DNA of 64,000 nucleotides from Primula veris (taxonomy: Eukaryota > Streptophyta > Magnoliopsida > Ericales > Primulaceae), in assembly GCA_963682055.1 (NCBI GenBank), contig OY821745.1:25355342-25419341 (forward strand). Reading direction: 5' to 3'. How positions within the stretch are numbered: the stretch's first letter is position 1; each line of letters begins with the position of its first letter. The position numbers were made by a program, and so were the translations under genes. Positions 1 through 64,000 of the stretch are shown piece by piece. Under the pieces are notes generated by a model, which made no database searches, was not told the origin of the DNA, and saw nothing but the letters and a program-made list of their open reading frames with translations.

Positions 1-519
1 AAAGAAGAGCTATAAGATCCAAAGCATAGGGAAACATCTTTGTTGACTTCATTGTTCAGAGAAACTGTTAAATAAAAGGAAAATGCCCCCTTAATTTGCA
101 ATGTCAATAGTAATTTATTATTTGTGCTTTTGTTGTAGACTTGTAGGTAAATATATATATACTAAGGAGCATATTTATTGTAATGCTACTTTAGGACTAT
201 CATTCATTGCATATATATAATTTGTATATTCTTTGAATACTTCATATTAATTGTTGTTATTATTAAATTGTGATGCATGAATACTCTTTTAATTAATCGA
301 CTTTCCATTGTCTTCATGAAAACGTCACGAACGGCCCAGTATAATTCATTGTATATGATTTGTATATTCTTTGAATACTTCATATAAATTGACTGTTTCG
401 TTTCGTTTTGAAAAGATAATAGATATAAATTTTTTTCCTATTTTTATGATTTTTAATCTTGTCTAATCATGTGTGATCTTTTGTTTCATTTTTAGGATTA
501 AAAAAAACTAATTATCTTC

Positions 520-1663
520 TGTTTAACTGTGTTCTTCTAATCACTTGTTTTGATTATAATAAAATGAATTAAAACATTAAAGTAGCTTGTTTAATGTTAC
601 TAATGTGTTTACCTAGTTTTGTGAGGTAAAAAGAAATTTCGAATCACTTAGAATCGAGACAAACAAGAATCAATCTTTTCCAGTTTTCCCGATCCATCGA
701 AATGGAGTCCGATCCATCAGAATGTACAAAAAAGTTTCAGTGAATCTCGATCCATCGAGATATAGTCCGATCGATCGAAAATGGTTCAAAAAATTCCAGT
801 GAATCTTGATCGATCGAGATGCAGTCCGATCGATCGAAATTATAGCAGTACAATTTTTCTCCAGAAATCTCGATCGATCGAGATCAGTCCGATCGATCGA
901 GATTTAGTCCGATTAAAAAAGGTTGCTTTTTGCCTTTTTGAAAACAAGCCATTATCCATTGGATAATACACCCAAGAACTCCAAACGGCCATCTATGGAC
1001 CAATGGACTCTTTGGCTCTTTAAATACACCGCAATCTCTCTCCAAAACAAACACAATCTAAATAGCAATTAAATCCAAGATCAAAGTAAGAAAAGCTTAA
1101 TACTATATATTTCTCACTTGTATTCATATAAATTCTTGAGTGTAATATTATTGTAATCATATAAACACCAAGATATTATTTGTTAGTGAGCGATACTCTT
1201 TCGATTCAAATTGTATAGTGAATTATAAACTCATTTGTGAGCGAGTGATCGGGTAGAGGCTTTGTAAGCAAGTGTAGATTAAAAGCTCTACCTCTTTTCA
1301 TTCGGGATACTCATAGAGTGAGGGGCAGCTTAATCGGTCGATTAGCTCATTAGGTTGTAATCTTGGAAAGAAGATTATAGTAAAATACTCGGTAGCGTGA
1401 ATACCGAGGAGAGGACTAGGCGGGTTTGCCGAACCTCTATACATCTTGTGTTATTTCTTTTCTCTAACTCTTATTTTCCGCACTTATATTATTGCTTATT
1501 TGATTGCTTACGTAGCTTAAACTAGCTTTATATTTGTTGTCGCATTTCGTTTAGTTATTAATTCCGCTATTTGGGTTGATATTTGCTCAAATCTTTTATT
1601 ACGCGAAAATCGTACGTAAAGCTTATTCACCCCCTCTAAGGTTTAGCCGATTACGAGCCAACA
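520..1663 (+). mobile_element. Ty1/copia-type solo LTR
   Basis: The 1144-bp segment begins TGTT and ends AACA, and is flanked by the perfect 5-bp direct repeat tcttc (515-519 and 1664-1668). Copy B of the duplication carries the uninterrupted empty site around 6925-6945. The 3' end has the pyrimidine-rich 'ttcaccccctctaagg' block typical of SIRE/Maximus-type copia LTRs, and a TATA-like tttaaata lies near 1020-1027. There is no internal region and no second LTR, so this is what remains after LTR-LTR recombination. Assignment to copia rests on the LTR end and is inference. Confidence 0.85.
690..912 (+). repeat. CGATCGATCGA palindrome array in the solo LTR
   Basis: About eight copies of cgatc(c/g)atcga, spaced 15-60 bp apart, alternate with 'agtccgat' and 'aatct' words. 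Each core is self-complementary. They lie upstream of the TATA-like motif of the LTR, where enhancer repeats of plant LTR promoters usually sit. A regulatory role is inference. Confidence 0.7.
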
Positions 1664-2589
1664 TCTTCTTTCTTTTAAAAATCTTTAAATTTCTTTGTTG
1701 TTTTTGGATTTTTTGAATAATTTTTATGATTTTTTTTACTCTTTTTAATCTTGTGTGATCTTCTCTAATTTTGTATAATCATGTCTGATTCCTTGTGATC
1801 TTGTAATAAATTTTTAGGATTAAAAAACTTAATTTTTTTTGTCTTTTAAAAATATTAAAACTTCTTTGTTGCTTTTAGAAATTTTTAAATGATTTTTATG
1901 TTTTTTTTGTTGATAATTTTACTCTTTTTAATCTTGCGTGATCTTGACTAATCATGTGTGATCTTATATTTTATTTTTAGGATTAAAAAACTTATTTTTT
2001 TTGTCTTTTAAAAGTATTTACATTAATTTGTTGTTTTTGGATATTTTTTTTTATTAATTTATGATTTTTTTTTTGTTTTTTAAATATATTCTGAAGTTTT
2101 TTAAATATTTTTTGATTTTTATTGATTTTTTTATGTTTTTATTATTTCTAATCATATGTGACCGTGTCTATTAATCATATGTGATCATATGTTCAAATTT
2201 TGGAAATTAAAAAATTTAATGTATTTTTATAAAAAAAATTATCTTTAACGGTTTTTATGTTATTTTTTTAAAAAATTGTTTTGTTTTTTGATGATTTTTT
2301 TTTTTTCATTTTTCATTATTTTTTTGGCATTTTAGATATATAATAATTATATAAAAGATCAAAAAGTAAATTTTTTGGGTGGGTAGAATAAAATGAAAAT
2401 AAGAGCAACATGAGAAGGACTACTAAAATAACCAACCCAAATTCATACCGTTCACGTTTAATACATTTAAATTTTTAACTACTGAGTTTTTAGCTACACA
2501 TAAAATTATAAACTGAAATGTGTTATACTGCGAGTTCGGCCGAATATATGTTTAGAATGTTAGTATTGGGCAATATTCAAATTTTCAAA

Positions 2590-3450
2590 AAAAATTGTCG
2601 TATATTCACTTTATTGCCTTGAGTTTTACTACGAATTTAATTTAGTGTACCAGATTTCAAAAATGTTAATTTAGTGTAGCAGGTTTCTGAAACACTTTGT
2701 TAAAGTGCACCACCGTCAAGTCAATGGACGGAAACGCGGACGTGATCTCACGTGACCTATTTAACGTTAGGCTATAAGGGCAATATGGTTTTTTAACGCT
2801 TCAATCGTTGTTTATATACATATATACTTACATAGGGGTAATTGGAGGCTAAACTTAGGGTTTTATATTATTTAGTGACAGAGAGAGATACAAACATACA
2901 ATCTGTATAATTTATTAGGACTAATTGAAGCTGCCACGAGCATGTGGGTTATACGGGAAGAAGCTGCAATGGTTTGGGTTCTACGAAAAAGCTCAGATTT
3001 CACACCAAACTATGGTATGTGTGTTATCTATATGTATATGATTGTGTATGTATATTTATATAACAATGTAATATATTATGCGTTTCTACAACTCTCAGTA
3101 CAATTTTCCCCGGTTTATATATTGCAATTTTAGGGTTTCTCCTAATTTTTATTTGACCATTATGTCTGAATCATGGCCTTTTGGTTGTATAAGAAATAAT
3201 TGTCCATGTGCGCAAAAGAGAGAAAGAGGTAGAAATGAGAACGCGAAATAAGAACTTATTGGAGATATTAGTAAAAATGGGAGAGAAAAGAAAGAATAAA
3301 AAGATTGATTTTCTCTCGGGTAATTTGGTAAACTCAACGTATAAATAGTTCACGTGAGGTCATGTATGCGTTTCTCATCCATTGATTTGACTATGGTGCA
3401 CTAAAACAAAGTATTCGTGCAACTTGTTACACTAAATCAACGTATAATAC
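2590..3450 (+). mobile_element. Mutator-like inverted-repeat element (copy A, right end truncated)
   Basis: The left arm (about 2590-2770) and right arm (about 3330-3445) are imperfect inverted repeats of each other. Both carry 'caagtcaatgga'-type and 'cacgtga' blocks in opposite orientation. The better-preserved paralogue is the element at about 7815-26250. No transposase is visible, so it is non-autonomous. Superfamily is inferred from the long inverted repeats only. Confidence 0.5.
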
Positions 3451-4015
3451 CACTTGTCCTCTTTTCAATTGACTCCTTCGAGCATTCTTCTTTCTCTTAT
3501 TGATCTTACGCCTTATGAAATAGAAGGCCCTTAGTTGTCTCTTAGATTTTACACTCTATTTTGGGAGATTAATAGTAAATAATGATAAATCATTTCATAA
3601 AATCCTGGAGCATGATAAAGATAAAATTGTTTATGCTTTGCCCATGCATAGCATGTTAATTTACGATATTCGGATTTTCAAAGGATTCTTTTTTAATCTA
3701 ACTCCTGTATGGTAGTGGATTGTTTATGTTTTAATGGAAGTTTGTTGAAGTAGATTTTCATGCGTCCGTGAACCATAATAAGTTTCCAAATAAGTATAAA
3801 GTTAAGAGCTTCTTCTGTTTGGGTGACTTTTTTGCTTTTGTAAGACGAGCTTTTAAGCTTCATTTCAATAAAAAAAAGAATTGCTAAAGGTATAAGTTTA
3901 ATTAAAACAATATTTATACAGCATATGATTATAAATGTTGAATATCGATCAGATCAATCACACCTCACAAGCTCACCAACATCTTTTCTAATATTATTAT
4001 AAGTTGACAATGAGC
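3451..4015. other. No gene seen
   Basis: AT-rich DNA between the duplicated block and the cysteine-rich gene. I see no coherent coding frame, RNA gene or repeat here. Part of it may be the 3' flank of the minus-strand gene that ends at 4016. Confidence 0.5.
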
Positions 4016-4399
4016 TTAACAATCAAATTCACATTGACAAAAGAATTTCCCCGAAAATGTATTGCAAGTCCCTCGCCCGTAATTGTAGACTTTACAAGCG
4101 TCGGTACACTGAGGAATCGAACAATCGGTTACGGCAACGTCCGCGAGCTTGACTGAACAAGTTTTTGAAATAGGTCCACCACACTGGTATAAGCATAAAC
4201 ATAATTTTGTAGGGTCGACAACATCACCACATGTACTTGTTCCTCCTGGAAGCGCTTTGCAAGTATTGATGCAACCTTGTGTGCATCCACCATTAAATTT
4301 CGAACAAAAATTCGCAGTCACTAACGGAACCATAGTGAAAACTACAAAAACAACAAAAACAACAAAAACAACAAAAACAACAAAAACAACAAAAACATT
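4016..4399 (-). CDS. Double-domain defensin-like cysteine-rich secreted peptide (5' end unresolved)
   Basis: The minus-strand frame ends at TAA 4018-4016. It encodes a hydrophobic stretch of repeated Val-Val-Phe, then a signal-peptidase-like end (PLVTA), then about 97 residues with 16 cysteines. These form two modules: C-x6-C-x3-C-x3-C-x9-C-x9-C-x-C-x3-C and C-x11-C-x4-C-x3-C-x9-C-x8-C-x-C-x3-C. The C-x3-C plus C-x-C pattern is that of plant defensin-like (CS-alpha-beta) peptides, which are secreted and act in defence or cell signalling. The open frame continues upstream for about 170 more codons without a convincing start. An ATG at 4398 is one base out of frame, so the true start is either in an upstream exon or lost through an indel. 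Family assignment is from the cysteine pattern alone. Confidence 0.55.
   Translation of the reverse strand, partial: NVFVVFVVFVVFVVFVVFVVFTMVPLVTANFCSKFNGGCTQGCINTCKALPGGTSTCGDVVDPTKLCLCLYQCGGPISKTCSVKLADVAVTDCSIPQCTDACKVYNYGRGTCNTFSGKFFCQCEFDC
4342..4397 (-). repeat. 9-bp microsatellite encoding the signal-peptide core
   Basis: Six tandem copies of a 9-bp unit (aaaaacaac on the plus strand). Read on the minus strand they encode Val-Val-Phe in the gene frame and Leu-Leu-Phe in the frame of the nearby ATG. Because the unit is a multiple of three, copy-number change would alter signal-peptide length without shifting frame. Confidence 0.9.
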
Positions 4400-4811
4400 G
4401 AGAAGTACTATGTTGTTAGGGATAATATTGAAGCATTGCTTTTTATCAAAACGCCTGACCGTGCCGGTTACGGTCTCTAAGACCTTAGACCATCCAACAT
4501 TAGGTAAATAATTGTGAAGAATCAAGAAATGGAGGTTTATAAAACGATATACATTTTTCAAAATAATTTCGAAAGATTGATAATAAGGTGGTGTAAAAAA
4601 GAAATAAAGAAATTTCAAGTAGCGTGTGAGATCAGATGTGTTCTTGATTATTAAGCATTTCATTCTAAATTTTAAATATAAATCCAATACTAATTTTAAT
4701 AATTGAATTTTGAGGCTACATGAAAAGAAGAAGAAAATTACATGTACGATGTTTTCTATATCTATATATAGAGTAAAATACTCAATGTAGTTACAGACAA
4801 CATACCAACAA
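4400..4811. other. Upstream region of the cysteine-rich gene
   Basis: The minus-strand frame of the cysteine-rich gene stays open through this AT-rich stretch, but the amino-acid composition does not look coding. It probably holds an intron or promoter. No other feature is supported. Confidence 0.4.
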
Positions 4812-5242
4812 AAAGAAGAGCTATAAGATCCAAAGCATAGGGAAACATCTTTGTTGACTTCATTGTTCAGAGAAACTGTTAAATAAAAGGAAAATGCCCC
4901 CTTAATTTGCAATGTCAATAGTAATTTATTATTTGTGCTTTTGTTGTAGACTTGTAGGTAAATATATATATACTAAGGAGCATATTTATTGTAATGCTAC
5001 TTTAGGACTATCATTCATTGGATATATATAATTTGTATATTCTTTGAATACTTCACATTAATTGTTGTTATTATTAAATTGTGATGCATGAATACTCTTT
5101 TAATTAATCGGCTTGCCATTGTATTCATAAAAACGTCACGAACGGCCCAGTATAATTCATTGCATATGATTTGTTTATTCTTTGAATACTTCATATATAA
5201 ATAGACTGTTTCGTTTCGTTTTGAAAAGATAGTAGATATAAA
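4812..5242 (+). repeat. Segmental duplication, copy B, first block
   Basis: Matches positions 1-430 with only scattered base changes, starting at the shared 'aaagaagagctataagat'. The block lies immediately upstream (5') of the minus-strand cysteine-rich gene. Confidence 0.9.
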
Positions 5243-5483
5243 ATGTTCAGTTTGGTTCAAAGGCAATTTTTCTTTTCTTGTGATCGAAATTACATTTTTT
5301 TTTGTATTTTTCCCTGTAGATATTGTTATTTTATTTTGAAAAAAGCAAAGGCCCAAGGGTGTTGATTTATTTTGAACGGAGTTGTGAAGTTGTTACGACC
5401 GGCTCTCCAATTTGCAATTTTGTCCATGCAATATTGATAAATAAGAAATAACATCTTTTATATTTTAATAAAATTTTGACACA

Positions 5484-5983
5484 TAGGCGGGCTGCAATGA
5501 ACCGAGTCATTTATGAACAAATTTATGTTCGACTCGTTATATAAAGGCTCGGTTCGTGTTCGTTCACTTAATACTAAACCGAGCCTAGACAAAAAATAAA
5601 ACTCGTGTTCAGACTCAGACTCATTTGATAACTTTAATATTTATATTTATATATATACATATATATATTCATGTTTATATATATGCATATATGCTCAAAA
5701 TTAAACAATATAATGAAGATGATCCATAAATATTTTTCACTTTACATAAAAAAAATTATGTTTTAGACAAAATCAGTTTATACAAAAATTGCAATAATTA
5801 TTTGCATGATTGTTTGCCTTAATATATATTTTAGCTAATTAAAAATTATATTTTAAGCGAGACGATGCTAAACATGTCCGAAAATGTGTTCAGAGGGACT
5901 CGTGATATGATCGGTTCGAGCTCGTCTATAAACGAGCTGAGCTGGAACATAAAAGGGCTTCGTTCGGTTAATTTGCATCCTAA
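5484..5983 (+). mobile_element. hAT-like MITE with GGTTCG-rich ends
   Basis: The left end 'taggcgggctgcaatgaacc' and the right end (reverse complement begins 'ttaggatgcaaattaaccga') form imperfect terminal inverted repeats. Inside are repeated ctcggttcg and ccgagc words on both strands. This layout matches the non-autonomous hAT-like elements common in plants and the other two such elements here (8439 and 57792). No clean 8-bp target duplication was found, so the ends are approximate. Confidence 0.45.
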
Positions 5984-6515
5984 GGCCCGTATGCTTTGTA
6001 AATAACGTGTCGATGTTAGATGTTAAATTTTGTAACATAATTAATGTATCAACCGACCGCAATTACTGCTCATACTGTACCACGTGTACTGCAATTGTAG
6101 TACTATCATATGATTCATTTCTATGGTAAGTTATTATCGTACCGCTCAATTTAGTGGTATGGTAATGTTAATCGACTTTGGATATCATACTATTGTACCA
6201 CATTAACATTCATATATAAAATACTCACATCTAAATATAAATTAATAAATTTTTTTATTAGATGCAAATCCTACATAAACTATGGTAATGCTTATAGTAT
6301 TGTTCAACTATTTACAAATATTATTTTTCATTGTTTTTTAAAATGATTTTTTTTCATAAATTTGTGTGTTGTTTTATTATGTTTGTAATGTACCATATTA
6401 TATCATTATCATACCAAGCGTGTGGTATTCAAAAGTAGTTTTTAGAATATTTTGAATGAATATTTTGATTTTTTTTAAATATTTTTATGGGAGAAAATAC
6501 TTTTAATATATTTTA

Positions 6516-6829
6516 CTATCAGTGGTTAATGATTTAGACACTGGACTACCAATTTTATCAATTAAGATATCAAACTATAAAATTTCATCCAATTAAGGGA
6601 TTAACAACATAAATCGACGAAATTACAGTCAATATATCCCACATGTGTTGATCTATTTTTGACAAATACTAATAGAATTAAACTCAACATGTGATAGGAA
6701 AGAGAATGTGAGTGCAATTTCATCATTTTGTATAAAGGTAAGTCCTTAACCGTGGTAAATTTTGTAGTTTTGTATCTTAATTGTTAAAATTAGTAGTTCA
6801 GTACCCAAATCGTTAAACACTGTTAATAG
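6516..6829 (+). mobile_element. MITE with about 80-bp terminal inverted repeats
   Basis: Bases from 6516 and the reverse complement of bases up to 6829 align for about 80 bp. Shared words include 'cagtg(g/t)ttaa', 'aattttatcaattaagata' and 'aaaattt'. There is no coding capacity. Flanking target duplications are not clear. Long inverted repeats with no open frame fit a non-autonomous Mutator-like element. Confidence 0.6.
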
Positions 6830-6844
6830 AATACACTAAACGTT

Positions 6845-8438
6845 TTTTTTTTCTTCGTATTTTTTTAATTTTTAATCTTGTCTATTCATGTGTGATCTTT
6901 TGTTCAATTTTTATGATTAAAAAAAACTAATTATTTTTTTTCTTTTAAAAATCTTTAAATTTCTTTGTTGTTTTTGGATTTTTTGAATAATTTGTATGAT
7001 TTTTTTACTCTATTTAATCTTGTGTGATCTTCTCTAATCTTGTATAATAATGTACAATCATGTCTGATTCTGCGTGATCTTGTAATACATTTTTAGGATT
7101 AAAAAACTTAATTTATTTTTGTATTTTAAAAATATTAAAATTTCTTTGCTGTTTTTAGAAATTTTGAATGATTTTTATGTTTTTTTTGTTGATAATTTTA
7201 CTCCTTTTTATCTTGCATGATCTTGACTAATTCTGTGTGATCTTATGTTTTATTTTTAGGATTAAAAAACTTAATTTTTTGTCTTTTAAAAATATTTACT
7301 TTAATTTGTTGTTTTTGGATTTTTGTAATAATTTATGATTTTTTTTTTTAAATATATTCTGTAAGTTTTTTTAAAATAATTTTTGATATTTATTGATTTT
7401 TTTATGTTTTTATTATTTCTAATCATGTGTGACCGTGTCTAATCTTATGTGATCATCTTCAATTTTTGGAAATTAAAAAATTTAGTGTATTTTTATAAAA
7501 AATCATCTTTAACGGTTCATATTTTTTAAAAAAAATGTTTTTTTTTAATGATTCTTTTTGTTTTTCATTTTTCATTTTTTTTTTGGCATTATAGATATAT
7601 AATAATTAAATAAAAGATCAAAAAGTAAAATGTTTGGGTGGGTTGAATAAAATGAAAATAAGTGCAACATGAGATGGACTACTAAGATAACCGACCCAAC
7701 TTCATACCGTTGACGTTTAATACATTGAAGTTTTTAACTACTGAGTTTTTAGCTATACATAAAGTTATAAACTGAAATGTGTTAGACTACGAATTCGGCC
7801 GAATATGTGTTTAGAAGGTTAGTATATATTCGGTTATATTCAATTTATTGCCTTGATTTTTGTCACGAATTTAATTTAATGTATCATATTTCAAAAATGT
7901 TAATTTAGTGTAGCAGGTTTCAGAAACACTTTGTTTTAGTGCACAATCGTCAAGTCAATGGACGGAAAATGCGCACGTGATCTCACGTGACTTATTTAAC
8001 GTTAGGCTAAAAGGGCAATATGGTTTTTTAACGCTTCAATCGTTGTTTATATACATATATACTTACATAGGGGTAATTGGATGCTAAAATTAGGGTTTTT
8101 ATATTATTTAGTGACAGAGAGATACAAACATACAATATGTATAATTTATTAGGACTAATTGAAGATGTCACGAGCGTGTGGATTATACGGGAAGAAGCTG
8201 CAATGGTTTGAGTTTTATGAGAAAGCTCATATTTCACACCAAACTACGATATGTGTTTATCTATATGTATGTATATGATTGTGTATGTGTATATATATAT
8301 ATAACAATGTAATATATTATGTGTTTCTGTAACTCTCAATACAATTTTTCCTGGTTTATATATTGCAATTTTAGGGTTTCTCCAAATTTTTATTTGACCA
8401 TTATGTCTGAATCATGGCCTTTTGGTTGCATAAGAAAT
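6845..8438 (+). repeat. Segmental duplication, copy B, second block
   Basis: Collinear with about 431-3185 of copy A, but lacking the solo LTR. At the LTR position copy B has an uninterrupted sequence of the same length as the inferred pre-insertion site, with two base differences. This block ends at the hAT-like insertion. Confidence 0.85.
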
Positions 8439-8801
8439 TAGGGGTGGCTTCGGTACGGTACCGATTTTTTTGACCATATACCAATACCGAACCGAACTTG
8501 TTTGGTTTGAAAAAAATTATACCATAACCGAACCGAAAAAGTCGGTATACCGAAAGTTCGGTAAACCGACTTTTTTGGTTGGTACGGTTCGGTTTTCCGT
8601 TTTATACCGAAACATTATTATTATTAAAAGATAATTCTTGATAACAATAAAATAGCAAAAAAGTTTGTAAAAAGTAAAATGTGTACAACTATTCTTATAT
8701 TTGCTACATTTATTGTGAATTTGATTAAAATAGTAAACACTTATAAAATAAGAATTCTTTTAAAATATTAGACAAGAAAATGGAGAAACACGAAATTATT
8801 G

Positions 8802-9365
8802 TGATAAAACATAAAAATTGGACCCGAATATGTCTAGTCGGGTATGAATCGACCCACCCATTATTAGAGGGTACCCAAGGCTAAAACCCAAAAACCCATG
8901 GTTTAATAGAGCTTTCCTAACAGGCCATTATCTATAAAGGTCCAGCCCAGTAGTAAAGGTCCCCAATGGAAAAGCCCATGAGGTGGCTCCTAAGATGACG
9001 ACATTTGTCAATATCCTATGAGGCATAATTGTCTATAAATAGCCAAATACCCCCCTTAAAAGAAGGACCAGAAAATCTATCCAAAAATATAGAGAGAAGT
9101 AGAGAAAAGAGAGAAACTTGTCAGAGCTTATCACATCAAAAAGCAAACCGAGCAGAGAAAGAACCGAGTACCGAAGAAGAAGGAGAAAGATCAAGATAAA
9201 AGATTAAATTATTAATTCGAGCACGAGTGTAATAAGGAAATTGTAATCCGAGCAAATGCAATTGCAGAGCAATAATAAAGATCAAGAAGTGTTCAATATT
9301 TACTGTCAATCATTATATTATTGTTGAAAAGCCTAACGCCACCGAACAAAGTTATGGCTTTATCA
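8802..9365 (+). repeat. 5' LTR of the Tat element
   Basis: A 564-bp LTR starting TGATA and ending TATCA. A TATA box (tataaatag) lies at 9034-9042, giving an expected transcript start near 9065. Confidence 0.95.
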
Positions 9366-9367
9366 AA

Positions 9368-9385
9368 TGGCGCCGTCTCCGGGAA
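9368..9385 (+). other. Primer-binding site
   Basis: The sequence tggcgccgtctccgggaa starts two bases after the 5' LTR. It resembles the TGGCGCC-type primer-binding sites of other Tat/Athila elements, which pair with the 3' end of a tRNA (tRNA-Asp type as I recall it). The exact tRNA was not checked. Confidence 0.75.
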
Positions 9386-9444
9386 TCATTTAGTTCCCAA
9401 CTAGCTTCGAAGTCGAATACCAATACTCTATCAGACGAGCAACA

Positions 9445-11420
9445 ATGGTGACCAATATAGAGGAAACCCATCCCGCGATAGTAGAAACCAATAACCAAAA
9501 CGTGCAAATTAGCCAACAAGACCTCGACGATCTACTTGCCATCCGCGACAGATATGACGCTATCCAGTCCGGAAACCAACCAACAACCTCCAATGTCCAC
9601 CAGGAACAACAGACCGAACAACCCCAACAGCTTGACGGGCTCGTCGACGAGCACCCTACGTCCTCGGACGACGAACGAGCATTACCCGTGTTAAAGCGCG
9701 CAAGAAGACGCTTACCCGAATCCCAGGCGGGACCGAGCTCAAGAGTCCCCCTGCCAGCAGCCTCGGTCAACTCCAGTTCCCACCAAGTTCATCTTCAAAC
9801 GAACGAAGCCCACCGGTTTGGCATGCCCAAGGAATTTGTCCTCGAGCAAACATCCCGACCACCGATATTCCCACCGCTGATAATTACCCCGTCCACGGTG
9901 GAAGTACAACCCATTGTTCCCAAAGCAGGGAACGAGGCCGCATTATTACAAGCCGAGCGGGGTCACAACGCCCAGCTTCTAGCTCAGCTGGCCGCATGCA
10001 TGTCGGCCATGGCGGCAACTGGTATCACGATACCGCCTACTCAAACCGACAATGCACATGCCGACCCCCGACACAACGTGGAAGATTCCGCTTACCGAGC
10101 AGCTATGGAAGTGGCAGGCCGAACACATGATACAAGGATACCCCAACAAGGGGAACATATCCCAAAGACGACCCCAACAGTCATCGATCGCCAAAACGCC
10201 CCTAGGGGACCTATCCCCAACAGAAACCCGAACGACGGTAGATATCCCGAGCACAGGGTCATTGTAGGATATTACCCACAACCTTACTATGGGGAATACC
10301 CCCCCTACCAAGCTCCGGATGAAGCGTTCCAACAGGCTTGGGACGTGTGCCAAGAAACTCCATGCACCGAGCATATCACTCGGCACCGCAATCCTTTGGG
10401 GTTCATCATCCCCGAATTCAGGCTCTATGATGGAAAGAGCTGTCCAATTGATCATCTGCGCCACTACAAAACTAGGATGGAGCTGTGGAGTGATGACCCG
10501 GCACTGATGTGCAAGTTTTCAAAAACAGCTTGGGCCAAGAGGCTTCGTCGTGGTATCACAACTTGCCACGGGGATCCATAGGAAGCTGGACGGAGCTTCT
10601 CCGTGCGTATTCCACCCGATATGCTGCTCATTGGAAGAAGAAGGTCAACATCGACACCCTTCTGAAAATGGCGATGCTGCCGAATGAACGACTCAATGAT
10701 TATTGCATACGTTTCATCGATGTGGCAAACTAGATTCCGCAGTACGCCAATAACATAGCCATCCAAAACTTTATCAACTCCATCCCAAGTGGCTATTGGG
10801 CGAGAAGGAAGTTCATAGGCAAAAGCTTTTCGACCACTGACGCTCTGCTAGCCTATTGTACCCACTTCACCGATAAGAACGAGGAAATGCGACTCCTTAA
10901 CCGAACTCTGCCAAGAAGAGAGTCGGTCCGAGAAGCACAAGCGGGCCACAAGAGAGCCAAGAACAATCAGGGGGAAGTAGTCAGACCGACCAGACGAGAC
11001 AAAGGTCCCGAGGTCCATGACAGGGTAGAGCAACCCCGAGAACCCGAGCATAAACCACTCTGGCTCACATACCCGACGCCGATCAACGAGCCTAAACTGC
11101 TCCAGATCGCCTACCCAATGCCCCCCAAACCACTTCAACAAGATCGGTTCCAAGAGAGGGAACACCGAAAAACCTTCGAACCGGTCGAGCTGCGATACAC
11201 TTTCAACCTGTCTGCTGAAGATATCCATAAGGAAATATGCAGAGAAAGTTGGTATTCCCGACCACAACCGTTCGCTACTCCCCCCAATCTAAGAGACTCC
11301 AAGCTCTTCTACACCTATCATGAGGATCACGGCCATCTCACCGAGCATTGCCGTAATCTGCGGTGGAAGATGAACAAGTGGGGTGATGCAGGATACCTCA
11401 ACAAGTTAATCAAGGGTGCT
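9445..11420 (+). pseudogene. gag of the Tat element (broken)
   Basis: The frame opens at ATG 9445 just after the LTR and primer-binding site, as expected for gag. It encodes a proline- and glutamine-rich N-terminus, then the retrotransposon gag domain (LYDG...PIDHLRHYKTRMEL, about residues 325-350). A one-base deletion near 10506-10515 moves the gag domain into another frame (SWYHNLPRGSIGSWTEL). That frame has an in-frame TAG at 10731-10733. Near 11310-11360 is a degenerate zinc knuckle (H-EDHGH-TEHC) whose first cysteine is replaced by tyrosine. Gag would form the capsid-like particle; this copy cannot make it intact. Confidence 0.85.
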
Positions 11421-13163
11421 GGGAACAAAGGCAAATATCTAGCCATCGAAGGATCCGACAATCGACAAGGCAAAACAATTAACGTCGTGTATCTGTCAAG
11501 AGCCAAGACCACTGGAGGGGAAAGATCACAACAGCGGCAACTGGCGCACTTTGGGCAGATAGCCAAGGCGTCACAGGCGTCAACTTCTAAGCGGCAGTGC
11601 ACGCCGCAGCGACACCCGCCCATCTCTTTCTCGGATCTTGATGAAAAAGGGGTGATATACCCCCATGGGGACGCCATTAACCTCCGCGTCCAAATTGGTA
11701 TAGACACGGTCAGCAGAGTGCTTGTCGACCAAGGAGCCTCTTGTGATATCATGTACAAAGAGCTCTTCGACAAGATGGAGCTCAAGCTGCAAGATCTACA
11801 GCCTACGGACGTCACACTGATTGGGTTCATCTCCAAGGCGACTAAACCTTTGGGAAAGATCGTCCTAATTGTTATGACGGGATCCGTATCAGTCCCCGTG
11901 GAATTCCTAGTGGTCAATGACAATTCAGGCCATAATTCGATCTTGGGCCGACCTTGGCTTCATGCCATGCGGGCCATACCTTCGACATACCACCAGAAGG
12001 TGAAATACCCTAACGCTATAGGGGAGGTCGAGACGGCCTGAGGATGTCAAGAGGATTCACGACCCTGTGAAGACATCACCGCAGCCCTGAAGAGACAGTT
12101 GGTTGTTGTCGAACAACCCACAACCATGAGGAAGCTGCTCAACCAAATAGTCCGAACTGAGAGGGTTGTTGAGGAACAAGTGGGAGAGACGCTCCGAAAG
12201 GTGAGCATCCCTAATATGGACGAGGAACACTACTTCCTCATCGGTGATAGCCTCCCCAAAGGGGAATCCGAGGAGCTGGAAACGTTCCTCTTCAATAACA
12301 TCGATAAATTCGCCTAGAGCCCCAAAGACATGCCTGGCCTAGACCCGAAAATGGCGTGTTACCACCTAAGTGTCAACACCGAGTCCAAGAGCAGGAAAGT
12401 ATCTATCCAGCACAGAGCGGCTATAATTACAGAAGTCCGAAAGCTGTTGGAAGCCGGAGCTATAAGGGAGGTGTTCTACCCAAAGTGGTTATCCAACCCG
12501 GTCGTCGTCCCTAAGAAGAACGGGAAGGAAAGAGTTTGTATAGACTTCACCAATCTGAACAAAGCCTGCCCGATGAATCCATTCCCCCTTCCAAGGATTG
12601 ATCAACTGGTGGACGCGACAGCGGGAGCAGAAAGGATGAACTTCCTCGATGCTTACTCAGGGTATCACCAAATCCCCCTCGCTCGTGAGGATCAAGAAAA
12701 GAGATTGTTCATATCGCCTCTGGGAAATTATTGCTATACGGTAATGCCGTTCGGCCTACGCAATGCGGGAGCAACGTACCAAAGGATGATAACGAGGGTA
12801 TGCCGAGAGCATATAGGGAAGACAATGGAGGTGTACATAGATGACATGGTCGTCAAAAGCGAAAGGGCCACATCCCACCTCCAAGACATTAAAGACGTCT
12901 TCCAAACATTGGGCGAGCATAAACTGAAGCTCAACGCTAGCAAGTGCGCGTTCGGCATTAGCAAAGGGAAATTTTTAGGGCATATGGTCAGCCGACGAGG
13001 AATAGAGGCTAATCCCGATCAGATAACAGCTTTGCGGAACCTAGCAGCACCCAAGAATAAGAAGCAGGTACAAGAGCTCACGGGAATGATGGCCGCACTG
13101 AGCAGGTTCATCAGCCGATTCGCGGACAAGGGACGACCATTTAAGGATGCTGCCAGAGTGTGA
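11421..13163 (+). pseudogene. protease and reverse transcriptase of the Tat element (broken)
   Basis: The aspartic protease has the catalytic motif VLVDQGAS near 11724 and the downstream ILGRPWLH motif near 11940. The frame is cut by TGA at 12039-12041 and TAG at 12315-12317; the same frame resumes after both, so these are nonsense substitutions. The reverse transcriptase spans about 12330-13150 with the conserved VCIDFTNLN, PFGLRNA and catalytic YIDDMVV motifs. It ends at a frameshift with a small deletion near 13145, where the RNase H frame takes over. The motifs are those of the Tat/Retand branch. Confidence 0.9.
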
Positions 13164-15373
13164 AGCTTCATTTAACAACCTCAAAGGGTACTTAAGGATG
13201 CTGCCACTGCTAGTAAGGCCAAACAAAGGAGATATTCTGGCATGCTATCTAGCAGTTTCCACTACAGCTGTGAGCGCGGTCATCCTAAGAGAAGAAGGTC
13301 GAGAACAATTCCCGATCTACTTCATCAGAAAAACTCTGGTTGAAGCCGAAACCCGGTACCTACCATTGGAAAAGTTATGCTTGGCATTGGTCGTTGCTAC
13401 CAGGAAACTGCCACACTATTTCATAGCTCACCAGGTCCAAGTCTACACGAAATTCCACATCAAGGAATCTCTTCGACGAACGGACATTAGCGGCCGAGTG
13501 TCCGCATGGGGGGTCAAACTATCCCAATTTTATATCGAGTTCGCACCCCGACATGCGATAAAGGGACAAGTCTTGGACGATTTCGTCGCGGAGTTCACCG
13601 AAGGGTATAACGAGCCATTGGCTATATCCCCCCAGTCACACTGGCAAATACATGTCGATGGATTAGCCACCAAGGACGGATCAGAAGCAGGGATCGTCCT
13701 CAAGTCTAGTGAGGGCGCGATCATAGAGAAAAGCATTAAACTGGGCTTCCGAGCTACTAACAATGAAGCAGAATACGAAGTCATGATAAATGGCATGCTC
13801 ATTGCACGATCCCTTGGATGCTCCCACTTAACGGGGAGTTCAGACTCCATGCTGATCGTCAATCAAGCCATCGGCGAGTACCAGGCCAAAGACGACAGAA
13901 TGATCCTCTACCAAGAGAAAGTCCAAAGCTTAATGGCCACCTTCGAACAGTGCAAATTAATAAGGATCAATCGCACCGAAAACGCACATGCCGACGCCTT
14001 GGCCACCCTAGCCTCGACATTAACGTTGGCCAGCACACGGTCAATCACAGTGGAACTTCTGGAAACCCCGAGTATCACCAGAAGAATAGACCGAATAACT
14101 TCAATCCAATACGAGCTAGGATGGATGGACGACATGATTCACTATCTACGAGACGGGACGCTACCGGCAGACAAGATAAAAGCGTTGAAAATTACGAGAA
14201 AAGCACCTCGGTTCTGGCTATCTGAGGACGACAAACTATACAAATCCAGTTAACGAGGACCCCACCTTCTGTGCGTCCGGCCCGAGCTGTAACAACCAGT
14301 CTTGGAAGAAATTCACGAAGGATCATGCGGAGCACACATCAAAGGAAGGTCCCTTGCTAACAAGACAATCACCCAAGGATATTGGTGGCCTTATATCAAA
14401 CGAGATGCCGACGTTTATGTCCAAAAATGCGACAAGTGCCAACGATTCGACAAAATACCTCGGCTCCCATCATCCTTGATGGCCCCGGTATCGGCTCCAT
14501 GGCCATTCACCCAATGGGCAATTGATCTAGTCGGGAAGCTTCCCAAGGCACCCGGCAGCGTCGAATATTTGATCGTAGCAACGGACTATTTCACCAAGTG
14601 GGTCGAGGCTAAACCTCTCCGAGAAATTAAAGCCAGCAATGTCAAACAGTTCATCTGGGAGCATATTATCACCAGGTTCGGTATACCATACGCCATTGTC
14701 GCAGACAACGATACCCAGTTCAAGGACGCCAAGCTACAACTTTGGTACGAAGAACTCGGTATCCGAAAGTTCTATTCGACTCCAACATACCCACAGGGTA
14801 ACGGTCAAGCAGAGGTATCAAACCAAACTGTCCTAGACGGCATAAAAACAACCCTGGAACAAGCAAAGGGAAGATGGCCTGAGCGACTGCTCAACGTCTT
14901 ATGGTCCTGCCGAACTACACCGAAGACGGGCATAAAGGAAACCCCGTTCAGCTTAGCATATGGCATGGAGGCCGTCATACCAACGGAAATCGGCCTACCC
15001 ACCATCCGAACAACTTTAGTCGAGCAAGGAAACAATGAACAAAGAATGAGAGAAGAGCTCGACATATTAGACGAAAAACGAGAGATAACAGCCCTTACCC
15101 TAGCTAAGTACCAACAAAGCGTCAAAAAAACCTATGACAAGAGGGTGAAAGGGACCCAAGAGTTCATGGTAGGAGAACTGGTGCTACGGCGAGTAACGGT
15201 CTATACCAGAAACGAGATACACGGTAAGGTTGAGCCCCACCTGGGAAGGCCCATACGAAATCGTTAAAAGAACAAGTCCGGTATCCTACAAGATCAAACG
15301 CGTTCTGTTCGACAATAGCCGAGGTGAAAAGAATTCTTGGAACGTGGCTAATCTTAAGAAGTACTACGTGTAA
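13147..15373 (+). pseudogene. dual RNase H and integrase of the Tat element (broken)
   Basis: The first RNase H is at about 13190-13600. The second, archaeal-type RNase H (IHVDGLATKDGSEAG, then NNEAEYE, DSMLIV and HADALA) is at about 13645-14030. Two in-frame TAA codons (14251-14253 and 14290-14292) separate it from integrase. Integrase (about 14300-15270) has the HHCC zinc motif (GAH...CDKC) and the D, D, E residues in WAIDLVGK, VADNDTQF and GQAEVSNQT. A frameshift near 15225-15250 moves the C-terminal segment (EGPYEIVK to KKYYV) to another frame ending at TAA 15371-15373. Confidence 0.9.
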
Positions 15374-15474
15374 GCAAGCCTACCATTCCAGGTACTACCT
15401 CACCTCTGCTTTGTCATGACGTTACCTTTTGAATAAATGAAATATTTTTTCATGCTTTCTAACGAGTCCTCCAA

Positions 15475-15808
15475 GGAGACATGTGAAATTCCCAACATGG
15501 CATGTCTAAGAAAGTGCCTAGGAATACTGTGAAATTCCCAACATGGCATTTCTAAGAAAGTGCCTAGGAATACTATGAAATTCCCAACATGGCATGTCTA
15601 AGAAAGTTCCTAGGAATACTGTGAAATTCCCAACATGGCATGTCTAAGAAAGTGCCTAGGAATACTGTGAAATTCCCAACATGGCATGTCTAAGAAAGTG
15701 AATAGGAATACTGTGAAATTCCCAACATGACATGTCTAAAAGACTGCCTAGGAATATTGTTACTAATTCCCAACATGACATGTCTAAGAAAGTGCCAAGG
15801 AATATTCA
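15475..15808 (+). repeat. Tandem array, 46-bp unit, about 7 copies
   Basis: The unit contains 'gaaattcccaacatggcat' and 'agtgcctaggaat'. Successive copies start at 15483, 15529, 15575, 15621, 15667 and 15713, exactly 46 bp apart, followed by more divergent copies. It lies just after pol, in the hypervariable 3' region where Tat/Ogre elements are known to carry tandem repeats. Confidence 0.95.
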
Positions 15809-15832
15809 AGTCCTCCAACGAACCGGAGGCAC

Positions 15833-16260
15833 ATGCAGGTACCAATAAGGGAAAATCAAACAAAAGAAAGCCAAGCAAAGAGGCAAATATGCAGGTACCA
15901 ATTAGAGAAAGCCGAACAAAAAGAAAGTCAAGCAAAGAGGCAAATATGCAGGTACCAGTAAGCAAAAGTCGAACAAAAGGAAAGCCAAGCAAAGAGGCAA
16001 ATATGCAGATACCAATAAGAGAAGGTCGAACAAAAGAAAGCCAAGCAAAGAGGCAAATATGCAGGTACCAGTAAGCAAAAGTCGAACAAAAAGAAAGCCA
16101 AGCAAAGAGGCAAATATGCAGATACCAATAAGAGAAGGTCAAACAAAAGAAAGCCAAGCAAAGAGGCAAATATGCAGGTACCAGTAAGCAAAAGTCGAAC
16201 AAAAAGAAAGCCAAGGAAATAGGCAAATATGCAGATACCAATGAGCAAGAATCAAACAAG
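15833..16260 (+). repeat. Tandem array, 56/57-bp unit, about 8 copies
   Basis: The unit contains 'gaggcaaatatgcaggtacc' and 'gaaagccaagcaaag'. Copies start at 15833, 15889, 15946, 16003, 16059, 16116, 16172 and 16229, with period alternating between 56 and 57 bp. Two sub-types (gcaggtacca and gcagatacca) alternate in the middle, suggesting amplification of a dimer. Confidence 0.95.
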
Positions 16261-16453
16261 ATTGTTGAATAGTTCTAGCCCGCATTACGGAGGCGACAAG
16301 GTACCCAACAACGAAAACAACAAAGGAAACTCAATCCAGTCAATGAAATATCAACAAGACAATGAAAAGGTCCAATACATGAATAAAGGAATAAAGCAAT
16401 CCATGCCCGCATTATGGAGGCAATAATGTACGACGAATAAATAGAGAAATCAA

Positions 16454-17098
16454 TTAAAAAGAGCTGCTACATGACGAACATGACGGTACAAGACTCAGCC
16501 TAACCTCTTCGTCATCTGTCGCCGTGTCTTCATCGGTCTCTTGACCCTCAAAACGCTCCTCAGAAACAAGGAAATCAAAGTTGGTCGTGTAAACACCCAC
16601 ATGTTGCCCTACCTCGAGCCGGGCTACGAACTCTGACCCCCTCGTGTTCTCATGGGCAACAGACGCACCCTTAAGACGAGCTTCATCCACAGGGTGCTGA
16701 TGAGCTTTGTACAGTTCAGCGGAAGCATCATGCCGACATGTAGACGCACGAAAGAATTTTACCAAGACATTGGTCTGGGATATTAACAGCTTTAACTTAC
16801 CAAACCACTTATCCTTTAAACGCCAATACCGGTCTAGACGATGCTCTTGCACCTCATAAACATGCTCGGCGCGTCCCACATAATCCCGAAATGACGCAGA
16901 TTGAGCTCGCACTTTTTTCTTAAGTCGAGCACACTGGACTTGCAGCTTCTCGTTTTTTCCCACTAGGACATGAGGTAAACAGGCACGAGCTTCCTCTGCC
17001 GCGTCAGACGAACCCCCAACTCGGGTAGCACCAGTCAGTCCTTGCCCCGCATTAACAGGGGGCAGAGAGCCAGTCTGATGCACCAAAGTAGCAAATGC
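16454..17098 (-). CDS. Antisense coiled-coil protein, probable second exon
   Basis: The minus-strand frame of about 214 codons begins after a good splice acceptor (cttcgtag, exon start 17098, phase 0). It ends at the stop at 16454. The protein has a charged heptad-like region (about residues 45-75, rich in K, R, Q and E), a middle helical part and an acidic tail ending in a serine/cysteine-rich segment. No known domain is recognised. No ATG is found at the start, which supports splicing to the upstream antisense exon at 17.2-17.9 kb. GC content is higher than the flanking genome, as for the rest of this element. Confidence 0.5.
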   Translation of the reverse strand, partial: AFATLVHQTGSLPPVNAGQGLTGATRVGGSSDAAEEARACLPHVLVGKNEKLQVQCARLKKKVRAQSASFRDYVGRAEHVYEVQEHRLDRYWRLKDKWFGKLKLLISQTNVLVKFFRASTCRHDASAELYKAHQHPVDEARLKGASVAHENTRGSEFVARLEVGQHVGVYTTNFDFLVSEERFEGQETDEDTATDDEEVRLSLVPSCSSCSSSF

Positions 17099-17224
17099 CT
17101 ACGAAGAAAGGAGGGAAAAAGACAGCAACATCAATACGACTAAAGAACCAACAGAGCACCATCCAAATAAATAATATTTTTATACAAGCCTGAAGAAAAT
17201 CAAAATGCAAGCTACTCTCAAAAC

Positions 17225-17878
17225 TCAGTCAGATAAGCCCTCGACGGAAGCCGAGGTCTCTGCGGCGTCGGCAAAATGAATGTCCTGCAGCGAAACTATC
17301 TGCGTACCCAAACGACCCTTTACCGAGGCATCCAAGTGGTTCAATGTAGCCGTCATTTCGGTTACCTGAGCCATAGCATCAACCATACGCTCCGCTCGGA
17401 TAACACCACGGGTGCCTTTCACATACTCATACACCTCTAGTGCCTGAGCACGATCCCAATAGGCTTTGACGAAGGCTAGTAGTAGGTCCGCGTCTTCGAA
17501 AACGGCCCCTAACACCAAGTTCAAGCTCGTCACCCGGCCTCAGGCTTTATCACGAGAGCGCCGAAGTGCACCAAGAAGCTCTTTGGCCTTACCCTTGTTT
17601 GCTGTATAGTAGGCGGTCTTCTTGCTAAACTTCTCTCCCAAATCGCGTAACCGAGTCGACAAGTTTGAAATATGAATATTCAGATCCTCGATTTCACGAC
17701 GAGCAGAATTCAATTCCGAAGTTAGGGACGCCTTGGGCCTTTCTGGACCACCTATAACAGTATCATCTACCCTACGACTAGGAGAGGTCCAGACCACCAT
17801 GGCAAGGGGATTAACAGGTACCTGACAAGATTTTTTTATGTCCTTCAAAAGATGACGACAACCAACAGACAACGACAT
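17225..17878 (-). pseudogene. Antisense coiled-coil protein, upstream exon with an in-frame stop
   Basis: The frame starts at ATG 17878 and reads through two open stretches that share one frame, split by a single TGA at 17542-17540. The first part has a predicted coiled coil (LTSELNSARREIEDLNIHIS and onward). The second is helical (VYEYVKG, TEMTATLNHLDASVKG). It ends in the same region as the intron leading to the exon at 17098. A donor-like ttg/gtaagtg at about 17936 and an acceptor just before 17878 suggest further upstream exon sequence. Function unknown. Confidence 0.5.
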
Positions 17879-18022
17879 TAACTAGGAAAGCCAAACAGGA
17901 AGAAAACGGAGCACATATATTATCACTTACCAAAAGAATGTCCTAGATACAAAAGAGGCCCACAATCCGGGTACCAAAATACCTTACACTAAGCTACACA
18001 AAAAATACTACCAAGTATATAA

Positions 18023-20150
18023 TCAATGATCCACCTGAGAAGATGCGGGTGGGGGAATAACAGCAGTATCAGACCGAGGAGTAGACGGAGCTGACCCGGA
18101 ATGGGGACAAAGCGCTGTCGAAGTCGTGTGCCCCGGCAGCCGTGGTAGCTCCTCATCCCGAATATTGGCCCAATCCAGAGGCTTAGGCGGTGCACCTTGA
18201 GGACAGGGATAAACCAATTCCGACCATGACCGGTTCGACAGAGGTACCTTCGCAAAATTCAGAGCACGAACGTGGGCGCAAAAGGCCGAAAAGTTGGCAA
18301 TCAGTACAAACTTTGTACGCTCCTCCGCTTGTGCCGCTTTCAAAGAAGCAACCTCGGATTTTTCGGCCTCCATATCCTCCGCCATGAGCACATTATCGGC
18401 CTCTAATAGGTCATACTTCTCGACCATATGCTCCTTTTCGACCTCCAACTTTTCAACCTCCTCGGTCAGACGTAAGTTTGTCATAATCTGCTGCCAACTT
18501 CACCATCTGAGCTTTCTCCTCAGCCATTGCTTTATTTTCGGCAATTAGCTTCTCTTTCTCAGCCTCGAGCGCCGTCAACTGATCCCTCAGCACCACGGTA
18601 CCCACGAAAGCCTGTAATCAGAAACATCAGACACCATCCAACTAAGGGCGTAACGAACTATATAAACAAAAGACGAGCGAAACATACCCGAAACACGTCA
18701 TTATTGGCCTTCTCAATGACCGACACTATAGGACGAGCAGCCATTTCCTCTGCATCCTTGAAGATAAGGGGCTTAAGAGTAGTGTATCCCATCCTTAAAG
18801 CCCTGGGTTGCTCCAGCAATTTGCCCCCACACCGCTCAATATAACAGGTCATCGAGACCCCGTCCACTACCACCTTTTCCGGATTCGCGGGAACCTCATC
18901 CTCGCCTCCCGTCACAACCTCCCCGGTAATATCTTTGCCGGCTACCACCTCCATTTCCTCCCTCACCTCTTTTTCCGAAGGAACAGTCTCAGGGGTCATG
19001 CGCTCACTCACATCCTCAGTTCGGAGTGGCGAGATGACAGGCAGGTTCATCGGATCCACACCTATGTCCACCATGAGGTTGAGATGTCCGAATATATTAT
19101 CGAACGACCCCTGAAACACAACAATACCCATTGACCGGGCAAGGGCAAGGGTAACCAATGAAGAAGTCAATAGCTGAAATATGATAACAAATAAAGAGGG
19201 GAAAAATGGAATTAAAAGACAATTCACAAAACCAATACACGTACATCACCATGCACATAAGCCACCTCGGTGGAATCACCCTGGGGGGAGGCCACCAACA
19301 CCACATCCGTGACAACCTCAGGAACCTCCTCACTAAACGATGTCTCTGATACCCTAGTCCTCTTTAGGGTCCCAGCAACAGGGTCTGCTGCTCGGGGTTT
19401 CGGACGAACAGGCCTTCTCCCTCCACGAGTAGCGCTCCGAGCCTTGACGATTTTGAGGAATTCCTTCTCCGGCTCTATGGGAATCTCAGGCGCAGGATTA
19501 CCCTTGTTCACTGGTCCCGCAGGATAACCTAACAATGTGGGAGCAGCACGGATCATCGGATCTTTCGTCGGTCCAGGCCCCCACCAATTCCAAAGGGCTA
19601 AGAGAGCTTCGACATTGGGAGCGCCAAGGTCTGGAACATCGGGGGCAGTGGTAGCAGGTCCAGGAATCGGGTGTCCCGCACAACCCCAATCTCCGGAAGC
19701 AATCACGATACCAAGGTTATGCTCCTTGTTGGTATCCGGAAGACCGATGACAAGCCGAGAGAAGGAGCGCAATGTCTTCAAATAAGAGCTACGGCGATCA
19801 AAACTCAAACTATAGACACCGAATACATCTTTCAGTTCGACTTTTATCCCCGACAACTCCGACAACCTTGAAATACCGTTCAAGGTACGGTAGCCATTCA
19901 GGGCCAATTGGGCCGGAGCAATATGGACGACCTCAAAGAACGAAGCCATCCATTCAGTAAAAGGAAGTCGAAGACCCCCAGTAAAGAAGGCTGAGGAATG
20001 AACAGCTACCTCGCCGGCAGGTACAACCCCCATGACCTCCTCATCGAAGATAGGCAGCCGAATATGTATGTCGGCGGGTATCCCGGCCAGCTTCTTAAAA
20101 TCCTCTTCTACAAATGGGCCAACTTGAGCCAAGCATTGGGTCAGAATTTC
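18023..20150 (-). pseudogene. Antisense spliced gene, 'putative gypsy type transposon' (Transposase_28) protein
   Basis: Three exons can be read on the minus strand: 20150-19245, 19110-18688 and 18611-18023. Introns begin GTACGT and GTATGT and end TTTCAG and TTACAG, and both junctions are phase 0. Exon 1 encodes the PF04195-type motif (FFTGGLRLPFTEW, IAPAQLALNGYRTLNG), followed by a basic, proline-rich segment. Exon 2 is acidic. Exon 3 is a long coiled coil (LTALEAEKEKLIAENKAMAE and onward) with a frameshift near 18470-18490 and a conserved-looking tail (FSAFCAHVRALNF). Proteins of this kind are known as antisense frames in Grande/Retand-type Tat elements; their function is unknown. The 5' end is uncertain because a stop codon abuts the acceptor at 20151, so at least one upstream exon is expected. 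Confidence 0.75.
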
Positions 20151-21183
20151 CTATCCAAACGTCATAAAAACTTCATCAATATACTATCCAAAAACAAATC
20201 ACACGACGCGAGTTCCCCCTAATTACCAGAAACCCTAAGTTTTTCCACCCACCCAACAAACGAAAATCCTATACATGATGAAAAACCACCAATCACCAAC
20301 CTAGATAGACATATATAGGCAAACCAGACCATATATCAACGCCACATACATGACCACAACCACAAATCAAATACAGACCCTAAGCACAGAGGTATACAGA
20401 AAACCCCACAGAATAAGAAAACATTTACAGTCATATTTAATGGTAAGGAGGACAGGGCCGCACAAATATATCAGAAATCAAAAGAAACCCTAGGTAGAGA
20501 GGCAGCAAATCTTTTTGGCGGGAAGAACAAACCCTAGAGAGAGAAAATAAGAAATATATGTTTTCAACAAATTATGAGATAAAAACAAAAGGAATTACTT
20601 AGCACAGTTAAAAGGAGTGGAGCCACAAAAAGAATAAAATAATAACCGTCCTTTCGTGTGACAGAGGTTTACTTTTTTTTTAGCCACAGAAAAGTCCACA
20701 ACCGCTGCTATTTTCAACAAATCAACGCTCCAGATCTTGCCACATCAGATAGTGTATCCCACTAACCAATGCAGTTCACATCATTACACCTATATAAGCG
20801 GCCAGTGGACCCTACCACGAAAAGCTTACAGCATACGCTACCAAAATTACCACCGAGGATGCACCCCGATTACGTTCCTCGACGCCAGACAATTTCTTAC
20901 CATAGGAACACCGAACAAGGTGGACGAAGACCGTTCCTAGCTCGACGGATTTTAAAGCATCAAGTCTAGCAACGCTCTCCGGGGGATAACCGTGGTACAC
21001 TTTGCTCGGTGTCCAATACCGAGATGCATAGTATGGTTTCAACGTTAAATCAAAATAACCAGTAAATGAATTGCGAAAAGAGAGTAGAATTTTTATTCAT
21101 CCACAAGGGGGAAAACAACCACAACCAGTTACAACGGGAAAAAAAAAAAACTACTACAAAGACGTCAACAATAAAATACTTCT
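20151..21183 (-). promoter_or_regulatory. 5' region of the antisense Transposase_28 gene
   Basis: No long open frame. A TATA-like tatataag lies at 20791-20798 and reads acceptably on either strand. Three telo-box-like aaaccct(a) words (about 20226, 20484 and 20529), common in plant 5' regions, lie between it and the first recognised exon. The stretch probably holds the promoter, 5' UTR and a first exon of the antisense gene. This is inference. Confidence 0.4.
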
Positions 21184-21549
21184 TTATTTCTGAACCCTAG
21201 AACTACCCCCTCCCTCGGCGTCCCTCTTTGCCAAGAGCTCTTGAAGATGATCCCTCTCCTTGATCAATCGAGAAATACCCATCTCATCCTATTGCAAGGC
21301 GTAAGACTGAGACTTGCATTTTTGCTCGGCTTCAAAACGAGCAGTACCCTCCTCATCCCAATATTGTTTAAACCTCCTGACTTCAGTCTGAGCACACTTG
21401 AGATCAGCTCTTAGCCATGACATCTCGATTTCTTTCAACTGAAGAGGAGTCAATTCCTCTTCCCCGAAACCAGGGGGACGGGGTAGCATGAAAGTAGGCT
21501 CTTCATGAAGGGCTTTCTTTTTCGCAGCAGATCTAGTGATGGGAGTCAT
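21184..21549 (-). pseudogene. Antisense coiled-coil mini-gene 5 (nonsense mutation)
   Basis: ATG at 21549 follows a TATA box at 21644-21637 by about 95 bp. The protein starts MTPITRSAAKKK (a basic, possibly nuclear-targeting N-terminus), has a proline-rich part, then a coiled coil (LKEIEMSWLRADLKCAQ). The frame is stopped by TAG at 21291-21289. The coiled coil continues in frame for 35 more codons (ISRLIKERDHLQELLAKRD), ending at TAA 21186-21184. The full product would be 121 residues and the truncated one is 86. A candidate AATAAAA signal lies downstream at 21097-21091. Confidence 0.6.
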
Positions 21550-21636
21550 CTCAGATAAAAGCAAGTTAGAAGAAACAAAAATCATAAACAAGAGAGAGAA
21601 AGGAAGAGTGGAAAATGAAGTGCAAACAACATGGAG

Positions 21637-21644
21637 CATTTATA
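21637..21644 (-). promoter_or_regulatory. TATA box of antisense mini-gene 5
   Basis: TATAAATG on the minus strand, about 95 bp before the ATG at 21549. An ATG lies inside this TATA box, so a longer frame starting there is unlikely to be used. Confidence 0.55.
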
Positions 21645-21754
21645 AGGAGTCAAAGGGCACGAAATACGAAGGGATGCAACTGTTCAAATACAGAAAAGAA
21701 AAAAGGAAATACAAGTTACAAAATGGAAAATACGAAAAAGGAAACTAGCCCAAT

Positions 21755-22237
21755 CTAATCAAGGTCAATGGGCGGGAAAACCGAACTGCCAGACCGAGAG
21801 AAAGCCACCCGAGCAGAGAGATCTAGCTGAGCTTGGTAGGAGTCGTTCATGACGACCAAACACTCATTCTCCCTGGCAAGATGGGCATTCTCACCAATGA
21901 GGACAGTAACATGCTCCTTAAGCCGAGCATTTTTAACTGTCATGCTAGCAAGGCCTTGAGGAGAGTTATCAAACTCATCATGGGCTTGATCCCAAATCTC
22001 CTCGGCCTCATACCAGGAGTTGGCCAGATGGTTTCTTCGCAGCAACAAGTGGTCGAGCTGACAACTCAAGGCCGAAATCTCTGTCCACTTGATGGTCTCC
22101 TCGGGGTGCGAGTTAAACAAACTCAAAGCCAGGACACCATACTCCTTCTCAAGCCTAGCCATTCGAAGACGGACCTGAGATACCTCAACATCCAAGTCCT
22201 TGATCTGAGCATGATAGTTAACCATAGGCCCATACAT
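21755..22237 (-). CDS. Antisense coiled-coil mini-gene 4
   Basis: A 160-residue frame from ATG 22237, which lies about 100 bp after a TATA box (22340-22333). The protein is helical nearly throughout. It has an N-terminal coil (IKDLDVEVSQVRLRMARLEK), a middle helical part with tryptophans, and a C-terminal coil with the repeated ENAHLARENE pattern. It ends with a short Ser/Pro tail. No domain is recognised. Intact here, unlike gag-pol. It shares size, orientation and layout with its four neighbours. Confidence 0.6.
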   Translation of the reverse strand: MYGPMVNYHAQIKDLDVEVSQVRLRMARLEKEYGVLALSLFNSHPEETIKWTEISALSCQLDHLLLRRNHLANSWYEAEEIWDQAHDEFDNSPQGLASMTVKNARLKEHVTVLIGENAHLARENECLVVMNDSYQAQLDLSARVAFSRSGSSVFPPIDLD

Positions 22238-22332
22238 TCTTAAAAGTTGTTAAAACACAAAAGGAGATGGGGGATGAGGTAGAAACAAACAAGTTTATGA
22301 AGAATGATACATCATAAAGAAAAGTTGAAGAG

Positions 22333-22340
22333 TATTTATA
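22333..22340 (-). promoter_or_regulatory. TATA box of antisense mini-gene 4
   Basis: TATAAATA on the minus strand about 100 bp before ATG 22237. Confidence 0.5.
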
Positions 22341-22540
22341 GAGCAAAGATAGTATGGCATTGTCTGACAATGCTTGGAAACATGCATCTTTGACCAATCT
22401 TTCATGCCTCAGATTTCACGTTGGTACAGCACAACACCATACAAGAAGAAAAGACATGTACTTGATGATTCTGACAAGGGCAGAAAACGACAAACCACGA
22501 AAGCAATATAAAAAGAACAACATGAGATGCAAATAAATAT

Positions 22541-22660
22541 TTCATTAATGGGATTACATAGGTGTTCATTACATCAGAGGACAACCCCCCAAAAGAAAAT
22601 CTATTACATAGGTGTTCATTACATCAGAGGACAACATCAAAATAAGAACGATTACATCAG
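22541..22660 (+). repeat. Direct repeats around 'attacataggtgttcattac'
   Basis: Two copies of 'ttacataggtgttcattaca' plus 'tcagaggacaac' (about 22553 and 22606) and a third partial copy near 22650. They lie in the presumed 3' region of antisense mini-gene 3. Confidence 0.85.
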
Positions 22661-23028
22661 ACAACATATCCAAAGAAGATCGACTATATCAGCGAGCCAA
22701 GCGAACAGGAGGCAAGAAGGAAAGAAGCACAAAAAAAAAAAAAAGAGGAAGAGGAACATAAAGAAGAAAAGAAAAATACGAAGAAAATAAACATAAGGCA
22801 GAAGAAAAACGAAAATAACAAAAAATCCGAGGAACTCAGGGTTGATTGTTACATCGTAGTGGTGAAAAGAAGATGAAGAAAAAGAAAAAGGAGGCACAGA
22901 AGAAAAAGAAAAAGAGATGAGAAAAGATGAAGAAATGAAGAAAATTGAAACAAATAAAAAATAAAGAAAAATGGGAAGGCTAGGGGGAGGTCGATCGGTA
23001 TCAATGAGAAGGCCCGGCAGAGATATCC

Positions 23029-23292
23029 CTATCTCGAAGCGTCGGATTCTCCCTCAACACCTCGTTCTCTTCGACCAGAGATATCCCTATCTGGATTATT
23101 GCTGATGGCACGTCGGCAATAATCCAGCTCGGACCTTAGCCAAGTTAATTCCCGGACCATCTCGGTATGGTGATAACGCATCACCTTTAACTCCTCCTCA
23201 ACATCCTTCAACAGCTTTAGTGCATGGCCATAAGAGGCTTCAAAAGCCTCCACTTGCAAAGATAAGGCAGATTTGGTGGAAGAACCAGCCAT
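23029..23292 (-). CDS. Antisense coiled-coil mini-gene 3
   Basis: An 87-residue frame from ATG 23292 (MAGSSTKSA...). A TATA box at 23385-23377 lies about 93 bp upstream. The central part is a coiled coil (KLLKDVEEELKVMRYHHTEM) followed by a charged, glycine/arginine-containing tail. An upstream in-frame ATG at 23364 lies between the TATA box and this ATG and may fall in the 5' UTR. The MAG- start resembles the MAS- start of mini-genes 1 and 2. No domain is recognised. Confidence 0.6.
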   Translation of the reverse strand: MAGSSTKSALSLQVEAFEASYGHALKLLKDVEEELKVMRYHHTEMVRELTWLRSELDYCRRAISNNPDRDISGRRERGVEGESDASR

Positions 23293-23376
23293 TTTAAGGA
23301 AGTTATAGGATAAAATTCTGTATATGGCGAAGAAAGATAATGGGGAAATTATGAAGAAACCCATATCTTGAGAGGG

Positions 23377-23385
23377 TATTTATAG
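23377..23385 (-). promoter_or_regulatory. TATA box of antisense mini-gene 3
   Basis: CTATAAATA on the minus strand, followed by a pyrimidine-rich leader to ATG 23292. Confidence 0.55.
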
Positions 23386-23758
23386 ATAAATTAAGGAAGG
23401 TTTAATGTGGGGAATTGCAACCGTTCGTCAAAAGACTATGGAAAACATGGGTAATTGAAAAGATGCGTCTGTTGAGAAGAAACGCTTGGATTCATGCCAG
23501 TATTTAAAGAGGGTAAATTTCAAAAAGCTTCTACACGTGTCATTCTAGGGAAGTGCAATAGTGTTAAGAGATAAAGGATAAGATTTGTGCACAGGGCTCG
23601 AGAAATCCCATTAATTCCTGATACAAAGATTAAGAAGATTAAATGGATAAGATCAAGCACAAGGCTCAAGAAAACCCATTAATGAAGCCACACGTGTGCA
23701 CAGTAAAGAGAAATTGCATTGGGAAAATAAATCATATAAGAACAAGAAAAAGAAGAAT

Positions 23759-23765
23759 TTTTATT
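23759..23765 (-). terminator. Polyadenylation signal, antisense mini-gene 2
   Basis: AATAAAA on the minus strand about 80 bp after the stop codon. It is placed similarly to those of mini-genes 1 and 5. Confidence 0.5.
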
Positions 23766-23842
23766 AATTAAGGGGAACTTCATTACAAGATGTTACTCAA
23801 CAAAAGGACATTACAACATTACAAAAAGAAAGGAAAAGAGAA

Positions 23843-24181
23843 TTATTTTGTAGAAGGGCCAGCTTCATCATCAGGTCTCTTTTTAGACCGAGCATACACT
23901 TCCTTGAGGGCCAATTTATAAGCCTTCTTGGAAGCAATATGCCTGTCTCTAGAGGCCTCGAGCTCTTTGATCCGAGCACGCGCCCAAATATTGTCGATCA
24001 AAGACCTTTGGTATTCCCTCTCCATGGCGTCCAATCGCTCGTCCATTTCAACAGCCCGACGAGCTTCCACTGACAATAAGGCAATCCTCCTCTCAAGAGT
24101 ACGCACTTTCCTAACTTCCTCCTCTAGATGAGCAACATACTTAGGATGGTTGTTACCACTATTTTCACGAGGAGAAGCCAT
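23843..24181 (-). CDS. Antisense coiled-coil mini-gene 2
   Basis: A 112-residue frame from ATG 24181 (MASPRENSGNN...), about 58 bp after the TATA box at 24240-24231. It is predicted coiled coil almost throughout (YVAHLEEEVRKVRTLERRIA, RARIKELEAS). It ends in a lysine-rich helix (KKAYKLALKEVYARSKK) and a PDDEAGPSTK tail. It is clearly homologous to mini-gene 1: MASP start, YVA-LE-EV, RIK-LEAS, K-AYKLA-KE and PDD are shared in order. An AATAAAA signal lies downstream at 23765-23759. An in-frame upstream ATG (24220) is possible but not shared with the paralogue. Function unknown. Confidence 0.7.
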   Translation of the reverse strand: MASPRENSGNNHPKYVAHLEEEVRKVRTLERRIALLSVEARRAVEMDERLDAMEREYQRSLIDNIWARARIKELEASRDRHIASKKAYKLALKEVYARSKKRPDDEAGPSTK

Positions 24182-24230
24182 TTGGTCGTTAATAAAGAAT
24201 AAATTGCACAAAGAAGACAAGGACAGCCTC

Positions 24231-24240
24231 CTTTTATAGG
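24231..24240 (-). promoter_or_regulatory. TATA box of antisense mini-gene 2
   Basis: CCTATAAAAG on the minus strand, about 58 bp before ATG 24181. Mini-gene 1 has the same motif (ttataaaagg) at the same distance. Confidence 0.6.
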
Positions 24241-24396
24241 AAGAAACATGGGGTAGATCAAAGGTCGTCTCGAAAAAAGACTAAACCTCTTGAACTTCCC
24301 AAGAACATTATTGGCTAACTAACGACAGGACGAGTCCAATTAAGTCATTCAATGAGGTATTAAAGAAATAAACAGACAAGAATGAAAATAGGAAAA

Positions 24397-24403
24397 TTTT
24401 ATT
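24397..24403 (-). terminator. Polyadenylation signal, antisense mini-gene 1
   Basis: AATAAAA on the minus strand about 70 bp after the stop codon of mini-gene 1. Confidence 0.5.
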
Positions 24404-24469
24404 AATATTTTTAATAATTCGATTACAATTTGGTGATGACACCCAATACAGAGAAATTACAAAAGCTAA

Positions 24470-24781
24470 TTACTCCGAGGAAGAGCTTTCTTCAACGTCA
24501 TCCGGCCCGGGTTTGGACTGAGCATGCAACTCCTTGAAGGCAAGCTTATAGGCCCTTTTTGCTGCCTTTTGCTTAGCCAGCGAAGCCTCGAGCCTCTTTA
24601 TACGTTCAAAGGCCCAATCCCGATCAGCCATAGTCACATGGTGAGCCGCGTCCATATCAGACAACTTTTTTGTCACGACCGCCAGCTTCCTCTTCATGAC
24701 ACGAGCTTTCTTGACTTCATTCTCCAGATAAGCGACGTAATATGAAGAATTATCTCCAGTAGAATCATGGGGAGAAGCCAT
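24470..24781 (-). CDS. Antisense coiled-coil mini-gene 1
   Basis: A 103-residue frame from ATG 24781 (MASPHDSTGDNS...), about 60 bp after its TATA box (24843-24834). It is coiled coil (YVAYLENEVKKARVMKRKLA, FERIKRLEASLAKQKAAK), then the helix KRAYKLAFKELHAQSK and an acidic serine tail. It is a tandem paralogue of mini-gene 2. It lies closest to the 3' LTR, about 275 bp away. No catalytic motif or known domain is seen; a structural or adaptor role is possible but not shown. Confidence 0.7.
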   Translation of the reverse strand: MASPHDSTGDNSSYYVAYLENEVKKARVMKRKLAVVTKKLSDMDAAHHVTMADRDWAFERIKRLEASLAKQKAAKRAYKLAFKELHAQSKPGPDDVEESSSSE

Positions 24782-24833
24782 TACGTCACAAGCGAAGTGG
24801 TGATGGAATAGATAATTATGGGTAGGGCACTCC

Positions 24834-24843
24834 CTTTTATAAC
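24834..24843 (-). promoter_or_regulatory. TATA box of antisense mini-gene 1
   Basis: TTATAAAAGG on the minus strand, about 60 bp before ATG 24781. Confidence 0.6.
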
Positions 24844-25056
24844 AAGATAAATTTTGGAAAGGTCAAGGGTTTTTATCGAAGAAAGATATCAAGATAGGAC
24901 TTCTTAAATAACCTCAAATGGGCCCCAGGAAACAGTCATAAATTTGTTACATTTTTCGATGAAACATTGGGAACAACAAGACCGAAGTAACACCCTCGAC
25001 AGACCGATCATGACTCCCTCGACATGGAGACCACACCGAGGACGTCAGGGAGCACT

Positions 25057-25621
25057 TGATAGAACATAAAAATTGGACCCGAATATGTCTAGTCGGGTAT
25101 GAATCGACCCACCCATTATTAGAGGGTACCCAAGGCTAAAACTCAAAAACCCATGGTTTAATAGAGCTTTCCTAACAGACCATTATCTATAAAGGTCCAG
25201 CCCAGTAGTAAAGGTCTCCAATGGAAAAGCCCATGAGTTGGCTCCTAAGATGACGACATTTGTCAATATCCTATGAGGCATAATTGTCTATAAATAGCCA
25301 ACTACCCCCCTTAAAAGAAGGACCAGAAAATCTATCCAAAAAATATAGAGAGAAGTAGAGAAAATAGAGAAACTTGTCAGAGCTTATCATATCAAAAAGC
25401 AAACCGAGCAGAGAAAGAACCGAGTACCGAAGAAGAAGGGGAAAGATCAAGATAAAAGATTAAATTATTAATTCGAGCACGAGTGTAATAAGAAAATTGT
25501 AATCCGAGCAAATGCAATTGCAGAGCAATAATAAAGATCAAGAAGTGTTCAATATTTACTGTCAATCATTATATTATTGTTGAAAAGCCTAACGCCACCG
25601 AACAAAGTTATGGCTTTATCA
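25057..25621 (+). repeat. 3' LTR of the Tat element
   Basis: A 565-bp LTR, TGATA...TATCA, with a TATA box at 25289-25297. It differs from the 5' LTR by 10 substitutions and one extra A in a poly-A run. The base run before it (agggag, 25047-25052) is only weakly purine-rich, so the polypurine tract is not convincing. Confidence 0.95.
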
Positions 25622-25925
25622 TATTGTATTTGGCTGCGTAAATAGGAAAATAAGTCGTAAGAAAAATTAAAATAAACTATAAGACAATTTATTTGTAAGT
25701 TATAACTATGTGTAAATTTCTATATATTTTATAATTTTAACGTTTGGTTCGGTTCGGTATTGTACCAAACATATGATATGGATACCGAAACCGAACCGAC
25801 TTTTAAAGTTTGGTTCGGGTGTACCGTACCGAAAAATCGGTATACCGAACTTTCGGTACCAACTTGTTTGGTTCGGTTTGAAAATCGGTCGGTTGGTACA
25901 AATCGGTACAAAAAGTCCATCCTTA

Positions 25926-26172
25926 TAAGAAATAATTGTCTATGTGTGCAAAAAAGAGAAATGGAGAGAAATGAGGACGCGAAATAAGAACTTATTGGAG
26001 GTATTAGTAAAAATGAGAGAGAAAAGAAAGAATAAAATGATTGATTTTCCGTCAGGTAATTTGGTAAACTCAACGTATAAATAGTTCACGTGAGGTTACG
26101 TATGTGTTTCATGTCTATTGACTTGACTATGGTGTCCTAAAACAAAATATTTGTGCAACTTGTTATATTAAA
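25926..26172 (+). repeat. Segmental duplication, copy B, third block
   Basis: Matches about 3188-3440 of copy A, including 'gaacttattggag' and 'ctcaacgtataaatagttca'. The duplicated homology then ends, and the right arm of the Mutator-like element continues on its own. Confidence 0.85.
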
Positions 26173-26439
26173 TCAACTTTTTTGAAACATGTTAAGTCAA
26201 AGTAAATTCGTGACAAAAATCAAGACATTTAAGTGAATTTAGCCCGTAAACACATGCCAGTTAGAAAGGACCGAAGGCTAAGTTTGTTACGACTTATCCC
26301 AAATTGATCTGATATATAATAATTTTAATCTTTTTCGAATATAAAAAATAAAAACTTGCTCAAATTCGTAATTGAACAATGAACATAAGGGATCTGTCTA
26401 CAATTTTCTAAAATAAAAAACATCAAAAAATTAATTAAA

Positions 26440-26548
26440 GGTTAAAAACCCTCCTTAACTCTCTCTCTCTTTCTTACTCTCTCTGCCGCCGTTCACCGCC
26501 GTCACCGCCGCCTCAGATACCGTCAATCACAATAGACTCACCGTTCTC
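26440..26548 (+). promoter_or_regulatory. Probable 5' UTR exon and core promoter of the AATF gene
   Basis: A CT-rich leader (ctctctctctttcttactct) followed by a GC-richer ccgccgtcaccgccg stretch is typical of a plant 5' UTR. The exon could end at 26548 before GTAATTGG. It would be spliced to the acceptor atgcag just before 27482, which leads into the ATG at 27488. No ATG occurs in the leader. This splice is inference. Confidence 0.5.
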
Positions 26549-27487
26549 CGTAATTGGTATCATTTAATATATATATCTCTCTCTCCCTTTTATATTTGCT
26601 CAATTTGTGTTACGGTTTACATGTATTTAATATTTATTCATATATATATACACATACGTGTGTATTCATCTTTATAGTTTTTTATGTGGGTGGTTGTCCA
26701 TTTTTTGATTCAGATATATTATTATTGATTGTAAAGAAATTAGTAAATATGAAGTATATTTATTTATTACTAACTGCTTTGTTAGAAAGTGCTGGTGGTC
26801 TTAGTTATTTATGAATTGAGTTTATCAATTTGCTGCACTAAATTTATCGAGTGAGTTTCTTGCCATTCAATTGATTAAAACTTTTTTTAGTTGCAACTGT
26901 ATTTGGAATTCGATGGGAATTGAAACTTGAACCTATTTTGTATTGTTTTATAACCTGAATAAGATTAGTCTTTAAGATTCTGTAATTAGTCAAATTTTCG
27001 CTTGTAACTTGCAGTTTAAAATTGCAGGTAATTTTTATTTTACTATTAATTTGCTAGTCTAATGTACATCAAACAAGCCTTTTTCCGTGTAAAAGCTGAG
27101 ATCTTTACAACTTGAAAAAGATTAGTATTTAAGAATCTTAAATTAGTCAAATTTTGGATTGAAAGCTCCAGTTTGAATATAGCAGCTATTCTTTTTATTA
27201 TTATTTTGTTGGCTAGTCTAATGTACCGCAAACAAGTTTTTTTTTGGTGTAAAAGATCAGATTTTTAGGCCAGATGACCCTTAGTTCTTTTCCCCTAAAG
27301 TATTAAAAAGTATTTCCCCCGCATTTTTATTTCACCAAATTAATAAATAAAAATGTGGGGTTTCCTCACCATTAAATTAAAAAAAAAGTATTAAAAAGTA
27401 ACTTATATGCTTAAATCTGTAGCCAAACAAGCTTGTAGTTACGTACTTTAATTGTATAGTGGATATGGAAATATAATGCAGGAGATA

Positions 27488-30400
27488 ATGGTGGGTAAAT
27501 TGCAAAAAGGGTGGAGAATCGAGGAACAGGCAGAAGTTAGCTCGGAAGATGAAAGCGGGTCAGAGGAAATGATGAATGTTAGTGTTTCTTGCTCCTGGTT
27601 TATTTGGGCCTAATTGGTGTTTCTTTTTTGGTGTAATGATAAACAAATTGTGGGTTTTACGAACTAGGTGGAGAATGATTCTGAGCACAGCGATGATGAG
27701 TATAGTGATGACTCTGAGGGTGAACAAGAAGATACCATGGAAGAAGATGAAGAACAAGATGGAGATGACGATGGCGATGAAGAAGAAGATGATGATGTAA
27801 ACAACGTTCAACAAAAAGATGCTGAAATGGAAGAGCTTGAGAAAGAATTGAGTAGTATTCGTCATCAGGAACAGTAAGATCTTATTCAACCTCGATACAC
27901 CTTTATCAGTGTTTTTTTTTTTTTTTTGTGTTTAAACCTTTAAGGAATCAACCAAGTTGTGCATCTGTGTAGTTTTTTCAATTGCCTTGAGAAAAATTTG
28001 ACCTTTTCCTATTAAGTTGGAAGTATGTGTACTAGGATGAGAGACTACGCTAACATCAAGATAATTGTTAAATTAGTGGTAATTTTCTGTGATCATTTAG
28101 AAGTTTTATCGTCCATTGGCATCATTTATTAGGGATTGCGCATATTGTAATATTGCATAGACTTTTGTTGGATGCTATAAATAAATTCTTCACTACATCC
28201 TCTCTGTTTTTTGAGTCTGTGATAAATTAGGAGCAAACATGGAATAAAAGATCTCAAGCACATGTAATTTCTGTTAATGCTGTTTTCGTACATCTCTATA
28301 ATCTTTTCAGGGACATCTTGAGGAATCTAAGAAGTAATAACGATGAAGATGTGCTAAAAAGTCAAGCAGTAAAAAACCAGAAGGTACAACCATATATGCT
28401 TTTGTTTTCCACTTTTGATTTTTATTGCCATTTCCCAATATACATGCTATTTTTAGTTCTGTATTCTATTCTTGTTTTATAAATTGAAAATAGAAATACT
28501 GCTGCAGTAGATTTCTCGAATAATTTCCTAGGAATAGTTACATCTATTTTTTGGAGTATGTTTTTAACAAACTTCTTTTGGGTTTTGCTTTATGGAACGA
28601 AGCATTCTGTTTTTTCTGTTTCCGATACTATTAAGTATTGTCGTATGCTAAAACTTTTTTCCTTTTATCTTGTCATTCTAGGCGATGTGGGACAAGACTC
28701 TGGAGCTGCGGTTTTTGCTGCAAAAACCATTTGTTAACACTAATAGACTTCCTAAGGTTTGCTCAGTCAGTCAAACTTCTTGTTTATTCTGATTTTATGT
28801 TCAAATTGTAAAGTTGCTTAACCACAGTGATATGTGTAGGACCCGGTTAAGTCTTTATTTTGTGATACGGATACCAAGGTCGTTGAAGCATATTCAGATC
28901 TAATTTCTTCATCAACGAAAACTTTGGACTCTTTACTGGAATTGCAGGAGGTATGGGTCTTAAAGTAGATCACCTCTTTCCCTTATTCTGGTTTTGAGTT
29001 ATGTAATGTCATCTTACAAATTGATCATCCGTTTTGCAGCTAATACACGTGGCTTACATATCATGTAATTTTTTTTTTTGACAGGCTATACTTGAGAAGA
29101 ATCCATCCATTACACAGGAAGTCTCAAATGGTATTATATTATATTATTTGTATAGCATGCAGTTTGTATCTTGTTTATAGTTATTTATTCAATCCCTCAG
29201 TTTGATTCTTAATACCGTCTAAGCCTGGCTGTCATTTTTTTGTTTACACAATATTGTTGAAATGTTAGGATTAGAACAATATGTCTATACCCGGAACCGG
29301 AAGTGTAACACCAGACCTGCTGGGCTTATTTTTGTATTCACAAGTTTTGCCTTGTTTATAGACAATGAATGGTTTTGCTTATTAGCCTAATAGGACAGTA
29401 CTAATATGATATGTTTACGAAAGTCTAAATTCTAAGTTAACTCTGGCCAAACACCCAAATTTACAGAATCGACTAGAAGCTCAAACAGTGAAGAAGATGA
29501 AGAGTGGTCACGGGTGTCTGAAATGCAATCCAGGTAATCTCCTTGTCTCTATAGTTTTTATCTTTTTTACGTTGGTCTTGGTTGGTTGCAGCTTTTAGGT
29601 TCAGCTTTTTTGCTTAATTTTTGACTTATTAGGTTTTTTCAGCCCTGAAAAAGCAAACAAGCTCATCACCTAACGGACCGAGTTTTTTTCTAAACCTCAT
29701 GGTTCCAGCTTTTTTGCTTGAAAGCTACAACCAAACAAGCCCTTTATTTGTGTTTGTATCATGAGTTCCCTGTAGTTTTATATTACCAAACAAGCACTCC
29801 ATATATTGTATGCATGTATATCACCATAACTCATGAGGCCTTAAATCACTTAAATTTTCTGTCTTGTAGGATAGTTACATTTAGAAATCGGTCAGTAGAT
29901 AAATGGCAGAGAAAGGCACAAGTGACTACTGGCGCGGCTGCCTTTAAAGGAAAGTTGCAAGCTTTTAATCAGGTTTGGCTCATGAATTTCAACAGTTATA
30001 AATTTTACGTGATTAGATGTGATATTATACTCACCTGAATCATTGCATCTTAACAGAATATTAGCGAGCAAGTTGCATCATATATGAGAGATCCAACTAG
30101 GATGGTAAAGGGCATGCAACAGAGCAGGTCCACTGTTGCCATATTTGGCTCTGTAAGTTCTATCTCTTGGCATAACATCGATGTTAAATCAACATGTATA
30201 TATTTTTTGTCTGTGTACTCTTTCTGTGTGGAATAATTTCCATTTCTTTAACGATTTCCCTTTTAAATGCCTAGTAACTGTTGAGATATATGCAGGTTCC
30301 AGATGTCGAGGACGACAAGAAGGAACAGGTATGATGACTAATGAATTAGTATTGACTTCTAAAAAGCATACATGATGATAGCTTTTTCCAGAATGATAAA

Positions 30401-31620
30401 AGAAAAGCCAATGATTAGGAACCTTTTTCTCTTGTATATTTTAGTTGATATCATTTGGTTACTAAATGCAACATCTTCATACCAAAATAGTTGTGTTCCG
30501 ATATTGTTTAATTTTGAATGAAAGCAATGATCTTATTGTGAGCAGGAAACGAAAATGGATGGTGACCCCGAGTTACTGGATGACTCGGATTTCTATCAGC
30601 AATTACTGAAGGAGTTCTTTGAGACCTTTGATCCAACAGCATCTGGTATTGAAAAGAAAATACTGCCTTTTCGGATACTTGTTTATAGGGAAAATATCAG
30701 TTTTCTATATCAAACTATCAGTTACACCGAACTGGTACCCGCAAGACTAGTTGGGTAATTAAAAAGATCACTTTTGTAATTGCCCAACTGGTTTTGCGGG
30801 GTCATTTCTGGGGTCATTTCTAAAGTACAAGTTATTAAGACATTAATTATTTTCCTTTTAACAATTAATACGTCATACTACTAAATTTTACAATTTTTAC
30901 TTTAATCTACATAAAATCCAATAATTGGTGTACACCAACAATTGAGAAAAATTTCACAGTTTAGAAACCAATCTACATATAAAACTGAACAATGAGTACA
31001 CCAACCTACAAAATACACGAAAGCTTAATGTTGGTTTATTAAAAACAAATGTGTAGATTGATGCTTAGACAGAGTCATGATGAAATATTTCGTAATAATA
31101 TTGCTTTAGAGTTGAAACTTGTAATGATGATGTACGAATTATTTATTTTTGTCAAGTTGTCAAGTTTATTGCTATTTTATACTCTTATTGTTATAAACTA
31201 CAATAAGTTGGTGTGCAAAAGTAATGTTTTTCCTTTCTAATACTAAGTAAACATGTTTCTTGTGTTACATTGAAGTATGTGCTTCACTTTACTGATTTTT
31301 TTTATTGATTGATCATACACAGAAACAGCCCTCTATGCTCTAAAGAGAATGCAAACTAAGAAAAGGAAGATTGTGGATCGACGGGCCTCAAAGAGTCGCA
31401 AGATCAGGTGAGTTATGACATTTTCTATGATCAATCAATGATTTAAGGCCTCGTCTAATTAGCTATTAACTACTATATTTTTGTTTTTGCAAGGTATAAT
31501 GTTCATGAAAAGATAGTCAATTTTATGGCTCCTCAGTCGATGAATATTCCCCCGACGGCTCATAAACTATTTGAAAATCTGTTCGGGCTCAAAACCCAGA
31601 ATCCTCTTCCGGTGGAGTAG
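27488..31620 (+). CDS. AATF/Che-1 family protein (ribosome biogenesis, nucleolar), 13 coding exons
   Basis: Coding exons: 27488-27577, 27668-27873, 28311-28383, 28682-28756, 28840-28950, 29085-29130, 29467-29533, 29870-29972, 30057-30152, 30296-30328, 30546-30645, 31323-31407, 31494-31620. All introns are GT-AG and phases agree, giving 403 residues with no stop. The N-terminal third is highly acidic (Asp/Glu runs, residues about 30-80). The AATF leucine-zipper-type domain spans about 119-240 (VKNQKAMWDKTLELRFLLQK, then WQRKAQVTTGAAA). The TRAUB domain lies at about 310-390 (DDSDFYQQLLKEFFE, VDRRASKSRKIRYNVHEKIV). The family acts in the small-subunit processome and nucleolar rRNA maturation. 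The gene looks intact. Human AATF is longer, mainly at the N-terminus. Confidence 0.93.
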
Positions 31621-32061
31621 CACATAATTACTTGACCATCCATGTACAAGTTCATGAAGCATATCATGATATTTGTGATCTTATTTATTAAGATTGTCAA
31701 GAATGCAACCTAGGATTGTACTGTTCGTAGATGTTTTTATGTCTTATTTCTCTATTAGATGGTATACAGCTCCTCCAGTTTTATGTATACGTTTTATGTT
31801 TCATTCAGTCCATGAATTTTGGTTCTGCGGTATGTTAGATCAAGACTTCGGCTTCAAAATATAAACCATACTGTGGCAATTTGTGCTGGATTTAGTGTCA
31901 AGATAAGAAAGAAAAGTTGATTGTCCAATAAAAATTGGAAGAACATACTTCCTCTAATGCTCAATATATAAATAAATAGTTCATACGATTGAAGTTTATT
32001 CTAGTAAAACATTTACAATTGTCAGAATTTGGTTGCGCCGGCTGTGATATGGGGAAGTCTC
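31621..32061. other. Shared 3' region of two convergent genes
   Basis: Contains the AATF 3' UTR on the plus strand and, from about 31990, the 3' UTR of the convergent minus-strand gene ending at 32062. No other coding frame is seen. Confidence 0.5.
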
Positions 32062-32125
32062 TTAAATACGATAATGCTTCAATGCTAGCTCTTGTGATCT
32101 TGCCAAGGCCCAAGGGGATGCAAAC
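32062..32125 (-). CDS. Last coding exon of an unidentified minus-strand gene
   Basis: The exon starts after a strong acceptor (tctttttag). Joined to the exon at 49905-49856, the split codon AG|G gives Arg and the reading continues FASPWALARSQELALKHYRI, then TAA at 32064-32062. The protein is not recognised. The join is supported by phase agreement. Subtracting the nested transposons leaves a normal intron of about 130 bp. The gene converges on AATF. Confidence 0.5.
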
Positions 32126-33430
32126 CTAAAAAGATAAGAGTAGCTTTTAGCTAAATGTTTTTAGCTGTTTTCTTTGGGTTAATTGTTGTTTTAGGCACTA
32201 TACTCGTCATGTTTTGCGTTTGAGCCTAGATTTTTCTACTACACTTTTTCTAAAAAAAACGCACAAACCGTAGATTAAATGTACTGTTTGCAGTGATTCA
32301 GTGCAAACCGTAGATTTTTTTACATACCGTAGATTAAATCTACGGTTTTGCAGAAGTTTTCAGAAATTGTAGAACAGTCCCTGTATTTCGTAAAAACTGC
32401 ATGGTCCTATCAATAAAAATACTGAATATTTTTTTTAAATTAAGCATGAATTATTTTTATAAAAAACTAAATGGCATATTTCTAAAAATATACATAAAAT
32501 AAAAATAATTTTTTAATAAAATACTAAATCTTTTAAACATGAATATTTTATAATTAGTTGAAATATTGGTTATATCAATAAAAAGACTTCAATTTTAAAC
32601 ATGAATGTTTTATAATTAATTGATAGTTTTTTTAGTTTATTAGAGTTGTAATATTGTTTATATCAATAAAAATACTCCAATTTTAAAAACTAAACATGAT
32701 TTTTTTTTTTAATTAAAGATGAATGTTTTTATAAAAAACTAAATGTCTTACTCTTAAAAATATACATAAAATAAAAATAATTTTTTTATAAAATACTAAA
32801 TCTTTTAGACATGATTATTTTTATATATAAATTTGGTCAATTCTAACAATCTCTCAAAATAAACACAAAATTTAGACAAATTTACCCCAAAAAAATTGAT
32901 TTTACAAATTTCACGTTTTTGGTTCATCATATTACCTTTTTGTGAAGTGTATAAATTGAGATTTATTGATCATTTTAATTTCACTCTTTTTTCAAGTTTT
33001 AGTAGGTGAAGTAAGAAATACGAAACAGTTGAAATAATATATTTTCATATACATACGTGATAGTTTTCAGAACTCCAATATGATAATATTGGTTTGTTTT
33101 TCAACACTTGAATAACTTAATATGAAAGATTAACTAAATCGTCAATTTGGTGATAATCGTCAATATGCAAACATTGACTAAATTTCATAAAACATATTAG
33201 TTAAACATGATACATCACATAATTTTATTTGAGTCTCATCAAAAGAAGTTTACAAAAACTTGGAAAAAAGAGTACTCTACATAAAAATAATAATAAAAAA
33301 ACTAATTATGGACTTGATACGTTTATAGCATCTTCTTCATTTAGGATTTGTTTTTCCGATTGTCTTTCTAGCGCTATGTATAAGTTGAAATTTGCTCAAA
33401 AAAGTTTCTTCCATGGCTCAGCAGCCTCAG

Positions 33431-33722
33431 TGTAACGACCCGGTCCCACAGACCGAACCGCCACACCCGTATCAACAATATTGTCCGCTTTGGCACAACT
33501 TTCCAGGGTGGTCACCCATCCTGGTACTACTCCAAGCTAAACACACTTAACTGTGGAGTTCCGTCCTCGCTATTGTGCCGCACGGCTTTAAAAGGCCTTG
33601 TTGATAGGAAATGGATATTTTAAGCTCATATACCACACGAGTACTCTCATATCTGGGCGATGTGAGACTGACGCACAATACCGCACCACAGAATTTCCTT
33701 CCTGGAAATCTGGGTCGTCACA
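33431..33722 (-). mobile_element. Cassandra TRIM solo LTR with 5S rRNA-like promoter
   Basis: A 292-bp element, TG...CA on both strands, flanked by the perfect 5-bp duplication ctcag (33426-33430 and 33723-33727). On the minus strand the middle carries the 5S rRNA core (gttaagtgtgttt, then gagtagtaccaggatggg), including the A-box and C-box regions of the internal RNA polymerase III promoter. Carrying 5S-derived sequence in the LTR is the defining feature of Cassandra. No second LTR is present. Confidence 0.9.
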
Positions 33723-33988
33723 CTCAGTTTGTGTTTGTTCCCACCATGCTATAATTCTTGGCATTGTGAAGATCTCTTCTTTAGAAATAATTTCAGCATA
33801 ATGACAACTGTTGATGTACACCATTACAGTAGAGATGTAATATGTCGTTTCAGGAGGCGGACCAGTATAAAGAGGAAAAAAAGTGGCATTCCATACTTAT
33901 ACCCCTCCATTTTTTTTTGGCCATAATGACAACAATACAATTGTGATATTATAATGAGATGCAATTAAAAAACCATAACCTGGAAATC

Positions 33989-34258
33989 TCATCCATTTGT
34001 CAAAAGGGCAGGATTTGTAGGTTGATAAAAATTCAAACTGGATAGAATATAATAATAATGATAACCTTCAAAATCTAGATTCTCAAACAGATCATAATAA
34101 GCATCTTTCATTTGTTGCAGCTCTTGAAACAACTCACATCTAATTGCGTACCAATCATTTTTCCCATGTTTTTTACCCATAACCTTTGCAATTACTCGGA
34201 ATTCACAGTTACCATCCCCACGCACATCATAAACCGTATCGATGTAATTATGTAACAT
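33989..34258 (-). pseudogene. OTU-type cysteine protease domain of the MULE
   Basis: A fragment of about 89 residues has the OTU core VRGDGNCEFRVIAKVMG with the catalytic aspartate and cysteine. A helical stretch follows (RCELFQELQQMKDAYYD). The C-terminal part with the catalytic histidine is not found. OTU domains are known downstream of transposase in some plant MULEs. A later Cassandra insertion lies about 270 bp beyond the last recognisable residue. Confidence 0.7.
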
Positions 34259-34475
34259 GACTCATATTTGGTCACTGTACGGTAAGCTTTGCCTAGTGGT
34301 GGTGGGCTTATTTGTTTGGTTTCACGGCCTCCTAGTTGAGTTTACCTTTACCTCCGGTGTTTCTTCCGCTTTACCTTTACCTTTATCTCTACTAGCACTA
34401 GCACTCTGTTTCTCCACATACTCTCATCCCGACTTATCTCTCTTACTAGAATTGTCTCCTTTTCTTGGTCTCCCA

Positions 34476-35683
34476 CTAGTTTCTCACTTCAGAATCATTC
34501 CTGAGTGTTCTAGATGGTAAGGTTATCTCTCGGAGTTGTGTTTTCATACGCCGTTTTTCAACATTAGTTTTGGTAGAATAAACACTTTTAAACTCTTCTA
34601 GATCACCCTCTACCCCATAATCATTGTTGTTCCCATTATCATCAATTACATCTAATTTTTTCCAGAATGTATGAATATATTCTAGTGGAAGAGCCTTCCC
34701 GAATAAAATATGTTCACTCATAATATGATGACAAGGTAACATGTGAGACAACTTTATACGGCAAGAACAATTCTCATCAGACTGGCCACTATATTTTTTT
34801 GTTCTTCAAATAATAAATCAAATGCATGGTGTGTGATATACGACCTAAGATTTTTAAATAGAGGTGTCAGTTCTGAATGTGGAAAATAAGACTTGCATTT
34901 ATCCAACTTCATCTTAATATCCTCAAACTGTTTATTCAGAATTTTATTCACTTATACCCAAACATTTTCAAGCGTGCCAGTATTTGTGGAAATAGATCTT
35001 TTTAGCTTTATGTGTTGTTGTTCGGCCTGATTACTAGTTATGTTACCTAGAGGTGTTGTATGGTTGGTATAACATGCAACAAACTTACCGGCATAATCAT
35101 TTAACAGTTTGTCTACATACTTAAGCACGGAAGGAGATACGATTTGTAGGAGGATTTGAAACAAGATCGGTTATAATTCTACTCCTCTATCGTCTCAACA
35201 TCAATAAATAAACCCCAATTATCTAGAAACGTTTGCCACTCCTCGTCTGGGATTTTATTTTTTACAGTTTCTTAAAACATTTTTGGCAATATGAAAAGTG
35301 CACAATATATGATAAGAATCGGAAAAAACAACGGATAAAACATTTAGCAAGGTCATTTCTCTGTCGGTCACAAACACCCTATGTAGCGTACAACCCTCCA
35401 ATGTTTCTTTAAATTTTTCCAAAACCCAGGTATAACTTTCCTGAGTCTCATCCCTCATGAAAACAAAACATAAACAATATGTTTGGTTCGTTGATGTCAT
35501 CCCTACGACCTCTAGAAATGACATATTAAAACGGTTTGTCCTATATGTACAGTCCATTAACAATACATCAGGAAAAGCTTTGAATATCTTTATAGAATCG
35601 GGGTGGGGAAAAAACAAGTTCTCTAGGCTATGAGTTATTGGGTTCATATTATAGAAGAAAATATACCGATGTTTATCCAACAA
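34476..35683 (-). pseudogene. MULE transposase (broken)
   Basis: The catalytic MULE/FAR1-type domain is at 35683-35255: VLLMDCTYRTNRFNMSFLEV supplies the first aspartate, then VFVTDREMTLLNVL and LCTFHIAKNVLRNCKK. Downstream parts (35164-34952, 34951-34754 and 34751-34476) continue the family's C-terminal region (GNITSNQAEQQHIKLK), separated by single stop codons. The N-terminal DNA-binding part is missing or unrecognisable. Such a protein would cut and move elements bearing the matching inverted repeats; this one is inactive. Confidence 0.85.
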
Positions 35684-35833
35684 GTTAAACAGTTCTTATA
35701 TCGGGTTTCTACCATTTCTCTCTTTAACTTTCAGACCAGCCAAATAATTATGTATCGTTTTAGTGTTGCATACATTGTCATGTTTAGCTGAAAATATGAC
35801 ATATAAACCGCTTAAAAGCTGTTTAAAAACAGC

Positions 35834-35907
35834 TTAAAAGATGTACTGTAAACAACTTAAAAGCTGTGAAAAAACAGCTTTTAAGCTGTTTACAGTACAA
35901 CTTTTAA
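35834..35907. repeat. Foldback: 33-bp arms, 8-bp loop
   Basis: Arms 35834-35866 and 35875-35907 are reverse complements with only two mismatches, around the loop tgaaaaaa. The arms contain 'cttaaaagctg' and 'tactgtaaac'. Further gcttaaaagctg words flank it. This looks like a tiny foldback or snap-back element inside the MULE. Confidence 0.85.
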
Positions 35908-36248
35908 GCAGTTTTTTTCACAGGTTAAAAATGTGTCAAAAAATGTTTTAACAATTATATACCATCCAAATAAGACCAATGCAATCATATACGACATATA
36001 ATACGTAAATTACATGTAGGAAATAAGAAAGTGAAAATTTACATGTTCATACGACATATGATCAAACTGCTCCCGTATATGGACCACTTATGTCCGTAGA
36101 CATATGATTTAAGATTAACAAGCCTCCATATTTTCCATTTGTAATATACAAATAAAAGAAGATAAACAACAAATATAAATAAAAAAAGTAAATGATAAAT
36201 ACACCTCAAAATACACAAATCGAATACAAAAATTAAATAATATCATAC

Positions 36249-37108
36249 CTGTAACCGAGGGGAAACCTAGGCAATCCCTCAGGTGGGTCGATATCAGCAG
36301 GCAACCTTTCACACGGTCTAACAGGCAGTAGCCTGGTTATCGTCCACATATCAAGAAACATCACCGCCCCGCTTACTCCGCTAGATTTACCTCGCACCAA
36401 TTTGCATAAATTAGCCTCCAACCAGGCAAGAAGAGATGATCCCCAACTATACTCTGCACATGTGTCAAAATCCTCAAGAAATGGCAGATGCCATAGTGGA
36501 ATCTGATCACTGCTCTAATTTGAAAATACATGTGCACCAAGTAATAATAACATGACAGCCCTAGATTGATATAACAAGCACTCATCACTAGGATCGGGGG
36601 GTAATTCACCGAAAGTATATAACATCCAATCAAGTTTAACTGTCAAACAGTGTGTATCAACTTGATTATCAAGAGTTCTAACACCCAACAAGCTCTCTAC
36701 TAAATTCAACTTGCTCGTCTTGGTATCATTCCTCTCCAATCGGGTAACAGCAAGACCATCCACCCTCAGACCAAGCATGATCTCTACATCTTGTAACGAT
36801 ATCCCCAACTCTCCACCGACAAAATGGAACGAGTGGATCTCATCACGCCACCTATAAACTAAGGTTGTACACAAGCCTCGATCTACGGTATAATGACCTA
36901 TTGTGTGAATACCGTAAAAACCCACTCTAATCATATTTTGTACCACTCTACCAGGTGTCGGTATCTGCCAACTATAATTATATAATCGTATCTTGTGTGC
37001 ATCCCCTCTTCCCGCTTCTCTCCCAGCCACCCAAGTCTGATTTGAAATATGACCGGTCAGGCATAAAATGCCCATCTTACCTTTAATCTGTGGACATGGT
37101 TGTGCCAT
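36249..37108 (-). pseudogene. Plant mobile domain (PMD) protein of the MULE (nonsense mutation)
   Basis: ATG at 37108. The frame encodes the PMD signature: TTLVYRWRDEIHSFHFVGGE and LQDVEIMLGLRVDG at residues about 80-120. An in-frame TAG at 36517-36515 interrupts it. The same frame then continues the domain (IPLWHLPFLEDFDTCAEYSW, SGAVMFLDMWTITRLLPV). A splice-donor-like GTATGATA follows at 36248. PMD proteins occur both inside plant transposons and as domesticated silencing factors (MAIN family). The position within a MULE and the same strand as transposase indicate the transposon type. Confidence 0.8.
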
Positions 37109-37456
37109 GAAGAACCTATATTAAAAATTATATAAAATTAAACAATTTATCGGAAAATGTTAGCCTATAAAATATAGTTGGTAAAATATATACATCTAGA
37201 GAGTAATTAGGCCAACAAATCATGCTCGCTTTTCTAAAGTGTTAGATTAGCTAAGATTCCACAAAAACAAGTTACAACTAATATTTATGCAAACAAAGTA
37301 ATTTAAAAAACCTAATTTTATAGAACACCTAATTACGAGGGGTCCAAACAACATAAGTCGAGCTTAAAGTACTAAAATATAAATATCCTAAACCCCAACT
37401 TAGCAAAATTTAGCAATGTACTCTAAAAGAAACTCTAAAGTCTAAACACCCTTTTG

Positions 37457-37865
37457 TCACCAATCTACAATTTTCTAGAACATACTCCAAATTCCTAGAA
37501 ATCAGAATTATTCTACAATTACACCCCTCATGCCAAATTTAACAGGCTAATAACTTAAACTAGATAAAACCCATCATAAAGAACATATCAAGAAACGACC
37601 GTTTTCACCAATAACAAAGAAAACAGCTTTTACGCTTATAAAGCACATATGCAATGGGCCTAAAATAAGGGGAAAAAAAAACTAATACTTAAATTAGCTA
37701 AAATCCATCACAAAGAAACCAGCTTTTAGTCACCAATCTACAATTTGGTAAAACAAACTCATTATTCCTTAAAATCAGAATTATCCTACAATTACACCCC
37801 TCCATGCCAATCTTAACAAGCTAATACTTAAATTAGCTAAAACCCATCACAAAGAACATGATCAA
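37457..37865 (+). repeat. Imperfect direct repeat, period about 274 bp
   Basis: Blocks at 37457-37590 and 37731-37860 share 'caccaatctacaattt', 'aatcagaattat', 'ctacaattacacccct' and 'aaaacccatca' in the same order. A shorter third copy of the last part lies near 37690. There is no coding function. Confidence 0.7.
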
Positions 37866-38618
37866 GAATTGAAAAGAAGAAGAAAAAAAGAATTTTTTAT
37901 GCCAATTTCAAACTACATAAAATAAATAATAAAGTAGCGAATAAAGAAATAGCTTGAATTAGAGTATTTTTTTTGATTGGTGATTTGGGGTTTTTTTTGA
38001 CGATATTTGATTCGTGATTTGGGGTTTTTTTTTGAGAAATTTGATGGTTAATGAGAAAGAGAAAGAGAAAGAAAACTGCAATTTGCTATAATTTTGACGC
38101 ATGGACTATCTGTGTAATTTTTCAGGGACTGTTCTGCCATTTCTGAAAACTTCAATTTTAATCTACGGTATGTAGAAAAAATCTACGGTTTGCATTGAAA
38201 AGAAAAACCGTAGATTTAATCTACGGTCCGTAGATTTTTTTACGATTTGTAGAAAAAATCTACGGTTTGTGCGTTTTTTCAAAAAAAAGTGTAGTAGAAA
38301 AATCCAACCTATTTGTGTTTTAGTGCTCACAACTGACAAAAATTTTAATTGAGGCACTAAACTGCCAAAATTCTGTCATTTTGTACTTTCCGTCCCAAAA
38401 TTAACAGAATAGGAGCACGTGCTAACTTACCGTCCGTTATTTTTGTAAATCTCGTTTGTGTTATAAGGGAAAAACAGTACAATCCTAATTAAAAAACTCA
38501 GTACACTTGAAACATATAAATTTCTCTCTTTCTAAAAAAAAACATAAACATTACACTGAAGACTTAAAAGCTAGGGTTCTACACAAATTGGGGCTAAATC
38601 CTATACTACAAGAAAACA

Positions 38619-38950
38619 TTCAAATAACAACTGAATAATCAGGAGACAAATAATAAAATTAGTTGGTAAACTCAATTTACTAATTGATTTGTCATATGTT
38701 CATTCGGTTGTTAAAAGCCTAGTTGCTAACATTTACCAATTGAATTATGTGTCAGTTACTAATTTACTAACTGAATGGTATATCAGTTGCTATTTACCAA
38801 CTGATGAATTAGTTGGCAGGCCAGTTAGTACTTAGCTACTTAGTTGTATCAGTTAATAAATAGCAACTGAAAGTTCAGTTAGTAAATAGTAACTGAAAAT
38901 AAGTAGTAACAAAATAGTAACCGAAAATAAGCAGTAACAAAATAGTAACC
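38619..38950. repeat. CACTA left subterminal repeats
   Basis: Many copies, in both orientations, of words such as agttgctatttaccaactg, agttagtaaatagcaactga and aatagtaac(t/c)ga. In CACTA elements such arrays bind the transposon's own TNPA-type protein. Confidence 0.8.
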
Positions 38951-38960
38951 GAAAATAAGT

Positions 38961-38961
<1 letters not shown>

Positions 38962-39007
<46 letters not shown>

Positions 39008-39075
39008 CATATACATATATTCATATACATATATACATATACATATATTCATATATACATATATACATATAATTT
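38962..39075 (+). repeat. (TA)n and TACATATA-type microsatellite
   Basis: About 40 bp of pure TA followed by about 70 bp of variant atacata words. Simple sequence with no other content. Confidence 0.95.
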
Positions 39076-39349
39076 CATATTCAAAATGTAAGCAATTGTC
39101 ATATGGACAAAAATATTTATGTTCAACTAAGCATTCATTTCATTAAAAAGAAAATACATAATATAATAGTTGCTACAATAAGATACCAAATCGAGATTAG
39201 AGTACAATTCAAAAGATAATCCTAATTAAAGCTACATATAAATTAATCTAGGTCTGTGTATTGTGCTTGTCGTCATCGACATTAAGATACCGAGTCGAGA
39301 TTTAATTACAATTCAAAAGATAATCCAAAGATACATAGATAATTAATTT

Positions 39350-42300
39350 AAGTCAGTTTTCTTGTCATTGACATTTTCAGAATCTTCACTAGCCAATCTT
39401 GTCGATGCATTTGTAAATATTTCAAACATCCCTTGCATTTGGCGTATCTGTTGTTGCATTACCCGAGCCTCCTCATCCCTTCAAAGCCTTTTTTTCTCCC
39501 TTTCGGACTTCTAGATGCATAATTCTTCATTCAGTTCATGTACCTTGTTTAACAAAGACCGACTCGACCCAATTTGACAAGCGGTAGACGAACTAGAAGA
39601 ACTACCATACATGACGATCTTCGCAGATCCCAACCCGAACAGTTGTGACTTTTTTATTCCACCGAGAGCTGCCAAAAACGCTTCTTTCTTGTCAATGGGA
39701 GTTCTGTTCTCCTCTAAGGCCTGATTTCGAGTCGCAATTTGCCCGCTTGTATTCCTCCTATTTCAAAAATAATAATAATAATACATTACCCCAGAGACAT
39801 TTCGTTTTTTGCTAGTTTTTAAAAGTAAAAATTATGGTCATATATGAATATATATATGCTGAGTAAAAGGCATTTTCCCCCTAACACTAAAATTAGAAAG
39901 GCATATATATACATTTAAAGCATATCGATGCACTTATGGCAGCAAACAACTACAAATAAAATTCCACAATTATGGTAATTTTCTGAAACATTGATCATAG
40001 GCAGTTTTCTACGAATCTATCAACTTTCTTGATAACCAAATAAAAAGCTCAAAATGGTAATTATATGCATACCTTTTCGTCTTATACTAAAAATACCAAT
40101 CAATTCAATCAAGCAAACAGGGCTTTTGTGTCGTACCTTTTAAAGGCTAAGCTTATCTTTTTTCTTGCATGAAAAAGGTACAAAAATAAGGCTAAATGAA
40201 CCCACTTTCCTTCTCATCCTAATTAAGTTAAATTGCTTTAAATTTTCAGCCAAACACGCTCTAAACGAGGGAAAAGAACAAACAAAAAACAAACAAACTT
40301 GCCCAAAACCGAACAACCCCATCAGAAGGCTCTATAGATACATAGCTACGCACAAATCCAAGATCAAATTTTAATATCTAAGGTTATTGGTTCTCTCATG
40401 CTTACAAAATATAATATTTTTTAAGTAAAGTGGTCTCATTTTCTCATCTCAGCTTCATTGCTTTTTAGTTGCAGCCAAACAAGCCTCATAACCTCATAGG
40501 GAATAAAACCATAAACAAACTTGCACAAAAACTCAACAATTTCATCAGCAGGATACCGTTACATACAAACCTTAAGATCAGCTTAACACTGTAGTAATAT
40601 TTATTTATTTTAATGTATGAACACATAACACGCTTTCCAGCAGTTAGGTTTATTGGTTTTTTGCATTGGAAAAATAGAAAATATTGATCAAATACCCCAG
40701 CTTAGGGTTTTTTTTAAATGAAATATCTCACATGCGCAATCTATCACTTGACTATATATATACCACATGGATCAAATCAAATATGAATTCTACGAGATCA
40801 AAATATAGTAAAAAAGTGAACTTGTATGCACGCAAATACTCCTTATCTGTCTTTTTATAAGGAAAACCTCAAATATCTATCAAACAAGCCAATCAATTGG
40901 CTCAAAATTTCAGCATAAGAAAAATTCCAAATTAAAAAATCCCACAAACAAAGTCCTCTTTTACTTAAAAACTCTATCAGCAGACAACATATACACATGG
41001 GTAAAAGATCAAATCTAAAAGATTAAAACCTTTTAGAAAAACTAGAAGCTTTCTTTGCATGCATATGTATACCTTTACCAACAGCTATGCTTATTAATTA
41101 AAAATCTCCAAAAAACAAAGAACCCAATATCCAGAACTTCACCAGTAAACTATGTGCATGTTTGAAAACAGCTTTTTTTCTTAGCTTTTTGATTCTTGAA
41201 AATTCATGGGTGTTTGGTATTTTAGTTTTTAGGTCAAAAAATCTCAAAAACAGAGAAGCTAAGGAATTTGCAGAATTTTAAAAAAGAAAGCTTTTTCAGG
41301 AAAAAAGAAAGCTAGCTGAACTTTTATAATCAACCAAATGCAGTTCAAGTTGTAAGAGGAAAAAAAAAAAGCAGTAACAAAAAAGCTATTGCAAATATTG
41401 ACATAGTACCTCTACAGATAAAGATTTCGCCGATATAAAAGTCTTCATGTCATTCTTTTCTGTATGGTTGTATGCGAAAAAGTAACGTAGCTTGACTTCT
41501 TGATCTTTCCTCTGAAAAGCAACAAAGTACGATTCCTTACCAATTTCGTAATCATGCCTAACCATTTATTGTAAATACTACATAAATAAAAACTTATCAA
41601 CAAGTCAGAGGTATTTGCAAACGAATGTGAGCCACCTGTATGAGGACTCGCACGTCCATGATTAGCTTTCATGATGGCTGAACGGGCCTTAACCTCCGGG
41701 TCTTCCCATTTATCAAGCAAATAGTTCCAATCAGTGATCAAAATACCATTCGGCTTTCTCTTACCAATACATTTTTTCAAATTGGACATAAAGGATGGAT
41801 ATTTCTCACGTGCCTTAATTTCCCAAGCACGACGAAAATCAATTTGCAACTCCTCCTCCTCGTCCCCGTCCCAGAAAACCTCTTTCTGAGAAACAAAATT
41901 CTATTAAAGAACTTACAGGAAAAAAAATTCTATTAAAGAGTACAAATACAATAGAAAACTGAAAGTAAGCAATTGTGCATACCTTGAATTCGTCAAATAA
42001 TACTCCTTTATGCTCGGTGGTCATATCCCCCCAAGTCATAAACTCTTTACGGAATGTTGTTGGAAATGTCTTAGTAATCACAACACTAAGATGGTGTGAA
42101 GGCTCCAACCTGTTAGCAAAATTTATCATTTGATATAGAATTAATGAATACATGACTTTAGAAAAATCAAATTGAAAACAAAGCACTTACACAAGTGTGC
42201 CGGGGCGAAAATGAGCCTTCATCTTTGTTGAAGATTGGAAAACCATGTTACAACTTCCTGCGAGGGAGGCCCCACTAACATTATCAGTTTCAATTTCAAG

Positions 42301-42720
42301 TTGGTTGTCTTCTTGCTCATGCCGAGGGTTGTTACCCGATGACAAACGTTCATAGCTTCTCACAGGATAATACACATCAATTTGTTGCTCGGGTGGATGT
42401 TGTGACCTTTCTTGATTAACCATCATCGACTCAAAACTACCTGGAATATATCCAGGAATGCCATTAGCTTGTAGCATTGACCCAAACGTTGGCGGATTGC
42501 ATTGACCGATGGATGGAAAAAGCTGCCACGGCCGCTACCTATTGCTGCAAAGCCTCCACGGAAACTACCGTATGTTGCAAAACCTCCAAGGCTACTACTA
42601 TCTGTTAAAAAGCCTCCTCGACTGCCGCCAAACGATGCATAACCACCACGCCTAGAGAGTTCAACTCTGCCATTGTTAGCTGATCCTCGAGGACTTTTAC
42701 TGTAGCTGCGTCCCGCCATC
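39350..42720 (-). pseudogene. CACTA second gene, Transposase_24 (TNPA-like) protein, broken
   Basis: ATG at 42720 starts a Gly/Arg/Ser-rich region (RGGYASFGGSRGGFLTDSS). A frameshift near 42480 is followed by 42477-42190 (MVNQERSQHPPEQQIDVYYP). Exon-like pieces at about 42110-41996 (FRKEFMTWGDM) and 41880-41580 (DFRRAWEIKAREKYPSFMSN, then DWNYLLDKWEDPEVKARSAI and GGSHSFA) carry the plant Ptta/En/Spm Transposase_24 domain. The last part at about 39770-39350 (KKEAFLAALGGIKKSQLFGL, MQQQIRQMQGMFEIF) has two in-frame stops. Proteins of this type bind subterminal repeats. Exon limits are approximate. Confidence 0.7.
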
Positions 42721-42924
42721 TTAAAACTCAAACAAAATTCAATGATTAAGGTTAACCCTTGTCCTATATATTTTTTTTAAGAACCAAACTTACTATAAAA
42801 TATCCTAAAAAGAAGCAACCAAACAATGTATACAATTATTTTTACAAGTGCTATACTTATTATTTTTATAAGTGATTATACTCTTTCTAAGATATATACT
42901 AGTTATTTCAGTAAGTCAAACAAA

Positions 42925-42965
<41 letters not shown>

Positions 42966-44839
42966 CACAACGAGATATGTAGATATATGTAGAGATAGAC
43001 TTAATGTGTTAGCTAGGGCGGAGGTGAAGTGGCTAAAAATGATGGACAAGGAGGGCATATATGTAGATATATGTAGATATATATATGTATATTAATACTT
43101 AGAGAGAGAGGTAGATAGAGCGGTACTGGGAGAGAGTATAATTAATAAAAGTGGAAGAATGTGTGGAACAATGGTGGTGGGTTTGAAAAACGAGGAGACC
43201 AGTTCGGTTAGAAACGGATTATAATTACTAAATCGTTGCATAATTTTTTGTTTGAATTTTTGGCAATTTCCCAAAAAAAAATATTGGAGGCAAAATGGGG
43301 CGCGTTCCCAATTTTTTTTGCAACTTTACTGCATGGTAAAAGTAACATAACATAACATTTACATGTTTTTTTATAAAAGCTAATATAATTGTTAGATAGG
43401 TAAATATTTAAACATTTAATAAAACAACAATAAAAAAAAAATTGACATGAAATATTATTTTTCACACGACTTACACAGTAACATTAGGTTCCTCGAAATA
43501 CCAAAACATATAGCAATGAAATGTCGTTGCAGATCAATAAATAAATAAACGAAACAATGATCGCTGAATTTGCTATAATTATAACTGCATTTTATATGTT
43601 GTAATGTTGAGGGAAACCATATATATGAAATTCCGTATAATATTATATAATTATATTTTTTGTATTACCATATTTATATATGAAATTCCGTATAATATTA
43701 AATAATTATATGAAATTCTCACCAATTAAGGCGGTATATGGCTATAAAAGCGATTCCTGTAATGGGTTGAATGTGACAGAATTGAAACGGATTTGATATG
43801 GACTTTATACGTTCCGTTTCAATTCAAACGCAAGGACGTGGCAGAATAGAAGAATATGATTTAGAGTTTATGATTAATTGCAATTAATCATAATAAATGT
43901 TTGTACCGTAAGATCAAAACAACAATTTCATGTGTTATATAATATGAACGAGTATTACAAAATTCACTACTTAATTCAACCTATCATGTTTGTATTAATG
44001 ATTATGTATAATACATGTTAACCATTTACATTTCAAAATATAACCCATTTGTATTATTATAAATATCTAATAAAATCGTTTTGAATTTTGTTATGGTTTA
44101 TTAATATTCCGTATAAAATTGAGTCAGAATCCGTAAACTGAGTCAAAATTAATTTATATCAAATGCAAATAATGAGAATCGAACATTGTACATCTAACAT
44201 ACAATGTAAGTACTCTACCATATGATAAATGATTATTATTTTCTGATTATAAAAATTATAATGATAATGTATCTCATTTATTATAATAATTGTTTCTTGT
44301 GTGAATAAAACTAAATAAGAAAAGAATCTGATAAAAAACGTATCAATTTTTCTCGCATTTTGTTAATGTATGGTAGTTGACCTATTTTTCCCCCTTTAAA
44401 TTTAAATGTACATAAGTAATCTGTTTGTAAAATGGTCACGTGTGATCACGTGCTAACTTTTCCGTCCACTTGAGTTGTCTTTTTGTAAAAAAAAAAATAA
44501 CGGAGATTAAATTTAAGGGTATTTAACGGAAACAGTACCATAGTTCAGGGTAGTTAAGTAATGCGTAATTTTTTACAGTTGACCCTTCATCAGTGGCAGA
44601 TCGATCGGCCTATGTGGCGATCGATTGCCAAAGTGTTCTGCCACAAATTTACTCTGAACCTCGATCGTCAAAATGAATCCTGATATGTACATAATATTAA
44701 CAACTAAACACAAAATCAATCCCAATATCACATGAAAATTCAAACGTAAACCACGTATATAGAGTCTATAGACCCTAGCGGTATATTATTACACTTCAAA
44801 ATATACTTTTCAGGAAACAAACATTAATTATCGTAATTA
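42721..44839. other. Spacer between the two CACTA genes
   Basis: AT-rich. Contains (CA)n/(TA)n microsatellite at about 42925-42965, a direct repeat of 'tatgaaattccgtataata' (about 43625 and 43680), and the tRNA-like repeat at 44140-44345. A stretch at about 44380-44600 resembles one arm of the Mutator-like MITEs seen elsewhere (a cgtgtgatcacgtg palindrome and 'taacggaaacagtacca'). No gene is seen. Confidence 0.5.
44140..44345 (-). repeat. Repeat family with degraded tRNA-like box, minus orientation
   Basis: The reverse complement matches about 58100-58440: shared 'acgttttttatcagattctt', 'tttagttttattcacac', 'atggtagagt' and 'cttacattgtatg'. This copy lacks about 120 bp present in the other, and its A-box is incomplete. 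Confidence 0.75.
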
Positions 44840-47800
44840 TCACCCTTCATATTCGACTTGGTCCTCGGTAATAACTTGCTCTGCCTCTTCATCATATTTG
44901 TTTTCCTCCTCTGATTCAACTTCACCAATAGGGAGTTCTACAAATAACCCGTTCGGATCGTTAAGTTCGATAGTTATGCCTTCTGCAATTGAGTTCGTGA
45001 AATAACCTTGCAAGTTTGATTCGTCATCTTGAAAAGAAACCGGTTGTTCTGCAGTAGCATTTTCTGCCGTTGGTGCTATTTCAACTTTTTCTCTGGCCTT
45101 AATGTTGTAAACTACCAACCAATCATCAAATTTTTCATTTTCTTTAACAGACGGATACGGTATGAAAGTTACTTGACCAGCTTGCGAAGCGAGAATAAAT
45201 GGTTCATATTTACTCAGTCGTTTTTCACGATGTACTTCCACAAGACCCAAGTTTCGATGGATTCTTATCCCACTAATAGGTGTCGGGTCAAACCACTCAC
45301 ATTTGAACAATACAACTCTTTTGATTGGTAGCCTGGGATATTCTACGATCGTTATTTCACTAATGCGACCATGGTAGTCACTCTCCGTATCACTATAATT
45401 TGTACCTCGGATGCACACACCGCTGCAGTCTGTTAACAAATTTGACCCATAATTCATTGTGTGGAATTTAAATCCATTGACAAAATAAACCGGGTATGAC
45501 CAAACACAATTTAATAGTCCTTTTGCGAGATCCTTAATAAATTCGTTCTCGATGTTATCTTTTGCGCATTGCTTAAACCAAGATGGAAACTCATTTTCAC
45601 AAGCAAGGTCCACTTCCTCATCACTGATATTGTAAATTGTCTCTCCTACGTAACTTATGAAAATTCCGCATCAGAAAAAAAAAACAAGAACATAATATAA
45701 TATAAATTTCCGTATGTAGCATATTATAAGTGAACAAAAATAACACAAATGAGTTTGTACTTCAAATGTTCTCTAATCTCTGTGCAATTGAGAAGAATGT
45801 ACCTATGTGCTGCCATGTACTCTTCTTCATCAACAAATGGTCGTTTATTGAGTCTACCATATGTTCGTCCGGTTTCAGCAAAAACAATGGAATCCCTTCT
45901 AAGACCTCTTGCGGCATACCCGCATCATTTCGAGGTACTTTTATATGCCTTGTATTCACTTGCAACTCAAAATAATGGGAGGAAAAACTCGTAGATTCTT
46001 CCATAATGTAAGCGTTGCATAGTGTTCCTTCAACTTTGCCTAGATTTTTCACATTTTTTTCAAATGTCCCATCATTCTTTCAAAGGGATACATCCATCGA
46101 TTTTGCACTGGTCCAGCTACCTGTGTTTCATAAGCCAAGTGAACAATAAGATGTTCCATTGAGTCAAAAAAACCAGGAATAAAAATCATTTCTAATTTGC
46201 ACAAAATTACTGGAATCTGTAAAATAAGTTTTTCCATGTCTGCTTCTTTGATGGTAGTGCATGTGAGGGTCTTAAAAAATATGCTCAATTCTGTCAACGT
46301 TTCCCACACTTCATTGGAAAGAAATGCACGAAAGGCAATAGGGATAAGTCTCTGCATAAAAACATGACAATCGTGACTCTTCATAGACCCATTTAGCTTA
46401 TGTTTTTTAATGTCTACACACCGACCTAGGTTCGACACATATCCGTCTGGGAATCTCAACTCTTCTACTCATGTACATAGAGCTGGTTTCGCTTCCTTAT
46501 CTAAGCTATACACAACCTTTGGATACTTTTCAGTTCGATGATTAAACTCTAGATTCTTTCGACGACATAAAATTTTCATATCTTCTCTAGCTTTGGCGTT
46601 ATCTTTTGTTTTTCCATCAATGGCCATAACGGTGTTGAACACATTCATGAAAACATTTTTCTCAGTATGCATCACATCAATGTTATGTCGAATGATATTT
46701 GCTTTCAAATATGATAAGACCCAAAATATACTACGTTTTTTCCAACCCGTATCATTATCGCTGGCGATCCTTGCATTCCATTTTTCTGCACCAACCTCAG
46801 TTATTTTCTTTTGTCCAAGTGAATCAATATATTGTAAGGTCTCCTCACCATTGCGAATAGGAGGAGCACAATCATTGACAACACTTTCCAAAATGAATTT
46901 TCTCTTGTTTTTCCTGTACGGGTGTCCTTGAGGTAGGAACTTACGGTGACAATCAAACCAACATGGCTTACCCCCATGTTTTAGCTGGAATGCTTCAGAG
47001 TTTTCCATACAGTATGGGCATGTCAACTTACCATGTGTACTCCATCATGATAACATGGCGTAAGCGGAAAAGTCACTAACTGTCCACATGAGAGCAGCTC
47101 GCATTTTAAAGTTCTGTTTCTTAGATATATCCCATGTCATAATACCAACATCCCACAACATTTGCATATCCACAATAAAAGGTTGAAGATACACATCCAA
47201 TCGCTGAGTTGAGTTTTTTGGACCAGGAAGAATAACTGTTAAGAACATGTATTCATCCTTCATACATATCCACGGAGGCAAATTATATGGTGTTATTATA
47301 ACAGGCCATGAAGAGTACTCTTTCCTAGAAATCCCAAAAGGTGTAAAACCATCGGTATAGAGCCCTAATCACACATTTCGTGTTTCATCAGCGAATGATG
47401 GATTTATGTAGTTAAAGTGCTTCCACGCATAAGAATCTGAAGAGTGACGCATAACTCCATTTTCCTATTCATGTTCTGCGTGCCATCTCATATTTTTTGC
47501 AATAGTCTCAGAAGCATATAATCTTTGTAGTCTTGGAGCAATGGTAAAATAATACATCTTTTTAACTGCTGATTCTTTTTCCCTACCATAAATTCCCTTT
47601 TTTTTTTTGAACCGTTTTGCATCACACATTTTACATTCTCATAACTCACTATCTGCACCCCAAAATATCATACACCCATTCGCACAACAATGGATTTTCT
47701 CAACAGGGAGTCCCAACCCTGCAACCAACTTTTTGGTGCTGTAATTTTTTTAGGAAGTGTGTCCCCATCCGGTAAACCCGACTTCATAGCTGTACAAATA

Positions 47801-48404
47801 TCATCATAACACCTCTTAGATAAGCGATGCTCATATTTTATATTCAAAAGTTGTGTCGTCATAGCTAATTGTGACATTTTTTCACAATCAGACCATAGTG
47901 GTTGCTCAGCCGCTTGCAACATATTATGGAAATTCTGTGCTGATGGATTTGGATATTCTTCGAATTGATCAAAATTAGGGCTAGCTGCATTCATAACCAT
48001 TCTACGGTATGGATTATCATCATATTTTCCGAGTTTTGCATAAAGTGCTCATGTGGTTCCGAATGAGCAGGGAAGTGATGTGCATTCGATGTACCACCAG
48101 ACTCGTAATTGTAATTAGTTGTCGGAAACATGCCAGAATTTCTAGAAGATACAAAAGGTTCCTCAGGACAAGTCCATTGATAATAATCGCTAACAAATCC
48201 TTTTTTCAACAAATGTAGTCGTATGTCATCGGGTTCGAAAAAGTGACCATTTTTACATGACGTACAAGGACAACGAATCATAGTATCATTCATATAACTC
48301 GGTTGAGAAGTCGCAAAACCAATATAATCATCCAGTTTAGTAACAAATTCAGGACTAAGGAGTTTAGCCTTATTTTTTCTAGCATACATCCATGATCTAT
48401 CCAT
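44840..48404 (-). pseudogene. CACTA TNP2-type transposase (broken)
   Basis: The minus strand encodes, in order: the transposase-associated domain at 48404-47991 (MDRSWMYARKNKAKLLSPEF, CPCTSCKN); the TNP2 transposase core at about 47281-46469 (TWDISKKQNFKMRAALMWTV, CPYCMENSEAFQLKHGGKPC, RHNIDVMHTEKNVF); a DUF4218 region at 46459-46052 (LRFPDGYVSNLGRCVD, MEHLIVHLAYETQ); and a DUF4216 region within 45613-44840 (VVLFKCEWFDPT). Single in-frame stops at about 47043 and 46467 and a frameshift near 46052 inactivate it. TNP2-type proteins bind and cleave CACTA termini. Confidence 0.9.
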
Positions 48405-48779
48405 ACTAGATTTTATTTCCTGTCATTGATAAGTTACATCTAAATTAATTATATCTGCTAATTTAAAATAGTTTATCAATTAATAATTAACAAAAAGGTG
48501 AAATAGAAAATTAAGCGACTAACCTTATATATAAGATCCCACATTGTGAAAAAATGGTATGCATAGTGTAGATCAGTCTTGTATATATAAAAGAGAAAAA
48601 ATGCAAAGGTTATTAATATTTTTAAGGATGTATAACTATATAAGTGTCTCTCTAGACGATTTTTTGGGTAACATGTCTCAGAATTATTGTACTAGTGAGT
48701 GTATATTTTGGAGGAAAATTTGGATTACCAGCCCTAGTACTAACATGTGGCTAAAAATATGGATAGAATTTAGTAACTC

Positions 48780-49170
48780 ATATTTTAGTTAATAAATTGC
48801 AACTACTTTATTCAGTTGCTATTTTCTAACTGACATTCAGTTGTTATATACCTACTGGTCACCAATTCAGTTGCTATTTACCAAGTGACAAATTAAAGTT
48901 ACGAAACACTTGCTATATACTAACTTAAATATTTAAGTTATTAAATTTGTTGCTAAGTAACAACAGAAAAATTATAAGTTACAAATTAGTTGGTATTTTT
49001 CAACCGATAGCGTGTTAGTTAATAATGAGTTACTATTTACCAACTAGCATAATTATTCAGATACTAAATTGTTAGAATATATTTAGTAACAACATTTCAG
49101 TTATTAATTCGGTTAATACTTTCTATCCATCATATCAGTTGCTAAAAAAAGTTAGTATATGTAGTTTTTC
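48780..49170. repeat. CACTA right subterminal repeats
   Basis: Repeated ttcagttgctattta(c)caa(c/g)tg and related words in both orientations, the counterpart of the left array. Confidence 0.8.
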
Positions 49171-49855
49171 TTGTAGCGCGCTAACACCCAATTAGAGATC
49201 AGTTAGGGTTTCTATTAGGTCACAAATTTGTTGGAAGTCATCAACAAGTAAGGGGAATGGATTGGATTGTTCGCGAGGGGATTTGTGATGCATAAATCAA
49301 TTACGTTAAGTTTTCACCACATTATCCATGTTGTCATAAGTTTACACATTTCCCTGCAAGTACAGAAAATGTCCATGTTTCACTGTTTGGAAGAGTTTTG
49401 GAGAAAAAAAAAAAATCGAGTTTAAGGGAGAAAAAGAGAAACAAAGAAAAAAACGAATCTGAAAGAGATAGTTTGTGTGATTTTGATACATATGTAATAT
49501 GTAATATGTGTATTTTTTTTTGTTGCATGTTGTGAAAGTGGAGGTAACGTAATCTTCTAAGTAGGGTTAAAATTGTCAATTAATTCTTTTAAGTAGCACA
49601 TGGGGTCACGTAGTCTTCTTGTGTTAATTTTATAGACGGAAAGTACAAAATGGGTAGAATTCTGGCAGTTTAGTGCCTTAATTAAAAAAATTGTCAATTG
49701 TGGACACTAAAACGCAAAACGTGTTGAGTATAGTATACAAAACAACAATTAACCCGTTTTCTTGCACTACCTCTGTTTTTACTCACTGAGAAGAATCGGG
49801 ACCTTATGATTAGATATGTAACAAATTGCAGCAGACAAATCCGGTTGAACTATAC

Positions 49856-49905
49856 CTAGGATCAGTCAATGGATAGCCAAAAGATCTAGCCGGCTTAGGA
49901 AATGC
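49856..49905 (-). CDS. Internal exon of the unidentified minus-strand gene
   Basis: A 50-bp exon between a strong acceptor (ctttttccag, exon start 49905) and the donor GTATAG at 49855. It reads AFPKPARSFGYPLTDP plus two bases AG, which join to G at 32125 to give Arg. The upstream exon was not identified. About 300-380 bp upstream (50205-50290), CCAAT words on the minus strand suggest a promoter, so the gene may be short. The protein family is not recognised. Confidence 0.5.
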
Positions 49906-50706
49906 CTGGAAAAAGCGAAAAGAAAAGAAAAACTATACAAACTATGAAAAACAATGTGTTATAGCGTTATGGTTGTGTCAGATTTTGCTATTTTGCTACG
50001 TATGTGTTAATTTTCTGTACGTCCTCTCTTTCTTTTTTGGAAAGCGAAAAGGCACAAAATGAAGCAGATTCATGAATTGGTTCACAAGTGGATTCAGATT
50101 TTACCGCATGCGTAAATTTATTTCAGAAACCAATTAGAAATTTCATTTCAAGTAAATTGTACCTACTTAAGATATAGCCTATAGTCGTGACTAGTACTGG
50201 TAGCACCTTAGTGCTAGCGTTTGATTGGTTAACAGGTTTGCACTTCGTGTGGCACGTTTGTGGACGTCATTGGCCTATGATTGGCGTGTAGGAGCATTCA
50301 AGATACTTGAGTTTGATATGGTTCAAGTTTTGGGCAGCTTTGAGACAAGTAAACACGTTTAGTAAGACATTAAAGAGGGGCTGGTTTTGAGTTCGAGCAA
50401 AGGTTTGCTATGGTTCAAGTGACGGGCTACTTTGATGGCAACGTGGGTATTTCAGGGACTGAGGGTTAATGTTGGATGAGCATTGGACAAAGTCTAGCTA
50501 ATCTGACATTAAATAGGGGCTGAATGAGCATTGGACAAAGTCTAGCTAATGTTCCGCATCTGATTTATCAAAACATACTTTTACCTAAAATTTGATAATT
50601 ATGGCATAAAAAGTGACATATATCAGAAACCCTATAAATTTCCTAAATTTAAAGAAACACAAAATTCACCTCATATATGAGTAATGTATATGATTTCCTA
50701 GATTAA
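49906..50706 (-). promoter_or_regulatory. Probable first exon(s) and promoter of the minus-strand gene
   Basis: No open frame could be joined with confidence. Minus-strand CCAAT elements occur near 50205-50290. A 46-bp tandem duplication (gagcattggacaaagtctag) lies at about 50479-50553. I cannot place the start codon. Confidence 0.3.
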
Positions 50707-50943
50707 TACTCCATCCGTCCCTAAACAAATGTCCCTTACGAAATTACGTACAATTTTGACCGATAATTTTTCATATTTAGATTGACAGAAAAAATTATTT
50801 CCAAAGTTAATCACGTAGTTTATGGTTAGAACTATATGATAAAATTTTCAATTTTTTCATTTCAGTAATTTTGATATGAAAATTTTGATCGTCAAAGTTG
50901 CATATATTTTCGTAGGGATATTTATTTAGGGACGGATGGAGTA
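50707..50943 (+). mobile_element. Stowaway-type MITE (Tc1/mariner)
   Basis: The ends ctccatccgtccc and gggacggatggag are the Stowaway terminal inverted repeats, flanked by TA on both sides. About 235 bp with no coding capacity. Confidence 0.95.
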
Positions 50944-51904
50944 TAATAGTAATAAACTATCATGTGGTCCATATTTTTATGATTGTAATATTGTTATAAT
51001 TATTAAAAGATAATAAAAAAATAAAAAATAATAATGTAGGGTTATTATAAGGAAATTAATAAACAAGCTGTAATTTTGTGTAAATGTAAACGGTTTCTTA
51101 AAAGGTATAAAATGTGTTAAGTTTAAGAAAATTGTTGATGTAGGGTGCTAATGCTATGCACCCCACTTGATACTGCACAATAACCGCCACGACAGCTGCT
51201 TTATCTTTGTAAAGTGCCCATGTAATTAATTGCTGGTACGAAATTTACAAGTACTAGGTAACGTTTTCATTTGTAACTTGGTCTATAGTGAATGCAGATT
51301 ATGCATATGAAGGTAAAAGAAAGTCATTTTTAAAATAATAAGGTAAGCAAGAGTTGGTTACATTGTCCGTTTATGTTAATGTATGCTGTCTAGAACGTAA
51401 TCATTGGTGCTATGATTTGCGTGAAAACTGTTGAGTAGAACACGAGTGAACCGGGAGGTAAACACGTGTAAATCGTGAGTCAAGCATGATTACGAGCACG
51501 AGCACGAGCACGAGCAGGGAATGAACTAGATACATGTTAAAAAAGTTTATACCACTCCCAATATTGAGAAAAATGCAAAAAGTTTTCATGTATTTTGCAA
51601 TTCAACCACACATGCACACCTTCAAATTCTAGTTCTCCCACTGAGAACGTGTGATCGTTATTAGTTGAAGAAATCCGGCGTTAAACCCCTCTTTGTTCCA
51701 TCACTTGGTTAATAAATATTTAATTAATAAAAAATTGAGGAAATCTAATCCGGTCGGAGAAAAATCAAAGATTGGCTTTGGATTGGATCTAATATGAGTG
51801 TTTTTGGGAAAAACATCCAATTCGAGAAGAAACTCCCAGAAATAAAAAAAATCCACAAAAAGACTGATCCGAACATCGCCACCCCTAAGTGATATCATCA
51901 TGTA
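50944..51904. other. No gene seen
   Basis: AT-rich intergenic DNA. The only marked feature is a short (gagcac)n run at about 51498-51517. Confidence 0.5.
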
Positions 51905-52379
51905 CAGGGCCGACTCTAGTATAAGCCCCAACCGCCCATGAGCTTAGGTTCCGTCAACATTGATAGGAGCCAAAAAAAATTGTAATTTTAGTGGATATAT
52001 CGAATAAATCAATAAAATAGGTATATATATAAACTTGGTCATTGTATAATAAATTTAAGTGTGGTGATCCAATGGTATTTTTTATTTTATTTTGAAAGGG
52101 TGGTCCAATGGTATTGCTAACTCATTTCTTGCCATGTGAGATCAGGGGATTTACACTAATTTTTAGCTCTTAAACTAAAAAAATTGAATTAATGAGAGCT
52201 AGTAATTAAGGTTTGAAGTCTATTTTCTAAGTAACTTAAAACACTCAATTTTAGCATCTTAACAATGAGATTTATTGATATATAAGCTACATTTTTAATA
52301 CTTAACATATATTTTATTTGCCGAATATTTTTTCCAAACAAAGTAAAAAAAGGTGCCGTAATTTATAGGGCCGCCTCTG
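51905..52379 (+). mobile_element. hAT-like MITE (approximate ends)
   Basis: The left end cagggccgactctag and the reverse complement of the right end, cagaggcggccctat, are imperfect inverted repeats. Flanking atcat(g/a)... words may be a decayed 8-bp duplication. It contains a tRNA-like stretch (next entry). Confidence 0.45.
52060..52170 (+). repeat. tRNA-like (SINE-like) stretch
   Basis: Two copies of gtggt(g)atccaatggtatt or its variant. The second is followed by 'tgccatgtgagatcagggg', spaced like a tRNA A-box and a decayed B-box. Too degenerate to be a functional tRNA; a SINE head is possible. Confidence 0.35.
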
Positions 52380-53711
52380 ATCATATCACACGATACTGTA
52401 ATTACATAAGGAACACAAGTAACTTTGTCAATCTTCAAAGATTTATCGAAACAAATTCACAGATCATGGTACATGGTCAATAAAATTTAAGGAAGTTAAC
52501 TGTATTAGATATATCAAATTGACCATATTAATTACTATGTACACGAATATTTGCAACAAACTATCTTAACGTTAGGAGAAAAAAACAAAATTAGGTTCTT
52601 CTCTAATCACTCTCTAACTTTTTGAAATACAAAGTAAAAGTAAGTGTAATTATACATAATTTCACTAAACTTTTTCAAATCTCGCAACCATTTCATCAAA
52701 ATTGAAATTGACTTCTATAAATTAAATTCATCAAAAAATTTATGAGTCAGAGACATGGTCAATAAAATTGATGGAAGTTAATTGTATTTGCTTTATGAAA
52801 TCGACCATATTAATTACTCCTCCAATATTTGCATCAAACTATCTTAACGTTAGGAGTAAAGAACAAAATAAGGTTCTTCTCTAATTTGTCCTATTTTACT
52901 TTCCTTTTAAACCACTTTCTACTTTTCTGAAATATCAAATAAAAGTAACTGTTATAATACATAATTTTTCACTAAACTTTTTAAAAGTTCGCAACAATTT
53001 CATTAAAATTGAAATTGACTTCTTTTAACTTTGACTACGAGATATCATAAATTATTCAGCTGTGCAATCTCTTATGCTATCTTTGAATGATCGAATCTAT
53101 AACACACGAATTAAATAGTTATAAGGGGGATTACGTATGCTTTAATTTGCAATTAACTATGTCCTACTAATACTTGTTGTGTTATGATACAGAAAATGCA
53201 GATAAAGTCATAAAAAGATCATTCAAAAGTGCCAATATTACAAATATTACCAAATATTACAAGTTGTCAAATTGTTATCATACAATTACTCGCAACGTAC
53301 CTACGGTAAAATCGATCCGAGACAAAAAAAAAACATACATCCGTTTTGGCTTAACCTGGAAACTGTAGATATGTACCAACAATAAAACTCAAAATTGCCT
53401 CATTATAGTATATAGTAGTAAACTTCATTACACTTAGCTCATTGGCCTGATTTTCCTGAATTAGTAAAAGGCTGCATCTAATTATCTAAATTTAGGTTCT
53501 TATATTTAACATAGCAATTAAGTTGTAATTATAAAGATCTCCTAATTAAGGCCTCACCTTTAATCAATTAAACGTAAACTTAGTTGGAGTTAGCATGAAT
53601 GTAAACCTAATCACTCGTTTAAACGTACGCGTGTTGCCGAATCTAAGAAAATCATAAAACCTATGTTAACTGCAATTCAATGTTAAATAAATAGACGCAC
53701 CAACGTAACAT

Positions 53712-54090
53712 ACCCCATTAACCCTATGGTTCGGAAACCTACATGCTACAACAACGATAACTGCAAATGAACTTATCCAAGTAGTCGAGACTATAACAAT
53801 ACCCTGCTTAACACCATGGTTCAAATACTGACACCTACAACAACAACAACGACGAGTGAACTGATCCAAGTAGCTTGGACCATATAACAATATCCCTATC
53901 GACACCAACAACAACGATAATTGCAAGTGAACTAATCTAACTAGTCGAGTCTCTATCATAACCTCCATTAACACTATGGTTCGAATACCGACATCTATAA
54001 CTACGGTAACTGCAATTGAATTGATGCATGTAGTAGAGAGATCCTAACATAACCTCCATTGACACTAGGATTCTCATACCGACACTGCCT
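53712..54090 (+). repeat. Tandem array, 80-90-bp unit, copy I
   Basis: About 4.5 units, each with taacac(c/t)atggttc, a gataactgcaa or related word, 'gtgaactaatcc' and 'gtcgag' motifs. Clear unit starts are 53719, 53809, 53979 and about 54060; the third unit is shortened. The same array occurs at 59705-60085, so it predates the duplication. Confidence 0.85.
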
Positions 54091-54236
54091 ATTCTCTATC
54101 TAATTTCCGCATACTCGCTTTTTAGAACACCGAGTATTTCAAAAATAATAATTATTGGAAATTAAAAATATATATAAACAAAAATGTAAATGAAACAATA
54201 TAAATGGATATAATTGCAAAATATACTAATTTTCCT

Positions 54237-54296
54237 CCATATTACTACTATAAAAACCCCTGTCCTTTATTACTGCTATAAAAACCCCATCTCCTT
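54237..54296 (+). promoter_or_regulatory. Duplicated TATA box of the DUF1639 gene
   Basis: Two tandem copies of attact(a/g)ctataaaaacccc, about 33 bp apart, 40-80 bp before a (CT)n leader (54316-54332). Copy II of the duplication has a single TATA (tataaaagcccc) at the matching place. A five-codon upstream frame (ATG at 54388) lies in the leader. Confidence 0.65.
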
Positions 54297-54587
54297 TCTC
54301 ATCAGTCCATTCAACTCTCTCTCTCTCTATATATATATATATAAATTCATGCATACATATTATACATACATAAATTCCTTCTGCAATATGGATCTCCGAG
54401 CTTAGTTCATATATAATATAATAAGCATCCCATCTCTCTATTTCATCTTAAAACATGAAAAACCTAACTCACAGTCATACATAATATAAACGGCTATATA
54501 TACATATATCTTCAAAAAAAGAAGCTATATATACATTCATACATATATACATCATACATAGATAGATACATATAGATATATATAAGA

Positions 54588-55400
54588 ATGTCGTCTTCTC
54601 GGGTACCAGCAGATTCTCAGCCTCTGCACAACTTCCCCCTCTCTCTCTACTGGTCAAAAAACCACCTCCGCCCTCGCCGCCCCTCCAAACCCATCTCCTC
54701 AATCACCCTCCTCAACAATCCTAATCTGTCCCTCCCTCCTCCCCTCCCTCTCTCCTCCGAACCCGACACTGATACCCCTCCGACCAACCCAACAGTCGAG
54801 ACCTGTCCTCTGACCAACCCAACAGTCGAGACCTGTCCTCCTCCCATCCCAACGGTCAAGACCTGTCCTCCTCCCATCCCAACAGTCGAGACATGTCCTC
54901 CTCCAGCTCCCATACCTGATCATACAAAAACCCGAGAGGAGAGGGAGAGAGAGGAGGAGGAGGAGAAGGTGTGGATGTTGAGGCCACGTAAGGTGAAGAT
55001 TAAGATCCGCTATGGTAACGGAAATGGCGGAGGGAGTTCGAGGGCTTCTGCGTTACCGGAGGAGAAACGGGTTTCGGACGGTGATAAGAAGAAGAAGGAG
55101 AAGTTTTCAATCTCTCTCTCTAAGAAAGAGATAGAAGAAGACTTCTTAGCTATGACTGGGTCGAAGCCCCCTCATCGCCCTCACAAGAGGTCCAAAGCTG
55201 TCCAGAAGCAGCTTGATGTGAGCGAATTGTGTTTTTCGTTTTTTTTTTTTTTTTTTTGTGTTTTTTAAGTTTCTTGAATTTTCATGAATTGGCATTGATT
55301 TGGTTTTTTTTTAATGAAATTGTAGGAGATATTTCCTGGTTTATGGCTCGACTCGATGACCCGGGATCGCTACAAAGTCAATGAAGCTCCTGATAATTAA
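54588..55400 (+). CDS. DUF1639 family protein, two exons
   Basis: Exon 1 is 54588-55217 and exon 2 is 55326-55400, joined in phase 0 across a GTGAGC...TGTAG intron, giving 234 residues. The N-terminus is proline- and serine-rich and contains four copies of a ten-residue repeat (PTVETCPP type). A charged Glu-rich segment follows. The C-terminus carries the DUF1639 signature (KKEIEEDFLAMTGSKPPHRP, KRSKAVQKQLD, then EIFPGLWLDSMTRDRYKV). This plant family is of unknown function; its basic patches suggest nuclear location (inference). A probable 3' UTR exon follows an acceptor near 55641. The copy looks intact. Confidence 0.88.
54781..54900 (+). repeat. 30-bp coding minisatellite in the DUF1639 gene
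   Basis: Four copies of a 30-bp unit containing 'ccaacagtcgagacctgtcc', in frame, encoding (T/P)(N/I)PTV(E/K)TCP(L/P). Confidence 0.95.
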
Positions 55401-57129
55401 GGTTTAATTTCTATTTATATATGGAGTATATGTATATACATTTATGTATTTATAGGGGTATGATCGATCAATACACATGAAAGATTTTTGATTTGATATA
55501 TGATATAATGATCTAAATGTTATCAAGCTGGTGAGTTCTTGTTTGTCAACCTAATTCTCAAGATACGTGTCTATTGATTCTTTTTGTATGCATATACGGA
55601 TATGACTCTGATACCATGTTTTTTGTTTTTGATGATTGCAGCTGTAGATCGGGAGCATTCCGGAGGCATGTATGTTATGGTTTCCGCCGTTTCAATGGGG
55701 AGGAATAAGTTAATAAGTGGCGTTTCTTCTTTGTATGTGTTTTTTATTTTCTATGTTGTGATGAGCTCAATTAGAATCCGATAAAAAAGGGCTCTTTGTT
55801 TGGGTTTTCGATATACCAGATGCAGTTGTACATAATTTCATTCGACAACCTAATAAAGTTTATGTTTAAAGCTTATCATATCTATTTTGCAAGGAGTTTT
55901 GTTTTTAGTTTGAGGTAGAGATGTACATATCAATCAAATCAATTTAAGATTTAAGCCTTTATAATGTTTGTGTTTTCCTTTCAGGATTCCGGTAGTTTGC
56001 AAGATTTTCTCTTCTATAATCCGCCTCGATTGTGTAGTGTTTTTAAGATTTTTATGAATATTTCAGCGTATGATCGTGAGATTGTTTTTTTTTTACAAAT
56101 ACGACATGCAATACATGTAATATCTTATTAATGAGTTGGTACTATTAATGTCTTACATACTCGAGCTTTGCCTTGGCGTGTTCTTGTCTTAATTGTGAAT
56201 GTCAATATGTGCGAATCTTAGTTTTGGCGTATCTACAACGGATTTGCATCCTAATTAGAAAATCTACTGATTTCCTCACATGGAAAATGATTTGATTTTT
56301 GTCGTATTAACTTGACATGATTAGTTTTTATCGTATTCGCAAGATATGATTAGTGTTTGTCGTATTGGCGAGTTATGATTAAGCCATTCAAGTTTTTGTC
56401 GTATCAGTGAGACATCATTAACATTTGTTGTATTAACAAAGACATCAATATCATTTGTGTGTACGTTAACTTGAATTATCCCTATAATATTTCTAGAGTG
56501 ACCAATTTTATTTTAATTTTTAGTTTGATCATGTACAATTATGGAAAGGTAGAGACTTTTTACTTGATCATTTCACTGATGCACCGCATGTTTTGCTGTC
56601 TTATACAGTTGCTAAATATTGTGAACAACATCTCTCTCTTTCCCTATTACACTGATAACAAGAAGTCATGATTATTGTGACTACATAGTATTCAAATTAC
56701 AAGTGTGGTTCATTGTTACCCAATTTGGAGATCAGTTGTGGACGGGAAATTAACTACGTGGAGGCAGTTGAGGCCACAACCCCCTCATTTCGAATTTTTT
56801 TAACAAAAAGTAAATATTTTCTATGTAATTTGATCAAAATCTCCCTTCTCCAATTCTACATAAAAAAACATTCATATTAGATTATGAAAAGAACTATATA
56901 AAATATCGGCCCTCCTATCTTCACTTCCGTTTCCATCACTAGTTGTAGAATGAGAAGAAAATCAGTTAGGAAGTACCTATATTTCTGATTTGTGTCTGTA
57001 CTTCTGTTACTGTTTAACACTGACCTAATTAATTGCAGCATATTTTTCCAAGGATTTGGTAAATACTGTATGTCTCACTGACACTTATTCTCTGATTAGG
57101 ACATTCAAGTCTGTTTCCATTTTGATAAA
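55401..57129. other. 3' flank of the DUF1639 gene and spacer
   Basis: Contains the likely 3' UTR exon (about 55641-55900) and the 29-30-bp tandem repeats at 56290-56460. The rest is AT-rich with no supported gene. Confidence 0.5.
56290..56460 (+). repeat. Degenerate tandem repeat, about 30-bp unit
   Basis: Five units sharing (t)tt(t)gtcgtatt-(a/g)-c-agacat-att, for example 'gtttgtcgtattggcgagtt'. Confidence 0.7.
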
Positions 57130-57791
57130 CTATCATCATATCACACGATACTTTTGCACGTGTTAAAGTAATTAGAACACAAGTAACTTTGTCAATCTTC
57201 AAAGATTTATCGTAAACCAATTCAGAGGTCATGAGACATGGTCAATAAAATTTAAGGAAGTTAATTGTATTAATTAGATTTATCAAATTGACCATATTAA
57301 TTACTACACGATATTTGCAACATACTATCTTAACGTTAGGAGAACAAAACAAAATTAGCTTCTTCTCTAATTAATCATTCTCTACTTTTTTGAAATACCA
57401 AGTAAAAGTAAGTGTAATATACATAATTTCACTAAAAAAAATTCAAATCTCGCAACAATATCATCAGCATTGAAATTAAATTCTATTAACTCATCAAAAA
57501 ATTTATGAGTCATGAGACATGGTCAATAAAATTGATGAAAGTTAATTATATATATTTGCTTTATGAAATTGACCATATTAATTACTCCACCAATACTTGC
57601 AACAAACTATCTTAACCGTAAGAGTAAAAAACAAAATAAGGTTCCTTTAATTTGTCCTATTTTACTTTCCTTTTAAACCACTTTCTTCTTTTTTGAAATA
57701 TCAAGTAACTGCAATTAAACATAATTTCACTAAACTTTAAACTTTGACTACGAGATACTATCATTAATTACAGCAGGTTACTTCTGAAAGT

Positions 57792-58641
57792 GAAAAAAAA
57801 ATCCTGACCCCGATCCGTCAAAAGTCGGGACCCGATTTTTTCGGGACCCGAATTTTCGAGATTCCGTATGGTCGGTATAGGTTTATCCCCAATCTCCCGA
57901 CATATTTTTTTATTTTACGATAACGTCATTTTTTATTAACAATTTTCATTTGAAAAATCTAAACATGTTATTAACATGAAATATAATACTAGTTTAAAAA
58001 TAACATTCGTAATAAAAAAATAAAAAAATTAACATGTAGTAGAAAAAATAGTGTGAAACTACAAATAATTGAGTAGATAAAAAAATTAATACGTTTTTTA
58101 TCAGATTCTTTTAGTATTTAGTTTTATTCACACAAGCAATAATTATCATACTAAATGAGATAAATTATCATTATAATTTTTATAATCGGAAAATAATGAT
58201 CATTTATCTTTTTTGAAGTAACAATATAACCTTTTAATTTAAGTATATTTTTTTATTTTAATAGTTTTGTATATTCAAAAGTACAAATCTATATTATAAT
58301 TATCTAATTATAACTAATATGCGAAACAAAAAGAATCGTAGCTCATATGGTAGAGTGCTTACATTGTATGCTAGTGCTACAAGGTTCGATTTTCATCATT
58401 TACATTTGATATAAATTAATTTATATTTTAGTGTTGAAATAAAAAAAATCATGTTATATAATAGAAAATATAAATTAATTAAGAAATCAGGTCAGGTCGG
58501 GACACCCGACGAAATCAAAATTGCCACCCGATATTTCAAAAAAATATATGTTGATTCTATTGTGTTAATTAGTTAAATTTGGGTCGGGTGCGGATCGGGA
58601 CAAGGGTCGGGTCGGAATTTCGGGATTTTTTTCCAACCCTA
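57792..58641 (+). mobile_element. hAT-like non-autonomous element with CGGGTCGGG ends
   Basis: The right end, read as reverse complement, starts gggttggaaaaaaatcccga; the left end is aaagtgaaaaaaaaatcctg. Both subterminal parts are dense in gggacccga/cgggtcgg words. The flanks tacttctg and tacttctt agree at 7 of 8 bases. About 850 bp with no open frame. It contains the tRNA-like repeat. Confidence 0.6.
58100..58440 (+). repeat. Repeat family with tRNA-like A and B boxes
   Basis: A-box-like tagctcatatgg at 58339-58350 and B-box-like ggttcgatttt at 58383-58393, 44 bp apart as in tRNA genes. The folded anticodon arm is not convincing. The surrounding ~300 bp is shared, inverted, with 44140-44345. 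Confidence 0.6.
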
Positions 58642-59704
58642 CTTCTTGACATGAAAGTTTTTGTATTTTGAACTATTTTTTCGTCCGTCAATGCATACAC
58701 AACATGTTGCTCATTTGGATAATTAACAAAAACTAACATATTCATTTGGTTATGGTAGTGAACTTGCTTAACCTGATTACTTAATTCCACAAGTATATGT
58801 TGATTCTCTTGAATTTTTGTGTTAATTAGTTAAATTATATACACGTATACCTTTTATTATGCGGAACATTTATTTAAGTATTTTTTTTTATTTTTTTATA
58901 TATCCACCTCTACTTAGAATTATCCTGCTTATAAGAATATTTTCTTCCGTTTCCGAGTTTATTCCCGTAGAGAAGTTCTACTGTATTCATCAGTTGTGCA
59001 ATCTCTTATGCTATCTTTGAATGATCAAATCTCTCTCACATGAATTAAATAGTTATAAGGAGGATTATAATGTATGCTTTGCAAATAACTATGTCCTACT
59101 AATTAATTGTTCTACCGTGATACACAAAATGCGGATAAAGTCGTAAAAAAACCATTCAAAAGTGCCAATATTACAAATATTACAAGCTGTCAAATTGTTA
59201 TTCCTACAATTTCTCGTATTGTACCTATGGTCAAATGGATCCGAGACGAAATAAAACATGCATCCGTTTTGGTTGATCTTTTATTGTTTTTTCCAGAAAA
59301 GTGAAAACCAGCCTTATTTTTATTCAGTTTACTACATGTAGTATAACTTTGAGTACATATTAACCTAGAAACTATATATATGTACCAACAAAAAAACTCA
59401 AAATTGCCTAATTATAGTATATAGTAAATTTCACTACTTAGATCATTCGTATGGTATTCCTAAATAAGTAAAAGGCTGCATCTATCTATCTAAATTTAGG
59501 TTCTTAGATTTAACATATCAATTTAGTAGTAATTATTAAGATCTCGTAAGGTCTCCCCTTCAACCAATTTAACGTAAACTTATTTGGAGTTAGCACGAAC
59601 GTAAACCTAATCGCTCATTTAAACGTACACGTGTTGCCGAATCTAAGAAAATTAGAAAACCTCTGTTAACTGCAACTCAATGTTAAATTAACCGACGCAC
59701 CAGC

Positions 59705-60085
59705 GTACCCCATTAACCCCATGGTTCAAAAACCTACATGCTATAACAACGATAACTGCAAATGAACTCATCCAACTAGTCAAGAACATAATAATACCCC
59801 CCTTAACACCATGGTTCAAATACCGACACCTACAACAACGACAACGGCAAGTGAACTATCCAAGTAGCCGAGACCATAAAAATGCCCCCTACCGACAGCT
59901 ACAAGAACGATAATTGCAAGTGAACTAATCCAATTAGTCGAGGCTCTATCATAACCTCCATTAACACTATGGTTCGATTACCCACATCTACAACTACGGT
60001 AACTGCAACTGAATTGATGCATGTAGTAGAGAGACCCTAACATAACCTCCATTGACACTAGAGTTCTGATACCGACACTGTCTAG
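59705..60085 (+). repeat. Tandem array, 80-90-bp unit, copy II
   Basis: The counterpart of the array at 53712-54090, with the same shortened third unit. Confidence 0.85.
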
Positions 60086-60408
60086 TATTAGTCTAATTTT
60101 CGTATACTTTCTCTTTAAAACACTGTGTATTTCCAAAATAATAATTATTGGAAATTAAAAAAAAAATAGTGACAAAAATGTAAATGAAACAATATAGGAG
60201 GGGTATAATTGCAAAAAATACTAATTTTCTCCTCAGTTATAATATAAAAGCCCCATATCCTTTTTCTTTCTCATCATTACATCGAAATCTCTCTTTCTCT
60301 CTCTATATATATATACATATATACATATATACATACATAAATCACCTCTGCAATGGATCTTCAATTCCTCTCTAACTAGCTTAATCCAAATCAAAACTCT
60401 ATTTATAA

Positions 60409-60747
60409 GAGAAAAATAATGTTTAGTACCACAACCTATTTGCTTTTACCAATTAGATACAATTAAGTACCCAACTTACAAATTTTGTCCCAATTGGGTA
60501 CCTGCCGTCAAATTTCGGTCAATTTATTTGATAGTAGGTACCTACCTGATTGGGATAAAGTTTATATATTGGGTACCTAATTAGTAAAAACAAATAGGTT
60601 GGGGTACTAGACAAAGTTTATAACTTTGACGGCGGCTATCTAATTGGGACAAACTTTATAACTTGGGTACTTAATTGATAAATTAATAGGCTCGATAGCT
60701 AATTGGTAAAAACAAATAAGTTGGGGTACTAAACAACATTTTCCCTC
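60409..60747 (+). mobile_element. Mutator-type MITE, 339 bp
   Basis: Terminal inverted repeats of about 50 bp (gagaaaaataatgtttagta and its counterpart) and a perfect 9-bp duplication tatttataa (60400-60408 and 60748-60756). Internal partial repeats of the same ends. No coding capacity. Confidence 0.9.
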
Positions 60748-61640
60748 TATTTATAATATTTACAATAATATATTATATATAATATAGACGTAGTGTAAAA
60801 GTGTTATTTACAAATTCAACAATTAAAACTAAGAGCATTTGCATCATTAACGCCTTAACGGAAGAGGAGTTTAACAACTCTGTTTTTTTGGAAAATGGGT
60901 CAAAATTAAAGGAACAGAAAGATAAAAATAGCGAGAGTTTAAATTACTTTTTTTATCCTAAAATATAAAACTATATAAGTAGCCCAAACTAAACAATTAT
61001 TAATTGTGAACATAGTAAACATTTATCCACTCAAAAGAGATTTCATGAATAAAATATTACATCAATTAATATAATACATCGATTAAGAAAAAACATTAAT
61101 TTTTAAATGAAATTTATGGACCAATTTGTTAGTTGCAACGGTCTGATTTAAAACTCATGGACTATTTTAAAAACCACAGGGACCAAAGTTGTAAAAAGAA
61201 AGGGACGGAACCCCTTCTTATTGCTGTCTTCCCACAGACAGGGAAGAGAGCACCTTTAATTCTATCTATGATTTACGCCTTGCGCAATACTCTCCTCCCT
61301 CCATTTTTCAACCGTTACCCTTGGCAGCCTCCTGCGCGCTTGCGGCACAGAGGCAGCAGACCCTCGTCCGTTGTGGATGCTCCAAAGAGTTATAAATGGA
61401 CTTGTTGTTAGAAGTATTACATGTATAACTACAATTTATCAATTTTCTTTAACAAAGAACATAACCAGGCTCAGTTATCTTCTATTGTGATTCAACTTTC
61501 CTTTCATTATTTAATTTAGGAGAGGTAAATGAACATATCAAATACTACACACATTTTAGGGGTAATGCTCCACCATGCACAAGTCCAAAAAAATATCTAT
61601 ATTTCAAAAATTTATCAATAAAAAATATATGTTCTGATGG
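60748..61640. other. No gene supported
   Basis: A 92-codon open frame at 61133-61411 has no recognisable domain and no splice or promoter support. The rest is AT-rich. Confidence 0.4.
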
Positions 61641-61654
61641 CAATGGGACTAAAA

Positions 61655-61890
61655 CGTACCATTATTTTCGTCTATGGAGATGATCTTGTAATCACATGTG
61701 ATGATAATTATTGAATTTCTGAATTAAAGGTTCTTTACTCAAAAAAAGTGTATTATTAAAGATTTGGATATTTTGAAGAATATTTTGGGAACAGAAGTTG
61801 CCTACTCAAAAAAAGAATATTCATAAATAAGAGAAAATATGTTATGGATTTGTTAAAAGAAACCGAAAAGTTGAGCGTAAAGCCTTAGAG
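61655..61890 (+). pseudogene. Ty1/copia reverse transcriptase relic
   Basis: The plus strand reads VYGDDLVIT (the copia YVDD-type catalytic box), then IKDLDILKNILGTEVA and a degenerate KKEYS/KYVMDLLKET stretch. Stops and frameshifts interrupt it. A short, old fragment. Confidence 0.75.
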
Positions 61891-62065
61891 TTGGTGAATA
61901 AAATTTTATGCGTTTTTCACGGATCAATTAACAAGTCAACTAGGTCAATACTAACTTAGAAAGGATACTTATGAAAATATTATCAATAATATAATTCACA
62001 AAATCACAAATATAAGTACGGAAAGTAAAAAATTGGGAAGAGATGACACCGCGATATATAAAGGT

Positions 62066-62205
62066 TCGACAGCCCGCCTAATCTTCTCCCCGGAATTGCT
62101 TTACCGTATATTATAACTCCCGCCTAATCTTAATACAAGTGTAAGAGTACACGAAAGCGAGTCAATGACTCCCGCTCTATTTATGAGTATCCCGAATAAA
62201 ATGAT
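62066..62205 (-). repeat. Fragment related to the copia-type LTR at 520-1663
   Basis: The reverse complement shares attcgg(g)atactcat, 'agcg' spacing words, a ccggggaga/ccgaggaga block and taggcggg with the solo LTR, in the same order. Diverged. Confidence 0.45.
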
Positions 62206-62756
62206 ATAGAGATTTTAAAAGTTTCTATCCAAACACTCACTACAATTGATCATATTATAAGTTAGCTCTTTACAAATATATTAAAAGAATATAACCACAT
62301 TCATTATTTAATTACTTGTAACTAACCTAATTTGTAAGATTTGATGATATTTGATCTTGTTTCTTTCAAGCAAATAAAGTTGTTGGCAAGTGTAATTTCT
62401 TTCAGAGACAAAGATGGGGATTTGCCTTGTGAGATTTGTCTTGTAGGAAAACAAGTGAGAAAGGTATTTCTTAGTGATTCTAATAAGGCTACCGCTTGTT
62501 TTGATAATTTTTTTGTCTGAAAATTGAATTGCATTAAAAAAAGAAGAAGTGATTTCTATTATTAGTAGAAATATTCCTTAAAAATGCTTTTGTCAAGGCT
62601 CTAACTTCTAAAAATAAAGTGATTTATATTATTAGTAGAAATATTTCTCATTTGCTTAAATTTAACCATAATCATAAATTCACCTTAAATAGTGATGGCT
62701 TTCACTTCAACAACTCTTCCATACTTATTGTTTAGAATCGTTTCAAGCCCTCCAGA

Positions 62757-63480
62757 TAAGTTAGGTGGCCACTGAAAAAATTAGTTTGCCCAGAGTAGAA
62801 GATAAACTCTTACTTTTAAACATTTTTATAGACCAATGAACCCATTCATTCCAATTATTAGGGCAACCAAAAAAACCCAGATTTAGCAAATAATACCAAC
62901 CCCACTCTTGAGAAATTGCAACTAAAGAAAAGATGGTCAATAGTTTCATTATGGTTTTTGCAAAGATAGCAAATGGTGACAGAGTTAATGCCCCACTTAG
63001 CCAATATTTCCCCAGTAGGAAGTCTGTCAAGGATAAATTGTCATAAAATGGCACTGCATTTAGTCACTTTGTGTTTGAACCAAACAATCGAATACCATTC
63101 AACAGGAGGCCCTTTTTTCCTTAAGTGCTTCCACATAAGGTTAACAGTAAAATATTTCCTAGATAAGGTCCAAGCCACCTTATCTAAGCAACCATTGTGA
63201 ATAGTAGGAAGCCCCCTATTTTGAATATCAATAATGACCTGGTTCTCGGTATGAGGCCAGGTTCAATTATTGTGGATGATAGCAGCCACATTCTCACTAA
63301 TGGTGAATCCAGTATCAATAAGTTAAGGTCTGGCATGGTCTCTAGGCAAAATAGAGCTGGTACCAATCTAGTTATCGTACCAGAGAGAAATATTTCCTGC
63401 AAGCAAAGCTACAAGAATAAGGTTGTTTAACAACCCAAATAGTTCTCTCATTCAAAATGTTAGAATAGACCCAAGTTCTC
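62757..63480 (-). pseudogene. LINE (non-LTR retrotransposon) 3' relic with zf-RVT domain
   Basis: The minus strand reads, across stops and frame changes, KYFTVNLMWKHLRKKG, WYSIVWFKHKVTKCSAIL, then DRLPTGEILAKWGINS and CYLCKNHNETIDHLFFSC, the reverse-transcriptase zinc-binding region. It then peters out. No upstream reverse transcriptase core lies in the window. Confidence 0.7.
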
Positions 63481-64000
63481 CAATCGTAAATAATCATAGT
63501 CGTTGCACATGACCATATTGTGTGGACGCAATTGGTGGTTTTTCTTATTTCCTAACAATTGTAAATGATCATAGTCGTTGTACATGGATATATTTGATGA
63601 AACTGAAATCAGAAACCATCCATACTAAAAAATAAAATAAAATATGTAAAATCAAAAGAGCACCCTTAGAATTTGCAAAACAACCATAAGAACTTGAGAA
63701 AAATAAGCATTCAAAACCTCTAACTAGTACGTAAAGTAATATATTAAGTGGGACTAAAAAAGTAGATTTAATCATTAATCTATCAATGCTCACATACTAT
63801 TTGTAATAAATTTGCAAATTACAAAGTTGTACATATTTTTCATTGAATTGCATAGAAAGATTTGATTTTAAAATGAAATATGAAAATAAAGGAAATAAAT
63901 TATTCATGTACATATTTACTCAGTAAAACATTCAATGTGAATTACATATTTATATATTTCTTAAATAATACTTACATATATAAGAACGAACATTGAATAA
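63481..64000. other. No gene seen
   Basis: AT-rich DNA to the window edge. A short direct repeat 'atcatagtcgttg' occurs at about 63493 and 63569. Confidence 0.5.

Follow-up and report, generated by a model that had tools for sequence, protein, structure and literature searches.

What are five short ORFs doing, one after another, on the minus strand of an LTR retrotransposon, in the stretch that separates its pol from its 3' LTR? The window that we analysed (64,000 nucleotides of Primula veris DNA) contains a complete Ty3/gypsy element of the Tat clade, and an initial annotation, made from the letters of the window, had proposed that this element carries a serial array of separate small antisense genes. 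The reading that we favour, and consider likely on the strength of the sequence, is that the stretch constitutes the antisense accessory region of a Retand-type element of the Tat clade, in an expanded form that would serially express small predicted coiled-coil proteins. The five candidate mini-genes, m1 to m5, are numbered in the order in which the minus strand is read, and all positions are collected in Table 1.

The host element is 16.8 kb long, with an internal region of 15.7 kb, and is flanked by a 5-bp TSD (TATTG, at 8797–8801 and 25622–25626). The two LTRs are identical in 554 of 565 alignment columns (98%); the element is young. Along its 5.87 kb, gag-pol is interrupted by four in-frame stops and two frame changes (about six lesions by manual count), one of which could be the natural gag/pol boundary. 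The protease match is sub-threshold, and the gag piece gave no Pfam match. In the piece at 13102–14250, PF17919/PF17917 match residues 18–143 and PF13456 (RVT_3, 3e-16) matches residues 186–303. If RVT_3 is read as aRH, the element possesses a second RNase H in addition to the RT-linked one, located between the latter and the integrase. In the available text of PMC6317226, the presence of aRH in the polyprotein defines Tat elements, and the order RT–RNase H–RVT_3–integrase is given for Ogre and Retand, the subclades that the pol domain order of our element fits. An Rfam search of the element returned 0 matches, and tblastn with eight pieces located no further copies within the 64-kb window, save for the mutual match of m1 and m2.

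Table 1. Positions of the element, its antisense candidate genes and their putative signals within the window.
Feature	Position	Strand	Remarks
Ty3/gypsy Tat-clade LTR retrotransposon, complete	8802..25621	+	LTR pair and TSD; gag-pol on + strand
5' LTR	8802..9365	+	LTR pair alignment
gag-pol, disrupted	9394..15267	+	protease, RT, RNase H, RVT_3, integrase in that order
Two tandem arrays after pol	15482..16242	.	46-bp x 7.0 (15482-15804); 57-bp x 7.2 (15833-16242)
Larger antisense gene(s), putative, split over several frames	16454..20132	-	first piece 19224-20132
m5 3' signals	21092..21134	-	TTGTAA at 21134; AATAAA at 21097
Mini-gene m5	21184..21549	-	86 codons to TAG at 21289-21291; frame next closed by TAA ending at 21184
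TATA box of m5	21638..21644	-	95 bp before inner ATG
m4 3' signal	21716..21721	-	TTGTAA
Mini-gene m4	21755..22237	-	160 aa; three predicted helices
TATA box of m4	22334..22340	-	103 bp before ATG
Mini-gene m3	23029..23292	-	87 aa; weakest coding signal of the five
TATA box of m3	23378..23384	-	92 bp before inner ATG
m2 3' signals	23760..23824	-	TTGTAA at 23824, 23816, 23788; AATAAA at 23765
Mini-gene m2	23843..24181	-	112 aa; m1 paralogue
TATA box of m2	24232..24238	-	57 bp before ATG
m1 3' signals	24398..24462	-	TTGTAA at 24462, 24428; AATAAA at 24403
Mini-gene m1	24470..24781	-	103 aa; single long predicted helix
TATA box of m1	24835..24841	-	60 bp before ATG
3' LTR	25057..25621	+	LTR pair alignment

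The five ORFs lie separately between 24781 and 21184 and comprise 103, 112, 87, 160 and 86 codons, the last of them ended by a TAG, in agreement with the five minus-strand frames that the initial annotation had listed. Two have additional in-frame ATGs upstream, m3 at 23364 (111 aa) and m5 at 21639 (116 aa). As these outer ATGs follow the TATA boxes at a distance of only 20 and 5 bp, the inner ATGs are the likelier real starts, which was also the earlier choice. None of 1000 dinucleotide shuffles of 20800–25056 contained five or more minus-strand ATG-ORFs of at least 80 codons and three contained four (m3 and m5 being taken from the outer ATG). GC content averages 0.47–0.50 in the ORFs as compared to 0.32–0.43 in the spacers. 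TATAWAW occurs in this region six times on the minus strand and once on the plus strand; five of the six minus-strand boxes precede the five ATGs, and the sixth (23920) lies inside m2. The same shuffles yielded on average 1.1 boxes and never (0/1000) gave more than two of the five ATGs a box 40–120 bp upstream; when the five 150-bp upstream pieces were shuffled separately, three genes acquired a box in 1/1000 cases and more than three in none. The earlier claim of a TATA box before each ATG therefore stands, with distances of 57–103 bp, and having its own TATA box each of the five ORFs would qualify as a candidate RNA polymerase II gene.

Plant 3'-end signals include UGUA and AAUAAA motifs (PMC11245536). 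Shortly after the stop, TTGTAA is present in four of the five mini-genes and AATAAA in three, the latter 67, 78 and 87 bp past the ends of m1, m2 and m5, respectively (for m5 counted from its TAA), as the initial annotation had noted for at least three stops. Within 260 bp we found no AATAAA after m3 or m4, and no TTGTAA after m3. It had also been suggested that lying antisense prevents the poly(A) signals from entering the element's own genomic RNA. While this agrees with the distribution of TTGTAA (seven on the minus strand, none on the plus), it does not agree with that of AATAAA, with four on the minus strand and nine on the plus.

Three-base periodicity is strong in m1, m2 and m4 (reached by 0/500 shuffles in each case), moderate in m5 (8/500, for the part before the TAG), weak in m3 (33/500) and unseen in the seven spacers, where it was reached by 152 to 498 of 500 shuffles. 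Codon usage trained on gag-pol was dropped as evidence: it distinguished ORFs from spacers only, frame 0 being the best of six in m1, m2 and m5 and an opposite-strand frame scoring higher in m3 and m4. The coding nature of the array is supported by the sequence of a single element copy. The signal is uneven, and an unlikely alternative is that only m1, m2 and perhaps m4 are genes, with m3 and m5 representing decaying remnants of an array that was already degenerate in the parent element. This would account for the low periodicity of m3, for its tail, which by eye may lie in a shifted frame, for the missing 3' signal near its stop, and for the TAG in m5. However, the TATA boxes of m3 and m5 are still well placed, m5 has both TTGTAA and AATAAA after its final TAA, and at the gag-pol lesion rate 1.8 lesions would be expected since insertion in the 1.76 kb of mini-gene frames anyway, as compared to one sure (the TAG of m5) and one possible (the tail of m3). 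By the same count lesion density is similar in the two regions, so that the contrast drawn earlier between four intact frames out of five and a wrecked gag-pol loses its value as a sign of selection; we found no support for preferential preservation of the mini-genes over gag-pol.

Counted from the first methionine, the m1 and m2 proteins share 42% identity across 105 aa (E=2e-27). Over 102 codons pS is 0.68 and pN 0.34, with identities of 0.63, 0.69 and 0.44 at the three codon positions; dN/dS is about 0.25, with a saturated dS (1.78) and a bootstrap range of 0–0.51 in which infinite-dS replicates were set to 0. The two strongest blastn pieces sit in the ORFs, from 6 bp before the start codons to 26 bp past the stops, and the homology is essentially restricted to the ORFs. 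The two mini-genes are paralogues and, judging by the substitution pattern, have been conserved at the protein level. That all five belong to one paralogous family was rejected: among 55 pairs only m1–m2 is significant, while the similarities of m3 to m5 (matched by 2/200 shuffles) and of m4 to the antisense piece at 17540–17878 (1/200) are not. Equally, we rejected one broken long antisense gene in place of five: the alignment of m1 with m2 begins at the start codon and extends nearly to the stop, and there is a TATA box per ORF. The units could also be transcribed for the sake of the antisense RNA itself, which would act by forming dsRNA with the genomic RNA, through silencing or by controlling read-through, with the proteins as by-products. 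All five units do face the sense RNA from the opposite strand, and the accessible part of PMC7264820 describes antisense non-coding transcripts from other retroelements and discusses a dsRNA role for plant antisense ORFs. Nevertheless, we regard a pure RNA role as improbable, since it leaves unexplained why the divergence of m1 and m2 is greatest at silent sites and at third codon positions, why their homology stays essentially within the ORFs, and why codon periodicity is found in at least three ORFs.

On the minus strand, the array precedes a larger antisense gene, being located between that gene and the 3' LTR, a link to the 20.1–16.5 kb region that the initial annotation had missed. We suspect that the larger gene is split by introns and lesions. 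Its piece at 19224–20132 gave a sub-threshold match to Transposase_28 (PF04195; E=0.016, 15.9 bits against a cut-off of 26.2), and it is probably the usual Retand accessory gene. We give little credence to the notion that the array is foreign to the element, as a host gene cluster or a second transposon that inserted into it or was captured by it: while no family match contradicts such an origin and the TATA boxes and 3' signals are gene-like, no direct or inverted repeat flanks the block, and its antisense orientation is typical of this region. The repeat search of 20200–25060, complemented by a wider direct-repeat search, found none that bracket the block, only short direct repeats and two inverted pairs, which are palindromes or hairpins of short, local extent within m5 and m3. 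Finally, although two ATG-ORFs that reach 80 codons (120 and 87) occur on the plus strand of 20800–25056 as well, chance ORFs in a non-coding stretch are an explanation that we reject as scarcely credible, given the ORF and TATA-box shuffles and the periodicity, and for m1 and m2 it is contradicted by their paralogy and substitution pattern.

Structure predictions covered m1 and m4. AlphaFold2 modelled m1 as one 77-residue helix (residues 13–89; mean pLDDT 83.9, two-sequence alignment) and m4 as three helices (75.5 in the best of five models and 31.3 in the worst, single sequence), which supports a predicted helical fold for both. A custom heptad score is clearly above shuffles for m3 and m5 (reached by 0/200 each) and m4 (2/200), weakly so for m1 (11/200) and not clearly for m2 (23/200). 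All five frames had been described earlier as helical or coiled-coil; helicity is upheld for the two that were modelled, while a coiled coil is shown for none and, as a prediction, is plausible for all five. None of nine antisense pieces scored above the Pfam cut-off, solved structures gave 0 matches for m1/m2 and 0 for m4, the structure search with m4 in viral models gave none with E <= 0.001, and m1/m2 had no match in bacterial and archaeal genome contigs. Viral contigs likewise contained no match for m1/m2 or m4, which says nothing, because the element's own RT piece is also unmatched there.

Under the accessory-region reading, each mini-gene would be organised as a compact RNA polymerase II transcription unit, with a TATA box, a short leader, an unsplit ORF of ~90–160 codons and an AT-rich trailer. 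Each unit would be transcribed alone from the inserted DNA copy, ending before the next one, so that several small helical proteins could be made without using the sense genomic RNA, which would carry the mini-gene information passively through reverse transcription. Duplication, as in m1/m2, and divergence may have produced several coiled-coil proteins that partner one another. They would most likely serve as accessory factors, acting in the nucleus or in association with particles as adaptors that bind each other, the large antisense protein or Gag, and influencing how the element's RNA is expressed, exported or packaged. The initial annotation had raised a helper or regulatory module as a possibility. 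More tentatively, we propose a Retand lineage with an antisense module of at least five small genes, each promoted and terminated on its own, which expanded through duplication and encodes interacting coiled-coil proteins under selection. Should expression and conservation of the genes be borne out, the accessory sets of some plant LTR retrotransposons would be comparable in number to those of complex retroviruses, while taking the form of a row of separate opposite-strand genes. The array offers a testable handle on the role of Tat-element antisense genes.

With its ORFs, TATA boxes, 3' signals and m1/m2 paralogy, the serial array of small antisense gene-like units put forward by the initial annotation is borne out, and it represents more accessory genes than we have found described for such elements. 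Among the papers listed, titles and the starts of abstracts mention nothing of this kind, though a description may exist in Steinbauerova 2011, Gomez-Orte 2013 or Kejnovsky 2006. The earlier statement that Tat elements can carry one antisense frame was too low: the 2025 Retand survey reports 104 antisense ORFs of at least 600 bp in its 63 larger clusters (PMC11963269). Our element resembles those surveyed in having antisense coding between pol and the 3' LTR, a tandem array after pol (arrays being present in about half of the surveyed elements) and a large antisense ORF, the Transposase_28 match of which is weak here. It differs in its pol–3' LTR stretch (15268–25056; 9,789 bp as compared to 2,933–6,566 bp, a range and not a definition), in its internal region (7.4–12.9 kb in the survey), and in the five extra ORFs with their own TATA boxes, which fall under the survey's limit of 600 bp (shorter ORFs being admitted only with TRP28). 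With this limit, and one of 250 codons in PMC6317226, to judge by the text available, such modules could have been overlooked; a multi-gene module would, if true, be a larger accessory set than the two surveys report for plant LTR retrotransposons, in the latter case as far as its available text goes. Known elements can be rescanned at once with a lower ORF limit. The pvRetro13-type ORF2 of common bean is similarly an antisense ORF between pol and the 3' LTR, with an SMC domain in some; unlike here, the consulted portion of PMC4093653 gives one ORF of 211–939 aa in each of 15 families and does not mention an array of small ORFs. More than one accessory ORF is shared with Silene Retand (Kejnovsky 2006), the ORF3 and ORF4 of which are named in passages of PMC11728184, and ORF4 in those of PMC7264820. 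Finally, the Grande gene23 (Gomez-Orte 2013) is, as told in the same passages of PMC7264820, an antisense accessory gene with its own promoter and a nuclear product, located, as here, in a long 3' internal region; while one gene is described there for Grande, in our element five small units precede the large one.

The initial annotation had described an antisense array of five small ORFs (m1–m5) inside a Tat retrotransposon, and the LTR pair, the TSD and the order of RNase H, RVT_3 and integrase all agree with this placement. The LTRs are identical at 554 of 565 alignment columns, the flanking TSD is the 5-bp TATTG, and the Jukes-Cantor distance of 0.018 between the LTRs gives an age of ~0.7–1.3 million years at the assumed LTR-dating rates of 1.3e-8 and 7e-9. 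Pfam scanning of the five open pieces of gag-pol returned, in order, aspartic protease (E=4e-4, under the cut-off), RVT_1, RNase H, RVT_3 and integrase; the first piece, gag, had no match. Among angiosperm Tat elements, the Ogre and Retand subclades are marked by an additional RNase H domain that lies between the first one and integrase (PMC6317226). We read RVT_3 as this domain and consider the element a likely member of Retand. Gag-pol, which runs on the plus strand, is interrupted by four stops in frame and two changes of frame (a soft count), one of which could instead be a natural boundary, because gag and pol form two ORFs in ~41% of the clusters of a 2025 Retand survey (PMC11963269).

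Features of the element in window coordinates
Feature	Position	Strand	Basis
Complete LTR retrotransposon	8802-25621	+	LTR pair and TSD
5' LTR	8802-9365	+	pair alignment
3' LTR	25057-25621	+	pair alignment
Tandem array, 46-bp unit x 7.0, first after pol	within 15482-16242		repeat search
Tandem array, 57-bp unit x 7.2, adjoining the 46-bp array	within 15482-16242		repeat search
Larger antisense gene or genes, split over several frames	20132-16454	-	ORF pieces
m1, 103 aa	24781-24470	-	
m2, 112 aa	24181-23843	-	
m3, 87 aa	23292-23029	-	
m4, 160 aa	22237-21755	-	
m5, 86 codons to TAG	21549-21289	-	

The units m1–m5 lie between the larger antisense gene and the 3' LTR, and their arrangement departs strongly from chance. 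The minus strand of 20800-25056 holds five ATG-initiated ORFs of at least 80 codons, a number reached by none of 1000 dinucleotide shuffles (four were reached by 3); the choice of ATG is soft for m3 and m5. The TATA box proposed for each frame was borne out: TATAWAW precedes all five ATGs by 57-103 bp, and no shuffle out of 1000 had more than two. When the 150-bp upstream pieces were shuffled singly, the motif preceded three genes in 1/1000 and more in 0/1000; the boxes were taken from the initial annotation, the exact pattern and distance window being set here. Plant 3'-end signals include UGUA-containing upstream elements and AAUAAA (PMC11245536). There are seven TTGTAA motifs on the minus strand here and none on the plus strand, and each of the seven lies within 100 bp past the end of m1, m2, m4 or m5. 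No shuffle (0/1000) reached four genes, and with the five spacers shuffled singly three were reached in 4/1000 and four in 0/1000; these counts are somewhat flattered, since the pattern was picked after viewing the sequence. The claim that AATAAAA follows at least three stops likewise holds, AATAAA lying 67, 78 and 87 bp past m1, m2 and m5. Neither motif was found within 260 bp past m3. Beyond m3 there is also a perfect 33-bp direct repeat (22553-22635, starts 50 bp apart) with two minus-strand TGTAA per copy, and a third, weaker partial copy at 22651.

Three-base periodicity exceeded all 500 shuffles for m1, m2 and m4, and was reached by 8/500 for m5 and 33/500 for m3, as compared to 152-498/500 for the seven spacers examined. 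m3 is the weakest of the five; by eye, its tail may lie in a shifted frame, and when the frame was split the periodicity of the first 189 nt was reached by 48/500 shuffles. A 20-bp direct repeat (95%; 23018-23037 and 23076-23095) sits in the m3 tail and just beyond its stop, at the possible frame shift. The alignment of the m1 and m2 proteins begins at the first methionine, stops a little short of the end and has 44 of 105 positions identical (42%, E=2e-27). For the 102 codons aligned, pS is 0.68 against a pN of 0.34 (bootstrap of the difference 0.18-0.50), with dN/dS ~0.25 (bootstrap 0-0.51, replicates of infinite dS being taken as 0; dS saturated at 1.78); identity at the first, second and third codon positions is 0.63, 0.69 and 0.44. 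At the DNA level, the two strongest matches fall in the ORFs, from 6 bp ahead of the start codons to 26 bp beyond the stops; the remaining matches are weak (E at least 0.04), and the upstream regions of m1 and m2 gave no significant alignment. Given this codon pattern and homology confined near the ORFs, the duplication is, by its sequence signature, old and the protein conserved. The intactness of four of five frames beside a wrecked gag-pol, offered earlier as a sign of selection, fails as such: at the gag-pol rate (six lesions per 5.87 kb) the mini-gene frames, which total 1.76 kb, should hold 1.8 lesions, and they show one or two. What supports selection is the m1/m2 comparison, and that selection predates the current insertion. 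All evidence on m1–m5 comes from one copy of the element.

The first piece of the larger antisense gene has a sub-threshold match to Transposase_28 (E=0.016, 15.9 bits vs a cut-off of 26.2). By eye, a junction near 18.6-18.7 kb resembles a plant intron (GTATGT...TTACAG). Past the Transposase_28-like piece, at 16454-18484, three of the minus-strand pieces tested carry a period-3 signal (0, 2 and 0 of 500 shuffles); antisense coding signal so recurs from 24.8 to 16.5 kb. For the 57-bp array the repeat search gives a 113-bp period as well (94% matches), and ORFs of 115 (+) and 189 (-) codons extend across it.

Pfam scanning of the antisense pieces yielded no family over the cut-off, and solved-structure and viral fold searches with the mini-proteins searched gave no match. 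AlphaFold2 predicts a single helix (13-89) for m1 (pLDDT 83.9, two-sequence alignment) and three helices for m4 (best pLDDT 75.5, five models 31 to 75, single sequence). Of the earlier view that all frames are helical or coiled-coil, helices are predicted for the two proteins modelled, m1 and m4; long lone helices suggest coiled-coil partners, and the m2 heptad result is soft.

The layout of m1–m5 is gene-like and m1 and m2 are conserved at the protein level, as established from sequence. We consider it fairly likely that the antisense units are transcribed singly to yield small helical accessory proteins. In the integrated copy, host RNA polymerase II would transcribe each unit and terminate locally, and the small helical proteins translated from these RNAs might play an accessory part alongside the product of the large antisense gene or Gag. 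That the antisense RNA alone matters, and the proteins do not, would leave the m1/m2 pattern unexplained. An accessory protein is reportedly needed for genomic RNA export in Cer1 of C. elegans (PMC10309623); roles of this kind do occur among LTR retrotransposons, which does not show that m1–m5 have one.

Elsewhere in the window, minus-strand fragments with a MULE transposase domain (PF10551, 4.7e-26) and a plant mobile domain (PF10536, 1.5e-21), at 35255-35683 and 36515-37108, ~0.8 kb apart, are perhaps what is left of a single Mutator-like element that carried a PMD gene. DUF4216, DUF4218, Transposase_21 and Transpos_assoc fragments, all on the minus strand at 44840-48404, we take to be CACTA-type DNA transposon remains. 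A 226-codon ORF with DUF1639 (PF07797, 2.7e-17) at 54588-55268 (+) probably belongs to a host gene.

Pol and the 3' LTR are 9,789 bp apart (15268-25056), whereas PMC11963269 gives 2,933-6,566 bp for its clusters, with internal regions of 7,380-12,869 bp. In that survey every cluster had antisense coding potential and 97% had TRP28; ORFs were counted from 600 bp upward, and shorter ones solely with TRP28. PMC6317226 set its limit at 250 codons and reports Transposase_28 for 23% of its Retand elements. One antisense ORF2 per family is reported for 15 bean families (PMC4093653), some elements have more than one accessory ORF (PMC11728184), and gene23 of Grande has its own promoter and a nuclear product (reviewed in PMC7264820). 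None of the text consulted in these papers describes a row of small antisense genes, each with a promoter of its own, in keeping with the initial suggestion that the serial array goes beyond the known Tat antisense frames.
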